A stretch of DNA of 64,000 bases from IMG/VR virus record IMGVR_UViG_3300048694_001005, positions 62,001 to 126,000 of that record. One strand, 5' to 3'. This DNA is from a virus. Below, piece after piece: positions 1 through 64,000 of this stretch. How positions within the stretch are numbered: position 1 is the first letter of the stretch; the number at the start of each line of letters is the position of its first letter. A program made the translations under genes and the position numbers. A model generated the notes under the pieces. That model worked only from the letters and a program-made list of their open reading frames with translations, had not been told where the DNA came from and made no database searches.

Positions 1-810
1 ATGTATGGCATCTGGTATTGTTTCTTTTATTGCTTTCAGTATTAATTTTTCTGCTTTTGAAACAGTAATTCCTTTAGTTAACTTTAAACGATTAATTCTA
101 GACTTTTCTTCTGCGGATTTGGAATTTAAGGTGCCCTGCCATTTATTTTGTCGATCTTGCCAAATCTTCATCCCCTCATTTTCTCCATATTTTTGTACGC
201 ATATTTCTTTTGAAAAATATTTTTGCGAGTTTGACAACATGAGTGCTGACTCTTCTGCGGAATATCCCCTAGCAGTATAGTATTCAATACATCGAGGTGA
301 TGAAACTCGATGTAAGTTTGATCTAGATTTTTTTTCGGCACCTAATTTATTATTGGACCTTTTCGTTTCTTTAGCTAATTTAATAGCTTCTTCAAGAGAA
401 AATCCTTTGTTGATCCAATACTCTTTCCTAATCGGCCTTCGACTATTTCTTTCTTGATCAGCTTCGTCCTCGGTATAGTTTTTTCCGGTTATGGGATTGA
501 TCTTGTTAAGCCAAAAATTTCTGCTATAAACACTACACGGATTCCCTGATTTATGTTTTTTGGCCTTTATATGCGACTCCTCATAGGTCCAGCCTCGTGA
601 TAACCAATAAGATTTTGTGCGTGGCGCAGCATTGGTTGTTAGGTTTAATTTTTGACGAATGAATTGCTCAATAATTTTCTTGTTGTTTTCAATTTTGATA
701 CTCAACAAGTCGACTAACAATTTTTGATACAGATCAGGATTTAAATTTTTGATAGTTTGTTCCATTACTTCTTGACAATTAACTTTGAGTTCTTTGTTCC
801 AGCGCGGCAT
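1..810 (-). CDS. Free-standing homing endonuclease inside fractured gp46 (partial, runs off window)
   Basis: The frame is open for 270 codons from an ATG at 808-810 to the window edge, so the C-terminal part is not seen. The start lies inside the coding end of the upstream gp46/intein fragment, in another frame, and has its own ribosome site (AGGAG about 8 nt upstream). The protein is basic and shows three helical repeats of the type YW-x-(S/N)-(R/K)-G-(W/F/Y)-x-x-EE-A, at about residues 69-85, 130-145 and 195-208. A KYGENEGMKIWQDRQNKW block follows near residue 225. I associate these features with phage homing endonucleases of the Vsr-like (EDxHD) class; that is family knowledge recalled, not searched. 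The catalytic domain would lie beyond position 1. Its likely role is to cut gp46 alleles lacking the insertion. Confidence is good for a homing endonuclease and lower for the exact nuclease family. Confidence 0.72.
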   Translation of the reverse strand, partial: MPRWNKELKVNCQEVMEQTIKNLNPDLYQKLLVDLLSIKIENNKKIIEQFIRQKLNLTTNAAPRTKSYWLSRGWTYEESHIKAKKHKSGNPCSVYSRNFWLNKINPITGKNYTEDEADQERNSRRPIRKEYWINKGFSLEEAIKLAKETKRSNNKLGAEKKSRSNLHRVSSPRCIEYYTARGYSAEESALMLSNSQKYFSKEICVQKYGENEGMKIWQDRQNKWQGTLNSKSAEEKSRINRLKLTKGITVSKAEKLILKAIKETIPDAIH

Positions 811-892
811 TATATAATTCTCCTATAGTAAGTTCCATAACTTCACCGGTTTCGGTGTTACGAACTTTAACTAAAGTATTTATCCCAACACA
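779..892 (-). other. Split-intein N-fragment (37 aa)
   Basis: This part runs from Cys1 to the stop codon. It begins C-V-x-x-x-T-x-V-x-V and continues with TGE...TIGELY, as expected for intein motif A and the following strands. It ends well before any block B (TxxH). Such a short N-fragment resembles the atypically split inteins known from viral metagenomes (for example AceL-TerL, about 25 aa). The insertion point after the P-loop Lys leaves a Ser or Thr as the likely +1 residue of the C-extein, a favoured site for inteins. The C-fragment is not in the window. Confidence 0.75.
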
Positions 893-1048
893 TTTACCCG
901 TGCCATTGCGAGCACCAGCATCATCACCGCCTAGATCTAAGTTTTCCCCCAGCACCAGTGTTAGGTCCTGGCGATTGAAGTCAATAGCTTGTGTGACATT
1001 ACCCACACTTAGGAAGTTCTTTACAGTGAGATTCTTAACTTTGAACAT
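779..1048 (-). CDS. 46: gp46 recombination nuclease subunit, N-terminal fragment fused to a split-intein N-fragment
   Basis: Residues 1-52 are the start of a T4 gp46/SbcC-type ATPase (the large subunit of the gp46/47 recombination and DNA-processing nuclease), ending exactly at a Walker A motif, ARNGTGK. Instead of the expected Ser/Thr, residue 53 is Cys (codon 890-892) and the sequence becomes CVGINTLVKVRN...TIGELY, which looks like intein block A. It stops 37 residues later. The fragment cannot be a working ATPase alone. The simplest reading is N-extein plus N-intein of a split intein, with C-intein and the rest of gp46 encoded beyond the window after the endonuclease. The ATG overlaps the gp47 stop (TAATG), so gp47 and gp46 are translationally linked. 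The alternative is a gene broken by endonuclease insertion, but the intein-like residues make that less likely. Confidence 0.82.
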   Translation of the reverse strand: MFKVKNLTVKNFLSVGNVTQAIDFNRQDLTLVLGENLDLGGDDAGARNGTGKCVGINTLVKVRNTETGEVMELTIGELYNAALEQRTQS

Positions 1049-2061
1049 TATAGGTTCCTATAGATATCTAGCAGTATCTTTTTATCAAAGTGTTCGCTTT
1101 CAATACTAGTAATTTGATTTGTGACAATTTGATCCACACTTTCAAACGTGATCTCGGCAGCGCCAGTCATGTCTGATAATTCTGTTTTCTTAGGCGGGAT
1201 TAATGTAATCTCACGCAGTTGAAACTGATCCACAAATGTTTCTTTGAGATAGTTAGCTTCTTCATAGCTGAGATCAACGTCTAAATTGATACGCACATGC
1301 TGCCGTGGTTTGAGTATCGCACTGGGATCAGCTACGATATCACTGAGTTTAGCCACCAAATAAGTGGGTTGATCGGGCCAACTATGAAATACTGGATCTT
1401 CGCCCCAGGGCAGTATCATGACACCACGTTCAGCATCGCCTGCATCGGCGTAATTATGTGGGAAGCAATTACCAATATACGTAATGTTGCGTTCTGATTG
1501 TCGTTTATGGAAATGCCCGCTGAATACGTGCCCTATATGCCCAAGGTGTTCACGGCGTATTTCACCATGCTCTGGCATCTGTACCATTGCATTCATGTAA
1601 AAGTGTGGCAGCTCAAAGTGACCAAACATATACTGAGCATTAATCTTCTGCAGTCGTTTGTGGTCATCACCCACTAGCCAAGGTACAATACTGACGTCGC
1701 CTTCCTTAAAGAAGTCATTTACGATAGTGATATTGTCAATATGTCTAGCCCACTCAACACTTTGAATGTCGCGCTTGTCTCTATAGTAGAGATCGTGGTT
1801 GCCAGGAATAAAAAACACACGATTAAAACTTTGGCTCATTAACTCTAAACAGCGTAAGCTATAATTAAGAGTCATGATATTGATACTGGCGCGATTATTG
1901 TGGTAATCGCCCAGGAATAAACAAGTATCACAATCGTTTTGGCGCCCCAGCTCGCAGGCCCAGTTTATAAATGCTAGGCAATCTTCATTGTGAAGTTTAC
2001 TGTTAGATTTTAAGCCAAGATGCAGATCTGTAAAAACAATAGCACGTTTAAATAAATTCAT
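1048..2061 (-). CDS. 47: gp47 recombination nuclease subunit (SbcD/Mre11-like phosphoesterase)
   Basis: At 337 aa this is nearly the length of T4 gp47 (339). The metallophosphoesterase motifs are all visible: D12-L-H14, G51-D-x-H54, G87-N-H-D90, H148 in GHFE and G182-H-F-H185. It should form the nuclease of the gp46/gp47 complex, which processes double-strand breaks for recombination-dependent replication and, in T4, helps degrade host DNA. It lies just downstream of gp55 and its stop overlaps the gp46 start by one base. The ORF is intact, unlike gp46. A sigma70-like element sits directly upstream, so it may be expressed before the late genes. Identification is firm. Confidence 0.95.
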   Translation of the reverse strand: MNLFKRAIVFTDLHLGLKSNSKLHNEDCLAFINWACELGRQNDCDTCLFLGDYHNNRASINIMTLNYSLRCLELMSQSFNRVFFIPGNHDLYYRDKRDIQSVEWARHIDNITIVNDFFKEGDVSIVPWLVGDDHKRLQKINAQYMFGHFELPHFYMNAMVQMPEHGEIRREHLGHIGHVFSGHFHKRQSERNITYIGNCFPHNYADAGDAERGVMILPWGEDPVFHSWPDQPTYLVAKLSDIVADPSAILKPRQHVRINLDVDLSYEEANYLKETFVDQFQLREITLIPPKKTELSDMTGAAEITFESVDQIVTNQITSIESEHFDKKILLDIYRNL

Positions 2062-2069
2062 ACCTACGT

Positions 2070-2099
2070 ATTATATAGATCTCAGTAGTACAAGATCAA
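2070..2099 (-). promoter_or_regulatory. Possible sigma70-like promoter of gp47
   Basis: On the minus strand TTGATC and TATAAT are separated by 18 nt in the short gp55-gp47 gap. The TATAAT ends only 8 nt before the gp47 ATG, leaving almost no leader, so the site may be fortuitous. Confidence 0.35.
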
Positions 2100-2104
2100 G
2101 TTTT

Positions 2105-2956
2105 TCAGTCATCTATATTGCCAGACCCGCCGTGCCAATTCATTTGCCTTGTATAGCTTGGTGCAAAGTTATTCATCTCCAAAATATCGTCACGCAAGTT
2201 TTGATTGCGTTTTTCTACATTTAATACACGAGTAAATGAGTTAGTGATAACTGCGGTATAGTAAGCGAATGGATTGTTACTTTTGCTTTCATCAAACTGT
2301 AAACCTATTTGGCTTAACTGCAATAATGCTTGGCTGCGCATTTCGTCATTGTACGTATATCCTCGCCAATTGCTACGAGTGCCGTAACGCTCACACAACT
2401 TCATGAACATCAGAGCTAGCTTATTGGTCATTTTACCATGATCTTTGCAAAATTGTCCACGACTCAGCGTACCGGTCCAGTGACTTTTTGCCACACATTT
2501 GGGAATACCGTTTTTATCTATTCTATAGTGTTGGAAGGGAGGGAAGTTTACTTTAATATATTGAGTAACGGGTTCAACGTCGCCATCGTATTCTGTGTGA
2601 TCGTCGGGTTCTTCTGCATCCATAGCAGCCATTTTTACTTTATCTACAGGTATATGTTCCCAGGTCATTATTCTAAACACCAGTTCGGTATCAGTAATAT
2701 CTTTGGGTTTTATTTTGTTTTTGTCTAGTTTCGCTGTGGGGTCGATTTTTACTGCTTGTTCGTGTGCTAGTTTACAAAGTCGTTCTGCTCTAGCTTTTTT
2801 GGCTTTTTTAATGTTTTTGGGTACGATTTGGTCAACATTTTTAAGTATCATGTCATAATCAACATCTCGTTCCGTCTTATAACTACAGTATGATGTCTTA
2901 CTTTTGTGTATTTCTGCTAATAAATCTCTGTTGTTGAGGTAATTTACGCGGGCCAT
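2105..2956 (-). CDS. 55: gp55-like late-transcription sigma factor
   Basis: In T4, gp55 directs host RNA polymerase to TATAAATA late promoters together with gp33 and the sliding clamp. Residues about 185-265 match the gp55 core: a YTYNDEMRSQALLQ segment, then FDESKSNNPFAYYT, then a helix with NSFTRVLNVEKRNQ (compare FDETKYKNPHAYIT in T4). The N-terminus MARVNYLNNRDLLAEI also matches T4 gp55 (YVNNKELLQAI). The protein is 283 aa against 185 in T4. The extra length is mostly a lysine-rich, then acidic, insertion between residues about 40 and 170. The start is supported by AAGGAGAA upstream. Many T4-type late elements in this window fit its presence. The gene is divergent from gp48. Confidence 0.88.
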   Translation of the reverse strand: MARVNYLNNRDLLAEIHKSKTSYCSYKTERDVDYDMILKNVDQIVPKNIKKAKKARAERLCKLAHEQAVKIDPTAKLDKNKIKPKDITDTELVFRIMTWEHIPVDKVKMAAMDAEEPDDHTEYDGDVEPVTQYIKVNFPPFQHYRIDKNGIPKCVAKSHWTGTLSRGQFCKDHGKMTNKLALMFMKLCERYGTRSNWRGYTYNDEMRSQALLQLSQIGLQFDESKSNNPFAYYTAVITNSFTRVLNVEKRNQNLRDDILEMNNFAPSYTRQMNWHGGSGNIDD

Positions 2957-3004
2957 TCAATAGGTTCTCCTTATATGTACTTAATACTAGCACATTTTAG
3001 CAAA

Positions 3005-3012
3005 AATAAATA
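3005..3012 (+). promoter_or_regulatory. T4-type late promoter -10 (AATAAATA) before gp48
   Basis: AATAAATA, one base from the T4 late consensus TATAAATA, lies 26 nt upstream of the gp48 ATG in the divergent gap after gp55. It probably drives the baseplate operon. Confidence 0.6.
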
Positions 3013-3038
3013 TATAAAACAAGGGTTTACTACAATTT

Positions 3039-3950
3039 ATGCCAGAAAACTTTACAATTACAAACGATGACGACGGCAATCCGTTGCCAACAACACAACC
3101 AGCAACGGATCAACCTGGCGCGTTTAGTACCAGTGGAATTTCAAATACGCTGAAAAACTTCGCTAGTGGTGCACGTAATTTAATGGGCGATCAAAATGGT
3201 CTACTGGGTAGTTTGGGTAGACTGGCTGGTATAGGTATATTGTCGGGTGGCAAATCGCCAAATAAAAAACAAAACGTAAACATAGCAGATGTCGCCACAC
3301 CAATCTTAGACCAGGGGTTATCCTATGATAAAGACTGGCGTGTTCGTTTATTATTGCCAGATGGGCTAGCGGGAGAATTGTATCAACTGGATCTATTAAA
3401 ACCCCTGGGCGGTGGACAGGATGATGGCAGTCAAGTTTTCCGCGGTGTAATTTTTCCATATACTCCTAACATCACAGTTACCTATGCTGCGGATTGGCAA
3501 GCTCAGAAGCTAACACACAGCAACTATGCGGCACAATTCTATAACAGTAGCGAAGTACAGGACATACAAATACAGGGAACATTTACTGCCCAAAATCAAG
3601 CCGAAGCAGAATATCTGCTGGCAGTTATGACCTTTAGCAAGTTAATAACAAAAATGTTTTTTGGTGAAAGCAGCAATGTAGGAAATCCGCCACCTATTAT
3701 GCATCTATATGGACATGGTGAATATCAATGGAATCGTGTGCCAGTTATAGTAAAGAACGTTCAGTACTCTTTATCGCCCGATGTAGATTATATGCCAGTA
3801 TTACGAGACGGCAAGCCCATAGCCAGAGTACCTACAATAGTAGAAAGCTTTTCTTGGACCGTCGCACCGGTATACAGTAGAAAACAAATGAGCACTTGGA
3901 GTTACGAAAAGTTTGCAAGCGGCGAATTGATTAAAGGGGGATTCATCTAA
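3039..3950 (+). CDS. 48: Baseplate tail-tube cap protein, gp48-like
   Basis: The 303-aa product starts the baseplate operon. Residues 1-80 are a low-complexity, Gly/Ser/Asn-rich N-terminus. The rest is a beta-rich domain with EVQDIQIQGTFTAQNQAEAEYLLAVM followed by FSKLITKMFFGE. This resembles the T4 gp48 segment in which a beta strand leads to EDLMAIINIYQYF. In T4, gp48 sits on the baseplate hub and, with gp54, nucleates tail-tube polymerisation. The stop overlaps the next ATG, and gp53 and hub genes follow, which supports the role. A gp54-type assignment is possible, but a better gp54 candidate lies at 55525. Confidence 0.7.
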   Translation: MPENFTITNDDDGNPLPTTQPATDQPGAFSTSGISNTLKNFASGARNLMGDQNGLLGSLGRLAGIGILSGGKSPNKKQNVNIADVATPILDQGLSYDKDWRVRLLLPDGLAGELYQLDLLKPLGGGQDDGSQVFRGVIFPYTPNITVTYAADWQAQKLTHSNYAAQFYNSSEVQDIQIQGTFTAQNQAEAEYLLAVMTFSKLITKMFFGESSNVGNPPPIMHLYGHGEYQWNRVPVIVKNVQYSLSPDVDYMPVLRDGKPIARVPTIVESFSWTVAPVYSRKQMSTWSYEKFASGELIKGGFI

Positions 3951-4249
3951 TGGCCACATATTCAAAAGCAAGTCCCTATTATTCTACTGGTACATATGGT
4001 GGATACTTAGACGTATTAAATTACAGATCCTTTCCAGCACAGCCTGATGATCAAATTATCACTTTAACTGAATCATATAGGAATAGACCAGATTTGTTGG
4101 CATTTGACCTGTATCAGGATTCACGTTTGTGGTGGGTATTTGCAGTAAGAAATCCCAACAATATAAAAAATCCTGTGTTTGATTTTGTACCTGGACGTAA
4201 AATTTATGTGCCCAAGAAAGAAACTTTAACTACAGCACTGGGATTGTAA
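3950..4249 (+). CDS. 53: Baseplate wedge protein gp53-like
   Basis: This is a 99-aa protein with the gp53 signature DLLAFDLYQDSRLWWVFAVRNPN, followed by a short beta-rich tail with a LysM-like pattern (GRKIYVPKK). T4 gp53 is longer (196 aa) and joins wedges around the hub, so this would be a minimal version. The ATG overlaps the gp48 stop and the stop is directly followed by the hub gene. No membrane segment or signal is visible. The identification rests on the motif and position. Confidence 0.8.
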   Translation: MATYSKASPYYSTGTYGGYLDVLNYRSFPAQPDDQIITLTESYRNRPDLLAFDLYQDSRLWWVFAVRNPNNIKNPVFDFVPGRKIYVPKKETLTTALGL

Positions 4250-4250
4250 T

Positions 4251-7200
4251 ATGACCGTGGATAGAACCAAAGCGGAGCAAAGTGCCAAGTACAATACTGC
4301 TCAAGCGGCGCTTAATGAACAACAGAGTATATTAAATGGAGATCAAAAATTCCTCCAACAAGCAGAAAAGAGATTAAACACAGCAATTTCTCAAGGTGTT
4401 GATCCATTAACCAACCAGCCGTTAACACCGGAATTACAGCTCAAGCTTCAACAAAATGTCGACACACGCAAAGCCACGGTACAGGAATCACAAGCATCTG
4501 TGGCAGCGGCCCAGCAAGATTTTAATCAAGCCAAAGCTAACTACACACCTCCACCAGCAGAGACTGCCACAGAGACACCTAAACAAAGTGTAGCAGACGC
4601 TCCGCAGCCTGCTGCGTCTGGGTCACTAAACGAAGAAGAAAAAAACAATTTAAACTCAGCTAATAAGCAACCCCAAGATGAAGTTCCAGCACGGATAACC
4701 ACTTTTGATGCTAATGGCAATGAGATAACGCCGGAAGAGGAACAGGCCAATCAAGCTGACACTGATAAATCCAATGACGAAGTAAAACAGTTATCCGAAC
4801 CTGTCAGTGACAATATAACAGCTAGTTCTGCAGGCACCAAAGAAAAATCAGATACGGTAACTATTAATCCTATACCAAACTTGTTACACGGCTACTCTAC
4901 CTACACATACAATATTAGCTTGCATATTTTACCCATAGATGCGTATGATGAAATGCAAAAGACTGGCAAATATGTTGTAGATAGAAACAGAGTTTTAATT
5001 GCATCTGCAGGCAGGCATAATGATCAAACCTTTGCAAGAAATCCTTACTGGACTGAAGATTTCTATTTTGACAATCTGCATTTTTCTACGGTTATGGGTT
5101 TTAATTCCAGAACCAAAGGTAGTAATGCAATTACATTAGATTTTACAATAATTGAACCTTATGGTATAAGTTTACTAGATCGATTAATTAAAACTTGTGA
5201 CGATTATGTGGACATAAGTGGTGAAAAAAAGCCTATAGAAAATTATATAGCAGTGCCATACATGTTGCAAATTGACTTTTTTGGATACAATCAAGACTCA
5301 CATGAACCAAAGTTGATAGAAAAAGCAACAAAAAACATAGCTATTAGATTATTGTCTATGGACATGAGCTTCGATGCAAAGGGCACATTGTATAAATTTT
5401 CAGCAGTACCTTATAATCATTCTGCATTTAATGAATTGAATCTAAATTTACCGTCGCTAACAAATATAAAATCAAAGGGCACAGTTGAATCCTTTTTTAC
5501 TTCGGACCAAGAAGACATTGAAACAGAGAAATTACTAAAACAAATAACAAGTACAGAGAAAGGTGGAATTCAAGATAATGTACGCGAGCAGTTTAAGAAA
5601 AGATATAAAGATGATTATAAAACAGCTCAAGAAACACAACAGAAAAAATTAGAGGAATGGAAAAAGAAAAATCCTAAACTATCGGCTGAAATTGACAAGC
5701 CCACAGGCACTATTGTGATTGAAGAACTTAAAAAGAGTAACTACCCGCGCCCGGTGCCAGCAATAGATGATGCTACCTTGGAAAAGAACGCGGAAGAAAA
5801 GTGGAAGGAACAATCAAGTAATTCAGCCATTTATGCTACAGAAGTAAATGCGGGCGGTCTGGGTGTTGCCTTAAACACATACCAAAAATTCATTGCGAAA
5901 GAATATAACCTGTTAGACGGCAACGGTGCACCAATATTATATAAATTTAGCTTTGATCCAGAGATAGGCCAAAGTACAATTAATACTAAACTTCTAACTG
6001 ATCACAGCAGAAAATCACCCAAAGCAGATGCGCCGGTTAAAGCTACGGCCGAAACGGCCACCCCAACATATCCACCTGCACCTGCTACAGGACAAATTGT
6101 AGGTTTTCAATCCAATGCCGGCGGAGCAGCCACGGGAGTGATACGCGCACCTAGACGTGCAGCTTCTGCGGGAGGATCTAATACGCCGCCCGCAGGGGGC
6201 TCTTACGTAGCAGTGGCTAGAGAAATGCTACAGAAGGAAGAAGGATTACCTAAAGGCGGCAAAGCGTATTGGGATCCTGCCGGCCAAAATGTCCTAGTAT
6301 CCATAGGCTATGGTCATCAAATTCAAAAAAATGAATATGATCAGGGATTTATTCAAGCAGGTGCTGAGCAGATTAAAATTGTTGGTAATAGAGGCATAGA
6401 CACTGTATTAACAAAGAATCAAGCGGGTGCTTTGCTAGAGTTGGATCTTCCTAGATATTCATCAAGAGCCGCGGGGCCTTTGGGAAGTGCTGCGTGGGCC
6501 AAGCTGAATGATAACCAAAAAGCAGCATTAATTAGTTATGCCTACAACACTGGTAGTACCGAAAGCTTGGTAAATAATGGAATCGTTGATGCCATTAACA
6601 AGGGAGACTTCACAAGTGCTGGACAAATTATTGCACAAAAAGGTATAAGAACTGCTAATGGAAAAATATTGCCAGCACTGGTTCGTAGAAGAGAACACGA
6701 AGGATCATTATTTTCTTCGGGTGTCACCAATACGAACTCGGAACCGCAAACCCAAACACCAACCCCCGATTCATTTAATACTGCCGCATCTAGTATAGAC
6801 ACCTCTGTAGACTCTGATCAATTTATTTCGTTTCAGCAAGGCACTAGTGTAATAGAAGTTATTAACACTATAATGAAAGCATCGTCTTATATACAAGATC
6901 AGTTGCAATTAAAACTTGACGAAGCAGGAGCCGGCGATGATGCTGAAAAGAAAGCAAAAGTTGAAAGAGAGTTTGAACCCTACAACCACTTTAAAATTAT
7001 TCCAAAAGTGGAGCTGGGTAAGTTTGATCCTGTGCGTAATGACTACACTAAAATAATTACGTTCTTTATCAAAACCTACAAGGTCAAAGGATTGCGTTTT
7101 CCGGATATTAAAAAAGGAACACGCCCTAGGGATATAGATTGTGTTAAACAATACAATTATTATTTCACTGGAAAAAATACTGATATTTTAGACTTAAAGG

Positions 7201-8327
7201 TTAGTTTTGATGCCCTATTTTATACTGCGATGTCGGCTAGGTCACAGCGGTTCCAACAGGCAACAATAGATCAAGCCAAAACAGATCCCCCCAAAGTGGG
7301 CGGAGACTCTGCACCAAATGCAACCATTATCGCTAAACATTCAAAAACTTTACCGGCGTCTTTGCAGTTCGTTCCTAATATTATGGGTAACAATAAGCTT
7401 ACACAGGAAAGTGTTGAAGCTATCAGAGCAAACGATCTATTTGGAAATTTGTATGGTAAGTCGCAGGCTGATATGTTGACTTTAGATTTTGATATTGTTG
7501 GTGACCCCTGTTATATACAGACAGAAGAATTTACGTTAAATCCCGACAGAAAAGATGATTATCTAGACAAAACAGATGTGCGAGTATTTGACAATGGTAG
7601 TTTGGTAATTAATGATGGCGATCTATTCGTTAAAGTGGAATTTAGACTACCCTTAGATATTGATACCACAACAGGACTATACAAATTTGAAGATGGGGAT
7701 CTACGGAAAAGTAGTAAAGATAGTAGCTTCTTTACTGGTATATACAAAATTCTGACAATTGATCACACGTTTCAAGGTGGACAATTCAAACAAAAGTTAC
7801 AAACGGTACGGGTCTACAACGATCCACAAACCTTAGAAAAAGATAATCAAGGTGCTCCTGATCCTAACAGGGACGGGACTACAGGTGAACTTATGGGTCC
7901 ACCTGCACCGGTAAGCTCAATTAGTCAAACTAATAGTAATACAGAGGCAGCAAGTGATGCCCAACTACCTAGCCCAGATCTGCTTCCAACACCTAATCCG
8001 TTACCACAAGTACCACCACTGCCCAGTGTATCACAAGTTAGCACAGCTAGCGGTACTGCAACAACTACAATATCTGGAGACGGAACAGTAACTACGGTAA
8101 CATCCACAGTTACGGAAACGGTTACGGGCGGCGGCTCAACTACAACTACCGCAGTCTATGATGACAAGGGCAATGTAGTTGGCGTTAACAAAGTTTATGA
8201 AGCTGCACAACAAGCAGATAGAAATGCTGTGATTGCCAAGGCGCAAACACTGAACATACAGGAATTAGAAAATTTGAAGAAATCACGAGTGGGTAATGAG
8301 AGCCCAATCCAGGAAGGTGATTGGTAA
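4251..8327 (+). CDS. Large baseplate hub protein with embedded T4-type lysozyme (GH24)
   Basis: The 1,358 aa fall into: a Gln/Ala-rich coiled coil and low-complexity linker (1-210); a hub-like beta domain (about 210-420, starting NLLHGYSTYTYNI); a charged helical linker (430-530); a GH24 lysozyme (about 651-823); a second hub-like domain (about 850-1200); and a Thr/Ser/Pro-rich tail. In the lysozyme, E664, D675 and S684 align with T4 lysozyme E11, D20 and T26, within KEEG...WDP...SIGYGH. The protein thus joins hub structure (gp27-like, inferred from position before gp5) with a peptidoglycan-cutting domain that T4 places in gp5. It would act in the periplasm during DNA injection. The gp27 relationship is inference; the lysozyme domain is clear. 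Confidence 0.78.
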   Translation: MTVDRTKAEQSAKYNTAQAALNEQQSILNGDQKFLQQAEKRLNTAISQGVDPLTNQPLTPELQLKLQQNVDTRKATVQESQASVAAAQQDFNQAKANYTPPPAETATETPKQSVADAPQPAASGSLNEEEKNNLNSANKQPQDEVPARITTFDANGNEITPEEEQANQADTDKSNDEVKQLSEPVSDNITASSAGTKEKSDTVTINPIPNLLHGYSTYTYNISLHILPIDAYDEMQKTGKYVVDRNRVLIASAGRHNDQTFARNPYWTEDFYFDNLHFSTVMGFNSRTKGSNAITLDFTIIEPYGISLLDRLIKTCDDYVDISGEKKPIENYIAVPYMLQIDFFGYNQDSHEPKLIEKATKNIAIRLLSMDMSFDAKGTLYKFSAVPYNHSAFNELNLNLPSLTNIKSKGTVESFFTSDQEDIETEKLLKQITSTEKGGIQDNVREQFKKRYKDDYKTAQETQQKKLEEWKKKNPKLSAEIDKPTGTIVIEELKKSNYPRPVPAIDDATLEKNAEEKWKEQSSNSAIYATEVNAGGLGVALNTYQKFIAKEYNLLDGNGAPILYKFSFDPEIGQSTINTKLLTDHSRKSPKADAPVKATAETATPTYPPAPATGQIVGFQSNAGGAATGVIRAPRRAASAGGSNTPPAGGSYVAVAREMLQKEEGLPKGGKAYWDPAGQNVLVSIGYGHQIQKNEYDQGFIQAGAEQIKIVGNRGIDTVLTKNQAGALLELDLPRYSSRAAGPLGSAAWAKLNDNQKAALISYAYNTGSTESLVNNGIVDAINKGDFTSAGQIIAQKGIRTANGKILPALVRRREHEGSLFSSGVTNTNSEPQTQTPTPDSFNTAASSIDTSVDSDQFISFQQGTSVIEVINTIMKASSYIQDQLQLKLDEAGAGDDAEKKAKVEREFEPYNHFKIIPKVELGKFDPVRNDYTKIITFFIKTYKVKGLRFPDIKKGTRPRDIDCVKQYNYYFTGKNTDILDLKVSFDALFYTAMSARSQRFQQATIDQAKTDPPKVGGDSAPNATIIAKHSKTLPASLQFVPNIMGNNKLTQESVEAIRANDLFGNLYGKSQADMLTLDFDIVGDPCYIQTEEFTLNPDRKDDYLDKTDVRVFDNGSLVINDGDLFVKVEFRLPLDIDTTTGLYKFEDGDLRKSSKDSSFFTGIYKILTIDHTFQGGQFKQKLQTVRVYNDPQTLEKDNQGAPDPNRDGTTGELMGPPAPVSSISQTNSNTEAASDAQLPSPDLLPTPNPLPQVPPLPSVSQVSTASGTATTTISGDGTVTTVTSTVTETVTGGGSTTTTAVYDDKGNVVGVNKVYEAAQQADRNAVIAKAQTLNIQELENLKKSRVGNESPIQEGDW

Positions 8328-8330
8328 ACA

Positions 8331-10487
8331 ATGAGAGATAATGCAAAATTTAGTAGACCAGCTAGTTACAGTCAATCAGCAGCCGCGGCCAGTCAAAATT
8401 TAAGTCCAGGTCCCTATGTTGGCATTGTAAAACAAAATGCAGATCAACAGCGTATGGGAAGATTATGGGTGTGGTTGCCACTATTAAGCCCAGACGAAGA
8501 AGATCAAACTAAATGGGTATGCTGTTCATATGCTAGTCCATTTGCAGGCTTTACTAGACCACCTAATAATGATGGTACTGACAATTTTACAAATACAAAA
8601 CATGCCTACGGTATGTGGTTTATACCGCCAGACATTGGCGTAAAAGTGCTGGTAGTGTTTGCGGATGGTCAGTCAGACAAAGCATTTTGGATCAGCTGTA
8701 TTTTTGAAGGTCACAGTCATTACATGGTGCCGGGTCTGGGCGCAAGTATAAACAGCGACTTTAAAACAGGTCCCAGTACAACTATACCACAGGATCAGCG
8801 TCCTGATCGTGTGCCAGTGGTAGAATACAATGACAATAATCCCACATTAGACGGCAATCCAGCGTGGTTTAAAAACCCTAAACCCATGCATCAAACACAG
8901 GAACGGATTCTACAGGAACAGGGTCTAGACTTTGATTATTTGCGTGGTGCAATTTTGACGTCAAGTCAACGCGAAAGTCCTAGCCAAGTATTTGGTATTA
9001 GCACACCAGGTAGATTAATTGACGATGGCAAAACAGAAGGTTATAAAGTAAGACGCGGTGGTCATACTTTCGTAATGGATGATGGTGACAGTGTAGGTGA
9101 CAATAACTTTACAAGATTACGTACAGCGGGCGGGCATCAAATTTTAATGCACGACACTGGTGATTTTATGTACATCAGCAACAGCAAAGGCACAGCGTGG
9201 GTTGAAATAAATTCTGTTGGTGATATAGAAATATTCAGCAACGGTAATTTTAGCTTACGTGCAGCCACTAATATTAACCTTCATGCTGACGGTGACATCA
9301 ATATGTATGCAGGCAACAAGCTCAAAGTTGTGGCTGAAAGTGGCATGGACTTGCAAAGTAATTATATTAATTTGAACTCGGTAGAAGATACCACTATCCA
9401 TGCCTGTAAAGTTTTAAACCTTAAAAGTGGTGCGGCCAGCAACTTTGACGCTACCGGCAATTTTAGCATCAAGTCAGATGGTACATTATTCCTTAATGGT
9501 GGACCTACTATTAAGCTAAACTCTGGCGGTGCAAAAACAGTGACGCCACTTAATGACATCAAACGCAGTGGCTTTCCTAATGCTTTACGTAATTTAGACA
9601 GCTACAAGAGTGTAGCCAAACGTATAAACAGTATATCAACTAGAGTTCCTACACACGAACCTGACGTAGGTCATGCGGCTAAGGCAGATCAAGTGCGTAA
9701 TGCCGCTGCTATAAACATGGCTGATGACGCTATAGCTAATTTACCACCACAAGCTGGGCGTGTGCCTGCGCCCCCAGTCAGTGTTTTAACTGACAGCCAT
9801 GGTAATGCAATTTTAAGTGGAACTGGTGTGCCGGTAGCTACACCTAACGTCAGTGACAAGACGGATGCAGCGCCAAATATTACTGCACCCGTACCTAACA
9901 CACTAGCAAATTTGCCTAATGCTATTGATAAACAGCCAGATCCCAGTAGAGCAGTGGGAACGCTGACCAAAGACGAAACCAAAGCATTTATGACAACTAT
10001 TGGACAAGCAGAAAGCGGCGGCAACTATAACCTAATAGGCGGCATGGGAAATATAGGCAAATACCAAATGAGTGCATCTACTTTGGTAGATCAAAACTTT
10101 ATCAGTAAGGACCTGTTTCAAAAGTATGGCGGCAGTAATGCAGTAATGGATAATCCAGCAGCATGGACCGGCGTTGAAGCAGCAGCAACAGGCATAACCA
10201 GTAAAGCAGCGTTTTTAAATGCACCAGGTGTCCAGGAAAGTGTGATGCAGTCAGTGACGGAAACAAATTATACGGCACTTGTGAGTAATGGCGCTATACG
10301 TGCAACCGATAGCAGTGAAATTGCGGCGGGATCGTTAGCAGTGGCACATAAATTTGGCGCAGCCGGAGCATTTGCTACTCGTTACAGTGGTGGCACAACT
10401 GACGCTGCGGGTAATACCGGAAACACGTATTTTGCAATAGGTAAATACTCTATTAACAGCCTAACCAAGAATGGAAGCTTAGTATAA
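8331..10487 (+). CDS. 5: gp5-like baseplate hub spike with OB domain, beta-helix and C-terminal lytic transglycosylase
   Basis: Residues about 28-130 form the gp5/VgrG OB domain (GPYVGIVKQNADQQRMGRLWVWLP, then YGMWFIPPDIGVKVLVVFADG). Residues about 270-400 are short repeating strands (GDIEIFSNGNFSLRAATNINL type), as in gp5/VgrG spikes. A linker rich in Ala and Pro follows. Residues about 545-718 look like a lysozyme-fold transglycosylase: IGQAESGGNYN with E561 as candidate catalytic Glu, then GKYQMS. T4 gp5 has its lysozyme between OB and helix; here the enzyme is at the C-terminus and of a different type. It should form the trimeric membrane-piercing spike. The stop overlaps the gp25 start. 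Confidence 0.88.
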   Translation: MRDNAKFSRPASYSQSAAAASQNLSPGPYVGIVKQNADQQRMGRLWVWLPLLSPDEEDQTKWVCCSYASPFAGFTRPPNNDGTDNFTNTKHAYGMWFIPPDIGVKVLVVFADGQSDKAFWISCIFEGHSHYMVPGLGASINSDFKTGPSTTIPQDQRPDRVPVVEYNDNNPTLDGNPAWFKNPKPMHQTQERILQEQGLDFDYLRGAILTSSQRESPSQVFGISTPGRLIDDGKTEGYKVRRGGHTFVMDDGDSVGDNNFTRLRTAGGHQILMHDTGDFMYISNSKGTAWVEINSVGDIEIFSNGNFSLRAATNINLHADGDINMYAGNKLKVVAESGMDLQSNYINLNSVEDTTIHACKVLNLKSGAASNFDATGNFSIKSDGTLFLNGGPTIKLNSGGAKTVTPLNDIKRSGFPNALRNLDSYKSVAKRINSISTRVPTHEPDVGHAAKADQVRNAAAINMADDAIANLPPQAGRVPAPPVSVLTDSHGNAILSGTGVPVATPNVSDKTDAAPNITAPVPNTLANLPNAIDKQPDPSRAVGTLTKDETKAFMTTIGQAESGGNYNLIGGMGNIGKYQMSASTLVDQNFISKDLFQKYGGSNAVMDNPAAWTGVEAAATGITSKAAFLNAPGVQESVMQSVTETNYTALVSNGAIRATDSSEIAAGSLAVAHKFGAAGAFATRYSGGTTDAAGNTGNTYFAIGKYSINSLTKNGSLV

Positions 10488-10861
10488 TGGCAACATACAA
10501 AGGATTTGACACACAGAGCAACAGTCGCAGATTTAGACTAACTGACTTTGAGCTAATCAAACGTGATTTATTGAATCATTTTAATGTGCGTCGTGGCGAA
10601 AAACTTATGCGTCCAGGGTTTGGATGTAGTATTTGGACCTATTTGTTTGAACCCATGACGGAAACAACACGCCAACAAGTAATTGACGAAGTAAAAGCAG
10701 TGATTGACTATGATCCGAGAGTTAATGCTGACAAAATTACTATTACTAGCTATGAACAGGGTATACAAATTGAGTTAGAACTTAGTTTGGTGGGTACAAA
10801 TCAAACCTCCAACATGGTTTTACGCTTTGATCAGAATCAAAGCGCGGTATTAAGCTATTAA
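10487..10861 (+). CDS. 25: Baseplate wedge protein gp25
   Basis: At 124 aa it is close to T4 gp25 (132 aa). The family core is visible: RRGEKLMRPGFGCSIWTYLFEP, which includes the EKxxRPxFG signature, followed by helices with IDEVKAVIDYDPRV. gp25 links the wedge inner core to the sheath and is conserved in contractile systems. Its ATG overlaps the gp5 stop, and gp6 follows after a 45-bp gap with a late promoter. The assignment is secure. Confidence 0.95.
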   Translation: MATYKGFDTQSNSRRFRLTDFELIKRDLLNHFNVRRGEKLMRPGFGCSIWTYLFEPMTETTRQQVIDEVKAVIDYDPRVNADKITITSYEQGIQIELELSLVGTNQTSNMVLRFDQNQSAVLSY

Positions 10862-10880
10862 ACTACCGGTTAACAACACT

Positions 10881-10888
10881 AATAAATA
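10881..10888 (+). promoter_or_regulatory. T4-type late promoter -10 (AATAAATA) before gp6
   Basis: AATAAATA lies 18 nt before the gp6 ATG in a 45-bp gap. The gene has no strong Shine-Dalgarno sequence. The element would allow gp6 and the giant gene to be transcribed separately from the upstream hub genes. Confidence 0.6.
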
Positions 10889-10906
10889 TCAGAATAGACA
10901 ATAATT

Positions 10907-13900
10907 ATGGCGCTAACAACACGACAAACCAACTTACTAGTAGCTGAGGACTGGACCAAAGTATATCAAAGTTTCAGAAATGCTGATTTCCAGGCCTACG
11001 ACTACGAAACTTTGCGTAAAAGCATGATTGACTATCTGCGCCTATACTATCCCGAAGATTTTAACGATTTTATAGAAAGCAGCGAATATATTGCGCTTAT
11101 AGACCTAATAGCATTTCTGGGTCAAAGTATTGCATTCCGCGCAGATCTAAACGCTCGTGAAAATTTCATAGACACAGCAGAACGTCGTGACAGCATATTG
11201 AGATTGGCTAAACTAGTAAGTTATGTGCCACAACGCAACATCAATGCTGTGGGTCTACTTAAAATTGACACAGTAAGTACTACAGAAGCACTTACAGATA
11301 GTGATGGCGTAGATCTAACTAATGCAAATATATACTGGAACGACAACACTAATGCAAACTGGTACGAGCAATTCGTAACTATAATAAATTCCGCACTAAT
11401 TTCCGGCCAAAGAATAGGTAATCCCGGCAATAGTCAATATCTAACTGGTATAAAAACCGATGAGTATGGCATCAACCTAGCAGCTGGCGGCAGCAACATT
11501 TACAAGTTTAAAAGCACAGTGCAGGGCGTGAGTATGAGTTTTGAGGCAGTAAGCGGCACAAGCATAGGACAAAACTACATATACGAAAGCAGCCCGGCCT
11601 ATAGTTCAGTGTTTAACTTAATTGCTCGTAATGATAACTTAGGCAACGCAAGTAATAACACTGGATTCTTTGTTATGTTCAAACAGGGAACACTACAAAG
11701 CGATACTTTCAACTTAGCAGAAAGCTTGTCAAACAGAGTTTTGTCTGTAAGCTCAGACAATATAAACAATACAGATTACTGGTTATACCAATTAAGTAAC
11801 AGTGGTAATCCCATTACAGAGTGGTTACCAGTGCCCAGTGTAAACGGCACAAACATAGCTTACAATCAAGTTAATGCTACAAATAGAGACATTTTTGAAG
11901 TAGGCACCCGCGCCAATGATCAAGTTGATTTAATTTTTGGTGATGGCACTTTTGCAAATATACCGCAGGGAAACTTCACATTCTATTACAGAACTAGTAA
12001 TAATTTAGACTACAGAATTACTCCTGCCGAAGTAAACAACATTCAAATCAATATTCCCTATACCAGTAAGAGCAACAGGTCTGAAACGTTAACCTTAACC
12101 GTAAGCTTAAAATACACGGTAAGTAATGCTCGTGCTCGTGAAACATTGGCCAGTATTAAAACTAATGCTCCGCAGCAGTACTACACACAAAATCGTATGG
12201 TGAATGGTGAAGACTATAACATTCTGCCATTTACCAAGTTTAGTAATTTAGTAAAAGTCAAAGCTGTAAACAGAACCAGTAGCGGAATTAGTAGATTCTT
12301 AGATGTATTAGATACTACCGGCAAGTACAGCAGCACAAACATATTTTGTCAGGATGGTATTTTGTCCAAAGCTGACACCTTCAAGACTTTTACCTTTGAA
12401 TGGACTACTGTTAGTGACGTTCAACAGGCCATAGAAACTAAGATATTGCCAGTAATAGAAAGTCAAAGCATGAAGAATTTCTATTACTACTATTTTAACA
12501 GATACGCACTTACAAATACTTTTTGGACCGCAGTTACCTTGGGCAATAACAGTTCTACTGGATATTTCCAATCAGGAGGTATACCATGGCAAATAGGTAA
12601 TACTGTAACTGGCAGCAGAGCGCAACTAATACCAGGCGCTATTATTAAATTTTATGCAGGATCTGGCAAGTACTTTGACGCCAATCATGTTATTCAAAAT
12701 GGTACTCCCAGTGCAGAAAATGAATCTCAATACTTGTATAGTGCAGTTCGCACTGTTGACAAGGACGGAACATATACCACTGAGGAATTGAACACTTATG
12801 GCGTAGGTCCTGTGGCATTGAGCGACATTGTGCCTTCAGATGCAGAAGCCGTGGAAGTCATATCTGATTTTGCGGATTCTCTGACTAGTGCCGTACGTCA
12901 AAGTATTGTGGACAATGTTGAACAAAATAAAAACTTTGGCCTGGGTTATGATACTACCGATCATATTTGGTATGTAATTACAGCAGCTAATCTGAACACC
13001 GCCGAAACGTTCAGCGAAACTTACCGAATGGACACAACTAACAGCCATCTTGATAATAGTTGGATTTTAACTTTTACAACCAGTGGTACTAGTCATGTTT
13101 ATACGGTCAAATATCGTGGTATGGACTATTACTTTGAAAGCGAATTAGAAACTAGGTTCTATTTTGATAAAACCCAACGCAGCTATGATGCCAAAGTGGG
13201 TACAGTGGTTAAAGACAATATCAAAATACTAAAAGTAAATAACAAACCAGATTCTAGTTTACCGCTGGTTACCCCGGTCACTGTAGAAATCAATGATAAT
13301 GTAATTGGTCAAGATGGTTATGTTAATAATGAAATAGTCAAAGTTACATTTGCCGATCCTGATAATGATGGTCTCCCAAATAATCCAGATTTCTTTCAAA
13401 CCATTGTTGATCCAACAACAAATCCTGACAGTAAAAAAGTCTACTACGAAATTTTAGCTTCGGGCGATTATGCACCCATAGCTTCTACTGACATAGTATT
13501 AACCTATGCAACATTAGCAGCTATACAGGCTAACAAAACCAAATATGTAGATGGCACACTGTTTTATGCTAGTACTGATGACAAATTTTATACTCTAAGC
13601 GTAAACGGTTCAGTTCGCACCGTGTCGCAAGTTACCAATTATGCTTACAGAACTGGCAGACAAAACATTTATTTTCAATATAGACACAATAGTCCAAACA
13701 ACAGACGTATTGACCCTGCCCCAAACAATATAATTGATCTTTATTTGTTGACGAAAACTTATAGCGATGATTATTATGCGTGGTTAGCCGATGTAACTGG
13801 TTCGGTAATGGAACCAGAAGAACCCAGTAGTGAAGATTTGCGACTGAACTTTCAGGAATTAGAAAGCTATAAAATGATTAGTGACACCATCATTTACAAT

Positions 13901-14281
13901 ACTGCGAAGTTTAGACCTTTGTTTGGTACTAAAGCAGAAACAGCATTACAGGCCAAATTTAAAATAGTTAAAAACCCTATTACTAATATCAGTGACACTG
14001 AAATTAAAAGCCGTGTGTTGACTGCGTTGAATACGTATTTTAGCATAGACAACTGGGATTTCGGTGAGACTTTTTATTTTACTGAACTCAGCGCCTATCT
14101 GCACACTAGTTTAGCGACATATATCAGTAGTGTGATATTAGTGCCACAAGATGTGAATCAACAGTTTGGTGACTTATTCCAAGTAAATGCTAACATAGAT
14201 GAGATCTTTGTAAATTCAGCAACTGCTGCTGATATTGAAATTATTTCTGCAATTACAGCAGCGCAACTTAATCAGGTTTAG
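10907..14281 (+). CDS. 6: Baseplate wedge protein gp6-like (enlarged)
   Basis: The N-terminus has the gp6/baseplate J-like features: RNADFQAYDYETLRKSMIDYL, then DFNDFIESSEYIALIDLIAFLGQSIAFRADLNARENF and RDSILRLAKLVSYVP. The C-terminal part (about 1010-1124) has the ELESYKMISDTIIYNTAKFRPLFG segment and a terminal beta-helical region. At 1,124 aa it is far longer than T4 gp6 (660). The extra 450 or so residues in the middle (about 500-950) are beta-rich, low-similarity sequence. gp6 dimers form the ring connecting the six wedges. The gene follows gp25, as in T4-like aquatic phages, and is separated by 2 bp from the giant gene. Confidence 0.9.
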   Translation: MALTTRQTNLLVAEDWTKVYQSFRNADFQAYDYETLRKSMIDYLRLYYPEDFNDFIESSEYIALIDLIAFLGQSIAFRADLNARENFIDTAERRDSILRLAKLVSYVPQRNINAVGLLKIDTVSTTEALTDSDGVDLTNANIYWNDNTNANWYEQFVTIINSALISGQRIGNPGNSQYLTGIKTDEYGINLAAGGSNIYKFKSTVQGVSMSFEAVSGTSIGQNYIYESSPAYSSVFNLIARNDNLGNASNNTGFFVMFKQGTLQSDTFNLAESLSNRVLSVSSDNINNTDYWLYQLSNSGNPITEWLPVPSVNGTNIAYNQVNATNRDIFEVGTRANDQVDLIFGDGTFANIPQGNFTFYYRTSNNLDYRITPAEVNNIQINIPYTSKSNRSETLTLTVSLKYTVSNARARETLASIKTNAPQQYYTQNRMVNGEDYNILPFTKFSNLVKVKAVNRTSSGISRFLDVLDTTGKYSSTNIFCQDGILSKADTFKTFTFEWTTVSDVQQAIETKILPVIESQSMKNFYYYYFNRYALTNTFWTAVTLGNNSSTGYFQSGGIPWQIGNTVTGSRAQLIPGAIIKFYAGSGKYFDANHVIQNGTPSAENESQYLYSAVRTVDKDGTYTTEELNTYGVGPVALSDIVPSDAEAVEVISDFADSLTSAVRQSIVDNVEQNKNFGLGYDTTDHIWYVITAANLNTAETFSETYRMDTTNSHLDNSWILTFTTSGTSHVYTVKYRGMDYYFESELETRFYFDKTQRSYDAKVGTVVKDNIKILKVNNKPDSSLPLVTPVTVEINDNVIGQDGYVNNEIVKVTFADPDNDGLPNNPDFFQTIVDPTTNPDSKKVYYEILASGDYAPIASTDIVLTYATLAAIQANKTKYVDGTLFYASTDDKFYTLSVNGSVRTVSQVTNYAYRTGRQNIYFQYRHNSPNNRRIDPAPNNIIDLYLLTKTYSDDYYAWLADVTGSVMEPEEPSSEDLRLNFQELESYKMISDTIIYNTAKFRPLFGTKAETALQAKFKIVKNPITNISDTEIKSRVLTALNTYFSIDNWDFGETFYFTELSAYLHTSLATYISSVILVPQDVNQQFGDLFQVNANIDEIFVNSATAADIEIISAITAAQLNQV

Positions 14282-14283
14282 AG

Positions 14284-17200
14284 ATGCCAATTAGAACATT
14301 AAATTTGCTACCAAAAGTCTTTCAAACAGACCACAACAAGAAGTTTTTAAACGCAACGTTGGATCAGTTAACGACTGAACCTAATTTTGCACGTTTGAAT
14401 GGGTATGTAGGTAAAAAAACTAGTCCGGCATTTATTCCTACAGACAATTATGTAATAGAGCCTGCGCTTAATAGACAGCAATATCAATTAGAGCCCAGTG
14501 TTGTGGTTAAAGAACCCAACAAGGATGCATTCATAGCCAACTACAATGACATGGTCAATGCTGTCAATTTTGCTGGCGGTGATAATATTGATCATAATAA
14601 ATTATTCGCAAACAAATACTACAGTTATGATGGTTTATTTGATTTTGATAAGTTAGTAAACTACAATCAATATTATTGGTTACCAAATGGTTTGGATCCT
14701 GTTGTAGTAAGCACAGGTGACATCGCCACAGCAGCACAGTATACCATAACTAGAGATTCTGTGGATGATGCTTATAAAATCACCGACTATGTCCAGCTAA
14801 ATCCATTGTTGGTATTGGCACGAGGCGGTACATACACTTTTACAGTTAACCAAACATCGCAGTTTTATATTCAAGCTGCACCTGGAACTGCGGGCGAATA
14901 CCCATTCCAAACTAATATTAGCGCAAGAGAAGTATACGGAGTTACTAACAATGGCGCAGATAATGGCACCGTGACATTTGTAGTGCCGCAACGTAGTGCA
15001 CAGGACTGGATACTGGATTTGCCAGAGCAGGACAGTGTTAACTATGCAACTACACTAAATTATGCACAAATCCAGGGCGCAAATTTTGACAGTTTCATTA
15101 ATACCTATGGCGGTATAGATGGAGTAAAAGATCTCAATAACAAAGTAATCGTATTTGTTAACCCCAGTAGCAATGATGCTGATTGGTATGATCCTTATAC
15201 CGATTCAATTATACCAACGGCAAAAAGAGCAAACACTTTCATTGTTAGAGTAGATACAACAGGCTCGGCGCCAACATTGCGTGTAGAGGAATATATTCTA
15301 GTTGGTGCAAACTATAAATTTAAAGTTTTGGGCGGAAATGATTATGGTTATAGATATTTCTATAAAGAACCGGTGCATCTACAACTTGAACTATTGCCAC
15401 CAGTTACAGCAAATATAGATACACTGTACTATCAGGACAGCACCAACACAAACATGTTGGGTCTTATCAAACTAATTGATACGCAAATTGATACGCCTAT
15501 CAATGTAGATACTGACATCGTTGGGCAAAAGAATTACACTAGCCCAAATAATGTTGTGTTCACAAACGGATTACGTGTGCAATTTGACACTACAGCAACT
15601 CCACCCAGTTATCAACTAAAAGAATATTATGTGGAGGGCGTGGGAGATGCAATACGTTTGGTTCCAGTCTCTGAATTAATTGTGCCGGAAACTTGGATTC
15701 CCAGTGCTGCGGTGCCCTGGGATAGTAATAAATGGGATAGCCAGCCCTGGGATCCTAATGTTAGTTTAGGACCCACACAACCAGATTACTTTACCATTAA
15801 TAGAGCTAGCCGTGATAGAAACTCATGGAGCAGAACCAACCGTTGGTTCCACATTGATGTTATTAATGCAGTAGCCGAATATAATAATTACACGCCAACT
15901 ATTGATAAAAATGCTAATGCAAAACGACCCATTATAGAATTTAACTATGATGTTCAACTTTACAATAGTGGCAGTGTATTCAAACAAGCGATAAATGCAT
16001 TTGATACGGTAACTACGGATGCATTTAGTCATGTTGAGGGCAGCAGTGGATACGCCATAGATGGCATAACATTGACCAATGGTATGTTCGTAGTTTTTGC
16101 GGCCGAGACTGATGAAAATGTAAGAAACAAAGTGTATAAGGTAAACATTGTTGATCCCAGTGGTGATGGCAGCTCTATTACACATTTAACCCTAGTTGAA
16201 CATGCTCAAGTATTAGCAAAAGAAGGGCTATTAGTACGTCAAGGCACAAACTATCAAGGAAAAATGGTTTGGTTCGATGGCACGGCCTGGCACACGGCAC
16301 AACAAAAGTTAGGAGTCAATCAGTCGCCATTGTTTGATGTATTTGACGACAGCGGAATAAGCTACAGTGATACTAGTAAATATCCTTCAACCACATTTGC
16401 CGGCAATAAGATATTCAGCTATAGGCCTGGTAATGGCAAAAACGACATTAATTTAGGATTGGCACTAACTTATAAGTCTATTGCAAATATTGGTGACATA
16501 GTTTTTGATAACAATCTTGACGCAGAAAGTTTTGCGTATACCTTAGATAATACAGTAAAAACCATACAACTATTTGATGGCAAACTACATGTAAACAATT
16601 CTTTGACCAACTACACGCAAAAAACAGTTTGGACACCGGTCTTTGAGGACAGTAAACAGTTCCAGCATTTGGAATATCTAGCTGAACAAGGACAAACAGA
16701 ATTTTTAGTGTATAGTTTTGGCGATCCCAGTAATTATGTAAACAACTTTAAACTTTTTGTCAACAACAAGTTTGTTAACTCAGATAATTATGTATTTGAA
16801 ACTATTCATGACAGAGCTTATATAATTCTAACCAGTGCTCTTAGTTTGAACGACAAAGTAGATATTTTTGTTTACGCAAGTACACAAACAATACCAAATG
16901 CCTATTACGAAATTCCTAAAAACTTAGAAGTAAATGCGTTAAATGCAGTGGCATCAACATTTACACTGGGACAACTACGTAGACATATTGGACAAATCTA
17001 TCAAAACAGTAAACAAGTAACAGGTTCGTATCTTGGCAGCAGTAATTTACGTGACTTGCCTAAAATTAAAGACATAGGTGGTACCTTACTGCAACACAGT
17101 GCAAGTGTTGTACCGGCTGCGCTATTCATGACGCATCCGGACGCTAACCTAATTGACGCCATAAACAATGCTGCTAGAGAATATACCCGCTTTAAGAATA

Positions 17201-20200
17201 AGGTACTGGACCAAGCATTAAAATTGGACCTGACAAAATCTTTAACTGTGCCACAAATGTTGGATGAAATATTGGGCACAATAAACGCGGTTAAAACCAA
17301 GGACTTTGCATGGTATTATAGTGATATGCTGGCTTATGGTGAGGACAGCGTTGAGAATGTAACGACGATCACAATTGAAAATGATGCGCAGTTAGAATAT
17401 GACCTATATACTAAATTTGACTTAACACAGCCCAGTCGGCGTGGAGTTTGTGTTTATGTTAATGACAATCAATTAGTACATGGAATTGACTATACGTTTT
17501 TAACAATTAGACCTGCGATAGCATTGACGGCCGGTACTATTGCAACGTATGATGTCCTCAAAATTGTCGAATATAATACAACTAACGGCTCATATATACC
17601 AGAAACTCCAACTAAACTAGGACTATGGCCCAGCAAGAGCCCAAGATTATACACCGATGACACATTTGTTACGGAAACTCTATGCATTGAAGGTCATGAT
17701 GGTAGTATTATACCTGCATTTGGTGATTTCCGCGATGACATTTTGTTAGAATTTGAAAAACGTATCTATAACAATTTAAAAGTACAGTGGAATTTAAACA
17801 AGTTATCAGTATTTGACGTAAAATCTGGTGCTTTCAGAACAACTGATTACAGCAGAGATCAATACAACAATATACTGTCGCAATTTTTCAATGCCTGGGC
17901 CAGCAAATATGGGCTAGATTACACTACCAACGACACATTCTTAAGTAACAACAGTTTTACATGGAATTATAAGAAGCTAAGTGATCGTGTGTTTGGAGAA
18001 CTATTACAGGGTGGTTGGCGCGCAATATTTGATCATTTCTATGATACCATGCGTCCACATACGCATCCTTGGGAAATGTTGGGTTTTGATCAAAAACCCA
18101 GCTGGTGGCAACAGCGTTATGGCGCCGCACCCTATACAAGTGGTAACTTAGTTTTGTGGGAAGATTTGCGCGATGGCAGAATATTTACTGGCGATCGTGC
18201 TGGCATAGATGCAAGATTTGCAAGACCAGATCTGCTAGATATTATACCCACGGATGAATATGGTGAATTAAGACCGCCAGTTGAAATTTTTGTTAAAGCA
18301 TTTGACAGCAGAAAAACAAAAATAAGTTGGGCATTTGGTGACATTGGCCCAGTAGAAGCTGCATGGCGTCGCAGTAGTGAATTTGCATTTGCTAGCCAAG
18401 CGGCTATGTCCGTTGCTAAACCCGCAAAATACTTTGGACTGTTTATTGATAACGACAAATACTTGTATGATGCCGCTATTAATGAATTCACATTTAATGG
18501 TTTGAACCGACGTTTACAGGTTTCTGACTACGTATTGAATAGTGAAACTGTAGATACTGAAATTGTATCCAAGGCCAGTTACCTTAATTGGATTATAGAT
18601 AGACTAAACGGCCAAGGTGTCAATGGCGTTGATAGAATAAGATCTTTGATCGACAATTTAACAGTAAATTTAACCTATGCATTTGCTGGATATACTGGCC
18701 CAGCAATGTTGAATTCTTTTGCAGAACAGGCCAGCCCTAACAGTGTGGGTAAAAGTATTTTAGTGCCGGAAGAGAATCAGTCAATAGTAATTAAAAAATC
18801 TGTGCCCTTATTGAAAATTGTTTATAGTGCAGTAATTATAGAGCGTACAGGAACTGGATTTAAAGTACAGGGTTACGATATAGCTGAACCTTATTTTACT
18901 ATTATACCTAGCCTGGCTAATAGCAACAGCACTACAATAACGGTTATGGGCAATACTGCTACGGTTTACAACGACTATGATGCAGTAAAAACTACAATTC
19001 CTTATGGCACAGAGTTTGTTAACAAACAACAAGTCGTAGATTTCCTAATCAGCTACAACAGATATTTGGTTTCGCAAGGCATACGTTTTAATGAATACGA
19101 AGGTGACTTGGGTGCAAATAGAGACTTTATACTATCGGCCCAAGAATTTTTAAACTGGAGCCAACAGGGTTGGGATAGTCAAACCGTAATAGTATTAAAC
19201 CCATTGGCTAATAAAGTATTTTTGACTAGGCCCGGATATGTAGTGGATGAAATAAACGGCAGTCAAGTAGGCGCCAGCCGTGTGTTAGATCAGAACTTTA
19301 ACTACCTACGTGATGATCAGTTTAATGTAGTACGCATCAACAACAGTTTTACAATAAATGCTGTCAATAGCAATTTGGCCTTAGTTGAAATGAATTTAGT
19401 TCAATATGAACATGCCATTGTTTACGATAACAGGACGATTTTTAATGACGTTATTTACGAACCAGAAACTGGTAATAGACAGTTACGCATCAAACTGGTA
19501 GGATACAAAACTAGAGAGTGGGACGGTTCAGTTTATGCGCCGGGATTTATTTACAACAGTACAAATGTTGACGCATGGACTGCTGGTGTTGACTACAAAG
19601 CTGGTGCGTTGGTAGAATATAAGAATCAATATTATACTGCACTAATGGATGTAGCAGCAGAGAATGTGTTTGAGTTTAATAAGTGGCAGATAATAGACAA
19701 AAATAAGATAAAGACGGGATTGCTGCCTAATTTCAGCAATCTAGCTGGTCGTAGTGAACGCTTTTATGACATAACAAATGCTAACTTTGAAAGTAGTATA
19801 GACCTATACAGTAAAGGTTTAATAGGATTTAGACCGCGCAGTTACTTAACGGAGCTGGGCATTGATGACATTAGCCAAGTGAAGTTTTACCAAGGATATA
19901 TTAGAGAAAAAGGTACCAACAGCGCATTGAATGCGTTGTTAGGCGCAAAGTTTGATAGATTTACTACCGAGATAGATGCTTATGAGAACTGGGCTATTAG
20001 AGTTGGAGAATTTGGTGCAATAGACAGCACTCAGGTATTGGAACTTGTTCTAACAGAAAATAATTTTGCGGCTAATCCCAGTTTCCTATCATTATTAAAT
20101 GATGGTGATACTGCTGAATCTGGGACAACAGGTTACAGCCCAAATGCGGTTGGTGATGGTAAGATTGTAATTGTTCCTAAGAATTACACCAAGAATCTGT

Positions 20201-23200
20201 TTTTAACAACTACGGACAAGTTAAACGTCGAGGAAGAATTACTTACGGCTGGCTATTTGAAAACAACACATGCCGATACTTTCATATTTGATCTTACTAA
20301 TATCAACGCCGATAGCCCCGCTACATTAATAGATCCTATTGGGTCTGGGCACAAAATTTGGGTAGCAAAAAAGAACAATAAGGACTGGACACTACTTAGA
20401 GCAGAACAAACGCAAGTTCAAGTTATTAACATAACTAATGCGTTAGACAACACATTGGCAGTAAAAACAAGCGATAGGCACAATCTTGCTATAAACGATT
20501 ACATTGTTATTAAGAACTTTGACATAAACTTTAACTTTATCTATCGCGTCAAAGAAATACTAGATCTTAAAACCTTCAAAGTTGATGCTAATACAACATT
20601 AACTTCTAATCTTTCTGGGTTCAACAGTTTAGATGGTACTGGTGTCTTGTACAAGTTAAGTACTGTTCGTTTCAACACAGTCTCTGACTGGGCTGCATAC
20701 ACCCCAAGAGAAGGTTGGCAAACTGATGATGTCGCAGCCATAGATCACTGGGGACCAAACTATGTGGACTGGGCAGTATTTAAGAAACGCGATATCTGGA
20801 GCAAAAATCAAACGTTAGATGCTTGGGATGCTAGCACCAATCAAAACTACGGTTCTAGTGTTGCCTTCGTGAACACGGGTGATTATATGCTTGTGGGTGC
20901 ACCAGCAGAAGGCACCGGTAAAGTTTTTGTTTACATCAAAGATAGTAATGGCCAATATCAACATTTAACATCTATTACACAAAGCACAGCCAACTTGTCC
21001 GGCTTTGGTACGACATTAACCGGCAGCAATGCAGATTATTTTGCAGTAGGTTGCCCAACCAGTGACACTAACACTGGATTTGTTTACATATACAAGATCA
21101 ACACTAGTTTAGGAACAGTGTCTTTGGTGGGTTCTGTAAAGACCGGACCCAGCACAGGTTCTTATTTAGGACAAAGTTTAAGCTTTAGTAAAGATGGCCT
21201 ATGGCTATATGTGGGCGCACCCGGTGTTAACCGAGTTTATATTTGGGGGCGTAGCTCAACAACATTTTATCAGGTTGGAACGTATATAACACCTGCTGAT
21301 ATAGGTGCTGGCGATCAATTTGGTTACAGCGTAAGTTGTAGCACCGATGGCGCACAAGTCTTAGTTGGTGCACCATTTAATGACACTGGTAGCACAGACG
21401 CCGGTGCGGTCTACATTTATGATAGAAGCATAGAATCATTTGTGGGAGATGGATCCACTACTGTTTACACTTTATTGCGCAGCCCTGATACCAATATCAA
21501 ACTGTCAACGGTTGAGGGTGTAGTTCAAACAGGCGAGACTTACACTGGCAGCGGTAACAAAACAGTTACATTCTCAACAGCGCCCGGTAACGGTAGTTTG
21601 ATAAAAATTGCTTCAAACAATTTCCAATTGTTAAAGAAATTAACCACACCCGTCACACAGTCGCAACAGCAGTTTGGCACTAGTACCGTATTATGTCCTT
21701 TTGATTGTACCGCTTATGTAGGTGCACCTTTAGTCGACAGCGCCAATAGCGTACAAAATGCTGGTGCTGTGTACAGATATACCAACATGGGACGTTTGTA
21801 TGGTAAAGCAACGGGAACAGTTACTAACCCAGCAGTAACCATAGGTCATGGTATACGAATAAATGACTTTGACGTTGTGTTTACAGGCACAAGTTTAACC
21901 AGCGTGGTCAACGATATTAACAATAAAGCTATTCCAGGTATTGGGGCCAGCGCAGTTAATAATCAATTGTATATTGAATGCGATATTGTTTTAGTGGCAG
22001 ACAAGTTAAGAATATTGCCAGGATCAGGAACTGCACTAACAGATCTTGGATTAGACGTATTTAAAAATACTCAAACTATAAGTAATCCTAATCCTATCGC
22101 TGATGATCAGTTTGGTACAGTTTTGGCTATAAGTGATGATGCGTTGAAGTTGGCGATTGGCAGTGCATTGGAAACATCTATAGAAACTACTAGCTTTGAC
22201 GGCAACACTACAACATTTGATTTAGGTAGTTTAAAGTTCGTTGATCAAGTTGGTCAAAGTGGTGCAGTGCTGGTGTACGAATATGTCAGCGATAGAATTG
22301 ATAATGACAGCTCTCCAGGTTCTTTTATATTAGATCGTTATTTAGAACCGGGCAATCTGCAGTTAGCTAATAAATTTGGCAGCAGTGTGGCTATGAATGG
22401 CAGTTATATCGCAGTAGGTGCAATAGGCGACGACAAGTTTGGCAGTAATTATGGTGCCATGTATGTGTTCGCAGCAGCTAAATCCACGGCATGGTATGTA
22501 GATGGACAAGCTGTGCCCCGGGTCAACACCGACGCAATTAATAGGCTGTTCCTATATGACAGCGTTACACATACTAAACTAGTTGATCTAGAACTAATCG
22601 ACCCAGTCAAAGTCAAAGTACCAGGTAATGCTATAAGTCAAATAGATTTTGTAGAAGATTTAGATCCTGCCGTATATGGAGATACCGCAGCTAGTATCAA
22701 TGAAATCTGGGGCAGTATGCAAGTGGGCAAGGTATGGTGGAATACCGACAAAGTTCGTTACTTAGACTATGAGCAGGGAGATTTTCAGTATCGCAGCACA
22801 CATTGGGGCGATACTTTCCCTGGCAGCGAAATTGAAATCTGTGAGTGGACACGCAGTTCAGTGCTACCTAGCTCATATGTGGCTGTGAATGGCAATAACT
22901 TTGACGGCTATCCAGTATTTGGTGATGCGCGAGTAGTAACTGAAACAAGAACTGATGCAGCAACTGGTTTAACAATGACCAATTACTACTATTGGGTACG
23001 CAGGAAAACTACGGTTAATACTAATAGTGGCAGAACTCTTACTATTTCTGCAGTTGAAGATTTAATAACAGACCCCAAAGCTCAAGGACTAGCCTATGCT
23101 GTGGTGTTGTCAAATAACAGCATTGGTCTCTACAATACAGCAACATATCTAAATGCAAGCAATACCTTGCTACATGTGGACTATGATGTACAACTTAACA

Positions 23201-26200
23201 CCGACGTTATACATGCAGAATACGACCTAGTACAGGAAAATAACCCACGCAGCCGCCCAGCAGACTCCCTGCTGAGCAAATTAATTGATAGTTTGTCTGG
23301 GCAAGATGCCATGGGTAAAGAAGTGCCGGATACTAATCTGTATGGTACATTAAAATACGGAATAGAGAACAGGCCACGTCAGGGAATGTTTGTTAATCGT
23401 TTGACGGCATTGAAAGTCATGCTGTTAAAGGTAAATGAGATCTTTAGTTCATACAAACTGGTAGAAATATATGACACAGATAGGCTCAAAATAGCTGAAC
23501 CTGCACCTAGTGCAGTAAGTGGGGCATGGGACGAGTCTGTGGCAAACTTAACTGAACTAAGTTACATCAATACCTCAACATTAACTCCTGGTTATAAAGT
23601 TCTGGTGGAAAATGACAGCAACTATTACAACGGTTGGTCAATCCATACCTACAGCGGGGGATGGTCGGTAACCAGTCATCAGTCTTACAATTTAAATAGA
23701 TTCTGGCAATATGTTGACTATGTGGCCAGCAGTTACGATGCATCCAAGCTGCCTAAATACACTGTAGAAAACAAATATGATCTGCTTAAAAATCAATATG
23801 TGTTGAATGACACAGTAAAGATCATGGACAATGGATCCGGCAGATACGAGATCATCAAATATGTAAACGATGACACTGGTAATCTAATTACTGAAACCCT
23901 AGTTTTAGAAAACGGTACAGTAAACTTTACCAATGAACTTTATACTCAAGCTTTAGTAAATGACGGCAGTACACTAAGCCAAACTTACAGTAAAGAGCTG
24001 CGTAATTTGTTTGAACTTTTGTTTAACGATCTATTCACAAATGAATTGGAAAAACATGTAAACGAATTGTTCTTTGTGGCTATACGATATATTCTACGCG
24101 AGCAGAAGAATGTGGATTGGCTGTTTAAGACCAGCTTAATAGACATCAAACACTACTTTAGAAAGCTGGAACAGCAAAGTGTTTATTTGAAAGACAATCA
24201 AACATTCTTACTAGATTACATTACAGAAACCAAACCCTATCATACCAAAATACGTGAATACTTAATCAACTATACCGGATTAGATGATTGGGCTGGAGAT
24301 CCTTCTGACTTTGATTTGCCTGCTTATTATGACGGTGATTTATCTGTATTTAGAAGTCCCAGCGGAGAAAAATCCACAGATGCTAACAAACTAGAAACAG
24401 ATTTGCATTATAGAATGTGGAATCTTAACCATGGGTATGGTGTTGATAGTGTAATGATAGAAAACGCAGGTGTGAATTACCTTGTAGCACCAGATATCAA
24501 TATCATTGCTGCGACGGGAGACACGGGTAGTGGTGCCAAAGCTTATGCATTGGTAAGCGGTGGCAAATTACGTGAAATTATTGTGACAGATCCTGGCAAA
24601 AATTATACAAAGACACCTACTGTAGAAGTTGTTGCAAATGATTCGGGCACTAGCGGCAAACTATATGCTCAGTTGGGTAACAAAACCATTAGGAAATGGA
24701 ACACTACAATACGCTTTGATCGTTATACCTATGGCACCGCAGTTCTTACTTGGGCAGCAAGTACATATTATCTGCAGGGTCAATACATAGCACACAATCA
24801 TGTTTTATATAAAGTAGAAGTAGCTGACGGTAGCAGTGCAGGCTTTACCAGTAGCACAACTTTTGACACCGATAACTTGGTGAAAATTTCCAATCAAGAT
24901 TTGGCTGCTTTGATGGATGGCGACTTTGGCAGTGCTAATGACAGGATAACTGCATACTACCAGCCTCGTGATGGCATGCCGGGACAGGATCTCGCTCAGG
25001 TACAAACTGGTATTGATTATCCTGGCGTAATAGTGGATGCACAAAACTTTACCGATTTGCCAACCAACTATCCTACAATTGCCAGCGGATTAGATGACAC
25101 AGTTATTACTAGCCAGTTTACAGATACTGATCTAGGCACTAGGGCAGAGGATATTCTAGTTGATGGTAAAGCATTTATAGACGTTTACTCTAGCCATGCA
25201 CCACAAGAATTAATTCCCGGTAGAATGTATGACACTCTGAATATGCAAGTGCATACAGTGCCGCGTACTGATTACAATTACATAATAAAAACGTGGGCAG
25301 CTTATAGCTATTACGCCAAAGGTGATTACATAAAATACGGTACACAGTTATATCAAGCTCTGTTTGCATATACAACTGGTGCTGCATTTTCAATATATGG
25401 GCCAGATGGCAGCACTATTGCATTAACAGCTCGCGATCCATTAACTGCTGGGGCCGGACCAGAAATAACTAACCTAAGCTTTACTGCTGACGGAACTACT
25501 ACCCAGTTCAGTTTCCGTGAAGTTGGACACAGTGATGATGTATTGTTTGTGTATACAAAAAATCGCGGATTACAAAAAGAGAACACAGATTTTACAGTTA
25601 ACTACAATGATAAATCAATCAATTTTGCTATCGCACCATTAGCTAACGAAACAGTGTTTATATCGGTACAAAGTCATGGTGGTAACTTCTTGTTGTATGA
25701 TAAGACTTACCAAATTCTAGCAGCTACAACACAAATAATTCTGCCAACTTATGATAACTTGGTACAGGATCTACTAGTTTTTGTTAACGGTCAACGTGTA
25801 TTTGAAGGCACAGCATCAAATCAGTTTACACATGCGGTAAGCAACAATCTGTACAATATACAGTTTAACACGGCATTGGTGTCTGGTGACTATGTGCATG
25901 TTTATGTCTATAGTCAACCACAAACCTATAGAGAAATACACAATACATACCAGAGTTTTGACACGCTACCATCAGTTAGCTATCCAACTGACTATACAAT
26001 AACCTTAGACAGACCACTGAAAACCAGTGGGCCCTATCATGCCAATATTATAGTGTTAGTTAATAATAACAGACTGCGTACACCAGAAAATACCTATCTG
26101 ACCGGCGATGGCAGCACTATAACATTTACGCCCAACTATGTAGCAGACATCAATGGTGCCACGGTGGACGGAAACGACATAGAAGTATATGTAAATGGAC

Positions 26201-27345
26201 AGCGTAAAACTTTTGGTGCCGATTATACATTGACCGCGCTAGACGGCAGTACCTTACGTTCTGTTATTTTTAATACTGCACCTGCCATGGGCGATGTTGT
26301 GGTGTTAAGTGAGACAACAGGTGCACAATTTAGTATGATAGATGCGCAAACTATATTGATAGCAGCTAGTGTGGCGTTGACTGTAAATAGTAAAGTTCGC
26401 ATTATTAGCTATGCAGATCATGACACCAGTTTAATTAAGACTAAAGTATATTCCGGCGCCGGCGCAGCTACAATCAGTATACCACACGGGTTCGATACAA
26501 TAGGATTTGATAGTGAGGATTCAGGATTCGATTCATCCTCTTCCTTGATCATCACTACCAACAAATATCCATTGCAATACACGCATACTAACACAAATTA
26601 TGTGCTAGTTTATCAAAACGGACAGTTTTTGCAGCCCAACACAGATTGGGATTTGGCTGATAGCGGTTCGCAAGTTGAAATTCATAGAAACATTAGTGCA
26701 AGTGACATAATCATAATCACAGAATTTACTGAAAACAGTCAGGGCGGTCTAACCAGCTTTAGGATCTTTAAGAACTTACTGGATCAAACTAATTACTATG
26801 CTATCAACTATTCTGACAGTACTAAATTGTCAGCTGATTTGGGTATTTTTGACACAGAAATCAGTGTGCAAAATGCCCTAGCATTGCCCGCACCCAGCAC
26901 TGCCTATGCTAAACCCGGTGTTATATTCATAAATGGAGAACGCATAGCTTATTGGGAACGCGACACAGTAAACAACAAGCTGGGACGTATTATACGTGCC
27001 ACCGGTGGTACTGGTGCGCCTCAAGTACATGCTGCGGGGTCAGATTTGGTTAGTGCAGGCAAAAACCAGGAAATTACTAGCCTATACGACAACAGTATTG
27101 TAGCAAAATGGCAACCGCTTACTCAGTTTAAACAGGATACCTACGTATTATTTGAGGGCAGCATTTATCAAGTTACCACTACTTTCACTAGTGGAGCCTC
27201 ATTTACAACAGCCAATTTAACTTATCGTGCGCAATTTAGAGATATGGTATGGTATGATATGAATAACAAAACCTTGAGTTTAGTGGAAGCAGATACTACT
27301 CAAGCAGTATTTTTAAGACAAAAAGCGGGCTTTATTCCAACATAA
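14284..27345 (+). CDS. Giant virion structural protein, probable baseplate-wedge component in gp7 position
   Basis: This single uninterrupted ORF of 4,353 aa fills a fifth of the window. The start (LNLLPKVFQTDHNKKFLNATLDQL) is a pattern I recall from large structural proteins after gp6 in aquatic T4-like phages. Residues about 2185-2735 contain seven repeats of the form FG-x-S-(9-12)-VGAP-(n)-VY-x-Y, read as a seven-bladed FG-GAP-like beta-propeller with insertions after blades four and five. The region about 3700-4200 has repeated strand modules of the VxVNGQ type. In T4 the gene after gp6 is gp7, the wedge initiator; I infer an equivalent position, but size and domains differ greatly, so a fibre-anchoring or host-contact role is also possible. 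Virion localisation is likely, the exact role open. Confidence 0.7.
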   Translation: MPIRTLNLLPKVFQTDHNKKFLNATLDQLTTEPNFARLNGYVGKKTSPAFIPTDNYVIEPALNRQQYQLEPSVVVKEPNKDAFIANYNDMVNAVNFAGGDNIDHNKLFANKYYSYDGLFDFDKLVNYNQYYWLPNGLDPVVVSTGDIATAAQYTITRDSVDDAYKITDYVQLNPLLVLARGGTYTFTVNQTSQFYIQAAPGTAGEYPFQTNISAREVYGVTNNGADNGTVTFVVPQRSAQDWILDLPEQDSVNYATTLNYAQIQGANFDSFINTYGGIDGVKDLNNKVIVFVNPSSNDADWYDPYTDSIIPTAKRANTFIVRVDTTGSAPTLRVEEYILVGANYKFKVLGGNDYGYRYFYKEPVHLQLELLPPVTANIDTLYYQDSTNTNMLGLIKLIDTQIDTPINVDTDIVGQKNYTSPNNVVFTNGLRVQFDTTATPPSYQLKEYYVEGVGDAIRLVPVSELIVPETWIPSAAVPWDSNKWDSQPWDPNVSLGPTQPDYFTINRASRDRNSWSRTNRWFHIDVINAVAEYNNYTPTIDKNANAKRPIIEFNYDVQLYNSGSVFKQAINAFDTVTTDAFSHVEGSSGYAIDGITLTNGMFVVFAAETDENVRNKVYKVNIVDPSGDGSSITHLTLVEHAQVLAKEGLLVRQGTNYQGKMVWFDGTAWHTAQQKLGVNQSPLFDVFDDSGISYSDTSKYPSTTFAGNKIFSYRPGNGKNDINLGLALTYKSIANIGDIVFDNNLDAESFAYTLDNTVKTIQLFDGKLHVNNSLTNYTQKTVWTPVFEDSKQFQHLEYLAEQGQTEFLVYSFGDPSNYVNNFKLFVNNKFVNSDNYVFETIHDRAYIILTSALSLNDKVDIFVYASTQTIPNAYYEIPKNLEVNALNAVASTFTLGQLRRHIGQIYQNSKQVTGSYLGSSNLRDLPKIKDIGGTLLQHSASVVPAALFMTHPDANLIDAINNAAREYTRFKNKVLDQALKLDLTKSLTVPQMLDEILGTINAVKTKDFAWYYSDMLAYGEDSVENVTTITIENDAQLEYDLYTKFDLTQPSRRGVCVYVNDNQLVHGIDYTFLTIRPAIALTAGTIATYDVLKIVEYNTTNGSYIPETPTKLGLWPSKSPRLYTDDTFVTETLCIEGHDGSIIPAFGDFRDDILLEFEKRIYNNLKVQWNLNKLSVFDVKSGAFRTTDYSRDQYNNILSQFFNAWASKYGLDYTTNDTFLSNNSFTWNYKKLSDRVFGELLQGGWRAIFDHFYDTMRPHTHPWEMLGFDQKPSWWQQRYGAAPYTSGNLVLWEDLRDGRIFTGDRAGIDARFARPDLLDIIPTDEYGELRPPVEIFVKAFDSRKTKISWAFGDIGPVEAAWRRSSEFAFASQAAMSVAKPAKYFGLFIDNDKYLYDAAINEFTFNGLNRRLQVSDYVLNSETVDTEIVSKASYLNWIIDRLNGQGVNGVDRIRSLIDNLTVNLTYAFAGYTGPAMLNSFAEQASPNSVGKSILVPEENQSIVIKKSVPLLKIVYSAVIIERTGTGFKVQGYDIAEPYFTIIPSLANSNSTTITVMGNTATVYNDYDAVKTTIPYGTEFVNKQQVVDFLISYNRYLVSQGIRFNEYEGDLGANRDFILSAQEFLNWSQQGWDSQTVIVLNPLANKVFLTRPGYVVDEINGSQVGASRVLDQNFNYLRDDQFNVVRINNSFTINAVNSNLALVEMNLVQYEHAIVYDNRTIFNDVIYEPETGNRQLRIKLVGYKTREWDGSVYAPGFIYNSTNVDAWTAGVDYKAGALVEYKNQYYTALMDVAAENVFEFNKWQIIDKNKIKTGLLPNFSNLAGRSERFYDITNANFESSIDLYSKGLIGFRPRSYLTELGIDDISQVKFYQGYIREKGTNSALNALLGAKFDRFTTEIDAYENWAIRVGEFGAIDSTQVLELVLTENNFAANPSFLSLLNDGDTAESGTTGYSPNAVGDGKIVIVPKNYTKNLFLTTTDKLNVEEELLTAGYLKTTHADTFIFDLTNINADSPATLIDPIGSGHKIWVAKKNNKDWTLLRAEQTQVQVINITNALDNTLAVKTSDRHNLAINDYIVIKNFDINFNFIYRVKEILDLKTFKVDANTTLTSNLSGFNSLDGTGVLYKLSTVRFNTVSDWAAYTPREGWQTDDVAAIDHWGPNYVDWAVFKKRDIWSKNQTLDAWDASTNQNYGSSVAFVNTGDYMLVGAPAEGTGKVFVYIKDSNGQYQHLTSITQSTANLSGFGTTLTGSNADYFAVGCPTSDTNTGFVYIYKINTSLGTVSLVGSVKTGPSTGSYLGQSLSFSKDGLWLYVGAPGVNRVYIWGRSSTTFYQVGTYITPADIGAGDQFGYSVSCSTDGAQVLVGAPFNDTGSTDAGAVYIYDRSIESFVGDGSTTVYTLLRSPDTNIKLSTVEGVVQTGETYTGSGNKTVTFSTAPGNGSLIKIASNNFQLLKKLTTPVTQSQQQFGTSTVLCPFDCTAYVGAPLVDSANSVQNAGAVYRYTNMGRLYGKATGTVTNPAVTIGHGIRINDFDVVFTGTSLTSVVNDINNKAIPGIGASAVNNQLYIECDIVLVADKLRILPGSGTALTDLGLDVFKNTQTISNPNPIADDQFGTVLAISDDALKLAIGSALETSIETTSFDGNTTTFDLGSLKFVDQVGQSGAVLVYEYVSDRIDNDSSPGSFILDRYLEPGNLQLANKFGSSVAMNGSYIAVGAIGDDKFGSNYGAMYVFAAAKSTAWYVDGQAVPRVNTDAINRLFLYDSVTHTKLVDLELIDPVKVKVPGNAISQIDFVEDLDPAVYGDTAASINEIWGSMQVGKVWWNTDKVRYLDYEQGDFQYRSTHWGDTFPGSEIEICEWTRSSVLPSSYVAVNGNNFDGYPVFGDARVVTETRTDAATGLTMTNYYYWVRRKTTVNTNSGRTLTISAVEDLITDPKAQGLAYAVVLSNNSIGLYNTATYLNASNTLLHVDYDVQLNTDVIHAEYDLVQENNPRSRPADSLLSKLIDSLSGQDAMGKEVPDTNLYGTLKYGIENRPRQGMFVNRLTALKVMLLKVNEIFSSYKLVEIYDTDRLKIAEPAPSAVSGAWDESVANLTELSYINTSTLTPGYKVLVENDSNYYNGWSIHTYSGGWSVTSHQSYNLNRFWQYVDYVASSYDASKLPKYTVENKYDLLKNQYVLNDTVKIMDNGSGRYEIIKYVNDDTGNLITETLVLENGTVNFTNELYTQALVNDGSTLSQTYSKELRNLFELLFNDLFTNELEKHVNELFFVAIRYILREQKNVDWLFKTSLIDIKHYFRKLEQQSVYLKDNQTFLLDYITETKPYHTKIREYLINYTGLDDWAGDPSDFDLPAYYDGDLSVFRSPSGEKSTDANKLETDLHYRMWNLNHGYGVDSVMIENAGVNYLVAPDINIIAATGDTGSGAKAYALVSGGKLREIIVTDPGKNYTKTPTVEVVANDSGTSGKLYAQLGNKTIRKWNTTIRFDRYTYGTAVLTWAASTYYLQGQYIAHNHVLYKVEVADGSSAGFTSSTTFDTDNLVKISNQDLAALMDGDFGSANDRITAYYQPRDGMPGQDLAQVQTGIDYPGVIVDAQNFTDLPTNYPTIASGLDDTVITSQFTDTDLGTRAEDILVDGKAFIDVYSSHAPQELIPGRMYDTLNMQVHTVPRTDYNYIIKTWAAYSYYAKGDYIKYGTQLYQALFAYTTGAAFSIYGPDGSTIALTARDPLTAGAGPEITNLSFTADGTTTQFSFREVGHSDDVLFVYTKNRGLQKENTDFTVNYNDKSINFAIAPLANETVFISVQSHGGNFLLYDKTYQILAATTQIILPTYDNLVQDLLVFVNGQRVFEGTASNQFTHAVSNNLYNIQFNTALVSGDYVHVYVYSQPQTYREIHNTYQSFDTLPSVSYPTDYTITLDRPLKTSGPYHANIIVLVNNNRLRTPENTYLTGDGSTITFTPNYVADINGATVDGNDIEVYVNGQRKTFGADYTLTALDGSTLRSVIFNTAPAMGDVVVLSETTGAQFSMIDAQTILIAASVALTVNSKVRIISYADHDTSLIKTKVYSGAGAATISIPHGFDTIGFDSEDSGFDSSSSLIITTNKYPLQYTHTNTNYVLVYQNGQFLQPNTDWDLADSGSQVEIHRNISASDIIIITEFTENSQGGLTSFRIFKNLLDQTNYYAINYSDSTKLSADLGIFDTEISVQNALALPAPSTAYAKPGVIFINGERIAYWERDTVNNKLGRIIRATGGTGAPQVHAAGSDLVSAGKNQEITSLYDNSIVAKWQPLTQFKQDTYVLFEGSIYQVTTTFTSGASFTTANLTYRAQFRDMVWYDMNNKTLSLVEADTTQAVFLRQKAGFIPT

Positions 27346-27348
27346 ATA
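27341..27348 (+). promoter_or_regulatory. Possible late promoter -10 (CATAAATA) at the end of the giant gene
   Basis: CATAAATA overlaps the stop of the giant gene. Transcription from it would begin near 27355, which fits a translation start at 27372 rather than at 27348. Confidence 0.4.
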
Positions 27349-27371
27349 TGACTATGAATCAGGACGAAAAC

Positions 27372-28019
27372 ATGACTTTACAAACTCAAACCAATAATCC
27401 CAAGCCAGACGACATGGGATCAGTGCTATTGCAGGGGCATATTAAGATATTTGATCCTGAAACCCAAGAAGTCTTTGTGGACAAGTCTAATGCAATACAT
27501 TATGAAAATTTTAGTCAAGCATTAGCTCTAAGTGTGGGAAATAAAGCTACAGGATTTATACATGAAATGCACTTTGGTAATGGCGGCACAAGCGTAGATG
27601 CCACAGGCATTATTACATATTTGCCGCCCAATACAACAGGTGCCAACAGTCAATTATACAATCCCACTTATTATAAAGTTGTAGATGACAACAGCAATTT
27701 GAATACGGATCCGGTGCGTAACAATATAACCATACGACATATAGCTGGTAAATTATACACTGATATACTAATTACATGTTTGTTGGATTATGGTGAACCC
27801 AGTGGACAAGCGGCATTTGACAATGCTACTGACTTAAACAGCGATTATGTGTTTGATGAATTGGGTCTAAAGTCCTGGGAAGGCACCGAAGTTGGCGTGG
27901 GTAACGGCAAATTACTAACCCATGTTGTTTTCCACCCAGTGCAAAAAAGTCTAAACAGATTAATTCAAATTGAATACACCATTCGGGTACAGACCCTGAC
28001 CCAACTTATTTCTGGATAA
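27372..28019 (+). CDS. Small virion structural protein, function unknown
   Basis: This 215-aa protein starts MTLQTQTNNPKPDD. I prefer the ATG at 27372 because AGGA lies 7 nt upstream; an in-frame ATG at 27348 has no ribosome site. The sequence is beta-rich with no signal or membrane segment. It contains GHIKIFDPETQEVF, SNAIHYENFSQALA and IHEMHFGNGGTSVD, which I recall from conserved proteins following the giant baseplate gene in aquatic T4-like phages. The context (giant structural gene before, fibre genes after) suggests a baseplate or fibre-attachment part. I cannot assign a T4 homologue; gp8 is a weak possibility. Confidence 0.6.
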   Translation: MTLQTQTNNPKPDDMGSVLLQGHIKIFDPETQEVFVDKSNAIHYENFSQALALSVGNKATGFIHEMHFGNGGTSVDATGIITYLPPNTTGANSQLYNPTYYKVVDDNSNLNTDPVRNNITIRHIAGKLYTDILITCLLDYGEPSGQAAFDNATDLNSDYVFDELGLKSWEGTEVGVGNGKLLTHVVFHPVQKSLNRLIQIEYTIRVQTLTQLISG

Positions 28020-28021
28020 CT

Positions 28022-28783
28022 ATGAATTACATAGATAAGATTATAGGAATTGCGCATCTGGGCAAATATACCAAGTGGTACTGCTCAATAATATCAAAAG
28101 CGCAAAGTAGAGCAAAAACTCGAAAAGCAGCAAAAAAATTGCTTGGTTATACAGAACGCCACCACATTCTTCCCAAGTCTTTCAAATTGGGCGGAGAAAA
28201 GGATAAAATGAATTATGCATACTTGTCTGCAGACGAGCATTTTTTGTGCCATTTATTATTGACAAAAATGTTTGATGGTGAGTTCAAAATTAAAATGTGT
28301 TTTGCATTGCATTCTATGCGTAGGATTTTGGGGCGCAATGGAAAACTTAAACTAACAAGTTGGGAATATAAAAAACTTAAAGAAGCCAATGCTTATGCAA
28401 GGAGCAAATCATCAAGTGGGATGAAAGGTAAAAAACATCGACCTGATTCAATTGAAAAAATGCGTGAAAATGCATATATGGGATTACTTGGTAAACCGGC
28501 ATGGAATCGAGGAAAAAAAGAAGCTGTAGAAAAAAAGAAAAAGAGAATGGAATCTCTTAAAAAATATAGGGAAGGACATCCTGAATGGAAGGAACAACTT
28601 CGAGACGCCAGCCGCATAGGAGAGCCCAATAGACTTTTGGCGATACAAAAACGAACACAGGTTGATGGAAGAATATATGAATCCGCGACAAAAGCGGCCG
28701 CAGCCCTTGGCCTTAAAAAAATAACGCTTATTAAGCGGGTGTTAAGTAAAAATTTTCCCGAATATAAGTACATAGAGGAATAA
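28022..28783 (+). CDS. HNH homing endonuclease with NUMOD-type DNA-binding motifs
   Basis: The 253-aa product is very basic and unlike its structural neighbours. Residues about 44-54 carry TERHHILPKSF, followed by YLSADEHFLCHLLLTKMF, the pattern of phage HNH/intron-type nucleases (H47-H48 and H80 as likely metal or catalytic residues). Residues about 130-150 (SGMKGKKHRPDSIEKMREN) look like a NUMOD3 module. Residues about 214-250 (GRIYESATKAAAALG...) look like a NUMOD1/helix-turn-helix. It is inserted 2 bp after the small structural gene and 3 bp before a fibre gene, so neither neighbour is interrupted. It is read as a free-standing mobile endonuclease. Confidence 0.88.
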   Translation: MNYIDKIIGIAHLGKYTKWYCSIISKAQSRAKTRKAAKKLLGYTERHHILPKSFKLGGEKDKMNYAYLSADEHFLCHLLLTKMFDGEFKIKMCFALHSMRRILGRNGKLKLTSWEYKKLKEANAYARSKSSSGMKGKKHRPDSIEKMRENAYMGLLGKPAWNRGKKEAVEKKKKRMESLKKYREGHPEWKEQLRDASRIGEPNRLLAIQKRTQVDGRIYESATKAAAALGLKKITLIKRVLSKNFPEYKYIEE

Positions 28784-28786
28784 ACT

Positions 28787-30433
28787 ATGCCATATACCAT
28801 TAATAAAAGTAACGGAAATGTACAAACGGTTATAGCCGATGGTGATGTGGATACTACCACTAGTTTAAGTTTACTGGGTAAAAATTTTGCAGCATATGGC
28901 GACGAAATCGCCACAAATTTTTTGCACATGCTGGAAAATTTTAGCAATACATCTGCACCCAGTAATCCTATAAAGGGGCAACTTTGGTACAAATCCGATA
29001 CTAATTCATTACGTGTATATACTGGCACAAATTGGCAAGACTTGGCCAAGATGACGGTAAGTGGTTCGCAGCCAGGAACTGGTACAAATGGTGATTTATG
29101 GTGGGATAATCTAAATTTTCAATTGTATGGTTACAATGGCACAGGTTGGACATTAGTAGGACCAGCTGCACCCGGAGCGTTAGGCAAAACTGGTCAATTT
29201 GCCTATTCGGTACCAGATTACGGAGTAGTACCTACTGCTAATCACACTATTATTAAGGAATACATAGGCGGTAATTTAGTAGCAGTATACAGCAAAGATC
29301 CAGTAGCTTGGCAACCAAACTATGGCAATGTAAATGCAACAGACATGATAACTGGGTTTAGTTTAGTACAGCCCGGTATTAATCTAGCTACAGACATAGG
29401 TAATATTCAGTTTAATGGTACCGCAGCAAATGCAACAAAGTTTGGTAGCTTACTCACCACCGACTTTTTGAGAGCAAATATAGCAGCAACAACTACCGGC
29501 ACACTTACAGTGCAAACAGATGCGGGATTTGTAGTTGGTGCAGGTAATGATTTATTATTAGATATTACCGGTGGTCAGGATGTAAGAATAAAAAATCAAA
29601 CAACCAATGGACACATGGCGCTGTCTGTTACAGGAACTGGTAATTTATCCCTGTTAGTTGGAACTGGACAAATATTAGCTCCTTCAGGTTACACAGTGAC
29701 AGATACTTGGAGTTTAGCCACCAAGTCATATGTTGATAGTGCGGTAATTGCAGCAAATACTAGTGTAGGTAATTTAGTTCTGTATAAAGACGGTACTAAT
29801 TATATTGAGGGTAATATTGCCGCTGCCAATGGTAATACAAATACATTCACGTTGGGTACCAGTAGTGCTACGTTTAAAAACATTTATTCTACCAGTTTTA
29901 CAGGTAATTTAAGCGGCAATGTTACAGGCGCAACGACTACACTTACTGGTAATTTAACCGCAGCTAATGTGACAGCTAATAATGCCGTTACTGCTTCAAC
30001 TTTAACGGTTAACGGTGCAACATCAGTTGGTGGACATATAAATCCCACCATAACCGGAATTTATGATATAGGTAATGTTGGCGCATTTAGAAATATCAAC
30101 GCAAGTAACGTAAATGTGACTACGGTTACTGCTACTACATTAAATGGCACTACTATAACAGGTGCTTCACTCATTGGCTCTATTTTAAGATTATCTGGAG
30201 CAACGTCTGGTAATGTTGGATTACAAGCATCGGCGGTGGCTGGATCTGCAGTTTATACTTTGCCAAGTGCTGATGGAAGTTCAGGTCAAACATTGACTAC
30301 AAATGGTAGTGGGATATTATCATGGACAACTATTATAGGACCGACTTCTAATGGTTATGGAACTAGATATGTAAGTACAAGTGCACCTTCTGGTGGAAGT
30401 GATGGAGATGTTTGGTACCAGGTAGCTTCTTAA
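28787..30433 (+). CDS. Tail fibre protein (fibre A)
   Basis: This 548-aa protein has an N-terminal domain of about 175 residues (MPYTINKSNG..., LSLLGKNFAAYG, then two xGDLWYxxxxxxLxxYxGxxWxxxG repeats) followed by a Thr/Asn/Gly-rich beta-repeat shaft. Near the C-terminus are ATSGNVGLQASAVAGSAVYTLPSADGSSGQTL and GSDGDVWYQ, a pattern common in fibre tips. The N-terminal domain is paralogous to fibre B at 31438, so the two arose by duplication. The domain probably anchors the fibre to the baseplate. A glycine-rich adhesin gene follows immediately, giving a fibre/adhesin pair. Confidence 0.8.
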   Translation: MPYTINKSNGNVQTVIADGDVDTTTSLSLLGKNFAAYGDEIATNFLHMLENFSNTSAPSNPIKGQLWYKSDTNSLRVYTGTNWQDLAKMTVSGSQPGTGTNGDLWWDNLNFQLYGYNGTGWTLVGPAAPGALGKTGQFAYSVPDYGVVPTANHTIIKEYIGGNLVAVYSKDPVAWQPNYGNVNATDMITGFSLVQPGINLATDIGNIQFNGTAANATKFGSLLTTDFLRANIAATTTGTLTVQTDAGFVVGAGNDLLLDITGGQDVRIKNQTTNGHMALSVTGTGNLSLLVGTGQILAPSGYTVTDTWSLATKSYVDSAVIAANTSVGNLVLYKDGTNYIEGNIAAANGNTNTFTLGTSSATFKNIYSTSFTGNLSGNVTGATTTLTGNLTAANVTANNAVTASTLTVNGATSVGGHINPTITGIYDIGNVGAFRNINASNVNVTTVTATTLNGTTITGASLIGSILRLSGATSGNVGLQASAVAGSAVYTLPSADGSSGQTLTTNGSGILSWTTIIGPTSNGYGTRYVSTSAPSGGSDGDVWYQVAS

Positions 30434-30434
30434 T

Positions 30435-31370
30435 ATGGCACGCAACTTCTATGTAAAACATGCTGGTGTTTGGAAGCCAATTTCTGTACCATACATTAAA
30501 CAAAGTGGTGTTTGGAAAACTCCCACAGCAGTTTTTATTAAAAACAGTGGTAGTTGGAAACAGGTGTGGCCTAGTGTAGTTACTGTGGAATATCTCATTG
30601 TTGGTGGTGGTGGCGGCGGATCTGGCGCATGGGGAGGCGGTGGTGGTGCTGGTGGTTTATTGACGAATGTGGGCGGCTCGCTGCTTCAGGTTCCCACAGG
30701 TTCCCCAATAGCTGTCACTGTGGGGGCAGGATCAATTGGCGACGCTGGAAATTCAACATTTTACAATTTATCTGCTTATGGTGGCGGTGGTAGTGTTCAA
30801 GCTGCTGGTCAGCATGGTGGAGATGGCGGCTCTGGGGGTGGTGCATTATATCAAGCATACAGAGCTGGTTATGGCGTATATCCAGGAAGTCCATATAAAA
30901 GTGAGCCTAGACAGGGATACGATGGTTACTTTTCTGCTTGGGGCGGTGGAGGTGGTGGCGCTGGTGGCGCTAGTACCGGATATGATGGTGGTCCTGGCAT
31001 AGCTTCAGCAATCACAGGAACTTCGGTCATGTATGCAGCGGGCGGCGGCAGCGGAGCTTATGTTGGTATTCTTGGAGATCATAGTGCTGACTATGGCGTT
31101 GGTGGATCCGGTATAGGCGGCAACGGCGGAGGTTATGGTAGACCTCCAACTACAGGTGCTGCAAATACAGGTTCCGGTGGTGGAGGGGGATATTTCTACT
31201 ATAACAATTATTCCGGAGCATCAGGTGCTGATGGTGTAGTAATAGTTAGATACCCAGATACTTATCCAAACGCAATCTCAACTACGGGATCTCCTGCATT
31301 CAGCACTATTCCAGGATACAAAATTTATAAATGGACTAATGTAGGTTCCTGGACAATTACGTTTGGATAA
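30435..31370 (+). CDS. Glycine-rich tail-fibre adhesin (small)
   Basis: The 311-aa product begins with three copies of an 18-residue unit (VKHAGVWKPI, IKQSGVWKTP, IKNSGSWKQV). It then becomes a glycine-rich domain with many GGGG runs and aromatic spacers, and ends in a short beta segment (GYKIYKWTNVGSWTITFG). Glycine-rich sandwiches of this type are the receptor-binding part of some T4-like adhesins (for example S16 gp38). It starts 2 bp after fibre A and probably caps it. The Gly-repeat DNA is prone to slippage and recombination, so rapid change is expected. Receptor specificity cannot be read. Confidence 0.75.
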   Translation: MARNFYVKHAGVWKPISVPYIKQSGVWKTPTAVFIKNSGSWKQVWPSVVTVEYLIVGGGGGGSGAWGGGGGAGGLLTNVGGSLLQVPTGSPIAVTVGAGSIGDAGNSTFYNLSAYGGGGSVQAAGQHGGDGGSGGGALYQAYRAGYGVYPGSPYKSEPRQGYDGYFSAWGGGGGGAGGASTGYDGGPGIASAITGTSVMYAAGGGSGAYVGILGDHSADYGVGGSGIGGNGGGYGRPPTTGAANTGSGGGGGYFYYNNYSGASGADGVVIVRYPDTYPNAISTTGSPAFSTIPGYKIYKWTNVGSWTITFG

Positions 31371-31405
31371 CAATGTTGGGCATCAAATTTTAAATATTGT
31401 TTAGT

Positions 31406-31413
31406 TATAAATA
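31406..31413 (+). promoter_or_regulatory. T4-type late promoter -10 (perfect TATAAATA) before fibre B
   Basis: This is an exact TATAAATA in a 67-bp gap, 25 nt before the fibre B ATG, with AAAGGA downstream as ribosome site. It separates the second fibre/adhesin pair into its own transcription unit. Confidence 0.75.
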
Positions 31414-31437
31414 CATTAGATAAAAGGATTAGCAACA

Positions 31438-33246
31438 ATGAGTTATACTATTACAAAAACAGCGGGTGGAACAGTAGCCACTGTAACTGATGGCAGCCTA
31501 GATACTACTACGCTAGATATCGCGCTGATTGGTAAAAATTACACGAATTATGGACAAAGTTTGAATGAAAACTTTGTCAAAATGCTGGAAAATTTTGCAA
31601 ATACCACACAACCCAGTCAACCTATGACGGGTCAGTTTTGGTATGACTCCGGCAACAAACTACCTAAAGTTTACACAGGTACAGCGTGGAAAAACATTGG
31701 CAGCGCCACAGCAGATGGCTCAGCCCCAACAGGCGCAAACGTAGGTGATTTATGGTACGACACCACCAATAAACAACTTAAAACATACAATGGATCGGGC
31801 TGGGATCTAATAGGACCTGACTGGACCGGTGATTTGGGACTATATTCTGCTGGTTATAGATTTGGTCAGGAAGTAGCTAAGGTATCTGACGGTGTAACAA
31901 CACACGCAGTGGTTAACATTAATGCTGGCGGTCAAGTAGTAGCTATTTTCAGTGGAGATGCCGCATTTACTCCCAGCCCAGCTATCACCGGATTTGCAAC
32001 TATAGAGCCGGGTCTCAACCTAAACAGCACACTTAATGCAAAAGTTGCAAACGCTGATTTATTGGATGGATTAGACAGCACGCAATTTATGCGATCTGAT
32101 ACTAATACAGGTACAAGCGGAAATTTAGCCATCACCAATGCTACCGCAAGTACAAGTTCTAGCACAGGTGCATTAAAAGTTTCCGGTGGCGCTGGCGTAT
32201 CTGGCAACGTTTATGCTGGTGGCAATATTGTTGCAACCGGCAACTTGACTGGAACTAATATTTCTGGAACATTGAGCACCGCAGCGCAACCTAACGTCAC
32301 TAGCGTTGGTACGTTGACAGGTCTTACCGTAAGCGGAACCGCCACTGCAACCACACTAGCGGGAACATTAAGTACCGCAGCGCAGCCAAACGTCACTAGC
32401 CTGGGTACGCTAACTTCGCTTGCAGTAACTGGTAACGTAGCAGCTGGTAATTTAAGTGGTACAAGTATTGTTGGTACTCTTACAACTGCGGCGCAGACAA
32501 ATATCACAAGTCTAGGCACACTATCATCCTTGACAGTATCGGGCAACATAGCTTCTGGAAATTTAAGTGCGGGTATAGTAACTTCTGCTTCTGGTACGTT
32601 GACATTAACTCCTGCAACGACACTGCAAATTACAAAGAGCACTAGCATCACTGATACCACAGATGCAGCCAGTTTATCAACAGGTGCATTGGTAGTTTCG
32701 GGAGGTGTAGCGGTTCAGGGTAAATTACGTGCTAATATTGGTTTGTATACAGATAACTTATATTATGCAAATGGTGTTGCTTATGGATCCAGTAGCGGCA
32801 CAGTTAATAGTGGTACAGCAAACAGACTAGCATATTATGTTTCTACTGGTGCAGCAGTATCACAGACCCCTACCAATTTAACTTATGATGGTACAACTTT
32901 GCGAGCAGGATATCTTGCAGCAAATGTGGGGTACTCACCAACTTTAGCGTTGACTTATGGTTCCACTATTAACTGGAATACGGCTAATGGCCAAACCGCT
33001 CGCGTAACCTTAACAGGTAACGCGACTATGGCAACGCCAACTAATTTATTGGATGGCGGTTTCTACACAGTTATGGTAATACAGGATAGTACTGGCAATA
33101 GAACTTTAAGTTGGAGTGCAAATTATAAATGGATTGGCGGAAGTTCTCCTGACTTATCAACGACGGCGGGAGCGGTTGATTTCTTTAGTTTCTTTAGTGA
33201 TGGCACATATATGTATGAGCAAGGCAGAGCACAGGAAGTAGCATAA
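31438..33246 (+). CDS. Tail fibre protein (fibre B), paralogue of fibre A
   Basis: The N-terminal 170 residues of this 602-aa protein parallel fibre A (YTITK, IALIGKNYTNYG, MLENFANTTQPSQPMTGQFWYDS, GDLWYDTTNKQLKTYNGSGW). The middle (about 275-380) has three tandem units beginning GTLSTAAQPNVTS or GTLTTAAQTNITS, then ALVVSGGVAVQGKL, a motif often seen before fibre tips. The C-terminal segment (LTYGSTINWNTANGQTARVTL...) is beta-rich. It is followed 1 bp later by a large multidomain adhesin. Likely role: a shaft that holds the adhesin on the baseplate. Confidence 0.8.
   Translation: MSYTITKTAGGTVATVTDGSLDTTTLDIALIGKNYTNYGQSLNENFVKMLENFANTTQPSQPMTGQFWYDSGNKLPKVYTGTAWKNIGSATADGSAPTGANVGDLWYDTTNKQLKTYNGSGWDLIGPDWTGDLGLYSAGYRFGQEVAKVSDGVTTHAVVNINAGGQVVAIFSGDAAFTPSPAITGFATIEPGLNLNSTLNAKVANADLLDGLDSTQFMRSDTNTGTSGNLAITNATASTSSSTGALKVSGGAGVSGNVYAGGNIVATGNLTGTNISGTLSTAAQPNVTSVGTLTGLTVSGTATATTLAGTLSTAAQPNVTSLGTLTSLAVTGNVAAGNLSGTSIVGTLTTAAQTNITSLGTLSSLTVSGNIASGNLSAGIVTSASGTLTLTPATTLQITKSTSITDTTDAASLSTGALVVSGGVAVQGKLRANIGLYTDNLYYANGVAYGSSSGTVNSGTANRLAYYVSTGAAVSQTPTNLTYDGTTLRAGYLAANVGYSPTLALTYGSTINWNTANGQTARVTLTGNATMATPTNLLDGGFYTVMVIQDSTGNRTLSWSANYKWIGGSSPDLSTTAGAVDFFSFFSDGTYMYEQGRAQEVA
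32266..32580 (+). repeat. Three tandem repeats in fibre B shaft
   Basis: Units of about 32-37 codons start near 32266, 32362 and 32473 and encode G-T-L-(S/T)-T-A-A-Q-(P/T)-N-(V/I)-T-S-x-G-T-L-x-x-L-x-V-(S/T)-G. They probably make repeating turns of the beta shaft and can change in number by recombination. Confidence 0.7.
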
Positions 33247-33247
33247 G

Positions 33248-36200
33248 ATGTTTAATGAGTCAGCTGGTGGCACAGAAAAACTAGATCATTTTAAGATAAC
33301 CAAATCTTTGCGTTTTAAAAGCGAGGGCGGTTCGTATTTGTTTAAGAATCTAACTACGCAAGCAGCTACCGGTGGATCTTTGGCCACTACATTCAATTTA
33401 ACTATTAGTGCTGATACAAACAACTATGTGCTGTATGATGCTGCTAAAACTGCCGGTTACGATGGTTATAGTCTTTGCACAGTAAATTTAACCATCAACA
33501 ATAATATTAAAGTTGGTTCCACCAGTGTTTACTTGCCAGCGTTAGATATACGCGGATTTCCAACTGGTTGCGCTATTACTGTTTTTGTAAACAGTGGTGC
33601 ATATATTGTTGGCGCGGGTGGTACAGGTGGTGTAGGTGGATATCAGGGAACACCGGGCACTAACGGAACGCCTGGTGGTGACGCTATTTGGACCAACGGT
33701 TATGTGACTATTAGCAATAATGGTACAGTAGCTGGCGGTGGCGGTGGTGGCGGTGGTGGCGGCGGTGATATTGGTTGCAGCGGTCCATACTCAGTCAGTG
33801 CATATACTACAGGTGGTAGCGGTGGCGGCGGTGCAGGGCTTGTTGCCGGCACAGCGGGCCAAGGTGCTTATCCTGGAAGCAATGGTACCCTAACAACTGG
33901 TGGACTTGGTTCTCCTGAAGGAACATATCAGTGTAACAACTATGGCGGCAACGGTGGTGATTTAGGTCAAGCAGGAACCAATGGCCAACAAAAATATGCA
34001 AGTGCGGGTTGGCCTCTGGGTGGTAGTGGCGCATATCTAGCAGGTTCTGGCGGTGCTGCTGGTAATTATGTAGTAGGCAGCAATTTTGTGACCTGGAGCG
34101 TAACTGGCACACGATTGGGAACAGCAGTAAGTGCAGCTAACAGTAAACGCTGGACCGTGAGCGTTTGGTGCAAGCGCAATAAAATGGGCACATCTGGTTT
34201 ATTACAAGCAGGCGACAATCCAAGTGCCTACTATGCAGGCGAAAATATATTTTTCGATGCAGACGATCACATTGATTGGGTAAACGTTGTTGGCGGTAAT
34301 CCAAACAGTTATTACTTTTGGGTCAGAACCAGCGCACAATTCAGAGACCCTAATGCTTGGTATCATATCGTAGCAGTTTGTGATATAACCAACGCCACCC
34401 AAGCAGAAAGATTAAAAATCTATGTAAATGGGCAGAGGCAAACTCTAGAATTTTACCCCGGATATGCAGGCTATGGTATCAATGCTGGCACAGTATCGCG
34501 TTGGGGCAATACTAGTTATAAACAAAATATAGGCAAAGGTTATGGCTATTATTTCAGCGGTAATCTAGCAGAGTTTCATTATGTTGATGGTGTTGCATTA
34601 ACACCCGCTTCGTTTGGGCGTACAGATTACAAGACTGGCGAATGGATCGCTAAAAAATACACCGGTGGCTATGGCACTTATGGTGTTTATTTACCCTTTA
34701 CTGATATTAGAACATATACAGATGGAAATTTATATCCTGTATCATTGGGATTTGATCAAAGACAAAAAATCACAAGATTGACCACGCCAGGTGCTACTAC
34801 GTTTGTGGTACCAAGTTACACAAGTAACATAACCATAGAGGCATGGGGCGCGGGCGGTGGCGGTGGTGCTGGGCGTGTAGGTTATGGCGGCGGCGGATTA
34901 GGACAGACTACTACTGTTTCAATCACTAGCCCACATCCTATAGGAACAGTAACATTGACTGCTGGTGGTGGATCAGGTGGCTCTCCTGTGTTCTCGGTTG
35001 GGTCGGGGGGCACAGCTTCGGGCGGAACAGTTAACACAAATGGTGACAGTGGTAGCGGCAATGCTGGCGCCACAGCACCCAGCGGCGGTGGCCCGGGAGG
35101 AGCAACCAGTCTCAATGGTGCACCAGGCTGGGCGCCCGGCGGTGGCGGTGCTGGCGGTTATGATTATGGAACCGGCGATGGCGGCGGCGGCGGCTCTGGT
35201 GCTTATGTCAGAAAAGTTTTTGCAGTAGGTGACTTGACGCCTGGACAAAATATTACAATTTTTGTTGGGAACGGCGGCGCGGGAGATCCTGCATATCCTA
35301 ATCAAGGAACATGGAGTGGCGGCCGCGGTGGCAACGGTATGGTACAGATTACAATAGATGGGAATAATTTGCCCATAAATTGGTATCCTGATGGGTCTTT
35401 AAGTTTATTATCTCCAGCCATTTACGAAAAAGATTTTGATAGCTTGAAAGACAGCCCATCCGCTTTTGGTAACAAAATACAACCAACTGGTAATTATTGT
35501 GTTTGGAATTCTGTTTACCCATCAACGTCTACAATAGCCGATGGCGGACTTTCTGTTGCAGCTGATGGAAATCGCACAGCAGTGGGAACAATGACGGTTA
35601 ACAAAGGCAAATGGTATTATGAAGTAAGAACTGGCGCAACTACAAATACCGGTTACCCAGTTTGGGGTATACATGATTTGTCCCACAATAAAAATGTGAC
35701 CGGCTATCCTGGTAGAGATGGGGTAACAGGTTGGGGCGTAAGTATTGGTCCATACACAGGCGATGGCTATACTAGGATTTATTTAAACGATAACGGTAAT
35801 TACTCTTTAACATATCTCACTTCCCCAGATCCTAGTGGGGTATGGAACACAAGTGACGTGATAATGATAGCTTTTGATGCTGACACAGGTAAATTTTGGG
35901 CTGGACGCAATGGTGTTTGGTACAATAATAGCAGTGGCAACCGAGGAGATCCAGCCGCAGGCACAAACCCGTTAACAACATACACGGTTAAGAGTTCTAG
36001 CGTGTTCGCACCAGGCGGCAGTGTTTATGATAGTACCATATCCTACGCCAATTTTGGTCAACAGTCATTCCGTGGTGCTTATGTATCAGGGTCAGGAAAT
36101 ACTTATACTGGATCCGGATTACCTCCTGCTGGATTTAAAGCTTGGACTAATGCCAATTTGCAATTGCCACAGATATACAAAGGCAACAAATATTTTGATG

Positions 36201-37237
36201 TGATAACTAGAACTGGAACAGGGACATCTGTGACAGTTACAGGGTTGGGATTCAAACCTGATCTGGTTTGGACTAAAATAAGAAACGATACCGGCAATCA
36301 TTATTTGGTTGATTCGGTTCGTGGTGTGAACAAATTATTGAGCACTAATGTAGTGACACAGGAAGTTACTGGAAATATTATAACAGGGTTTAGTAATGAC
36401 GGATATACTGTTGATGCAAGCCAAAATGCCACAGGAAAAACTTATGTTGACTGGGTGTGGCGAGCTGGGAATAACACTACTACAAATACAGCTGGACAAA
36501 ATAATGCTACTATTAGTTCTACATATTCGGCAAACACTCTAAGTAAATTTAGTATTGTAACGTATACTGGCAATGGACAAGCCGGCGCAACTATCGCTCA
36601 TGGTTTAGGGGTTAAGCCTGATTTTATAATCATAAAGAATAGAACTTCTGGCGCATTAATTACAGGGTCAGCGCAGTGGCCGGTATTCCATAAAGATCAA
36701 GGTGCGGTAAATGTTCCCTATTTAGAAGAAACAACTGCATATTATACAAGAGCTGGCAATTTCAATAACACCTTACCTACAAACCAAGTATTTTCGGTTG
36801 GTGGTACGGGTCAAACCGATTATCAAAATACTAATAAAAGTAATGACAACTATGTTGCTTATTGTTGGGCAGAAGTGCCGGGTTTTAGTAAATTTGGTAG
36901 TTACATAGGTAATGGCGGTACCGATGGCACATTTGTTTATTGTGGATTTAGGCCTGCTTTTATTTTAATGAAAGCAGTAGAGCAAACAAACTATTGGGCA
37001 ATTATTGACACAGCTCGTAACAGGTTTAATGTATCAAATTCTGAGCTGAATCCAAATAATCCAGTCCAGGAATTATCCGGTGATGGCAACACTTCAACGA
37101 ATGTTGACATTTTATCAAATGGATTTAAATTACGTGGCCTAGTATCAAATCCTAGTGGTATAAAACAGATATTTGCTGCTTTTGCAGAAGCGCCAGATAA
37201 GTATGCAAATGCATCAAAACCAAAACCTACCCAATAG
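33248..37237 (+). CDS. Large multidomain adhesin: glycine-rich, LamG-like and SPRY-like domains
   Basis: Domains in order over 1,329 aa: beta-rich N-terminus (1-115); glycine-rich block (about 120-278); LamG/concanavalin-like jelly roll (about 300-460: WTVSVWCKRN..., WYHIVAVCDI, LKIYVNGQRQTL, LAEFHYVDGVAL); second glycine-rich block (about 535-700); SPRY-like domain (about 785-895: GKWYYEVRTG, WGVSIGPYTG, IMIAFDADTGKFWAGRNGVWY); then two copies of a GFKPDLVWTKIR or GVKPDFIIIKNR unit (975-1329). LamG and SPRY folds bind sugars or proteins, so this is the best candidate for primary receptor binding. It directly follows fibre B. The domain calls are by eye from motifs. Confidence 0.75.
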   Translation: MFNESAGGTEKLDHFKITKSLRFKSEGGSYLFKNLTTQAATGGSLATTFNLTISADTNNYVLYDAAKTAGYDGYSLCTVNLTINNNIKVGSTSVYLPALDIRGFPTGCAITVFVNSGAYIVGAGGTGGVGGYQGTPGTNGTPGGDAIWTNGYVTISNNGTVAGGGGGGGGGGGDIGCSGPYSVSAYTTGGSGGGGAGLVAGTAGQGAYPGSNGTLTTGGLGSPEGTYQCNNYGGNGGDLGQAGTNGQQKYASAGWPLGGSGAYLAGSGGAAGNYVVGSNFVTWSVTGTRLGTAVSAANSKRWTVSVWCKRNKMGTSGLLQAGDNPSAYYAGENIFFDADDHIDWVNVVGGNPNSYYFWVRTSAQFRDPNAWYHIVAVCDITNATQAERLKIYVNGQRQTLEFYPGYAGYGINAGTVSRWGNTSYKQNIGKGYGYYFSGNLAEFHYVDGVALTPASFGRTDYKTGEWIAKKYTGGYGTYGVYLPFTDIRTYTDGNLYPVSLGFDQRQKITRLTTPGATTFVVPSYTSNITIEAWGAGGGGGAGRVGYGGGGLGQTTTVSITSPHPIGTVTLTAGGGSGGSPVFSVGSGGTASGGTVNTNGDSGSGNAGATAPSGGGPGGATSLNGAPGWAPGGGGAGGYDYGTGDGGGGGSGAYVRKVFAVGDLTPGQNITIFVGNGGAGDPAYPNQGTWSGGRGGNGMVQITIDGNNLPINWYPDGSLSLLSPAIYEKDFDSLKDSPSAFGNKIQPTGNYCVWNSVYPSTSTIADGGLSVAADGNRTAVGTMTVNKGKWYYEVRTGATTNTGYPVWGIHDLSHNKNVTGYPGRDGVTGWGVSIGPYTGDGYTRIYLNDNGNYSLTYLTSPDPSGVWNTSDVIMIAFDADTGKFWAGRNGVWYNNSSGNRGDPAAGTNPLTTYTVKSSSVFAPGGSVYDSTISYANFGQQSFRGAYVSGSGNTYTGSGLPPAGFKAWTNANLQLPQIYKGNKYFDVITRTGTGTSVTVTGLGFKPDLVWTKIRNDTGNHYLVDSVRGVNKLLSTNVVTQEVTGNIITGFSNDGYTVDASQNATGKTYVDWVWRAGNNTTTNTAGQNNATISSTYSANTLSKFSIVTYTGNGQAGATIAHGLGVKPDFIIIKNRTSGALITGSAQWPVFHKDQGAVNVPYLEETTAYYTRAGNFNNTLPTNQVFSVGGTGQTDYQNTNKSNDNYVAYCWAEVPGFSKFGSYIGNGGTDGTFVYCGFRPAFILMKAVEQTNYWAIIDTARNRFNVSNSELNPNNPVQELSGDGNTSTNVDILSNGFKLRGLVSNPSGIKQIFAAFAEAPDKYANASKPKPTQ

Positions 37238-37291
37238 TACAGGAATATTTGTATTCAACTATATAGTGAGCGGTATTTAATCCTGTGGTCA

Positions 37292-37299
37292 AATAAATA
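37292..37299 (+). promoter_or_regulatory. T4-type late promoter -10 (AATAAATA) before fibre C
   Basis: AATAAATA lies 24 nt before the fibre C ATG. AGGA at 37310-37313 serves as its ribosome site. Confidence 0.65.
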
Positions 37300-37322
37300 C
37301 TATATTAACAGGATTAGTGCTC

Positions 37323-39692
37323 ATGAGTAGATTAAGTGTCAATATAGGTAATCAAAATAACGACGGTACTGGTGACGGTATAAGAGATGCTTTTGTCAAA
37401 GTAAACAGCAATTTTACCGAACTTTACAACGTCAATAACATGGGTGCTAGCCAACTTGCGGTTGATGCAGTTAGTGCAGCATTACAAACAGAAATAACAA
37501 ATAGACAGGCCGCAAGTGCCGTTATAGAATCACATGTAAACGCAGTAAGTGCGTCTCTTAATACTATTAGCGTAAACCAAGTCAGCACTGCAAATAAAAT
37601 AAGTGCAATACTTAATAGTAATACGACATTAAATGGTACTACATATGATTTCGCTCACGTAACGAACAGTACTAGCGTGGGATCAGGGACTGTTGTAATA
37701 GCCGGTGGTGCTGGTGTAGCTGGTAATATTTTTGCTGGCGCACTATATACAGACAACTACTATTTGGCCAATGGCGATCCATTTGGCGGTGGTGGCGGTG
37801 GTGGCAGCGGAGTTGTAGGTTCCGGAACTTCTGGACAATTCGCGTACTATCAAAATTCTGGTACGTCAGTCAAAGGTGCAGCAAACGTTGGCTACGATAC
37901 AAATAGATTAACTTTAAGCAGCGGCAACGCGGCAACGTCAACCAGCACAGGAGCATTAGTTATATCTGGCGGTGGTGGTGTTGGCATTGACGGAAATGTT
38001 TATATTGGCGGCAATTTAAATCTAAATGGACAAGATATAAGCGCGGCGGTAGCTTCTATCAATCAAGAAATTAGCGCCATTAGCAACCAAGTTAGCGTGA
38101 TTAGTCAAACACTTAGCGTAGTAAATGTTAACGTAGCAACGGAAACAAGTGCAAGAATTGCAACTAGTGCAGCTTTAGAAGCACACATAAACGCAGTAAG
38201 TGCGGCAGCTGGTGATACTAGTGCAATTAATGCAGCCGTAAATACCTTAAGCAATACTGTATCAGCATTTAATGATAAACTTCTTAGTGTAGGTATCGAA
38301 TTAAGTTCTAGGATTGATTCCGCAGTAGTAAAAATAAACACAGTTAGCAATGCGGTAAGTGTGGTAAGCAATGCCGTGAGTATTGTATCAGTGGCAGCAG
38401 CAAATGCAGTTAGTATAGCCAACGCAGCAAGTAATGCGGTATCGGTAGAAGTAGCAAACCGCCAATCAGCAAGTGCCGCATTACAGAGTGCTATTAATAC
38501 GGTAAGCAATGCAGTAAGCGTTGTTAGCAACGCAGTGAGTGTAGAAACTGCCAACAGAGTTAGCGCAGATTTGGCGCTCAGTGCAGCTATTACAAGTGTA
38601 TTTGCAACCAAAGCAAGTCCAACATTCACCGGCACTGTTACGTTATCAGATAATAATGCAAACACGGTTGTATATTTGAACAGCAGCAAAGCTATTACTA
38701 CAAGTAATTTGCTAACATTTACTGGTACGAATCTGGGCATTGGAACAGGACTCACTACTCCTGTTAACAAACTACACGTGAATGGTTCTATTTCGTTTGG
38801 TGGCACGGCGAATGTTCAAACTATAAGTTCTGATGGCAGTAATAACTTTGTATTAAACAGCTATGCGGCTCAAATCTTCCAAATTGCAAGTTCTGAAAAA
38901 TTACGTGTGGATACTAATGGCAATGTAGGTATAGGCACAAGCTCACCTACAGAACTATTGGCAGTATCTTCTTCAAATTCAAAACCTGCTAGGATTGCAT
39001 CAACCTCGGCCAGCAATAACAATAAGTTAATTTTGGAAACTTCTGGTGTTGGTTCCACTATGGGTGTATGGATAACTAATTCATATGGTAATACCAGCGT
39101 GTCATTTAATGAAACTGCTGGTGCTTTGGTATTTGCGACTGGTGGTAACAATACCGGTGGATCCGACACACCAACAGAACGTATGCGTATTATTTCTACT
39201 GGTAACGTAGGTATTGGCACCAGCTCTCCTGCATACACTTTAGATGTTTCTGGAACCGCGAGGTTCACTGGTAACTTGACGGCAAATAACTTTTCTGGCA
39301 GTGGCGTAACCGCAGTATATGCGGACTTAGCAGAAAATTACACAGCCGATGCTAACTACGAACCTGGTACTGTTTTACAGTTTGGTACGGAAACGGAAGT
39401 AACGGCCTGTGAAAACGATGAAACCAACAAGATAGTGGGAGTTGTTAGTAGACAGCCTGCTTATTTAATGAACTCAACACTAACAGCTTCATATGTCGTA
39501 CCTGTTGCGTTATTGGGACGTGTACCTTGCAAAGTTTTGGGTCCTATCAATAGGGGAGATCTGCTGGTGGGCACAACTGGCGGTAGAGCTCGTGCCGAAC
39601 GATCACCCAAACCCGGTAGTTTGATAGGCAAAGCACTGGAAGATTTTTATGGTACCGATGGTATGATAGAAATCATAGTTGGTTTGAAATAA
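37323..39692 (+). CDS. Tail fibre protein (fibre C) with coiled coil and C-terminal processing/trimerisation-type domain
   Basis: The ATG at 37323 is chosen for its AGGA 9 nt upstream; an in-frame GTG at 37317 is less likely. The protein has 789 aa. Residues 1-40 (MSRLSVNIGNQNNDGTGDGIRDAFVKVNSNFTELYN) are a module found in aquatic T4-like fibre proteins. Residues about 230-420 are a Val/Ser/Ala-rich coiled coil with NAVSVVSNAVS repeats. Residues about 665-789 (YADLAENYTADANYEPGTVLQFG, GVVSRQPAYLMN, LLGRVPCKVLGPINRGDLLV, LIGKALEDF) match the C-terminal domain I associate with Peptidase_G2-like fibre maturation. It probably forms a trimeric fibre, separate from pairs A and B. Confidence 0.8.
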   Translation: MSRLSVNIGNQNNDGTGDGIRDAFVKVNSNFTELYNVNNMGASQLAVDAVSAALQTEITNRQAASAVIESHVNAVSASLNTISVNQVSTANKISAILNSNTTLNGTTYDFAHVTNSTSVGSGTVVIAGGAGVAGNIFAGALYTDNYYLANGDPFGGGGGGGSGVVGSGTSGQFAYYQNSGTSVKGAANVGYDTNRLTLSSGNAATSTSTGALVISGGGGVGIDGNVYIGGNLNLNGQDISAAVASINQEISAISNQVSVISQTLSVVNVNVATETSARIATSAALEAHINAVSAAAGDTSAINAAVNTLSNTVSAFNDKLLSVGIELSSRIDSAVVKINTVSNAVSVVSNAVSIVSVAAANAVSIANAASNAVSVEVANRQSASAALQSAINTVSNAVSVVSNAVSVETANRVSADLALSAAITSVFATKASPTFTGTVTLSDNNANTVVYLNSSKAITTSNLLTFTGTNLGIGTGLTTPVNKLHVNGSISFGGTANVQTISSDGSNNFVLNSYAAQIFQIASSEKLRVDTNGNVGIGTSSPTELLAVSSSNSKPARIASTSASNNNKLILETSGVGSTMGVWITNSYGNTSVSFNETAGALVFATGGNNTGGSDTPTERMRIISTGNVGIGTSSPAYTLDVSGTARFTGNLTANNFSGSGVTAVYADLAENYTADANYEPGTVLQFGTETEVTACENDETNKIVGVVSRQPAYLMNSTLTASYVVPVALLGRVPCKVLGPINRGDLLVGTTGGRARAERSPKPGSLIGKALEDFYGTDGMIEIIVGLK

Positions 39693-39715
39693 TTCTCCTA
39701 CAATTTAAGCTGATA

Positions 39716-39738
39716 AGTAGTAGTATATTATTACTACT
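39716..39738 (+). promoter_or_regulatory. Inverted repeat abutting the start of the methyltransferase gene
   Basis: AGTAGTA (39716-39722, also 39719-39725) and TACTACT (39732-39738) are complementary and end at the base before the ATG at 39739. No ribosome site lies between. It could be an operator or an RNA hairpin limiting translation; chance is possible in this simple-sequence stretch. Confidence 0.3.
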
Positions 39739-41841
39739 ATGGCAGACAAGATCAAAGAACCAAAACGCATAGACGATGTTGAAAAAAGCAAGTTAGACGT
39801 CGTTTATTGTATACCCTTAGAGCAGCGCGATGCTCAAATGCGTGAAAATATAGCAAGAATACGTCCACGCATACAACCAGGTCCCATCACGCATGAGCCC
39901 ATAGCTATAGTTGGTTTTGGTCCCAGCCTAAATGATACCTGGGAAGAAATTCGCAAGTTTAAATACATTTTCACTGGCAGCGGTAGCCATAAATTTTTGG
40001 TTGATCGCGATATCATACCAACCCATCATGCCGAAGTGGACCCACGCGAGCATAAAATTGATTTGATGGGCACACCACAAGTTGGTACAGAATATTTGAT
40101 AGCAAGTTGTTGCCATCCTAAATTACTGGACCACTTAGAGGGCTACAATACAAAGTTGTGGCACATACATTCCGGTGATAACGCACAAATGTTACCTACA
40201 GTATTTCCTCGTGGCGAATACATTTTAACTGGCGGTAGCAATGTGGGGTTACGCTCCATGGTACTTGCGCGTTTCCTTGGATTTGTAAACATGCATGTAT
40301 TTGGTATGGATTGTAGTATGAGTAATGAAGGTAAAAGTCATGCAGAATTCCATCCCAAAGGTAGCAAAGGATATTATTTAACAGATTATGAAGGCGTAGA
40401 GTACAAGGTTACACAGCCACTAGTGGAATACGCTAGACAGTTCTTTCATGAACTAAAACAAATGCCCGAAGTCAACATTACATTATATGGAAAAGGATTA
40501 CTTCAACATATGGCCGAGAAAAAACTTGAAAAACCAAATCAGCTTAAAAAGCCCAAGAAAGAAATAGCTTACATTAATCCCAAAGTGATTACTGAAGAAT
40601 ATTTAAAGTTGAACAAAACATTGCATGAGCAAAATCCCAATTATGGTGTAAGCGGCGCAAAACGTGCAGATGTAGTAATTAAACTATCAGAAAGCATGAA
40701 TACCAAAAATATATTGGATTACGGCTGCGGCAAAGGTATGTTAGCCAAGAAATTGCCGTTTCCAATATGGGAATATGATCCTGCTATACCGGGCAAAGAT
40801 GCAGCGCCGCGTCCCGCCGAACTTGTAATTTGTACAGATGTATTGGAACACATAGAGCCAGATTTGTTGGATAATGTGCTACAAGACATCGCTCGTTGCA
40901 CTCTACAAACTGCTTACGTTATCATAGCTACTTTCCCTGCACAAAAAACGCTACCAGATGGCAGAAACGCACATCTCATTCAACAAGGTGCTGATTGGTG
41001 GCGTGCTAGATTGGAAAAGTTCTTTGAAGTGGCTAAAATTATAGAAAGTAAAGACAAGGAACTGCATATAGTTCTTGCACCCAAGCTGCCAGAAAAGTCC
41101 ATGGTAAGTACAAAAACTGATCTAACAAAGGTTACTTTTAACAATACAGAATTAGTTTACGCCACACCAAATGATGCTACACGTTGGCGTGCTAATAGTA
41201 TGTTCACTAAAGAACCTATCACTATTGAATGGCTGCAAAAACTTACCGCCAACGATGTATTGTATGATGTAGGTGCAAATATAGGTATTTATAGCATTTT
41301 TGCTGCTAAAATCGCAGGAGCAAAAGTATATGCGTTTGAACCAGAATCACAAAATTACAGTATACTGAATCGTAACATTGTTTTAAATGGTGTGCAGGAT
41401 CTTGTAAATGCATATTGTATAGCACTGAGTGATGAAACTAAGATAACACAACTGCATCTCAGCAGCTTTGACTACGGCGGTAGTTGTCACAGTGTAGACG
41501 ACAAAGTTGATTTTAAACACGAACCCATGACGCCTAAATACAGCCAGGGTTGTGTTAGCAATAGAATTGATGCTTTGATAGCATTTGGATTGCCAGCACC
41601 CACGCATATCAAACTGGATGTAGATGGATTCGAACCTAAGGTCATTGCTGGCGGTCGTGGGGCATTACGTAATGTTCGAAGTTTGATAATTGAAATCAAT
41701 CAAAACCTCGAAGACCATCAGCAGCTAATCAAGTTCTTGGCTGACAATGGGTACAAATTTGACCCTGCTCAAGTCGCAGCCGCAGAAAGACAATCTGGTG
41801 CATTCAAAGGAGTAGCAGAATATGTTTTCACACGCGACTGA
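39739..41841 (+). CDS. Three-domain protein: DUF115/MptE-like, SAM methyltransferase, FkbM methyltransferase
   Basis: Residues about 50-250 resemble DUF115/MptE-like or Maf-type proteins: IVGFGPSLND (56-65), HHAEVDPREHK, GGSNVGLRSMVLARFLG and VFGMDCS. Residues about 290-455 hold a class I SAM methyltransferase: ILDYGCGKGML (from 325) and VICTDVLEHIEPD. Residues about 470-700 are FkbM-like: VLYDVGANIGIYSIFAA (from 507), AFEPESQNY and HIKLDVDGFE. FkbM enzymes O-methylate sugars and DUF115 proteins are linked to surface glycosylation, so I infer synthesis or decoration of a glycan on fibres or the host surface. The 2OG oxygenase gene overlaps its 3' end. The fusion is unusual for a phage; the substrate is unknown. 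Confidence 0.82.
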   Translation: MADKIKEPKRIDDVEKSKLDVVYCIPLEQRDAQMRENIARIRPRIQPGPITHEPIAIVGFGPSLNDTWEEIRKFKYIFTGSGSHKFLVDRDIIPTHHAEVDPREHKIDLMGTPQVGTEYLIASCCHPKLLDHLEGYNTKLWHIHSGDNAQMLPTVFPRGEYILTGGSNVGLRSMVLARFLGFVNMHVFGMDCSMSNEGKSHAEFHPKGSKGYYLTDYEGVEYKVTQPLVEYARQFFHELKQMPEVNITLYGKGLLQHMAEKKLEKPNQLKKPKKEIAYINPKVITEEYLKLNKTLHEQNPNYGVSGAKRADVVIKLSESMNTKNILDYGCGKGMLAKKLPFPIWEYDPAIPGKDAAPRPAELVICTDVLEHIEPDLLDNVLQDIARCTLQTAYVIIATFPAQKTLPDGRNAHLIQQGADWWRARLEKFFEVAKIIESKDKELHIVLAPKLPEKSMVSTKTDLTKVTFNNTELVYATPNDATRWRANSMFTKEPITIEWLQKLTANDVLYDVGANIGIYSIFAAKIAGAKVYAFEPESQNYSILNRNIVLNGVQDLVNAYCIALSDETKITQLHLSSFDYGGSCHSVDDKVDFKHEPMTPKYSQGCVSNRIDALIAFGLPAPTHIKLDVDGFEPKVIAGGRGALRNVRSLIIEINQNLEDHQQLIKFLADNGYKFDPAQVAAAERQSGAFKGVAEYVFTRD

Positions 41842-42523
41842 ATATGTTAAGCATCGTTTTGTAGAATGTAACATAACTGAAACTCCGTATCCACACTTGC
41901 AGATAGATAATATTCTGCCGGCGGATTTGTATGAAGCAATGATGACCAACAAAATAGATGAACGCTACCTTGCCACACTAAAAGAACTAAAGCGTGTAGG
42001 TAGTGCGTATCCCGAAACCAGACGTGTTTTAAGTTTGAAACCTGACATGCCACAGTTGCCGGATAGTTACAAGGCTTTTTGGCAAGAATTAGCTGTTTGG
42101 TTTTTGACCGATTTTAAAAATATAGTACTGGGAAAATTTGATGCTCATATTCGCAGCAGGTTTGGGACGATTCCCATGCTATATCCTGAAGCACTTTATA
42201 CCTATGACAGCACAACTTATGCGTTAGGTCCACATACAGATAGCACAAAGAAAGTACTTACCTTATTGCTATATTTGCCTAAAGATGATACACTAAGTCA
42301 TTTGGGAACAAGTATGTATGAGCCCATTGATTCTAAATTTGTATGTGAAGGTGGGCCACATCACAAATTCCATAAATTTAGATTAGTAAAAACAGCACCC
42401 TTCAAACCTAATACGTTATTTGGTTTCTTTAAAACTAATAATAGTTTTCACGGCGTAGAACCCATCAAGGAAAGTATACGCAGAGATCTGTTAATTTACG
42501 ATATACAAACTGTTAAGACTTAA
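41822..42523 (+). CDS. 2-oxoglutarate/Fe(II)-dependent oxygenase
   Basis: The 233-aa product shows the facial triad in order: H138-x-D140 (GPHTDSTKK), distal H210 (SFHGVEP) and a candidate 2OG-binding Arg at 220/221. The double-stranded beta-helix strands around them (VLTLLLYLP, NTLFGFFKTNNSFHG) fit the prolyl-hydroxylase-like family. It would hydroxylate a protein or sugar using iron and 2-oxoglutarate in the cytoplasm. The ATG lies inside the end of the preceding gene in another frame, with AAGGAG 9 nt upstream, so the pair is probably co-translated and acts in one pathway. Its 3' end overlaps the convergent Nudix gene by 11 bp. Confidence 0.85.
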   Translation: MFSHATEYVKHRFVECNITETPYPHLQIDNILPADLYEAMMTNKIDERYLATLKELKRVGSAYPETRRVLSLKPDMPQLPDSYKAFWQELAVWFLTDFKNIVLGKFDAHIRSRFGTIPMLYPEALYTYDSTTYALGPHTDSTKKVLTLLLYLPKDDTLSHLGTSMYEPIDSKFVCEGGPHHKFHKFRLVKTAPFKPNTLFGFFKTNNSFHGVEPIKESIRRDLLIYDIQTVKT

Positions 42524-42550
42524 CTGCATTAATCACAGTTTGTATTTTTT
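42503..42550 (+). terminator. Terminator at the convergent oxygenase/Nudix junction
   Basis: A perfect 10-bp inverted repeat, ATACAAACTG (42503-42512) and CAGTTTGTAT (42536-42545), is followed by a T-run to 42550. The loop contains a second small palindrome (TTAAG-A-CTTAA). It overlaps the coding ends of both genes. The T-run favours plus-strand termination. Confidence 0.55.
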
Positions 42551-42938
42551 GTTGTATCTCATCAATTTTAAAAGTGCCATATACGCCTGGATGCAATGGC
42601 TTGGGATAAGATTCTAAATCACACCAAGCATAACCCTTGTGCTCGTCATTTAGTGTGGGTATAAATTCATTATCTACTAGTATAAGATATGTGTTATAGG
42701 TAAATTGCTCATTTAAACTAGTAAAAAGATCAACGGGTATTATTTTAGCATTACTTAAATCTCTGCCGGTTTCTTCCCGGATCTCACGTAATAAAGCAGC
42801 GGCAGCGGTCTCCCCTAATTCAGTTTTGCCGCCTACTAGTCCCCACGTGTTAGTATAACCCACACCATTACGTAGAAGAAACAGGAACCTATTTGTCGAC
42901 TTTGCGTATATTAACGTACCTACTGCTTGAATTGACAC
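42513..42938 (-). CDS. Nudix hydrolase
   Basis: The 141-aa protein has a complete Nudix box: G37-x5-E43-x7-R51-E52-x-x-E55-E56-x-G58 (GGKTELGETAAAALLREIREETG). Such enzymes hydrolyse nucleoside diphosphates linked to another group; T4 also carries one (nudE). The substrate cannot be told; a further conserved region is EHKGYAWCDLESYP. The start is GTG at 42936-42938 with AAGGTG upstream, 9 bp after gp15, so it is the last gene of the minus-strand gp14-gp15 unit. It may clean up damaged nucleotides or modulate host nucleotide pools late in infection. Confidence 0.92.
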   Translation of the reverse strand: MSIQAVGTLIYAKSTNRFLFLLRNGVGYTNTWGLVGGKTELGETAAAALLREIREETGRDLSNAKIIPVDLFTSLNEQFTYNTYLILVDNEFIPTLNDEHKGYAWCDLESYPKPLHPGVYGTFKIDEIQQKIQTVINAVKS

Positions 42939-42947
42939 TATGACACC

Positions 42948-44327
42948 TTATAAAACTATAGACCAACGCCCGTTTTTATATTCACCTTCGTAACTGCGAA
43001 TCCAATGACTACCGGTCCATTTATATTGTTGATTAGTTGCAATATTTGTTACGTATTTAATTTCCAAAGTTTCCCTAGAATCTAAACTTACTACCCATTG
43101 AGTACCATTATATTGAATAATATCGTTGGCATTGGCAACAAGATCCTGTGACCCTGTGCCTTTCCAAGCATCTGCACCATCAATATTGGCCGCATCACCT
43201 ATGCTTTGCGTCAAAATGTAACGTTGCCCTGTAGTTGCTGCTGGTAATCCTGCGCCAGGACCTTTAGTAAGTGGATTAATTATAGCATTAACCGCAGCTT
43301 CTGTGTCAACAGGTATGGTATCTTGATTTACTGTAAACAATAATACACTATCATCAGTAGGATGAAATGCCACCGTACCAATTACTTCTGTTTCCTCATC
43401 GCTCTGCAACAAACGAATTTGGCTTATACCCTCCGTGAGTTTACCATACACATTGATTAGAGCACGCCAATTGTCTCTTGTACCGTTTTTGCTTAAGTTT
43501 GGATTAGTTGTATCCTGGTATTTTAGTAGAGTAAGTTGATTACCATTTAGTATAACGCCATAGTTCATGGGTGTATAGTAAGAACGATTGCCTAACAAGG
43601 TCCATTGATCAATATTGTCTAGATTTAAATTGCCATGAGCATCATATATGCCGCCTATGATTTTTTGTATCACGCCCAGTTTTTTAATTTTCACTGGTGC
43701 GCTGATCCAGATTGGCATTTCAAAAGTATATGTAAAGATGTCTATTGGGTCATCAGTGCCAACCGGGATAGATCTACTGCTCCAGCTGGTATCAGTTAAT
43801 GTGACTACACTTAAACTGGTCCAGTCAACGTAGTTGTCTGTACTTTGTACTTCGATACTGGGGTTAAACAACCAACCTAACTGTTCAATAATTTGCAGTT
43901 TTTGTTCTGTATTGCTGGTCCATATATCTGCCTTAATTGTTAGCTTATATGGAGCCGGCATTAATCGCTCAATAGTAAAAGCGTTACCCTGCGTAGTTTG
44001 ATATTCACCGGTATGCTCGTCATAAGCACGTTCTCTTATGTGCATATTGCTAACAAAATAGGGATTCTGTACACGCTCACGATCATAGGCTAGTCCAGAA
44101 ATATAACAACTAATCATGGGCACTGTGTTTAAAGTATTTTCGCTATTATTGCGAAGAATATTTGCAGCTTGACGGCTACTGTCGCCATAACGTGCAGGAA
44201 CTCTTTGCAATGTTACATTTCCCTCGGTGTCCTTGCCAAATTGAACTTGAAAGTTACTCATCAGTCTTATAAACTGTATAAGGTAACGTTTGATTTGCTC
44301 ATCATAAAAAAATGGAACTGCGGTCAT
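42948..44327 (-). CDS. 15: Tail completion/sheath terminator gp15-like (extended)
   Basis: The N-terminal half resembles T4 gp15: FFYDEQIKRYLIQFIRLMSNFQVQF, RVPARYGDSSRQAANI, TVPMISCYISGLAYDRERV, PYKLTIKADIWTSNTEQKLQIIEQLGWLFNPSIEV. gp15 forms the hexameric ring that ends the tail and joins it to the head. The protein is 459 aa against 272 in T4. The extra C-terminal 190 residues include a GQRYILTQSIGDA...NDIIQYNGTQWV repeat unit of the kind often found as a virion decoration. Its ATG overlaps the gp14 stop (ATGA), so the two are translationally coupled. The identification rests on the N-terminal half. Confidence 0.82.
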   Translation of the reverse strand: MTAVPFFYDEQIKRYLIQFIRLMSNFQVQFGKDTEGNVTLQRVPARYGDSSRQAANILRNNSENTLNTVPMISCYISGLAYDRERVQNPYFVSNMHIRERAYDEHTGEYQTTQGNAFTIERLMPAPYKLTIKADIWTSNTEQKLQIIEQLGWLFNPSIEVQSTDNYVDWTSLSVVTLTDTSWSSRSIPVGTDDPIDIFTYTFEMPIWISAPVKIKKLGVIQKIIGGIYDAHGNLNLDNIDQWTLLGNRSYYTPMNYGVILNGNQLTLLKYQDTTNPNLSKNGTRDNWRALINVYGKLTEGISQIRLLQSDEETEVIGTVAFHPTDDSVLLFTVNQDTIPVDTEAAVNAIINPLTKGPGAGLPAATTGQRYILTQSIGDAANIDGADAWKGTGSQDLVANANDIIQYNGTQWVVSLDSRETLEIKYVTNIATNQQYKWTGSHWIRSYEGEYKNGRWSIVL

Positions 44328-45466
44328 GTTATTTTATTCCTGTTGCTTAGGGCTTTACTTAGACCCTGTCGACTTTGAACTGTCTCGCCACCTACTGTTA
44401 CATTCGCAGTATTGTTAGCGAATGCAGCTTTGAAGTTAGTACCACTGCCAGGCGTGTAATTATCACGAACTGCGTCTTCAACTTTAACCCAGCGTCGGCC
44501 ATCAAATCTAAATAATCTATGTGGCAAATAATCCATACGCAGTGCATATTCCCCCACAGTGGGATTGTCGGGAAAGTTGATGCCGCTGGTAACCGGAAAA
44601 CCGTTAGGCGCTAACCCATCACCTGTTAAATATCCTTCAATGCTTTTGTCTGGTGTAGTCACTGCGGTATCCACAGTACTGCCATCAGCGCCGATTACTG
44701 TTTCAGGATTTCCCTGTATGTCATTTTCAACTGGTACTGTATACAACTGAGTTGTGTCGTAACCGCTTTGTGGTGTTTCTGCTTCTGCTTGAGTTACAAC
44801 AGCGTCATTTATATTAATATTTTTGTCGTATGTGCTTAAAATTTGCGCCAAGGTATCAGTAGTATCTTCGCCTGCGGTAATATTATTCAATATATCTTTG
44901 TATTCTTGGCTATCAACAAGTGGTGTAATTTTTGCACGTAATAAATGTGGCCACCAAGTTGGACTATAGCCTTCACTGGCAAACGCTACATCCTGAACTA
45001 CATAATAACGCTTCAATGCTACAGGTATGGTCTCGTCCAGGCTCCAATAATCCTTTTTGTGTTGCAGCTCTAATACGTCACCACTTAGCAATTTTCTGCC
45101 TAAAATCTCTACTGTATCTTTTATATGGAAAACTATGAACAGGGTATCGTTGCTAAGGAAAATACCAAACTGCTCCAAGTTAAAATCAACATCTGCGGTT
45201 TGGTATATGCCGCGTAGATTGTAGACGCTGGTATCATATTTCCTATCTCTATTTTCTAAGAACAATAGATCCTGTATATTTTGTGCTGATTGGTTAATGT
45301 AGTCCGGCTTGGTAGCATCTGTGCTGCCAGTTTGCTGGATTGGGCCTAGATATTTGTGTACATTAATGCCAGTACCGCCTATCGTGAACATTTCACTGAT
45401 ACGGCTATCTATAAATTTGTAGTCTTTGCTGTGGGCACCATTCTGCCAAAGCGATAATCTGGGCAA
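44324..45466 (-). CDS. 14: Neck protein gp14-like
   Basis: The 380-aa protein starts at TTG (45464-45466) with AAGGA 9 nt upstream. The region NRDRKYDTSVYNLRGIYQTADVDFNLEQFGIFLSND and the segment on LSGDVLELQHKKDYWSLDETI mimic the T4 gp14 order (a SNFG strand, then KEGDLIYFPMD). gp14 is part of the neck between connector and tail. The linkage with gp15 supports the call. The C-terminal 130 residues (PTVGEYALRMDYLPHRLFRFDGRRWVKVE) again look like a repeated surface module. T4 gp14 is 256 aa, so this one is longer. It begins the minus-strand block and faces the early-type gene. Confidence 0.75.
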   Translation of the reverse strand: MPRLSLWQNGAHSKDYKFIDSRISEMFTIGGTGINVHKYLGPIQQTGSTDATKPDYINQSAQNIQDLLFLENRDRKYDTSVYNLRGIYQTADVDFNLEQFGIFLSNDTLFIVFHIKDTVEILGRKLLSGDVLELQHKKDYWSLDETIPVALKRYYVVQDVAFASEGYSPTWWPHLLRAKITPLVDSQEYKDILNNITAGEDTTDTLAQILSTYDKNININDAVVTQAEAETPQSGYDTTQLYTVPVENDIQGNPETVIGADGSTVDTAVTTPDKSIEGYLTGDGLAPNGFPVTSGINFPDNPTVGEYALRMDYLPHRLFRFDGRRWVKVEDAVRDNYTPGSGTNFKAAFANNTANVTVGGETVQSRQGLSKALSNRNKIT

Positions 45467-45489
45467 TTTAGTAAATCCTTAAATATCAA

Positions 45490-45497
45490 GTATTTAG
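45490..45497 (-). promoter_or_regulatory. Late promoter-like -10 (CTAAATAC) for gp14
   Basis: On the minus strand CTAAATAC lies 23 nt before the TTG start and 9 nt before its AAGGA. It deviates from TATAAATA at two positions. It is placed back-to-back with the plus-strand sigma70 promoter. Confidence 0.4.
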
Positions 45498-45502
45498 CGG
45501 TA

Positions 45503-45531
45503 TTGACATGGTATCCAAAACCATATATAAT
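45503..45531 (+). promoter_or_regulatory. Consensus sigma70 promoter of the 390-aa early-type gene
   Basis: TTGACA (45503-45508), a 17-nt spacer and TATAAT (45526-45531) form a perfect match to the bacterial housekeeping promoter. The start codon lies 29 nt after the -10, leaving room for a leader with GGAG at 45552-45555. Host polymerase should read it without phage factors. Confidence 0.9.
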
Positions 45532-45542
45532 ACTGATACCAT
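45508..45542 (+). promoter_or_regulatory. Dyad flanking the -10 of the early promoter (candidate operator)
   Basis: ATGGTATC (45508-45515) and GATACCAT (45535-45542) form a perfect 8-bp inverted repeat separated by 19 nt, with TATAAT inside. Bound protein would block the promoter. The expected transcription start is near the right arm, so a function at DNA rather than RNA level is more likely. Confidence 0.5.
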
Positions 45543-45560
45543 TTTAACATTGGAGAAGCA

Positions 45561-46733
45561 ATGAAACGAGCCAAACGTGTGGTCAAACTAACTGCGGATC
45601 AATTGGTGGACGAAAAATATATAGGTAAAGAGCCGGAATGGCATGGCAAGAAGTTCACTGATGCAGAGCTTGAGCATGCCATTATTCGTGGGCTTAATTA
45701 TTATGCACACTTTTTTAGTGGTCCCGAGTTTAAAAAGGAAATTGAAGCATGGCTGCAGGTTAACAGCAAGTTTACCAAAGCTCAAATAGAAGCTTATCGA
45801 AACAGTCCTGACGGCAAAAGTATCTCAACCCTGGGCGGTTTGGTGCGTATGCATACTCGTGGCGCACCGCTGCGACAGAAACATATTGATTACATTCTGC
45901 GCAAAGTGCAGGAAGTGTCGGCCAAAACTGACAGCGTTTTGGAAAAGATCCAAACGGAAACTGTGCCCGCAGTTAAAACAGGCAAAAAGGCTGTGGTCAA
46001 TTTGATTGATGGCATTCAAGCACGTATGCTTAATCAAGCTCGTGATATTGCGGGTGAAATTGATGGTGATTTGGACGATGCTGTTACCACAGGTGCAGGT
46101 AAGTTGGATGTTTACAAGTATTTGGTTGAGAAGCAAATTAGCCGTCCTGTTGCAGCCAAAATTCGTGCATTTTACGAAGGTGACTATGCTGAAATCAAGG
46201 CCAGCAAAGCCAAAGACGCTGATCCGCAATTGGCCGAAGCTTACGCCTTTCTCAAGGGCGCTAATCTAAAACGTGTTTTGGCTTGGTTTGAGAAAACGTT
46301 TAGCGACTTGGATAACTATGTCAAGCTGAAAAGCCTGGACAAGAAACCACGTAAACGTAAGGCCATTAGTGCAGAAAAAACGGTGAGCCGTATGAAGTTT
46401 TTGCGCGAATACAAAGAACTTAATTTGGTCAGTATTAGCCCTACAGAAATTGTAAAAGCTGAACAGCTCTGGGTCTTTAATACCAAGACTCGTAAACTGG
46501 GACGCTATGTAGCTGAATCCGGTAACACACTTACGGTCAAAGGCACTACGATTCAAAACTACAATGAGCGCGAAAGTATTGCTAAAACTGTGCGTAAACC
46601 CAAGGAAAAATTGCCAGAACTTATGAAGGCTGGCAAGGTCAACTTGCGCAAGTTTATGGATACGATCAAAGCTACCAGCACTAAACTAAACGGCAGGATC
46701 AACGCCGATACACTGTTGCTGCGTGTCGCATAA
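45561..46733 (+). CDS. Early-type conserved hypothetical protein (390 aa, basic)
   Basis: I do not recognise a named family. The protein is Lys/Arg-rich and largely helical. It starts MKRAKRVVKL, with a Trp/His-containing segment EPEWHGKKFTDAELEHAIIRGLNYYAHFF (about 24-52) and an IEAWLQVNSKFTKAQIEAYR helix pair that recalls uncharacterised proteins of aquatic T4-like phages. The last 100 residues are beta/basic (VWFNTKTRKLGRYV). It has no signal or membrane segment. It is isolated: a perfect sigma70 promoter with a dyad precedes it and its own terminator follows. This suggests early, separately controlled expression, perhaps as a nucleic-acid-binding or host-takeover protein. That function is inference. 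Confidence 0.8.
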   Translation: MKRAKRVVKLTADQLVDEKYIGKEPEWHGKKFTDAELEHAIIRGLNYYAHFFSGPEFKKEIEAWLQVNSKFTKAQIEAYRNSPDGKSISTLGGLVRMHTRGAPLRQKHIDYILRKVQEVSAKTDSVLEKIQTETVPAVKTGKKAVVNLIDGIQARMLNQARDIAGEIDGDLDDAVTTGAGKLDVYKYLVEKQISRPVAAKIRAFYEGDYAEIKASKAKDADPQLAEAYAFLKGANLKRVLAWFEKTFSDLDNYVKLKSLDKKPRKRKAISAEKTVSRMKFLREYKELNLVSISPTEIVKAEQLWVFNTKTRKLGRYVAESGNTLTVKGTTIQNYNERESIAKTVRKPKEKLPELMKAGKVNLRKFMDTIKATSTKLNGRINADTLLLRVA

Positions 46734-46756
46734 TAAAAGTCCTAAGTAGGTAATTT

Positions 46757-46784
46757 GATCCCGGGCATGACTCGGGATCTTTTT
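46757..46784 (+). terminator. Rho-independent terminator after the 390-aa gene
   Basis: GATCCCG (46757-46763) pairs with CGGGATC (46773-46779) around a 9-nt loop and is followed by five T. It isolates the early-type gene from gp13. Confidence 0.88.
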
Positions 46785-46806
46785 GGGCCTAATTCCTATC
46801 ACAGCG

Positions 46807-46814
46807 CATAAATA
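46807..46814 (+). promoter_or_regulatory. T4-type late promoter -10 (CATAAATA) before gp13
   Basis: CATAAATA follows the terminator and lies 16 nt before the gp13 ATG. AGGA at 46821-46824 is the ribosome site. Confidence 0.6.
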
Positions 46815-46830
46815 ACGGATAGGAAACCAT

Positions 46831-47880
46831 ATGGCCAGTATCGAAGAATTAAACAAATCCAAAGCACAATTACGCGCCAGAATACAAGATTATATAAGAT
46901 TGCGTCTGGGCGATGCCATGGTCGATGTTGAATTAGACGCAGAACATTACAACATGGCCATTGATCAGTCTATTCTACGTTATAGGCAACGTGCTGCAAA
47001 CGCGACAGAAGAAAGCTATGCCTTTCTAGATTTGGTTGGTGAGGTTCAGTCTTACACATTGCCACAGGAAATATTGGAAGTGCGTCAAGTATTCCGTCGT
47101 GGCATAGGCAGTGTAACTGGCACCACAGCAAGCCAGTTTGAACCATTTGCTTCTGGCTATTTGAATACTTATATGTTGGTAGCAGGTCGCGTTGGTGGAC
47201 TAGTCAACTATGAACTGTTTACTCAGTATCAAGAACTGGCAATGCGTATGTTTGGTGGACATGTGAACTTTACCTGGAACCGCGTGGGCAAACAATTAAC
47301 CATAGTTCGTAAAATGCCAAACTTGGGCGGCGCAAGTGGTACCGCTTCTGCTACTGCTATCGTTGGTGATATCATAACTGTAAGTGATACAAGAAAACTA
47401 ACGGTCAATGCTCCCATTACCTTCGTTAATACTACTTTTGGTAACGTAGAATCTGGCAAGCAATATTATGTAAAGTCTATACCAACCAATGGCGCACCAG
47501 GAACTATAACAATAAGTGATACTGTGGGGGGTACCGTAATTCAATTGGACGATGCAACTGGCAATATGAGTTGGGTCAGTGGTAATAAAGATCAAATATC
47601 AGAAACTGTATTGTTATGGTGCAATAACTATAAACCAGAGATAACCTTATTGCAAGATTATCAAATATTTCCCTGGGTTCAAGAATATGCTTTTGCTATT
47701 GCGAAACATACACTGGGAGAAGCGCGAGAAAAGTTCAATACTATAGCTAGTCCGCAGGGTGGCACAAGCCTAAATGGCGCCACGCTTAAAACAGAAGCTA
47801 AAGAATTAATGGATAAACTGGAAGAAGAATTGAAACTTTATGTAGATGGTTCTCAACCCTACTGGTTCGTGATTGGATAA
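46831..47880 (+). CDS. 13: Neck protein gp13-like
   Basis: The 349-aa protein opens with LRARIQDYIRLRLGDAMVDVELDAEHYNMAIDQSILRYRQ, parallel to the T4 gp13 start (LKNWLLRRLGEPVVKINVTDDQLEDRIDEALEYY). SYTLPQEILEVRQVFRRG follows, and later HVNFTWNRVGKQLTIVRKMP. gp13 with gp14 forms the neck collar that closes the packaged head. T4 gp13 is 309 aa. An inserted beta module sits at about 170-255 (GTASATAIVGDIITVSDTRKLTVN...). In T4, 13, 14 and 15 are adjacent; here gp14 and gp15 lie upstream on the opposite strand, separated by the early-type gene. Confidence 0.82.
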   Translation: MASIEELNKSKAQLRARIQDYIRLRLGDAMVDVELDAEHYNMAIDQSILRYRQRAANATEESYAFLDLVGEVQSYTLPQEILEVRQVFRRGIGSVTGTTASQFEPFASGYLNTYMLVAGRVGGLVNYELFTQYQELAMRMFGGHVNFTWNRVGKQLTIVRKMPNLGGASGTASATAIVGDIITVSDTRKLTVNAPITFVNTTFGNVESGKQYYVKSIPTNGAPGTITISDTVGGTVIQLDDATGNMSWVSGNKDQISETVLLWCNNYKPEITLLQDYQIFPWVQEYAFAIAKHTLGEAREKFNTIASPQGGTSLNGATLKTEAKELMDKLEEELKLYVDGSQPYWFVIG

Positions 47881-47884
47881 ACAT

Positions 47885-48271
47885 ATGAGAGCACGAGAAT
47901 TTATAGTTGAAACAGCACCTGACGGAAAAATGAAAGATGAACACAAAGCATCGCATACTGGTATGTGGCGTATGCGTGATGTTGGTGGCTATGATAGAAC
48001 TTACCACTTAAATCGTTTTATGATGGCTATGGCTATGTCAGATGGTAAAAGTACCGGCAAGATTGATGGTATAGATGCCAGTAGTTGGGTAGAGAAATTC
48101 AATATTGCTCATCCTTATACGCCACAGGAACACAATATGGTGGCCGCTGCAATGGCTACAATACCAACTGATGGTGAACAGCTCAGTGATGATTTAATGA
48201 GCCACGAAACCCCAGACGTCAATAAAACGAGTCCACTACCCAAAAAGAAAAAGAACCGTTACGGAGTTTAA
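47885..48271 (+). CDS. Small protein with T4-like capsid-targeting N-terminus (candidate internal head protein)
   Basis: The start is ATG at 47885; an upstream in-frame TTG is unlikely. The 128-aa protein begins MRAREFIVE-TAPDG. This parallels the capsid-targeting peptide of T4 internal proteins (MKTYQEFIAE), which the prohead protease gp21 cuts after (I/L)-x-E, so cleavage after E9 is predicted. The middle (MMAMAMSDG...IDASSWVEKF...YTPQEHNMVAAAM) is helical. The C-terminus is basic (SPLPKKKKNRYGV). The next gene is a partial paralogue with the same ending. Likely a DNA-associated protein packaged in the head; the function after injection is unknown. Confidence 0.6.
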   Translation: MRAREFIVETAPDGKMKDEHKASHTGMWRMRDVGGYDRTYHLNRFMMAMAMSDGKSTGKIDGIDASSWVEKFNIAHPYTPQEHNMVAAAMATIPTDGEQLSDDLMSHETPDVNKTSPLPKKKKNRYGV

Positions 48272-48640
48272 ATGAGATTTAAAGAAATCATGGAGCAGTT
48301 GGAGTTTCATAAAGATCACAAGGATGCTATTCCTGGTGCTGTAAAATCTGGTCTTGATGCAAATCCAGAAGGTCCCAGCAATTATTATCACAAATATAGG
48401 CTGGGTGTAGCAATGGCTGGCAGTCCAGAACATTTAGAGAATATAACTAATACTGGTCCTGCTTGCGATAACATGGTTACTTTGTCTTACACTGACGCTG
48501 ATCGTGACATCATTAAAAAAGCTCATAATAAAATGGGTTACCCATACAAAGAACTTACGTCCCAGGGTAGCAAAGAGCACGAGTCAGTAAACAAGGCAAG
48601 CCCAGTGCCCAAGCGTCGCAAAAATCAACACGGCGTATAA
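48272..48640 (+). CDS. Paralogue of the preceding small protein (candidate internal head protein)
   Basis: The 122-aa protein starts MRFKEIME-QLEFHKD, with an I-M-E triplet at 6-8 that fits a gp21-type cleavage site. The C-terminus VNKASPVPKRRKNQHGV closely follows that of the previous gene (VNKTSPLPKKKKNRYGV), and both share a helical block ending in a (Y)T-x-x-(E/D)-x-x-(M/I) helix. The ATG overlaps the preceding stop (TAAATG). I read the two as a tandem duplication whose N-terminal targeting peptide and basic tail were kept while the centre diverged. Confidence 0.6.
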   Translation: MRFKEIMEQLEFHKDHKDAIPGAVKSGLDANPEGPSNYYHKYRLGVAMAGSPEHLENITNTGPACDNMVTLSYTDADRDIIKKAHNKMGYPYKELTSQGSKEHESVNKASPVPKRRKNQHGV

Positions 48641-48644
48641 AAAT

Positions 48645-48672
48645 TTGACACCGCAGATCCTGATGCTACAAT
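48645..48672 (+). promoter_or_regulatory. Sigma70-like promoter of the dNMP kinase
   Basis: TTGACA (48645-48650), a 16-nt spacer and TACAAT (48667-48672) precede the kinase ATG by 18 nt. AGATCC (48655-48660) and GGATCT (48681-48686) form a short dyad around the -10; the right arm overlaps the ribosome site (AAAGGA). Confidence 0.72.
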
Positions 48673-48690
48673 AGCACAAAGGATCTAACT

Positions 48691-49338
48691 ATGAGCAAAA
48701 TCATTGCAGTATGCGGTTGGCAGGGGTCAGGTAAAGACACCATTGCTGACTATCTCGTAAACAACTATGGCTTTAGACGTGACAGCTTTGCCAGTACTCT
48801 CAAAGATGCGGTAAGTGTGATCTTTGGCTGGGACCGTGAGCTTTTGGAGGGTCGTACTAAAGCCAGCAGAGCTTGGCGTGAGCAAGTGGATCAGTGGTGG
48901 GCCGAGCATTTGAACATACCAGACCTAACCCCACGTTGGATATTGCAGCAGTGGGGCACTGAGGTAGGTCGTAGAGGCTTTCACGACAATATCTGGGTAG
49001 CTAGTTTGGAAAACAAACTACGCAAAACCACCGATGACATCGTGATTTCTGACTGTAGATTTCCCAATGAGATCGAAGCTTTACGCAATGCTGGTGCTAA
49101 ACTGGTGTGGGTTGAGCGTGGTGATAGGCCTGTTTGGTACGACTGGGCGGTACGCTATAACCGGGCCAATGATGAGCAGCGTACCATTATGCGCATCGTA
49201 GCCGATCTAGAAGAAAGCATGTTTCGGTACCGGATCCACGAAAGTGAGTGGGCTTGGGTTGGGCATGAGTTTGACTACAACATTGACAACAATGGTAGCT
49301 TGGAAGATCTATACACCCAAGTTCGTGCCATAGTTTAG
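48691..49338 (+). CDS. 1: Deoxynucleoside monophosphate kinase, T4 gp1-like
   Basis: The 215-aa protein has a P-loop G9-WQGS-G14-K15-D16-T17, the same GKDT form as T4 gp1, then ISDCRFPNEIEALRNAGAKLVWVERG (compare the PDTRQDHEMDAARAMGATVIHV segment of T4) and a C-terminal NNGSLEDLYTQVRAIV (NDGSLEELFSKIK in T4). It phosphorylates dNMPs to dNDPs for phage DNA synthesis. It is an early function placed among late genes, with its own sigma70-like promoter. It converges on the HNH gene, with a 4-bp overlap of the stops. Confidence 0.93.
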   Translation: MSKIIAVCGWQGSGKDTIADYLVNNYGFRRDSFASTLKDAVSVIFGWDRELLEGRTKASRAWREQVDQWWAEHLNIPDLTPRWILQQWGTEVGRRGFHDNIWVASLENKLRKTTDDIVISDCRFPNEIEALRNAGAKLVWVERGDRPVWYDWAVRYNRANDEQRTIMRIVADLEESMFRYRIHESEWAWVGHEFDYNIDNNGSLEDLYTQVRAIV

Positions 49339-49718
49339 AAGTCTGGCACCAAATCTCCCTGAGCCCATCCCGTCTTACTTTTAACTATTTCCAGTTCGCA
49401 ATTTAGGCAAATAGTTTTTAAGTTAGTGGGATGGGTATCACCACGACGACCATTTATATGGTAAACGTGTAATTGCTCACGATACTTACTCTTAAAGCCA
49501 CATTTCTCACAGTAAGTTTTCTTCTTGTAGCCTGATCTCATCCAAGCAGGATTTTTAGCTAGCCCCAGTCTTGAGCAACGATCGCATTTGGATCGGTAGT
49601 AAGTGACGCCAGACCTGATTAAGTTAATAGCACAAGGTTTTTTCTGGCACACTGGACAAGTTGGTCTAATTTTTTCCCTTACTTTCATTCTGTATTTATT
49701 GAAAAACCTTAATATCAC
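49335..49718 (-). CDS. HNH endonuclease with zinc-binding cysteine pairs
   Basis: The 127-aa basic protein has four CxxC-type pairs: CPVC (about 20-23), CDRC (about 45-48), CEKC (about 70-73) and CLNC (about 108-111). It also has an HNH-like segment VYHINGRRGDTHPTNLKTICLNC. This small HNH family recurs as a free-standing gene in aquatic T4-like phages. The longer frame starts at GTG (49716-49718, AGGAG upstream). A second possible start is ATG at 49686-49688, just after a minus-strand AATAAATA (49693-49700). It sits antisense between the kinase and sheath genes. Confidence 0.85.
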   Translation of the reverse strand: MILRFFNKYRMKVREKIRPTCPVCQKKPCAINLIRSGVTYYRSKCDRCSRLGLAKNPAWMRSGYKKKTYCEKCGFKSKYREQLHVYHINGRRGDTHPTNLKTICLNCELEIVKSKTGWAQGDLVPDF

Positions 49719-49755
49719 CTTACTTAGCTCCTAATCAGCACTGATTTTGGGGTTC

Positions 49756-49765
49756 TAAATAAATA
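49756..49765 (+). promoter_or_regulatory. T4-type late promoter -10 (TAAATAAATA) before the tail sheath
   Basis: TAAATAAATA lies 26 nt before the sheath ATG at 49792. AGGAA at 49780-49784 is the ribosome site. Confidence 0.68.
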
Positions 49766-49791
49766 TTGTTATTAACGTGAGGAACACAATT

Positions 49792-52700
49792 ATGGTATCA
49801 CTAGTATCCCCAGGAGTAAGTGTACAGGTTATTGACGAGAGCATTTATGCTCCAACAGCAGTGGCAACAGTGCCGCTAGTTATTTTTGCTTCAGCTCAGG
49901 ACAAAACTACGCCCAGTGGCACTACCGCTGCTGGAACGCTAATGGCCAATGCTGGTAAAACATACTTAATTAGCAGTCAGCGTGAACTAGTTTCTACATT
50001 CGGCACACCACAATTTTATAAAGACAGCAATGGTACGCCACTACATGGCTATGAAATTAACGAATACGGACTGATGGCTGCTTATAGCGCATTGGGCGTC
50101 AGCAATCGTGTTTACATGCTACGTGCAGACATTGATCTAGCACAGCTGGTTGGTACAAGTGTTCGTCCAACCGCAGCACCAGCAAATGGTACTGTATGGC
50201 TGGACCTAGCAGACACACGTTGGGGTCTGTTTGAGTGGGACGCAGATACAAAAACCTTCGTTAACATTGATAGCCCAACTTTGATCACATCTGTTAGCCA
50301 GCTTGTGGGTTCAGTAGTAACTGGTGCACCACTACAAACTATTGGCAGTGTGGGTGATTACGCTATTGTAGTAGCCAGCACACAAAATTCAGTTTACTAT
50401 AAATGCCATGACAACACTTGGCAAGAAGTTGGTAGCGATGATTGGTGTAGCCGTATTCCTGCTATCATCAGTGGTTATACTAACCCAAGTATTAACGCTT
50501 CGCATAGTTTGTTTATTAACACTCAGGAAGTTACTTTAACAGCAGCTACTATTGCTAATGTAGCCAGCAGAATTAATACAGCAGCTATAACTGGTATTAC
50601 TGCATTTAATGACAATGGTGTACTAAAAATTTGTGCAGACAGTACAGCAACCAGTGATGGCAGCACCGTGGACGGTCAAATTCACATTACTGCAGGTACT
50701 GGAACATTGTTGGCCAATTTAGGTATTACGGCAGGATTCTATAAACGCGCAACATTTGTAGCTCAGCCTCATACACAGGTTCCTTCTTGGAAAACCAGTG
50801 GTACCGATACTAGACCCAGTGGCAGTGTGTGGGCTAAAACAACTAGTCCAAATGCTGGTGCAAATTATGTGGTTAAGGTCTATAACTCTTTAACTAAAAC
50901 ATGGAATACGTCGGCAGCAACTCTGTCAGTTACAGAATCTAATCTAAACACAATATTAGATCCTGCTGGTGGTGGTGCCAATATTGCGCAGGGTTCTTTT
51001 GCAGTGATAGTAAACAGTATGAGACAATCACCAACTGTGGCGGAGTTTGAACTTCACACCCGTGCGGTTTATGGTGCTACGGTAATTACTGGCACGGCAA
51101 CTAATCCAACCCTAAGCACCCCAGCCAGTTTCACAATTGGTACTAGTGTAGTTGGTGGCACCAGTATTACTAATACTACTTCGGTAACTGTTCCCAGTTC
51201 TAGCCTTGTTGATCTAGTTACCGCAATTCAATCACTTAATATTGAAAACTTAACAGTATCTATAACAACTGCTGGTGCTATACAGTTTACTCATACCAAA
51301 GGCGGAAATATTGTGTTTAATAACACAAGCGGAACTCCGTTGACGACATTGGGTATCACTAGCAGCACACCTTATGTAACTTTGAGAGCAAACGGAACTC
51401 TTGCTGGCAGCAATTGGGTAGCAGCTACCTATACAGCAAGCATGGAAACACCCAGCACTGATCCTGAGACTGGTACATATTGGTACGACAGTGTTACCAA
51501 TGAAGTTGATATTATGATTCACGATGGTAATACATGGAAAGGTTATAAAAACGTAACCAACGATGCTCGTGGATATAATCTATTCAACACAGATCCAGCT
51601 GGTCCCATTGTTAGTGCAAGCGAACCAGAAACACAAACAGATGGTTCAGCATTGGTATACGGTGATCTGTGGATTGATACCAGTGATTTGGAAAATTATC
51701 CTAAGATTTATCGTTATGATAATGTCAGTGGCATGGGCAAATGGCAGTTGATTGACAACACTGATCAAACTACTGAAAACGGTATTTTATTTGCAGATGC
51801 CCGTTGGGCAACTAACGGCACCACTGATGTAATTACCGATGACAAACCCACCATTGTATCACTACAAAGCAGCAATCATTTGGATATTGATGCACCAGTT
51901 GCAGCAAACTATCCACGTGGCATGTTGTTGTGGAATACACGTCGTAGTGGCTACAATGTTAAAAAGTTTGTTTACAATTACTTCAATGCTACGGACTTTC
52001 CAGATGATACGTTGCCAGACTACACTAATGCATGGGTAAATGCCAGCGGAAACAGAAACGACGGCAGCCCATACATGGGACGCAAAGCAGCTCGCGTAAT
52101 CATTACTAGTGCAATGGCCGCTGTGGTTAGTACCAGCACTGAAATACGTGAAGAACAACGTAATTTTAATTTGATCACTTGCCCAGGTTATCCTGAACTA
52201 GCTGATGAAATGATTGCGTTGAATAACGATCGCAAATCTACTGCGTTCATTATTGCTGATACTCCTATGCGTTTAGCAGCAAATGGTACTGTATTGCAGA
52301 ACTGGGCACTGGGCAATGATTATGACAGCATTACAAATGCTGATCCATATGTTGGCGTCTTTTATCCTAGCGGTGTAACTAGCAATCCATTTACAACTGG
52401 TAATGCAGAAATTTTGGTACCACCAAGTCATATGGCATTGCGTGTTATTATTCGCAACGATGATGTGGCATTCCCCTGGTTTGCGCCAGCAGGATTACGT
52501 CGTGGATTAGTTGATAATGCTACTCGTGTAGGTTATATTGATGCAGCTACGGGTGAGCTACAGACGGTGGGTATTACCGAAGCACTGCGTGATACACTTT
52601 ATGAGAACAAGATCAATCCAATTACTTACTTGCCTGGAACAGGCCTAGTAGTGTATGGACAAAAGACCTTGAACCCATACGCCAGCGCACTGGATCGCAT

Positions 52701-53013
52701 CAATGTTGCACGTTTAGTTGTTTACATTCGTGAACGCTTGCAGCAAATCGTCAAGCCATTCTTGTTTGAACCCAACGACAAGATTACACGCGATGAAGCT
52801 AAACAGGTTGTTGAAAGTTTAATGAACGACTTGGTGGCAAAACGTGGTCTGTACGATTATTTGGTAATTTGTGATACGACAAATAATACTCCGGATCGCA
52901 TTGATCGTAATGAGTTGTATATTGACGTAGCTATTGAACCAGTAAAAGCAGTGGAATTTATTTATATTCCAGTGCGTATTAAGAATACTGGTTCAATCGC
53001 AGCAGGTACTTAA
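49792..53013 (+). CDS. 18: Tail sheath protein gp18 (enlarged)
   Basis: The start is ATG at 49792 (an upstream in-frame GTG lacks a well-placed ribosome site). The N-terminus VSLVSPGVSVQVIDES and the C-terminal third (NDDVAFPWFAPAGLRRG, then YENKINPITYLPGTGLVVYGQKTL, NVARLVVYIRERLQQIVKPFLFEPND, AIEPVKAVEFIYIPVRI) are classic contractile sheath. The length is about 1,073 aa against 659 in T4. The additional sequence lies between residues about 120 and 640 and includes two modules (about 231-318 and 443-533) of the form short strand, helix with V-x-x-I-N, strand with G-x-L-x-I, then L-x-x-L-G-I. Such insertions would project from the sheath surface. It contracts to drive the tube into the host. 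Confidence 0.95.
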   Translation: MVSLVSPGVSVQVIDESIYAPTAVATVPLVIFASAQDKTTPSGTTAAGTLMANAGKTYLISSQRELVSTFGTPQFYKDSNGTPLHGYEINEYGLMAAYSALGVSNRVYMLRADIDLAQLVGTSVRPTAAPANGTVWLDLADTRWGLFEWDADTKTFVNIDSPTLITSVSQLVGSVVTGAPLQTIGSVGDYAIVVASTQNSVYYKCHDNTWQEVGSDDWCSRIPAIISGYTNPSINASHSLFINTQEVTLTAATIANVASRINTAAITGITAFNDNGVLKICADSTATSDGSTVDGQIHITAGTGTLLANLGITAGFYKRATFVAQPHTQVPSWKTSGTDTRPSGSVWAKTTSPNAGANYVVKVYNSLTKTWNTSAATLSVTESNLNTILDPAGGGANIAQGSFAVIVNSMRQSPTVAEFELHTRAVYGATVITGTATNPTLSTPASFTIGTSVVGGTSITNTTSVTVPSSSLVDLVTAIQSLNIENLTVSITTAGAIQFTHTKGGNIVFNNTSGTPLTTLGITSSTPYVTLRANGTLAGSNWVAATYTASMETPSTDPETGTYWYDSVTNEVDIMIHDGNTWKGYKNVTNDARGYNLFNTDPAGPIVSASEPETQTDGSALVYGDLWIDTSDLENYPKIYRYDNVSGMGKWQLIDNTDQTTENGILFADARWATNGTTDVITDDKPTIVSLQSSNHLDIDAPVAANYPRGMLLWNTRRSGYNVKKFVYNYFNATDFPDDTLPDYTNAWVNASGNRNDGSPYMGRKAARVIITSAMAAVVSTSTEIREEQRNFNLITCPGYPELADEMIALNNDRKSTAFIIADTPMRLAANGTVLQNWALGNDYDSITNADPYVGVFYPSGVTSNPFTTGNAEILVPPSHMALRVIIRNDDVAFPWFAPAGLRRGLVDNATRVGYIDAATGELQTVGITEALRDTLYENKINPITYLPGTGLVVYGQKTLNPYASALDRINVARLVVYIRERLQQIVKPFLFEPNDKITRDEAKQVVESLMNDLVAKRGLYDYLVICDTTNNTPDRIDRNELYIDVAIEPVKAVEFIYIPVRIKNTGSIAAGT

Positions 53014-53026
53014 TTAGCAACAAACA

Positions 53027-53056
53027 AAATAAAGGGGCTACGGCCCCTTTATTTTT
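53027..53056 (+). terminator. Bidirectional terminator between gp18 and the antisense endonuclease
   Basis: A perfect 12-bp stem, AAATAAAGGGGC (53027-53038) with GCCCCTTTATTT (53043-53054), encloses a TACG loop and is followed by T. It ends the sheath transcript and also includes the stop codon of the minus-strand endonuclease gene (53049-53051), giving termination in both directions. Confidence 0.9.
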
Positions 53057-54695
53057 GAGTCCATGTCCAACGGCTGTTACCGCAGTCCCAAATTCGTAGA
53101 TAGCCCTGTTTTAATCTATTTTCGTATTCGGTCAATTGTTGATCATCCTTTTTATTTTTTCTTAAAGCAAACCTATGAATACGTTTTAGGTTTTTCAAAT
53201 CAATATACCAATAATTGAGAGAAGTGTTGCCTTGGTAATCAAATCCTAAAGTTTGATATAATTTTCCTGAGCCCCACCTAAGGTCACCATAACTTATTAC
53301 ATGCTGTGGTTGATACTGTTTAATGAAAAAAGTAAATAACTTGCTTGCACCGCCCACAACATTTTTTCTTGTGCAGAACCTAACCAATTCCCAGTGGTTA
53401 CATTTTCTCTTTCCCCCTTTGGCTGGGTTTAAGGCTGCAAAGGTCATTACTGCCACTAACTCATTCGCAAAATAAAGTCCAAGTTTAATTTTAGATTTAG
53501 CGGAGCCCTGAATATGCCACAAGTCTAAAAAACCTTTTTCCTGTTCTTTGTTAATAATTTTCACTTCGCATTTTCTAGCATATATTTTTTCATTGGACAT
53601 CCCTAATGCATAGGTGAGTTTTTGTTTTACAATTTCTTTCTTGTGTTCCCATTCATCTTCAAAGATATGAATTAATTTAATACCCTGTTTTTGAGCTGCG
53701 CATAATTTTTCAAAATGATATTTTTTATCAACCCTAGTATCGTTATGCCAAAATAACCCATTGAATTCTATCCCAATCTTTTTTTCTGGAACAAAAATAT
53801 CAATCTCTTGATTACCTAACAATTTTTTATTTTCTAAAATTTCTAATCCTAGACTTTTAATGAATTGCTTGATTTGTTGTTCCTTCAAACTGCCTTTGTT
53901 GATGCCAGAACAGTACAAACAAGGTGTGCCAGCATTACGTATCCTCCATTTGTACGTTTCTGAAGGTAAAGCGTCAACATTGCCGCAATCGCAGGAAAAT
54001 TTTATTACTTTATTTGGATTCTCAAATAAATTTGTTTTTTCTTGATCGGCTGTAATATCTAATAACTTAATTGACGGTGGTGAGAATAATTGATAAGAGG
54101 TCCAACGGTTTTCTTCGCTTTTAGCTTTAAATTCTTCACTCAAATAGTAATGCTTTACTCCATAATTTTCTAACAATGTTTGCTGGCATTTTTCTAAATG
54201 AGTAGACAACTGTCCGGCATTAGTTACCCCATATCTTTCCTTCAATGTTTTCCTGCCTTTTATATTCAATTCTAAAGCTCGTTCTTTGGCTTTTTGAGCA
54301 GTGCGTGGCGAAACCTTTGCTCCGTATTTCTTCAACATAGTTTCGGTTCTTTTTACTTGTATGATTTTAGATTTCTGCGGATTATCCACACCATATTTTT
54401 TGAGGTTGGTGGCTCTAAATTTTGTTAATCGTGCATTAACTTTATCATGTGTTTTGGAAATTTGATCTCTACATTTAGTGCTACAGGTTTGTTTACCTAA
54501 AGATTTGACTGTTACACCACAGCAAATACAATAAGGTGACGTATTGTTCACAATGGAATAGATCTGTAAGTTGAGACTGACACCAGGATACAAAGCATCT
54601 AGAGAATTAATTATTTCTAAATTTTGCCTAGCTCGTCTGGTGCGCCCCTTGGCAGCTATTTTTTCAAAATACTCTTTAAGTTCGTTTTTGGTCAT
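53049..54695 (-). CDS. Homing endonuclease with zinc fingers, helical repeats and Vsr-like nuclease domain
   Basis: The 548-aa protein lies antisense between sheath and tube genes. It has a Cys cluster (C56, C58, C59, C71, C75); four repeats of the type T-(L/x)-x-K-Y-G-V (near 99, 122, 152 and 176) as in DUF723-like DNA-binding repeats; and a second Cys set (C235, C237, C259, C262). A Vsr-like nuclease domain follows (E297-I-D299, then IGIEFNGLFWHND with E310 and H317, then QGIKLIHIFEDEW, 337-349). The C-terminal 180 residues (WHIQGSAKSKIKLGLYF, HVISYGDLRWGSGKLYQTLGF) look like the accessory domain typical of these enzymes. It is a free-standing homing endonuclease, likely targeting the gp18-gp19 region. 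Confidence 0.88.
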   Translation of the reverse strand: MTKNELKEYFEKIAAKGRTRRARQNLEIINSLDALYPGVSLNLQIYSIVNNTSPYCICCGVTVKSLGKQTCSTKCRDQISKTHDKVNARLTKFRATNLKKYGVDNPQKSKIIQVKRTETMLKKYGAKVSPRTAQKAKERALELNIKGRKTLKERYGVTNAGQLSTHLEKCQQTLLENYGVKHYYLSEEFKAKSEENRWTSYQLFSPPSIKLLDITADQEKTNLFENPNKVIKFSCDCGNVDALPSETYKWRIRNAGTPCLYCSGINKGSLKEQQIKQFIKSLGLEILENKKLLGNQEIDIFVPEKKIGIEFNGLFWHNDTRVDKKYHFEKLCAAQKQGIKLIHIFEDEWEHKKEIVKQKLTYALGMSNEKIYARKCEVKIINKEQEKGFLDLWHIQGSAKSKIKLGLYFANELVAVMTFAALNPAKGGKRKCNHWELVRFCTRKNVVGGASKLFTFFIKQYQPQHVISYGDLRWGSGKLYQTLGFDYQGNTSLNYWYIDLKNLKRIHRFALRKNKKDDQQLTEYENRLKQGYLRIWDCGNSRWTWTQK

Positions 54696-54802
54696 AAGTG
54701 ATTTACTGGTAATTTGTGATTAAAAGTATTTAAGATAAAATATGTCTAATTATATACGTAGTTTATACCTGATATAAGTAGACACCAGAAAACCCGTCAT
54801 CA

Positions 54803-54810
54803 AATAAATA
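54803..54810 (+). promoter_or_regulatory. T4-type late promoter -10 (AATAAATA) before the tail tube
   Basis: AATAAATA lies 29 nt before the gp19 ATG. AAGGAG at 54826-54831 is a strong ribosome site, fitting the very high copy number of the tube protein. Confidence 0.7.
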
Positions 54811-54839
54811 TTAATGTATCCTTTTAAGGAGTAACAAAA

Positions 54840-55457
54840 ATGTCAGTAGCAAGTTTAACTAAATTTACAGTACCACTAGCAAGTGATCAAAGCGCCAGCA
54901 GCCAGGGCCTGTTAATGCCCAAACTGCAATATCGTTTTAGAGTGACCTTTGAAAACTTTGGTGTCAGTACTCCACGTACAGAATTAACAAAGCAAGTTAA
55001 CGATTTTAAACGTCCCACAGTTAGCTTTGGTGATATCGTAATTGATACTTACAACAGCAAAGTAAAGCTAATTGGTAAGCCAGAGTGGCAGGATGTTACA
55101 GTAACCTTCCGTGACGACATGCAGGGACAGGTCAGCAAACTGATTGGTGAACAGCTACAGAAACAGTTTGATTTCATGGAACAGGCCAGTGCATCTTCTG
55201 GTATTGACTACAAGTTCATCACACGTTGCGAAATGCTGGATGGCGGCAATGGTGCAAGCACTCCCACTGTATTAGAAACTTGGGAACTGTATGGTTGCTT
55301 AGTGAGTCAAGTAGATTACCAAACAGTAGACTACAAAAGCAATGATCCAGTTACAATTCAAATGACCATTAAGTTTGACAACGCAGTGCAAACGCCAGTT
55401 GGCACAGGTGTTGGTGCTACAGTAACTCGTGCATTAGGTACTGTAGTAACTGGTTAA
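54840..55457 (+). CDS. 19: Tail tube protein gp19
   Basis: The 205-aa protein has the tube fold pattern: QYRFRVTFENFG, then ELTKQVNDFKRPTVSFGDIVIDTYNSKVKLIGKPEWQDVTVTFRDD and, after a variable loop, LETWELYGCLVSQVDYQTVDYKSNDPVTIQMTIKFDNA. T4 gp19 is 163 aa, so this is slightly extended at both ends. Hexamers stack to form the channel through which DNA passes. The gene has its own late promoter and terminator, making it a single-gene unit. Confidence 0.95.
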   Translation: MSVASLTKFTVPLASDQSASSQGLLMPKLQYRFRVTFENFGVSTPRTELTKQVNDFKRPTVSFGDIVIDTYNSKVKLIGKPEWQDVTVTFRDDMQGQVSKLIGEQLQKQFDFMEQASASSGIDYKFITRCEMLDGGNGASTPTVLETWELYGCLVSQVDYQTVDYKSNDPVTIQMTIKFDNAVQTPVGTGVGATVTRALGTVVTG

Positions 55458-55477
55458 TAATAACTATAAGAAATCTT

Positions 55478-55505
55478 AAGCCCGGCTTCAAAAACCGGGC
55501 TTTTT
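55478..55505 (+). terminator. Rho-independent terminator after gp19
   Basis: AAGCCCGG (55478-55485) pairs with CCGGGCTT (55495-55502) and is followed by T to 55505. It closes the tail-tube unit. Confidence 0.9.
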
Positions 55506-55511
55506 CTTATG

Positions 55512-55519
55512 CATAAATA
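55512..55519 (+). promoter_or_regulatory. T4-type late promoter -10 (CATAAATA) before the gp54-like gene
   Basis: CATAAATA ends only 5 nt before the ATG at 55525. A transcript starting at the usual distance would be leaderless or nearly so. Confidence 0.5.
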
Positions 55520-55524
55520 TCTAT

Positions 55525-56568
55525 ATGTCCATATTAGATAGCATTCTTAAACCTATAACCGGTCTCACTGGCAGTGGCTTATTAAAGAGCCTGGGCCAAA
55601 GCGAGAATATGCGTGATTACCAACATGCTAGTAAATTGTTTGTATCAAATGGTTACGAGCTGTCGCCAAAAACACAATTTCTTTATCATGTATACTTCAA
55701 TATTAATTCATCAGCTAGGTCACTGGTTCAAAATTGGGATAGCTTAAAAAAATTAGAAGTAGGAATGTTAGTAAAAAGTGTGGACCTTCCCAAATACAAA
55801 CTTAACACCAAAGTGTTAAATGCTTATAACCGCAAACAGATTGTGCAGAGTAAACTGGATTACGAACCGGTACAGTTAGTAATGCATGACGATTCACAAA
55901 ACGTAGCTCGTGATTTATGGCAAGCTTATCTTAAATATTATTACAGAGATACAGACTATGGCGTTGACAAGTATAAAGTTATAAACACATATGATCCTAG
56001 AATTACTGATCAGTGGGGATATACAATACGTGGTGATACCGGTGCTGCGCAAAACTTTTTTACAAGTATAAAGATTTACAGCCTTAGTTTGAAAAAATAC
56101 AGTTTATATGAATTAATTAATCCCAAGATTGACGGTTTTGAACATGGTAGGCACGATGTAAGTCAGGGCACAGGCACAATGGAACATACCATGCGTGTAA
56201 GTTATGAAACTGTGAAGTATAGTCAGGGATATGTAGGCAGTGGTAATGTAAGCGGATTTGCACAACAGCATTATGACACACAGCCAAGTCCATTAAGTCC
56301 CTTGGGTGGTGGAACAAAAAGTATATTGGGTCCAGGTGGCCTTATTGATAGTGCCGCAAACATTGCAGATAATTTGGGAGAAGGTAACTTTGGTGCTGCT
56401 GCGTTGGGTGCACTACGTGCTAGTCAAAATCTTAAAAACTTTGATTTTAAAGCCGTGGCCAAACAGGAATCTATAGACAGCATTCGCAATGTTATACGTA
56501 ATACTGCTAATGGCCCATTTAAATTTCCCAGCCCTAACAGTGAAAAACCTAATCAAGCTACTCCATAA
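55525..56568 (+). CDS. Tail-tube-domain protein, possibly baseplate tube initiator gp54-like
   Basis: The 347-aa protein has a tube-like core (about 50-235): TQFLYHVYFNINSS, EVGMLVKSVDLPKYKLNTKVLNAYNRKQIVQSKLDYEPVQLVMHDD, then FFTSIKIYSLSLKKYSLYELINPKIDGFEHG and EHTMRVSYETVKY. This is the strand order of gp19/gp54-family proteins (compare IYSVKMPENRL...LDPLVISFRMD in T4 gp54). A helical, Ala/Gly-rich C-terminal tail follows. It lies right after gp19 and has similar length to gp54 (320 aa). It could also be another tube-end protein. The ATG used leaves a coherent N-terminus; no ribosome site is seen, in line with the short leader. Confidence 0.55.
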   Translation: MSILDSILKPITGLTGSGLLKSLGQSENMRDYQHASKLFVSNGYELSPKTQFLYHVYFNINSSARSLVQNWDSLKKLEVGMLVKSVDLPKYKLNTKVLNAYNRKQIVQSKLDYEPVQLVMHDDSQNVARDLWQAYLKYYYRDTDYGVDKYKVINTYDPRITDQWGYTIRGDTGAAQNFFTSIKIYSLSLKKYSLYELINPKIDGFEHGRHDVSQGTGTMEHTMRVSYETVKYSQGYVGSGNVSGFAQQHYDTQPSPLSPLGGGTKSILGPGGLIDSAANIADNLGEGNFGAAALGALRASQNLKNFDFKAVAKQESIDSIRNVIRNTANGPFKFPSPNSEKPNQATP

Positions 56569-56571
56569 ACT

Positions 56572-56937
56572 ATGGCCAACTACAGCAATTTACCAGTAAT
56601 AGACAAACCAGAAACACAGAGATATTTTGAAGAATATTTTGTGAAAGAACGTGGAGTCAGTCAGAATTTCTACGACAGTGCTATAGCTTTTTTTGAACAA
56701 CAAACTAATGGCAACAAGTTGGCCGCAGCTAATATTGTTGCTGCATTAATTGAAGTAGTTAAAACACAAAACTTAGACCCAAACGAACTATTAGATAATT
56801 TTAGGACCATGAGCATGCAAGACATTAATATGTTCATGGTTACCGCACTAAATTTCAATAGAAAAAACACAAGCTTTTTGGGATTTAGAACAGTACGTCG
56901 CAGCAATGCATTAGTAGATAGAACACTTTTGCCCTAA
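56572..56937 (+). CDS. Conserved hypothetical protein (121 aa)
   Basis: This is a helical, mostly acidic protein starting MANYSNLPVIDKPETQRYFEEYFVKERGVSQNFYDSAIAFF, with NKLAAANIVAALIEVVKTQ and MQDINMFMVTALNFNRKNTSFLG. No motif identifies it. It lies 3 bp after the gp54-like gene and its stop overlaps the gp4 start (TAATG), so it is translated with head-completion and terminase genes. A small virion or assembly role is plausible but unproven. Confidence 0.7.
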   Translation: MANYSNLPVIDKPETQRYFEEYFVKERGVSQNFYDSAIAFFEQQTNGNKLAAANIVAALIEVVKTQNLDPNELLDNFRTMSMQDINMFMVTALNFNRKNTSFLGFRTVRRSNALVDRTLLP

Positions 56938-57374
56938 TGGCCAATAGATTTTTAAAGGGTGAATATAAACTACAGAATCCAGAAAAGTATACTGGTACAA
57001 GAGCGCCTCTATATAGAAGTTCTTGGGAATATGGGGTCATGCGATTGTTTGATAATAATCCAGCGGTAATTGCCTGGGCCAGTGAAAGTGTAGTTATACC
57101 CTATATAGATCCACTAACTGGGCACAAGAAAAATTATATACCGGATTTTCTCGTAGTTTATCAGGATCGCAAGGGTCAAAATCATGCGGAGATAGTGGAA
57201 GTCAAACCCAGCAAAGAAGCATCACTAACCGAAGCTAAGAGCATCAGAGACAAGGCCCTAGTAGCACGTAATCAAGCTAAATGGCGTGCTGCCACTGCAT
57301 TTTGCAAAGGTGCCGGCATGAGCTTTAGAGTAGTAACCGAAAACCAAATTTTTGGCGCTGCTCGCAAGCGGTAA
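56937..57374 (+). CDS. 4: Head completion protein gp4-like (nuclease-fold)
   Basis: The 145-aa size is close to T4 gp4 (150). The features match: LYRSSWEYGVMRLFDNNPAVIAWASESVVIPYIDPLTGHKKNYIPDFLVVY, then AEIVEVKPSKEASL. The E of SSWE, the PDF aspartate and the EVKP motif form a PD-(D/E)xK-like set typical of this family. In T4, gp4 (also called gp50/65) is needed to finish filled heads before tail joining. It overlaps the preceding gene by one base and is followed by the small terminase gene. Confidence 0.9.
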   Translation: MANRFLKGEYKLQNPEKYTGTRAPLYRSSWEYGVMRLFDNNPAVIAWASESVVIPYIDPLTGHKKNYIPDFLVVYQDRKGQNHAEIVEVKPSKEASLTEAKSIRDKALVARNQAKWRAATAFCKGAGMSFRVVTENQIFGAARKR

Positions 57375-57381
57375 ATACAGC

Positions 57382-57873
57382 ATGACCAAACATTTAGAAG
57401 AATTGTTCAACATACCACCAACTCCCACTCAGTTAGAAGAAAATTTACCCATAGAAGTATTGGAGGAAGTTGATGCAGCTTTGGATAAAATAGATAATGC
57501 ATTGCCGCAAGTGCGAGCATTAGAGTCCAGTGACAGTGAACTAGACGAACTAGCTAATTTGGCCAAAGACAAGTTTAACGATCTCATGGATCTAGGAATG
57601 AATGTAGAACCGCGCATCAGTGGGCAAATATTTCAAACTGCTGGTGTGCTTTTAGGACATGCCATAACTGCCAAACAGGCAAAGATAGACAAAAAACTGC
57701 GTATGGTACAGTTACAAATACAAAAAGCTAGGCTGGATAAAACAAATAATTCAGCACCGGCCGGGGCGCAACCTGCAGAACCAGAGGAAATTGAGGGCAA
57801 AGCTACGGTAATAGATCGTAATAGCTTGTTAAAAACTATACTTGCAGAAGCAAAAAAGAATGAAAACGAATAA
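57382..57873 (+). CDS. 16: Small terminase subunit gp16-like
   Basis: The start is ATG at 57382 (MTKHLEELFNIPPTPTQ), 7 bp after gp4; an in-frame upstream ATG inside gp4 is unlikely. The 163-aa protein has a short N-terminal motif, an acidic coiled coil (EVLEEVDAALDKIDNALPQVRALES), and the family block ELANLAKDKFNDLMDLGMNVEPRISGQIFQTAGVLLGHAITAKQAKIDKKLRMVQLQIQKARL. It recognises phage DNA and stimulates the large terminase, which is not in this window. A GTAAATAC element at 57371-57378 might be a weak late promoter. Confidence 0.82.
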   Translation: MTKHLEELFNIPPTPTQLEENLPIEVLEEVDAALDKIDNALPQVRALESSDSELDELANLAKDKFNDLMDLGMNVEPRISGQIFQTAGVLLGHAITAKQAKIDKKLRMVQLQIQKARLDKTNNSAPAGAQPAEPEEIEGKATVIDRNSLLKTILAEAKKNENE

Positions 57874-57876
57874 ATA
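57869..57876 (+). promoter_or_regulatory. T4-type late promoter -10 (AATAAATA) before the 197-aa gene
   Basis: AATAAATA overlaps the small terminase stop and lies 19 nt before the ATG at 57896, with AGGA at 57884-57887 as ribosome site. Confidence 0.65.
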
Positions 57877-57895
57877 TTGTGATAGGATAAAGACA

Positions 57896-58489
57896 ATGAA
57901 ATCACTAACCCATTACCTAACCGAAAGTGCAAGAACCTACAGTTTTAAAATAAAGATTGCTGTAGATAGCCTAACTGATGAACAAATTGATGCTATAGAG
58001 CAACAACTACAGGCATACAAATTGGTCAACATAAGCAAACCAAAACGACTGCCCATTCAACAAAATCCCTTGGGTTTTGAACATTTGGGTGCTGTTACTG
58101 TACAAGCTATGGAAGCTGAACTAGCTTACCCAGCAACTGATGTACAGGTAAAAGAAGCTGTAAGACTGGGTTGCAAATGTGCTGGCAATCACATTTATGT
58201 TGGTAGCGAAGCGCAAGAGCAAGATACTGTTCGTTTAGACCTGGACGAAAAAGATGGCAAGCCCATACTAATGCAGGATTATGATAAAAGTGATCCCAAA
58301 GTAAAAGAACTTTATGGTGATGAAAACATTAAGATCATACTAAAAGATTTTGACAGCAAGAAACGCAAGTATGAATTTGAAGTAGTTAACAACACCGAAG
58401 CAAAAAGCACGAATGATTTACCGCAGGGTAAGATGAGTCCTGTTGGCAGTACGCAAAACAAGATTCCAGACCCATATAAGAACCGTTAA
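57896..58489 (+). CDS. Candidate internal head protein (197 aa) with capsid-targeting-like N-terminus
   Basis: The start is ATG at 57896, supported by its ribosome site; a longer frame into the terminase gene is not. It begins MKSLTHYLTE-SARTYSF, so L8-T-E10 fits the gp21 cleavage rule. The next part (FKIKIAVDSLTDEQIDAIEQQLQAYKLVNISKPKRLPIQ) is an alpha/beta fold similar to proteins I recall from aquatic T4-like phages. The C-terminus (GKMSPVGSTQNKIPDPYKNR) is short and basic and echoes the endings at 48271 and 48640. Function is unknown; packaging into the prohead is inferred from the N-terminus and the genes around it. Confidence 0.65.
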   Translation: MKSLTHYLTESARTYSFKIKIAVDSLTDEQIDAIEQQLQAYKLVNISKPKRLPIQQNPLGFEHLGAVTVQAMEAELAYPATDVQVKEAVRLGCKCAGNHIYVGSEAQEQDTVRLDLDEKDGKPILMQDYDKSDPKVKELYGDENIKIILKDFDSKKRKYEFEVVNNTEAKSTNDLPQGKMSPVGSTQNKIPDPYKNR

Positions 58490-58500
58490 GGACCTGTACC

Positions 58501-60159
58501 ATGAAAATGATAAACGTATTGAACAAGCTAACTGAACTAAGCAAAGAAAACACCAGTCCCGATGTCAAACAGGCCCTGGAAAGTACACGTAAGATAAATG
58601 GTGATGCTAACCTACAGGTCATTGAAGAACACATCGTGGAAGGTCGCATTGACGATTTGAACGATCGTCGCGCAGCTAAAAAACGCAAAAGCAAAAAGCA
58701 CAAAGACAAAGCTGGCACCAAGGAAAAGCCACGTATGGTCAAGGGTCATCGTTATGGTGGTAGCAAACAAAAAGATGATGATGACAGAGAAGATTTGGAT
58801 GAAAGCGATGAGCTAGCACGCCGCGCTGATTTACGCGCCAAGTCTGGTGAAGGTATTTTGACTAAGAGAAAATATGGTCCTGAATACAAAGCTCACATGC
58901 GCAATAAAAAGAATTTAAAGCAGGATCCTTACAAGATTGCTGGACCAAAAGGTGCATTGCCCGAATCAGAAGTGCAAGAAGTAATCACTAAGAAAACACC
59001 TGCTGGTGAGATCATTAGTGATTTCCAAAAGAGCAAGAACCCAAAGTTTAAGGGTAAGAGCAAAGCCAAGCGCAAGGACATGGCGCTGGGAGCATACTAT
59101 GGCATGCATCCCGAAAAAAGCAAAGTTAAAGAAACAGCAATGACACCCAAGCAAAAGAAATTCGCAGCATTAGCAAAGCCTACGAACAAAATTACCTATG
59201 CTGACAAAATTGCTGGCGCACGTAAGAACACTGGAGTAAAAGAAACTAAACTAACACCCAAGCAAATGAAGATTGCTAAAGCAGCCAAGCCAACCAATGC
59301 AATTACCGGTGCTGATTTTGCAGCATTGCGTAAGGGACGTAAAGTTGAAAGCGCATTAGTTCGTGAAGGTACTGAGCGCAAAGCTAAAAACCTAACTGAA
59401 AGCAAAATGATCACAGAGACCAATGATTTGGTTGACTTGAGAAAACTAGCTGGCTTAAATGAATGCGGCATGATGGGTACCACAATGGGTGCACATACAC
59501 CAGCAAACATCAGTATTAATGCAAGTGCAGCCAGCGGCAGTGAAGTAGCCAGCATGATGCGTGACTTGATGCGTTTAGCCGGTGGCGAAACTTCGGCACA
59601 TGTGCCCGAGATTGCAGTAATGGATGGTGCAGCCTGCGGTGGTATGGAAGAAATGGTGGATGAAAGCGAACAAGACGGACACTTTGCTGATGCTACCACA
59701 GAACCAGCAGAGCAAGTATTTGACGAGAATCCAGTTGTTTCAATGACTGGTAAACAAGTGCAAACACCCAATGGTAATGCACGTCAAAACGACAATCCAC
59801 TAGAAGAAAGTCTTTGGAAAAAATACCAAGCACAGGTAAACGAAGGATTCGATCCTGAAAGTTTTGAAGGCAGCACAGATGTAACTTGGATTGGTGACGA
59901 TGGTGAAGAAGTGGAGGGATATGTAAATTATATCGCTACACCTGATCCACAAACCGGACATTTACATGTTAAGTTAACTGGTGGTGCTGTAACTGGTAAC
60001 AATATTGCTGCTAAAGTTGACGATCACATGATTCAGTATCTAATCACTGATCCAGACTACAGTGCGGAATATCAACAGGCTGCTGAACAGGATGCACAAG
60101 CACAGTGGGACTCACGTGACGCTAAACAGCACGACTTGGGCGATCCAGCAGCTATGTAA
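58501..60159 (+). CDS. Lysine-rich candidate head-core/internal protein (552 aa)
   Basis: It begins MKMINVLNKLTE-LSKENTS, again with an L-x-E site (10-12). The first 290 residues are extremely basic with KKRKSKKHK-type stretches and two 37-residue tandem repeats. The second half is acidic and ends in a small beta domain (STDVTWIGDDGEEVEGYVNYIATPD). Further I/L-x-E sites occur inside (HIVE-G, NLTE-S, MITE-T, GLNE-C), so it could be cut into pieces like T4 core and internal proteins. No enzyme motif is visible. It is 11 bp downstream of the preceding gene. Scaffold, core or DNA-binding internal protein are all possible. Confidence 0.65.
   Translation: MKMINVLNKLTELSKENTSPDVKQALESTRKINGDANLQVIEEHIVEGRIDDLNDRRAAKKRKSKKHKDKAGTKEKPRMVKGHRYGGSKQKDDDDREDLDESDELARRADLRAKSGEGILTKRKYGPEYKAHMRNKKNLKQDPYKIAGPKGALPESEVQEVITKKTPAGEIISDFQKSKNPKFKGKSKAKRKDMALGAYYGMHPEKSKVKETAMTPKQKKFAALAKPTNKITYADKIAGARKNTGVKETKLTPKQMKIAKAAKPTNAITGADFAALRKGRKVESALVREGTERKAKNLTESKMITETNDLVDLRKLAGLNECGMMGTTMGAHTPANISINASAASGSEVASMMRDLMRLAGGETSAHVPEIAVMDGAACGGMEEMVDESEQDGHFADATTEPAEQVFDENPVVSMTGKQVQTPNGNARQNDNPLEESLWKKYQAQVNEGFDPESFEGSTDVTWIGDDGEEVEGYVNYIATPDPQTGHLHVKLTGGAVTGNNIAAKVDDHMIQYLITDPDYSAEYQQAAEQDAQAQWDSRDAKQHDLGDPAAM
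59128..59349 (+). repeat. Two 111-bp tandem repeats in the lysine-rich protein
   Basis: Units 59128-59238 and 59239-59349 encode KET-x-(M/L)-TPKQ-(K/M)-K-(F/I)-A-x-x-AKPTN-x-IT and a basic tail (residues 210-246 and 247-283). Protein similarity is clear; DNA similarity is partial, so the duplication is old or under coding constraint. Confidence 0.8.
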
Positions 60160-60173
60160 TTTCAAAGCAATGA

Positions 60174-60611
60174 ATGATTGTTTATTCAAATTCTGTGGAC
60201 ACCTACGTTTTAAGTCGGTTGTCTGAACTCAAACGAATCCGCCGTGGCTATCATGCCACGGCAGTGCCCTGGTACTATCAATGCAATGTGAACAACTGGG
60301 ATTGCCTTAGTGGGTTTCCAGTTGACATCACTAGTGTTAAACTAGTCAAAGTATCAGCAAAGCTATACAAAAAAACGGCAGTTAATTCTCTCACCTTGGC
60401 CAAGACTGAAGCCCTGGACTTTGACTGTGTTCGTATTGCGATACCACTTAGCGATCAAGGGCATTATGAGCTGCATGCTGGTGCTGACACCGTGTCGCTA
60501 AAATATGGGCGTGTTTATGTGTTCACAGCAGTGGATACTATGAAATTATCAGTTAAAAAACTCAGCAGTAAAGACTATTACCTATTGATGATTGATTGCA
60601 TATTAGTATAA
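60174..60611 (+). CDS. Hypothetical protein (145 aa)
   Basis: It begins MIVYSNSVDTYVLSRLSELKRIRRGYHATAVPWYY and is mostly beta, with repeated strand pairs (VKLVKVSAKLYKKTAVNSL, CVRIAIPLSDQGHYELHAGADTVSLKYGRVYVF). No known motif is seen. The ribosome site is weak. It fills the gap between two candidate head proteins and its stop overlaps a perfect late promoter. Real coding is supported by an uninterrupted frame with sensible composition. It might be a small virion protein. Confidence 0.65.
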   Translation: MIVYSNSVDTYVLSRLSELKRIRRGYHATAVPWYYQCNVNNWDCLSGFPVDITSVKLVKVSAKLYKKTAVNSLTLAKTEALDFDCVRIAIPLSDQGHYELHAGADTVSLKYGRVYVFTAVDTMKLSVKKLSSKDYYLLMIDCILV

Positions 60612-60614
60612 ATA
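60607..60614 (+). promoter_or_regulatory. T4-type late promoter -10 (perfect TATAAATA) before the 904-aa gene
   Basis: The exact TATAAATA overlaps the preceding stop and lies 22 nt before the ATG at 60637. GAGGA at 60625-60629 gives good ribosome spacing. Confidence 0.8.
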
Positions 60615-60636
60615 CTGATATCCTGAGGACAGAAAC

Positions 60637-63351
60637 ATGCATGTATTAGATTTATTTGGTGAAGAGTCGCAGCCGTTAAATGAGGGTTCGGTAAAGAATA
60701 GAGATATCGAGCGTCAAGACTATGAAAACATGTCAGGACGAGAATTTTTGGCGGCTTATAAAATGGGCAAAGCAGAATGGGCGCTTAAAAACCCTGACAT
60801 TGTGCCAAAAAAATCTAAACCCAAAACCACCAACGAAGCTAAACCTGTGGCACATAGTATTGAACATGCTGTTTGGAGTAAAAAGTCCCCTGATGAACAA
60901 AAGTTTTTGAAACAGTTGCATCCCGACTTAAAAATCAAAAACGTACCACCAGCACCACGTCCTGAGCGAGTTAAAAAGACACCAATTGATTACGCCGCTA
61001 TTGCGCGTAAAGCCGAGAATGTCTGGGGCAATATATTTCCTGATGGCGATCCCGTAGATTGGATGTATCCGTATTTAAAACGCATGGGTATTCCTGCTGA
61101 AAAGCAATACAAGGTATTGGATCGAGCTATTAGATTGCATGTAGACAAAAAAGGTTATGATCATTGGTTGGAATCAAGCTGGGATCAAGTAGCTGACGAC
61201 AATATGATGCCAGGTACGGTTACTCGTGAAAATAATCCATGGCGAGTTTCTGAAGGTGTGACAGAAAATAGCGGAGACACAAGGGCTAAACTGGCCAAAA
61301 TCATTGCACGTGAAATGAAGACAGCAAAGTCCAGTGAGTTGACAAAGACACAACGCAAACACGCATTCGCGGTACTAACACGCGCCAAAGAAGCTAAACG
61401 TATGTTGGATGCTGGTGCAGATGAATCCACAGCATGGGCACACTTCCAAGGTACCAAGCAGGAAATGGCGGAAGGCAAATGGTTCCGCACCACTTATGGT
61501 TGGGCCGGTGGTGAGAAGCCTGGTGGCGGCAAATATGTTCATCCTGAGGTCGCAGCCGAACGTCGCCGTGAAAAAGCCAAGAAAAAGCGTGAACAGGAAC
61601 GACAAGCAAAGTCAGGTACAGGTGCCAAACCTACTACCAGTACACATTGCCCGGGCTGTTACAGTACCGATATCAAAACCTACAGTGATGGTGAGAAAGA
61701 ATGCCATCAATGCGGTAAAACTTGGCATGTTTTTGGAAATAGAATTTTTATAGATCATCAGGGCGAATGGGAGGAGAAAATCAGTAAAGTTTGGCCAAGA
61801 TCACAGATAGAATACTCCGGCGAAGATATGTATGCCGCTCGTCTAACAAATGGTTATCTCGTAGGAGCATTCAAAATAGATCAAGGTGGTTGGATAGAAA
61901 AGCCAAGGAAAGGTGTGGCGGAAGGCTCCAAAACTCCTTGGAAAGATTTAGATAAACCTTTTGACCGAGATGTTAAAAAAATGAAAAACCAAGGCAGCGC
62001 CAATCCATTGTACAAAAAGAAGGTTGGTGAGCAAGGTGTGGCGGAAGGCTCGGCGTATCAACATCATGTTGTATCAAAATTAGATGGCAATGTATTGGCT
62101 TCTTATAAGACGCGAGAAGAAGCTCAGAAAAATGCTCATGGTAATCCAGTTGTTTCTGGTTCTTTAGAGACCATTGGTGATAGACAATATACCAGAGAGC
62201 AAGGTGTGGCGGAAGGCTATTGGCAAGATGCCATACAGGATGTGGAAGCAGCACGTAAAGCACGTAAAGGCAAACCGTTTGAAAAGAATCCGCTAAGCCA
62301 TGATGAACAGGGAGTTTACATCGGTGATAAGGATTTAGCTGGCAATCCTGTACCTAAACCCAACGAAAAGGACGTGGCAGAAGCTAAGCCAGGACTGTAT
62401 GCCAATGTACAGGCCAAGCGCAGGAGAATCAAACAGGGATCTGGGGAGCGTATGCGCAAGCCTGGAACTAAGGGCGCACCCACTGCACAAGCTTGGCGCG
62501 ATGCAGCAAAAACAGCTAAGAAGGAAAGCATGGAGGAAAACATGAAACTTGTTGAATATTTGACACGTCCCGGAGAATCATTTGACGCAATTTTAGGTCT
62601 TAATGTTTTCGCTGATCTAGTAGGTGATGTTCAAGACATGGATGAAATGTTTGGAGAAAGTAGAGAATGGCGCAGGATTAGAAAGAAATACACCAAGATA
62701 GCCAAATACTATATTGATCTAGTTAACCAAATTTCCGCCACAGGTAGAAAGCTGACAAAGGAAGAGTCAGACGCTATTGAAATTTGGTGGTATGATGGCA
62801 ATGATATGTATGATGATGAAGAAATGTCTGGATTGGCGGAAACATACGATGGCCAACTTAAATTAGTTGAAAGACTAATTGGATCAGGACAATCGGGAGT
62901 GACCGAAGATTTGATGAATGAACTGTCCCGAGACACGCTAAAGAGTTATTTTGGTAAACGCATGGCATCAGCCACGTCCATGGACAAACGCAAAAATTTT
63001 AAAAAGGCTACTAAAATCATCAAAACTAATTTACCACTTGCTATGAAAAAACTTAAAGATCCAGCGTATGGTAAAGCTACGCCCAAATTAGTTGATGAAG
63101 CTGCCTTACCAGAAGAACTGTTTAAGACTACATCAGAAATCAATAACCCAACTGATGCCGTAAAAATGGATATCCCTCTACTGATTAGAATTATGGAATA
63201 CGCACGTGAAGATGCCAAAACTGACTTAGAGCTGCATGATGTAGCAGAACGATTAATTAGTTTGGGCAAGGCAGGTAACACATTAAGCATGCGTGACTAT
63301 GATAAGATTGTTGGCACTGATGCAAAGGCAATGATCAATAACAAACTATGA
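60637..63351 (+). CDS. Modular candidate internal head protein with GVAEG-bordered cassettes (904 aa)
   Basis: It begins MHVLDLFGEESQPLNE-GSV, with L-N-E as a possible gp21-type site. Six borders of the form (G/D/M)-V/M-(A/T)-E-(G/N/A) lie near residues 207-210, 277-280, 426-430, 467-471, 523-527 and 579-583; three are the identical GVAEG. The pieces between them differ in length (about 40-150 aa) and content: a helical basic block (211-276), a piece with a zinc-ribbon (C338-x2-C341-x14-C356-x2-C359), and short cassettes. The last third (about 640-904) is a helical domain starting MKLVEYL. No enzyme is recognised. A polyprotein of packaged peptides or DNA-binding modules is my inference. It overlaps the next gene by 4 bp (ATGA). 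Confidence 0.7.
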   Translation: MHVLDLFGEESQPLNEGSVKNRDIERQDYENMSGREFLAAYKMGKAEWALKNPDIVPKKSKPKTTNEAKPVAHSIEHAVWSKKSPDEQKFLKQLHPDLKIKNVPPAPRPERVKKTPIDYAAIARKAENVWGNIFPDGDPVDWMYPYLKRMGIPAEKQYKVLDRAIRLHVDKKGYDHWLESSWDQVADDNMMPGTVTRENNPWRVSEGVTENSGDTRAKLAKIIAREMKTAKSSELTKTQRKHAFAVLTRAKEAKRMLDAGADESTAWAHFQGTKQEMAEGKWFRTTYGWAGGEKPGGGKYVHPEVAAERRREKAKKKREQERQAKSGTGAKPTTSTHCPGCYSTDIKTYSDGEKECHQCGKTWHVFGNRIFIDHQGEWEEKISKVWPRSQIEYSGEDMYAARLTNGYLVGAFKIDQGGWIEKPRKGVAEGSKTPWKDLDKPFDRDVKKMKNQGSANPLYKKKVGEQGVAEGSAYQHHVVSKLDGNVLASYKTREEAQKNAHGNPVVSGSLETIGDRQYTREQGVAEGYWQDAIQDVEAARKARKGKPFEKNPLSHDEQGVYIGDKDLAGNPVPKPNEKDVAEAKPGLYANVQAKRRRIKQGSGERMRKPGTKGAPTAQAWRDAAKTAKKESMEENMKLVEYLTRPGESFDAILGLNVFADLVGDVQDMDEMFGESREWRRIRKKYTKIAKYYIDLVNQISATGRKLTKEESDAIEIWWYDGNDMYDDEEMSGLAETYDGQLKLVERLIGSGQSGVTEDLMNELSRDTLKSYFGKRMASATSMDKRKNFKKATKIIKTNLPLAMKKLKDPAYGKATPKLVDEAALPEELFKTTSEINNPTDAVKMDIPLLIRIMEYAREDAKTDLELHDVAERLISLGKAGNTLSMRDYDKIVGTDAKAMINNKL
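61910..62218 (+). repeat. Three identical 18-bp repeats at module borders (AAGGTGTGGCGGAAGGCT)
   Basis: Copies at 61910-61927, 62033-62050 and 62201-62218 are identical, including all third positions; the last two extend to 22 bp with GAGC in front. Spacing is 123 and 168 bp. A fourth relative (ATGGCGGAAGGC, near 61465) and two weaker ones (near 61252 and 62371) mark other borders. They are far richer in G+C than the surroundings. Confidence 0.92.
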
Positions 63352-63509
63352 GCCCAAAAGAGCAGCGTAACGCTTATATTCAATACCTTTTAATGAAGGT
63401 TGAGCAAGCTGACTGGCATGGTGTAAGTGATGCCGCAAATGACCTGCGTGAACTAGAAGCTCGTTACACTGCATTGCGCGATGAGGAAATAAACCTGAAT
63501 AGATCATGA
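63348..63509 (+). CDS. Small hypothetical protein (53 aa)
   Basis: The ATG overlaps the stop of the 904-aa gene (ATGA) and its own stop overlaps the next ATG in the same way. This double overlap is strong evidence for coding in spite of the small size. The protein starts MSPKEQRNAYIQYLLMKVEQADWHG and is helical and acidic (LRELEARYTALRDEE), so it may form a coiled coil. Function is unknown. Confidence 0.7.
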   Translation: MSPKEQRNAYIQYLLMKVEQADWHGVSDAANDLRELEARYTALRDEEINLNRS

Positions 63510-64000
63510 GCAACTATCAAATCTATCTACAGACCTGTAGAGAATTGGTAATTGAAGCGGAATCATCAGCCCATCTTGATCTTAATGACAGCGTGAACGC
63601 ATATTTGGTTGCATTGCTAGCCAAAAATTTTGACAAACCCAACTGTATACAATACAATTACGATCTATTAACTCGCACCACTAGCAAAGAAGACAGCTAT
63701 CTAGCACGTACCGAATGTGTAGCGGCCGCGGAACAATGTTTAATGATTAGTGGCATTACACCATTTGTTGCAGAACGACGTGGCATTGAGCCCAAGCATT
63801 TCACTCAATGTGGTCGCACTTTTTATCACAGAGCAGCACATTGCACTAGACCACCTGATGATTTTATGACTGAACTTGCTGGGCAATTTGCTGTTATGCG
63901 TGACATTGTAGGCACTGCATTTGACCGCGGAATTAAAACATTTGCGCAGCGTAGACAGCTTGTGGCGGCAGGAAGCTGTGCCATCAAACACTACTCTATA
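63506..64000 (+). CDS. Hypothetical protein, partial at the window end (165 aa seen)
   Basis: The ATG at 63506 overlaps the previous stop (ATGA). The frame stays open to the edge. It starts MSNYQIYLQTCRELVIEAESSAHLDL. It contains five cysteines, FVAERRGIEPKHFTQCGRTFYHRAAHCT and a helical end (FDRGIKTFAQRRQLVAAG). No family is recognised. It belongs to the same transcription unit as the 904-aa gene. Confidence 0.75.
   Translation, partial: MSNYQIYLQTCRELVIEAESSAHLDLNDSVNAYLVALLAKNFDKPNCIQYNYDLLTRTTSKEDSYLARTECVAAAEQCLMISGITPFVAERRGIEPKHFTQCGRTFYHRAAHCTRPPDDFMTELAGQFAVMRDIVGTAFDRGIKTFAQRRQLVAAGSCAIKHYSI

What the first reader, a model, noticed from the sequence alone, without database searches (positions are those of the whole stretch)
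1..1048. Fractured gp46: split intein in the Walker A motif with an embedded homing endonuclease
gp46 stops being gp46 at the exact P-loop lysine; the next residue is Cys and the following 36 residues look like an intein N-terminus, then a stop. A second gene with its own ribosome site starts inside this end and encodes a homing-endonuclease-like protein. This is the layout called fractured genes with split inteins, described from ocean metagenomes (Dassa and co-workers) for other genes. A 37-residue N-fragment is unusually short and would add to the few atypically split inteins known. If right, the phage recombination ATPase must be rebuilt by protein trans-splicing.
Basis: partly seen in the sequence, partly recalled or inferred. 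Interest (0 to 1): 0.92.

Follow-up and report, generated by a model that had tools for sequence, protein, structure and literature searches.

The report
Phage repair gene split by intein
A virus of bacteria carries its DNA-repair ATPase gene broken in two at the ATP-binding site, with a self-splicing protein element split across the break and a DNA-cutting gene in between, so the working enzyme very probably has to be rejoined as protein; a closely related package shows signs of having jumped recently between virus genes.

Summary
The finding is right, and its main prediction holds. The window is bases 62,001-126,000 of a 180,565-base phage record, so the missing left flank could be read. On the minus strand gp46 (SbcC/Rad50-like ATPase) stops at its Walker A lysine and runs into a 37-residue intein N-fragment (Cys1). 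A 366-codon endonuclease gene follows in another frame. A third ORF starts with a 123-residue intein C-fragment (…GILSHN), then Thr-Thr and the rest of gp46. No second gp46 was found in the record. The two fragments make a 160-residue mini-intein broken between blocks A and B (atypical split); the nearest solved structure is VidaL. The endonuclease ends in a Vsr/I-Bth0305I-like domain. Relatives sit at P-loops of gp46, TerL and DnaB-like helicase in 75 viral loci. In one pair of gp46 loci the 1,536-nt cassette differs at 3 bases while gp46 on either side is 68-72% identical; differences begin 7 and 6 bases outside the intein, a homing footprint. Trans-splicing is inferred, not shown. It is a new member of a known kind (fractured genes, Dassa 2009; that paper could not be read here), with direct evidence of mobility and of endonuclease loss that leaves a bare split intein.

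The parts
1048..2061 (-). gp47 (SbcD/Mre11-like nuclease subunit), directly upstream and overlapping the gp46 start by 1 base
   Evidence: phrog_100 E 2.3e-55, Pfam Metallophos E 1.4e-7
893..1048 (-). gp46 N-extein, 52 codons, ending ...GARNGTGK (Walker A up to the Lys)
   Evidence: phrog_77 E 9.9e-7; the uninterrupted gp46 relatives continue GTGK|TT
779..892 (-). intein N-fragment (IntN), 37 codons plus stop; block A with Cys1
   Evidence: aligned with contiguous TerL mini-inteins; Cys1 in 37 of 37 unique loci with the N side seen
820..824 (-). AGGAG ribosome site of the endonuclease gene, inside the IntN codons for Gly-Glu, 9 nt before the ATG
   Evidence: such a site precedes 23 of 30 HEG starts against 585 of 8600 ATGs at large
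1..810 (-). free-standing homing-endonuclease gene (366 aa), +1 frame; 270 codons lie in the window, the rest extends 290 bases to the left (record base 61,710). Further left, outside the window: IntC (123 codons) + gp46 C-extein, record bases 61,734-59,731, minus strand
   Evidence: C-terminal domain matches Vsr 1cw0 Z 11.4 and I-Bth0305I 3r3p Z 10.8; C-extein phrog_77 E 1.8e-86

Best explanation
The locus is a fractured gene. A class 1 mini-intein (160 residues) sits in the Walker A motif of phage gp46, between Lys and Thr. Its coding region is broken in the loop between block A and block B, where a Vsr-type homing-endonuclease gene with its own ribosome site is inserted in another frame. 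Three proteins are made from one overlapping gene cluster: gp46(1-52)-IntN, the endonuclease, and IntC-gp46(C). IntN and IntC associate into a HINT fold, excise themselves and join ...NGTGK to TTIANAL..., rebuilding the P-loop and an active SbcC/Rad50-like ATPase that works with gp47. The endonuclease cuts intein-less gp46 alleles and repair copies the whole IntN-HEG-IntC cassette in. Shown by sequence: the anatomy, the intein motifs, the fold by prediction, recurrence in many loci, purifying selection on IntC and HEG, and transfer of the whole cassette between diverged gp46 genes in related phages. Inferred: splicing in the cell, cutting by this endonuclease, and loss of gp46 function without splicing.
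For: Predicted C-half found beyond the window edge. C-half: intein part 1-123, then gp46 from 124 (phrog_77 E 1.8e-86, residues 124-662). IntC profile hits VidaL E 3.8e-8, CatC 1.6e-5, gp41-1 9.8e-5 in PDB. A natural HEG-less relative (L088) read through its one stop folds at pLDDT 85.5, best match VidaL E 1.6e-9 and Z 14.2 over 137 residues. The break falls in the loop of contiguous TerL mini-inteins of cultured phages. Among 47 unique loci: Cys1 and Lys-1 in 37 of 37 with the N side seen; block B His in 46 and Ser-His-Asn with Thr/Ser+1 in 44, the rest being cut by contig ends. Same three ORFs with 25-nt HEG/C-half overlap in 21 of 31 measured loci, HEG in +1 frame in 29 of 31. dN/dS of IntC 0.06-0.19 in 12 computable of 15 chosen pairs, HEG 0.17-0.34 in 9. 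Homing footprint L090/L093: 3 differences in 1,536 nt, flanks 71.6% and 68.4% identical, first differences at -7 and +6; L125/L126: 1 in 1,491 nt against flanks 90.0% and 77.6%. Fractured and intact alleles are interspersed on the gp46 tree: 5 changes, at least 3 forced by well-supported branches. One gp46, one IntC, one HEG in the record.
Against: No protein or enzyme data. Curated intein models score below their cut-offs: PF14890 16.3 of 35.8 bits for the C-half and 32.7 for the L088 read-through (an annotated intein of Klebsiella phage Magnus also scores below, 34.2); TIGR01443 14.1 of 15.6. Block B Thr is replaced by Ala. IntN is short and its dN/dS is noisy: 0.12-1.21 over 29 codons. The HEG's sequence match to Vsr is weak (E 0.42, behind two unrelated chains), Foldseek gave no match under E 0.001, and RAP-domain chains tie with Vsr in VIA-align (Z 10.2). 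Not every pair shows the footprint: in L131/L134 the unit is less alike (86.4%) than its flanks (88.8%, 90.7%) and in L109/L110 it equals one flank. The footprint is in related loci, not in the window's own. The record may be incomplete.
Confidence: 0.93

Rival explanations
1. The insert is an RNA intron (group I or II) with an endonuclease ORF, removed from the mRNA; the intein-like ends are coincidental.
For: Phage genes with endonuclease-bearing introns are well known; N- and C-halves are in the same frame in most gp46-A loci.
Against: No Rfam family at gathering score over L002 3000-8200 (weak matches were not asked for). The ends encode an intein with Cys1, block B His and SHN, conserved as protein, fold as HINT and are homologous to annotated contiguous inteins.
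Confidence: 0.02
2. gp46 is a pseudogene or works as two unjoined chains; the intein halves are decaying remnants after invasion.
For: HEGs are broken or lost in 4 of 23 unique gp46-A loci with the N side seen (L088, L100, L107, L109), so decay does occur. In L106 the gp46 C-extein ORF is short (190 codons compared).
Against: Extein dN/dS is 0.05-0.13 in the 7 computable pairs other than L139/L148 (TerL, 0.65). IntC stays conserved even where the HEG is lost. An unjoined P-loop between Lys and Thr is not expected to bind ATP (established knowledge of Walker A).
Confidence: 0.04
3. The fracture is real but the intein is spliced and the HEG no longer homes in this phage; the cassette is inherited vertically.
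For: The window's own intein has no close relative with diverged flanks among the 60 loci compared; HEG and C-extein distances correlate (r 0.85, 19 loci).
Against: The HEG ORF is full length with a ribosome site; the same kind of cassette moved recently in L090/L093 and L125/L126.
Confidence: 0.3

Closest known systems
Fractured genes with split inteins and free-standing endonucleases (Dassa et al. 2009, doi 10.1093/nar/gkp095; not held, content recalled; cited in held papers)
   Same: Conserved DNA-metabolism enzyme gene broken by a split intein with a free-standing endonuclease gene between the halves; Vsr-like endonuclease family.
   Different: Host gene gp46/SbcC-Rad50 at its Walker A site; the break lies between blocks A and B. 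Whether gp46 is among the eight enzyme types of that paper I could not check.
Atypically split inteins: AceL TerL, VidaL, Cat, PolB16 OarG (passages of PMC10189870, PMC11923092, PMC7891396; PDB 6vgv, 6dsl, 8cpn)
   Same: Break near the N end, short IntN, long IntC; VidaL is the best sequence and fold match; TerL relatives in the same IntC family.
   Different: IntN 37 residues against about 15-25; sits in gp46; an endonuclease gene occupies the break.
Aeromonas phage Aes123 PolB split gene with 'putative VSR endonuclease' (GenBank JN377899)
   Same: N-intein ORF, Vsr-type endonuclease ORF and C-intein ORF, each overlapping the next, in a cultured phage.
   Different: Host gene PolB; the endonuclease shares only its last ~83 residues (36% identity).
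Contiguous TerL mini-inteins of Klebsiella phage Magnus (159 aa, annotated) and Vibrio phage VPALA
   Same: Same intein family, same P-loop insertion site (GK|TT), 44-45% identity to IntC.
   Different: One chain, no endonuclease gene.
AceL NrdHF class 3 split intein (PMC7891396, passages)
   Same: Fractured gene with an endonuclease gene between the halves, in a phage-like contig.
   Different: Class 3, typical split site (98/48 aa), GIY-YIG endonuclease, nrdHF.
I-Bth0305I / EDxHD (Vsr-like) homing endonucleases (PDB 3r3p)
   Same: C-terminal catalytic domain fold (Z 10.8); E-x-x-G-D-x-x-H motif region.
   Different: Sequence too far for a significant match; the 250-residue N-terminal part is unassigned.

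Membership tests
Class 1 intein | Nucleophile Cys/Ser at position 1, block A | tested here: met
   Cys1 here; 37 of 37 unique loci with the N side seen
Class 1 intein | Block B TxxH | tested here: inconclusive
   His present (CADDH; His in 46 of 47 unique loci, two of them read by eye, 1 cut by contig end), but Thr is replaced by Ala
Class 1 intein | Block F/G ending His-Asn with Cys/Ser/Thr at +1 | tested here: met
   GILSHN|T here; Ser-His-Asn then Thr/Ser in 44 of 47 unique loci, the other 3 cut by contig ends
Class 1 intein | HINT fold | tested here: met
   Model of the HEG-less relative L088 (not of the window's own chain): VidaL Z 14.2, rmsd 3.0, 137 aligned
Class 1 intein | Curated family score (PF14890, TIGR01443) | tested here: not met
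   16.3 of 35.8 and 14.1 of 15.6 bits on the half; 32.7 of 35.8 for the L088 read-through, and 34.2 for an annotated intein of another phage, so the cut-off misses this family
Class 1 intein | Protein (trans-)splicing activity | not testable with these tools
   needs protein work
Atypically split intein | Break between block A and block B (short IntN) | tested here: met
   IntN 37, IntC 123; break aligned to a loop of contiguous relatives
Fractured gene (Dassa 2009, definition recalled) | Conserved enzyme gene broken in two by a split intein with a free-standing endonuclease gene between | tested here: met
Fractured gene (Dassa 2009, definition recalled) | No intact second copy of the host gene | tested here: inconclusive
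   none in the 180,565-base record, but the record may be incomplete
Vsr-like (EDxHD) homing endonuclease | Vsr-like catalytic fold | tested here: met
   1cw0 Z 11.4, 3r3p Z 10.8 over residues 247-366; Foldseek probability 1.00 but E 0.16-0.27
Vsr-like (EDxHD) homing endonuclease | Catalytic E, D, H residues (motif recalled) | tested here: inconclusive
   in 28 aligned HEGs E294 24, D298 19 (4 gaps), H301 24 (4 gaps), D327 21; correspondence to active-site residues not checked in structure
Vsr-like (EDxHD) homing endonuclease | Cuts intein-less allele | not testable with these tools
   indirect footprint only

The most novel reading that the evidence does not exclude
This gp46 locus belongs to one mobile family in which the unit that moves is the already fractured intein, IntN + Vsr-HEG + IntC, landing between Lys and Ser/Thr of P-loops in gp46 and TerL. 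The endonuclease enters the loop between blocks A and B, using the intein's own Gly-Glu codons as its ribosome site, and when it is later lost a bare atypically split intein remains (L088, L107, L109). On this reading atypically split inteins are scars of endonucleases that landed at this second site, distinct from the canonical endonuclease site.
Probability: 0.5. Interest if true: 0.72.

Novelty: new member of a known kind. Interest (0 to 1): 0.6.

Why it matters
gp46 is the phage Rad50/SbcC-type ATPase that starts recombination, the process a homing element needs for its own spread. Here a homing cassette sits in that ATPase's ATP-binding loop, so the host enzyme works only if the element splices. 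The sequences also give a dated-looking series (contiguous intein, intein with HEG, HEG decayed, bare split intein) on which the origin of atypically split inteins can be tested. For protein engineering, the family offers many natural pairs with a short IntN and a naturally evolved Lys|Thr junction. Two cultured-phage leads (Pseudomonas phage MIJ3 RecA, Aeromonas phage Aes123 PolB) allow tests without a new isolate.

Tried and rejected
Intron instead of intein: Rfam at gathering score, nothing over L002 3000-8200. Frameshift or misassembly of one ORF: rejected because the same layout recurs at large divergence and one further contig is identical. In-frame readthrough between halves: the N frame holds 41 stops across the own HEG against 41.1 expected. 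Across the other 30 loci 4 (L105, L131, L134, L139) had a stop count reached by 3 or fewer of 1000 shuffles, yet still 36-41 stops; only L144 has none.

A first regular-expression scan for the P-loop failed and was replaced. Alignment A5 placed the starts of IntC rows on IntN columns and was not used; A7 drops the first 23 IntC residues of every row but the first. A scan of one-genome-per-species contigs with the IntC profile found no relative (83 pattern stretches, none confirmed). Among cultured phages no fractured gp46 was seen in the rows listed: the best 40 of 2,890 records and 40 best plus 60 spread of 330 records; the rest was not inspected. N/C-terminal families of the HEG's first 250 residues were not found.

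Rows dropped: the tree uses 76 uninterrupted gp46 of the best 80 of more than 600 matches, and 22 of 24 unique gp46-A fractured loci (L106 and L122 fell to the script's filters; gp46-B was left out); quick method, several long branches. dN/dS: 15 pairs chosen by eye from 34 loci. Footprint test: 60 of 78 loci with both sides; 83 pairs passed a k-mer filter, 17 flagged (about 4 independent comparisons), 61 alike throughout, 5 neither. My classification of genes by the first extein residues was checked by PHROGs on 7 loci.

Papers: searches were searches of an open-access library; 'split intein' with 'gp46' gave 0 papers. each listed 4 papers that hold SbcC or Rad50 with intein; these I did not open. 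So 'not in print' is not claimed. Passages only were seen of PMC10189870, PMC7090010, PMC11923092, PMC6892783, PMC10448857, PMC3229294 (a reference line only) and PMC7891396.

Full report
Where the window lies. The window is bases 62,001-126,000 of a virus record of 180,565 bases. The finding sits at its left edge, so I took the flank (L002, record bases 56,001-66,000). Everything concerned is on the minus strand.

Anatomy. Upstream is gp47 (SbcD-like, phrog_100 E 2.3e-55). gp46 begins at window 1048, runs 52 codons to ...GARNGTGK, and continues with CVGINTLVKVRNTETGEVMELTIGELYNAALEQRTQS and a stop. The ATG of the next gene lies at 810, inside this tail, 32 nt before its end, after AGGAG. That gene has 366 codons and ends at L002 5710. 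The third ORF starts at L002 5734, 25 nt inside the second. It has 667 codons: 123 of C-intein ending ENMFDIAVNSDEHRYYTNGILSHN, then TTIANALSYGLFGN... to the end of gp46 (phrog_77 over residues 124-662, E 1.8e-86). N- and C-halves are in one frame, the endonuclease in +1. One gp46, one C-intein and one such endonuclease were found in the record.

What the halves are. Pfam and NCBIfam intein models touch the C-half below their cut-offs. A profile of three IntC sequences finds VidaL (E 3.8e-8), CatC (1.6e-5) and gp41-1 (9.8e-5) in the PDB. In an alignment with contiguous TerL mini-inteins of Klebsiella phage Magnus (annotated there as an intein of 159 aa) and Vibrio phage VPALA, IntN matches their start and IntC the rest; the break falls in a loop after the T-I/M-G-E-L/F helix. 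Locus L088 has lost the endonuclease, and its halves are separated by one stop codon and one further codon. Read through, it folds at mean pLDDT 85.5, closest to VidaL (E 1.6e-9; Z 14.2), itself an atypically split intein by my recollection. So this is a class 1 intein broken between blocks A and B.

What the middle gene is. Sequence alone was not enough: Vsr chains come at E 0.42 behind two unrelated ones. A model from 28 relatives (pLDDT 86.1, pTM 0.48) gives Vsr 1cw0 at Z 11.4 and I-Bth0305I at Z 10.8 over residues 247-366, with RAP-domain chains of mitoribosomes close behind at Z 10.2; Foldseek gave no match under E 0.001. Cultured phages hold annotated 'VSR endonuclease' relatives, among them the one inside the split PolB of Aeromonas phage Aes123. 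The first 250 residues are unassigned.

How common. A scan of viral contigs with gp46-C returned the best 80 of more than 600 matches: 76 have an uninterrupted GK|T P-loop, 3 have the C-intein (one is the same phage) and 1 is cut. A scan with IntC returned 75 loci. With L002, L004 and L005 these are 78 rows, 47 unique by IntC DNA: 24 gp46 of the same type, 8 of a second gp46 type, 13 TerL-like and 2 DnaB-like helicases (7 loci checked by PHROGs). Position 1 is Cys and position -1 Lys in 37 of 37 unique loci with the N side seen. The HEG lies in +1 in 29 of 31 measured loci, and its end overlaps the C-half by exactly 25 nt in 21 of 31. A Shine-Dalgarno-like motif precedes the HEG start in 23 of 30 and the C-half start in 23 of 37, against 585 of 8,600 ATGs at large. 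The HEG's motif is made by the intein's own Gly-Glu/Asp codons.

Selection and mobility. IntC dN/dS is 0.06-0.19 in the 12 computable of 15 chosen pairs, HEG 0.17-0.34 in 9; IntN is too short to say (0.12-1.21). Two gp46 loci, L090 and L093, have cassettes of 1,536 nt with 3 differences, while the gp46 around them is 71.6% (587 nt upstream) and 68.4% (1,115 nt downstream) identical; the first differences lie at -7 and +6 from the intein. L125 and L126 repeat this (1 difference in 1,491 nt; 90.0% and 77.6%; -16 and +12). This is the footprint expected when an endonuclease-driven repair event copies the whole fractured intein. L131/L134 and L109/L110 do not show it. On the gp46 tree fractured and intact alleles need at least 5 changes, 3 of them forced by starred branches.

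Loss of the endonuclease. Of 23 unique gp46-A loci with the N side seen, the HEG is absent in L088, deleted to a 36-codon in-frame remnant in L107, decayed in L109 and broken in L100, while IntN and IntC remain. This is the sequence of events expected if the endonuclease breaks the intein and the break outlives it.

Mechanism and its limits. The most likely course is translation of three overlapping genes, association of IntN and IntC, splicing to rebuild the P-loop, and homing by the endonuclease. Splicing and cutting are inferred; the rest rests on the calls cited. Dassa et al. 2009 could not be read; its content is recalled. I found no paper joining gp46 with a split intein in the held library, but 8 listed papers with SbcC or Rad50 and intein were not opened.

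Verdict. It is a new member of a known kind, worth following because of the footprint, the HEG-less forms and the host enzyme.

Noticed in passing
L144 (IMG/VR 3300044729_002140) 3729-6776: TerL locus in which the precursor frame stays open from TerL-N through IntN, the whole HEG region and IntC to TerL-C, while the 313-codon HEG is read in +1: 0 stops against 22.8 expected, 0 of 1000 synonymous shuffles as low (GC 34.6%). It looks like a contiguous intein with an overprinted endonuclease gene.
   Followed up: partly
L166 (Pseudomonas phage vB_PaeM_MIJ3) 1552-4558: A fractured recA in a cultured jumbo phage: an 81-aa ORF ends ...FAGESG|CLPETAKVKIRLSKKQS (17-residue IntN), then a Vsr-type endonuclease ORF, then an ORF annotated RecA that starts with a C-intein ending SSHN|SGKS. 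The passages seen of PMC6892783 mention only the PolB intein.
   Followed up: partly
L084 1918-4683 (Salicola phage SCTP-2 gene 539): Contiguous intein at the same GK|TT site of gp46, with Ala1, DEHLW and a Cys before block F, so class 3-like by recalled motifs; weak LAGLIDADG signal (E 0.044). A different intein at the same site.
   Followed up: partly
L164 (Salicola phage SCTP-2) 2504-3397: The TerL C-part starts with a C-intein of this family (47% identity) and is followed within the same ORF by a second IntN-like stretch at 3110-3205, as if TerL were fractured twice.
   Followed up: no
L165 (Caulobacter phage Cr30) 2027-3049: A relative of the HEG stands alone, 46 bases upstream of an uninterrupted TerL.
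   Followed up: no
L002 2376-3440 (record bases 58,376-59,440, left of the window): A SegE-like GIY-YIG endonuclease gene (E 2.9e-30) lies close downstream of gp46, with one 61-aa ORF between, so gp46 has homing-type endonucleases both inside and beside it.
   Followed up: no
L139 5373-6272: The TerL C-extein carries a further homing-endonuclease-like stretch (phrog_314 E 6.2e-41, residues 125-277) beside the TerL match.
   Followed up: no
L155, L158: The same IntC family in DnaB-like helicase, inserted a few residues before the P-loop Lys (HN|TNAGKS, HN|TGMGKT) rather than after it.
   Followed up: no

Follow-up and report, generated by a model that had tools for sequence, protein, structure and literature searches.

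Directly downstream of a gp6-like baseplate wedge gene, a single reading frame encodes a 4,353-aa giant of the phrog_10938 family of baseplate-associated structural proteins, and within its scaffold sits a domain predicted to be a seven-bladed FG-GAP (integrin-type) β-propeller. The window analysed here is a stretch of 64,000 nucleotides, bases 62001–126000 of a 180,565-base virus record from an uncultured tailed phage of large size, and the giant occupies positions 14284–27345 (+) of it. A contig that lacks exactly the propeller places it in the turn of a short hairpin, and we regard the domain as an inserted, removable one whose most likely role is that of an accessory adhesin on the periphery of the baseplate, a reading to which we give an even chance of being correct. 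A giant baseplate family that had been unexplained thereby gains a domain map, an exact insertion point and a natural propeller-free relative as control.

The giant gene and its scaffold

The initial annotation had described a 13-kb ORF of 4,353 aa following gp6, and this is borne out: the gene opens with ATG, contains no internal stops, and lies immediately 3′ of the gp6-like wedge gene at 10907–14281 (+; phrog_10646, 6e-291; phrog_219, 1e-17). The order upstream is a gp5-like hub/lysozyme protein, a gp25-like wedge protein (10487–10861, +; phrog_261, 8e-20; phrog_43, 5e-16) and the gp6-like protein, while downstream a short conserved protein (phrog_11259) and a homing endonuclease (28022–28783, +; phrog_655, 2e-31) precede a series of fibre genes. 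Three other genes of the window may be recorded here. A 1,358-aa virion-type protein (4251–8327, +) carries an endolysin-like stretch at residues ~647–867 (phrog_7, 7e-19); a 700-aa ORF amid tail genes (39739–41841, +) gives two methyltransferase matches (phrog_8156 and phrog_24759); and the tail sheath protein (49777–53013, +; phrog_10581, 1e-226), at 1,078 aa, is larger than the 97-kDa sheaths of RaK2 and phAPEC6 (PMC3622015, PMC7247149).

Comparison of the giant with the phrog_10938 profile gives E = 0 and 1111.7 bits over four stretches. The family includes PA5oct gp355, RaK2 ORF070, CBB gp236, phAPEC6 gp245, Atu_ph07 gp180, an SCTP-2 protein and others, and in PA5oct, RaK2, Atu_ph07, CBB and phAPEC6 its gene is directly 3′ of an annotated gp6/wedge gene. 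Mass spectrometry has found CBB_236, whose locus is that of the after-gp6 member, in the virion with 21 peptides (PMC5259590), and likewise phAPEC6 gp245, whose locus we confirmed, as a 382-kDa protein with 17 unique peptides (PMC7247149); a remark in the sequence record of PA5oct gp355 calls it a virion protein by ESI-MS/MS. Since family members are virion proteins, there is good support for assigning the scaffold of the giant to the baseplate-type structural proteins, with the virion detection coming from members without a propeller match, and the earlier claim of a structural protein in the wedge region agrees with this assignment. Indeed, because tblastn finds no propeller match in the virion-detected giants of CBB, phAPEC6 and PA5oct, the wedge scaffold does not need the propeller.

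Four conserved blocks define this scaffold, all on the + strand. The N-terminal block NT (14284–14763, residues 1–160) has a mean pairwise identity of 64% over 23 sequences and is present in the RaK2, PA5oct, Atu_ph07 and SCTP-2 members; the middle block MID follows at 17581–19572 (residues 1100–1763), the block POST, after the propeller, at 22516–22998 (residues 2745–2905), and the partly helical block HEL at 23776–24273 (residues 3165–3330), where the model of contig L042 described below has two long helices. The four relatives checked (PA5oct, RaK2, Atu_ph07 and SCTP-2) share NT, MID, POST and HEL with the window giant, but, unlike it, have no FG-GAP propeller between MID and POST. Directly after MID lies a CBM_5_12-like module (19573–19713, +, residues ~1764–1810; Pfam PF02839, 4.2e-8, four stretches), with additional copies near residues 3490 and 3671 (motif positions). 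Against the PDB, a single-sequence search with the whole giant returned no direct match, a profile search with MID returned no match, and one with POST to HEL returned nothing but weak matches across a Gly-rich repeat. In three contigs (L033, L058 and L124) the giant is broken into at least two reading frames at differing sites, reflecting either sequencing error or real gene fission.

The propeller and its insertion site

The propeller spans 20800–22488 (+, residues ~2173–2735) and is recovered by Pfam, the family alignment, a PDB profile search, fold prediction and a regular expression. A simple blade expression fits six blades, at residues 2189, 2241, 2295, 2346, 2464 and 2698, all within 560 residues, whereas 500 shuffles of the giant averaged 0.08 matches and never exceeded 2; in blade 6 (~2610) the GAP element is degenerate (‘LAIGS’), and this blade was recognised from the family alignment. 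Pfam FG-GAP_2 matches the whole giant with E = 9.2e-26 and matches 17 of 17 members of the propeller alignment when each is run singly. The best PDB match of the alignment profile is integrin alpha-4 (4.6e-7), followed by other integrin alpha chains. AlphaFold2 run on the same alignment yields a model with a mean pLDDT of 75 and a pTM of 0.80, whose least confident stretches are mostly blade 6 and the module that follows blade 4, and in a Foldseek search of the PDB with this model ranks 1–37 are all integrin alpha (best E, 1.5e-14). The seven FG-GAP repeats that had been noted at about residues 2185–2735 are thus real, the integrin-like fold proposed for them is supported by prediction, and we regard the domain as a seven-bladed, integrin-like propeller on the strength of the model.

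The extra modules noted earlier after blades four and five are also present, in both the alignment and the model, as a β module of ~63 aa (21430–21618, +, residues 2383–2445) and an α/β module of ~98 aa (21790–22083, +, residues 2503–2600). Neither is found in the compact propellers of contig L032 and of the marine contigs L143 and L145, and the existence of such compact forms suggests that the looped-out modules are probably of secondary origin. In other relatives the blade loops hold additional insertions. The window propeller resembles that of integrin alpha in its seven FG-GAP blades, in sequence and in predicted fold alike, but differs from it in having modules looped out of its blades, in sitting inside a phage scaffold and in being without a β-subunit partner. 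It also differs in its loops: calcium-binding loops had been suggested as a feature to look for, and the pattern D.[DN].[DN]G does not occur between FG and GAP in the propeller, nor does a DxDxDG loop occur in the window protein, while in relatives such matches fall only 5′ of the propeller and not within it.

In every inspected contig with both flanks readable, the propeller lies between MID and POST. One contig, L042, is exactly without it: where the others carry the whole propeller, it reads ‘GWAVYT-YNGS-AWVRTRQQSPSVD’, with AWVRTRQ as the second flank. The corresponding segments of the window giant are DWAVFKK (20767–20787, +, residues 2162–2168), aligned to WAVYT, and AWYVDG (22489–22506, +, residues 2736–2741), aligned to AWVRTRQ. 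When this part of L042 is modelled with AlphaFold (pLDDT 78), WAVYT (strand 410–414) and AWVRTRQ (strand 419–424) form neighbouring strands with a four-residue turn between them. Since these strands are joined by so short a turn, the propeller interrupts a hairpin turn, and its exact absence from L042 marks it as an inserted cassette. The sequence at this site is uninterrupted in PA5oct and SCTP-2 as well, and a second scan for propeller-free relatives like L042 returned L042 alone. A further contig, L144, is propeller-free by HMM and Pfam yet contains one FG/VGLP stretch, and its status is therefore unsure.

A tblastn search of 50,697 phage records with the propeller found the S-TIM5 group only, and a profile-guided scan of viral contigs found at least 132 environmental stretches encoding propeller relatives. 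These sequences suggest that the propeller is common to many environmental relatives and apparently not in the cultured relatives examined. Contigs L046 and L148 carry other long insertions between MID and POST; these match Gp18 domain I weakly, and L148 also gives an E1_FCCH match. On the basis of these insertions, the region before POST seems generally open to domain insertion.

Gain, loss and conservation

In a tree built from the MID block, with the propeller columns left out, propeller presence requires three changes. Of the 58 diverse rows, 51 retain the propeller, a share that is inflated because the rows were partly collected with the propeller as query. Nearly all bearers fall in one clade (support 100/99), which also holds L144 and L042. 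The latter pairs with a propeller bearer (100/100), and this nested position argues that its propeller-free state is a loss. RaK2, PA5oct, Atu_ph07, SCTP-2 and L148 lie outside the bearer clade on long branches. As the tree has no real root, a single gain at the base of the bearer clade is the simplest reading, though unproved.

Between the giant and a near-identical relative there are 291 synonymous versus 43 non-synonymous codon differences, indicative of purifying selection on the gene, propeller included. The mean pairwise identity is 48% in the propeller, as compared with 61% in MID and 58% in each of POST and HEL; other variable parts, namely PRE and the C-terminus (50% each), are about as conserved as the propeller. 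Non-synonymous changes are most frequent in the propeller, at 1.56 per 100 codons, as compared with 1.27 in the C-terminal part and 0.64–0.85 in the scaffold on either side of the propeller, although the counts are small (9 in the propeller). The lower conservation of the propeller weakly supports its exposure at the surface.

Possible role of the propeller, and FG-GAP repeats in other phages

FG-GAP repeats occur in other phage settings too. In the cyanophage S-MbCM6, a 7,022-aa protein (L139:10780–31848) encoded directly after gp25 and gp6, and annotated gp8 (T4-GC_108), has FG-GAP repeats around residues 4440–4830, so that both this giant and that of the window stand after gp6 and contain such repeats; downstream of it, the annotation lists gp7 and a further gp8. 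Comparison of the S-MbCM6 giant with NT, MID, POST and HEL detected no homology outside FG-GAP and Gly-rich repeats, and its repeats were therefore probably acquired independently, which would mean that FG-GAP repeats probably entered phage tails more than once. The 407-aa gp54 of cyanophage S-TIM5 is, like the window domain, an FG-GAP propeller, and is annotated as a virion structural protein; it stands alone, whereas the window propeller is embedded in a giant.

In the explanation we favour, the phrog_10938 scaffold encoded after gp6 would have received the propeller in a short surface hairpin turn in this lineage, so that a removable domain would project from the surface. Placed at the baseplate periphery, the propeller may hold a host surface glycan or protein as an accessory adhesin, while tail-fibre adhesins would make the specific recognition. 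The clean loss in L042, the recurrence in an unrelated giant and in a free virion protein, and the CBM_5_12-like modules in the same chain together fit an accessory host-binding domain best and make host contact plausible. The window also encodes a 1,329-aa fibre-type protein (33248–37237, +) with a Gp38-like region (Pfam GP38, 4e-13, residues 79–292) and a C-terminal DUF7483 (4e-100), likely a specific adhesin of this phage, and primary host recognition may therefore lie there rather than in the propeller. Against adhesion stand the missing integrin-type calcium loop and the purifying selection on the propeller, which evolves no more quickly than the other variable regions of the giant.

Propellers often serve as platforms on which proteins dock, and the one in the giant could instead dock another virion protein, such as a tail fibre, an adhesin or a whisker, rather than bind the host. 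The fibre genes that come after the giant would suit such a platform, but fibre docking, raised in the initial annotation beside host contact, gains no specific support, RaK2 and CBB, which are without a propeller, still have baseplate fibres (PMC3622015, PMC5259590), and we consider docking quite unlikely. An insertion that fills space or lends stability, making the baseplate thicker but binding nothing, would be in keeping with the purifying selection throughout the giant, with the clean loss in L042 and with the other modules hosted by its loops, as neutral domain accretion predicts. Mere filler leaves unexplained, however, why FG-GAP repeats appear in an unrelated giant and in a stand-alone virion protein, and the retention of the propeller in 51 of 58 rows, inflated as that share is, also speaks against it; we judge this reading unlikely.

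That the giant fills the slot held in T4 by gp7 raises the question of whether it is an enlarged gp7, with the propeller as counterpart of a T4 gp7 domain. In hhalign comparisons with five T4-type gp7 proteins, residues 1080–1780, 2151–2760 and 2745–3500 each gave a probability of 0.1–0.4%, and a PDB fold search with the L042 segment, equivalent to residues ~1765–3340 only, gave no match at E < 1e-3 and no gp7 among its best 50. For the regions covered, which begin at residue 1080, sequence profiles and the central-region fold thus leave the gp7 identity unsupported, though a gp7-like core could lie in residues 1–1100. Considering also that S-MbCM6 has a giant in the same slot with gp7 annotated separately, we hold this identity to be very improbable.

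Propellers in phage baseplates have precedents. In phiKZ, the seven-bladed propeller gp131C lies on the periphery of the baseplate; in phi11, the baseplate propeller Gp45 has five blades and a cavity that might accommodate GlcNAc. For these a receptor-binding role is proposed or likely (PMC4901313); for the window propeller adhesion is inferred. Both are other proteins, and neither is on record as an FG-GAP domain inserted into a giant that follows gp6. The novelty first claimed for the propeller, as a surface not known from T4, was therefore framed too narrowly, since baseplate propellers are known from phiKZ and phi11 (PMC4901313) and a T4-like cyanophage has a giant with FG-GAP repeats; none of the open-licence papers searched reports a phage baseplate protein with an FG-GAP propeller.

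A broader and more doubtful proposal, which we put forward tentatively, is that several unrelated large myophage lineages may independently have taken integrin-type propellers into post-gp6 giants as exchangeable host-adhesion cassettes, the baseplate itself, and not the fibres alone, carrying a replaceable receptor-binding layer. Should the propeller bind hosts, large myophages would have in their baseplate scaffold a separate adhesion layer, evolving by domain insertion. Finally, Sinorhizobium phage Phosso encodes a second large protein (L138:5851–13200) in which numerous FG-GAP-like matches spread across more than 2,300 residues, located far from that phage's own phrog_10938-type giant.
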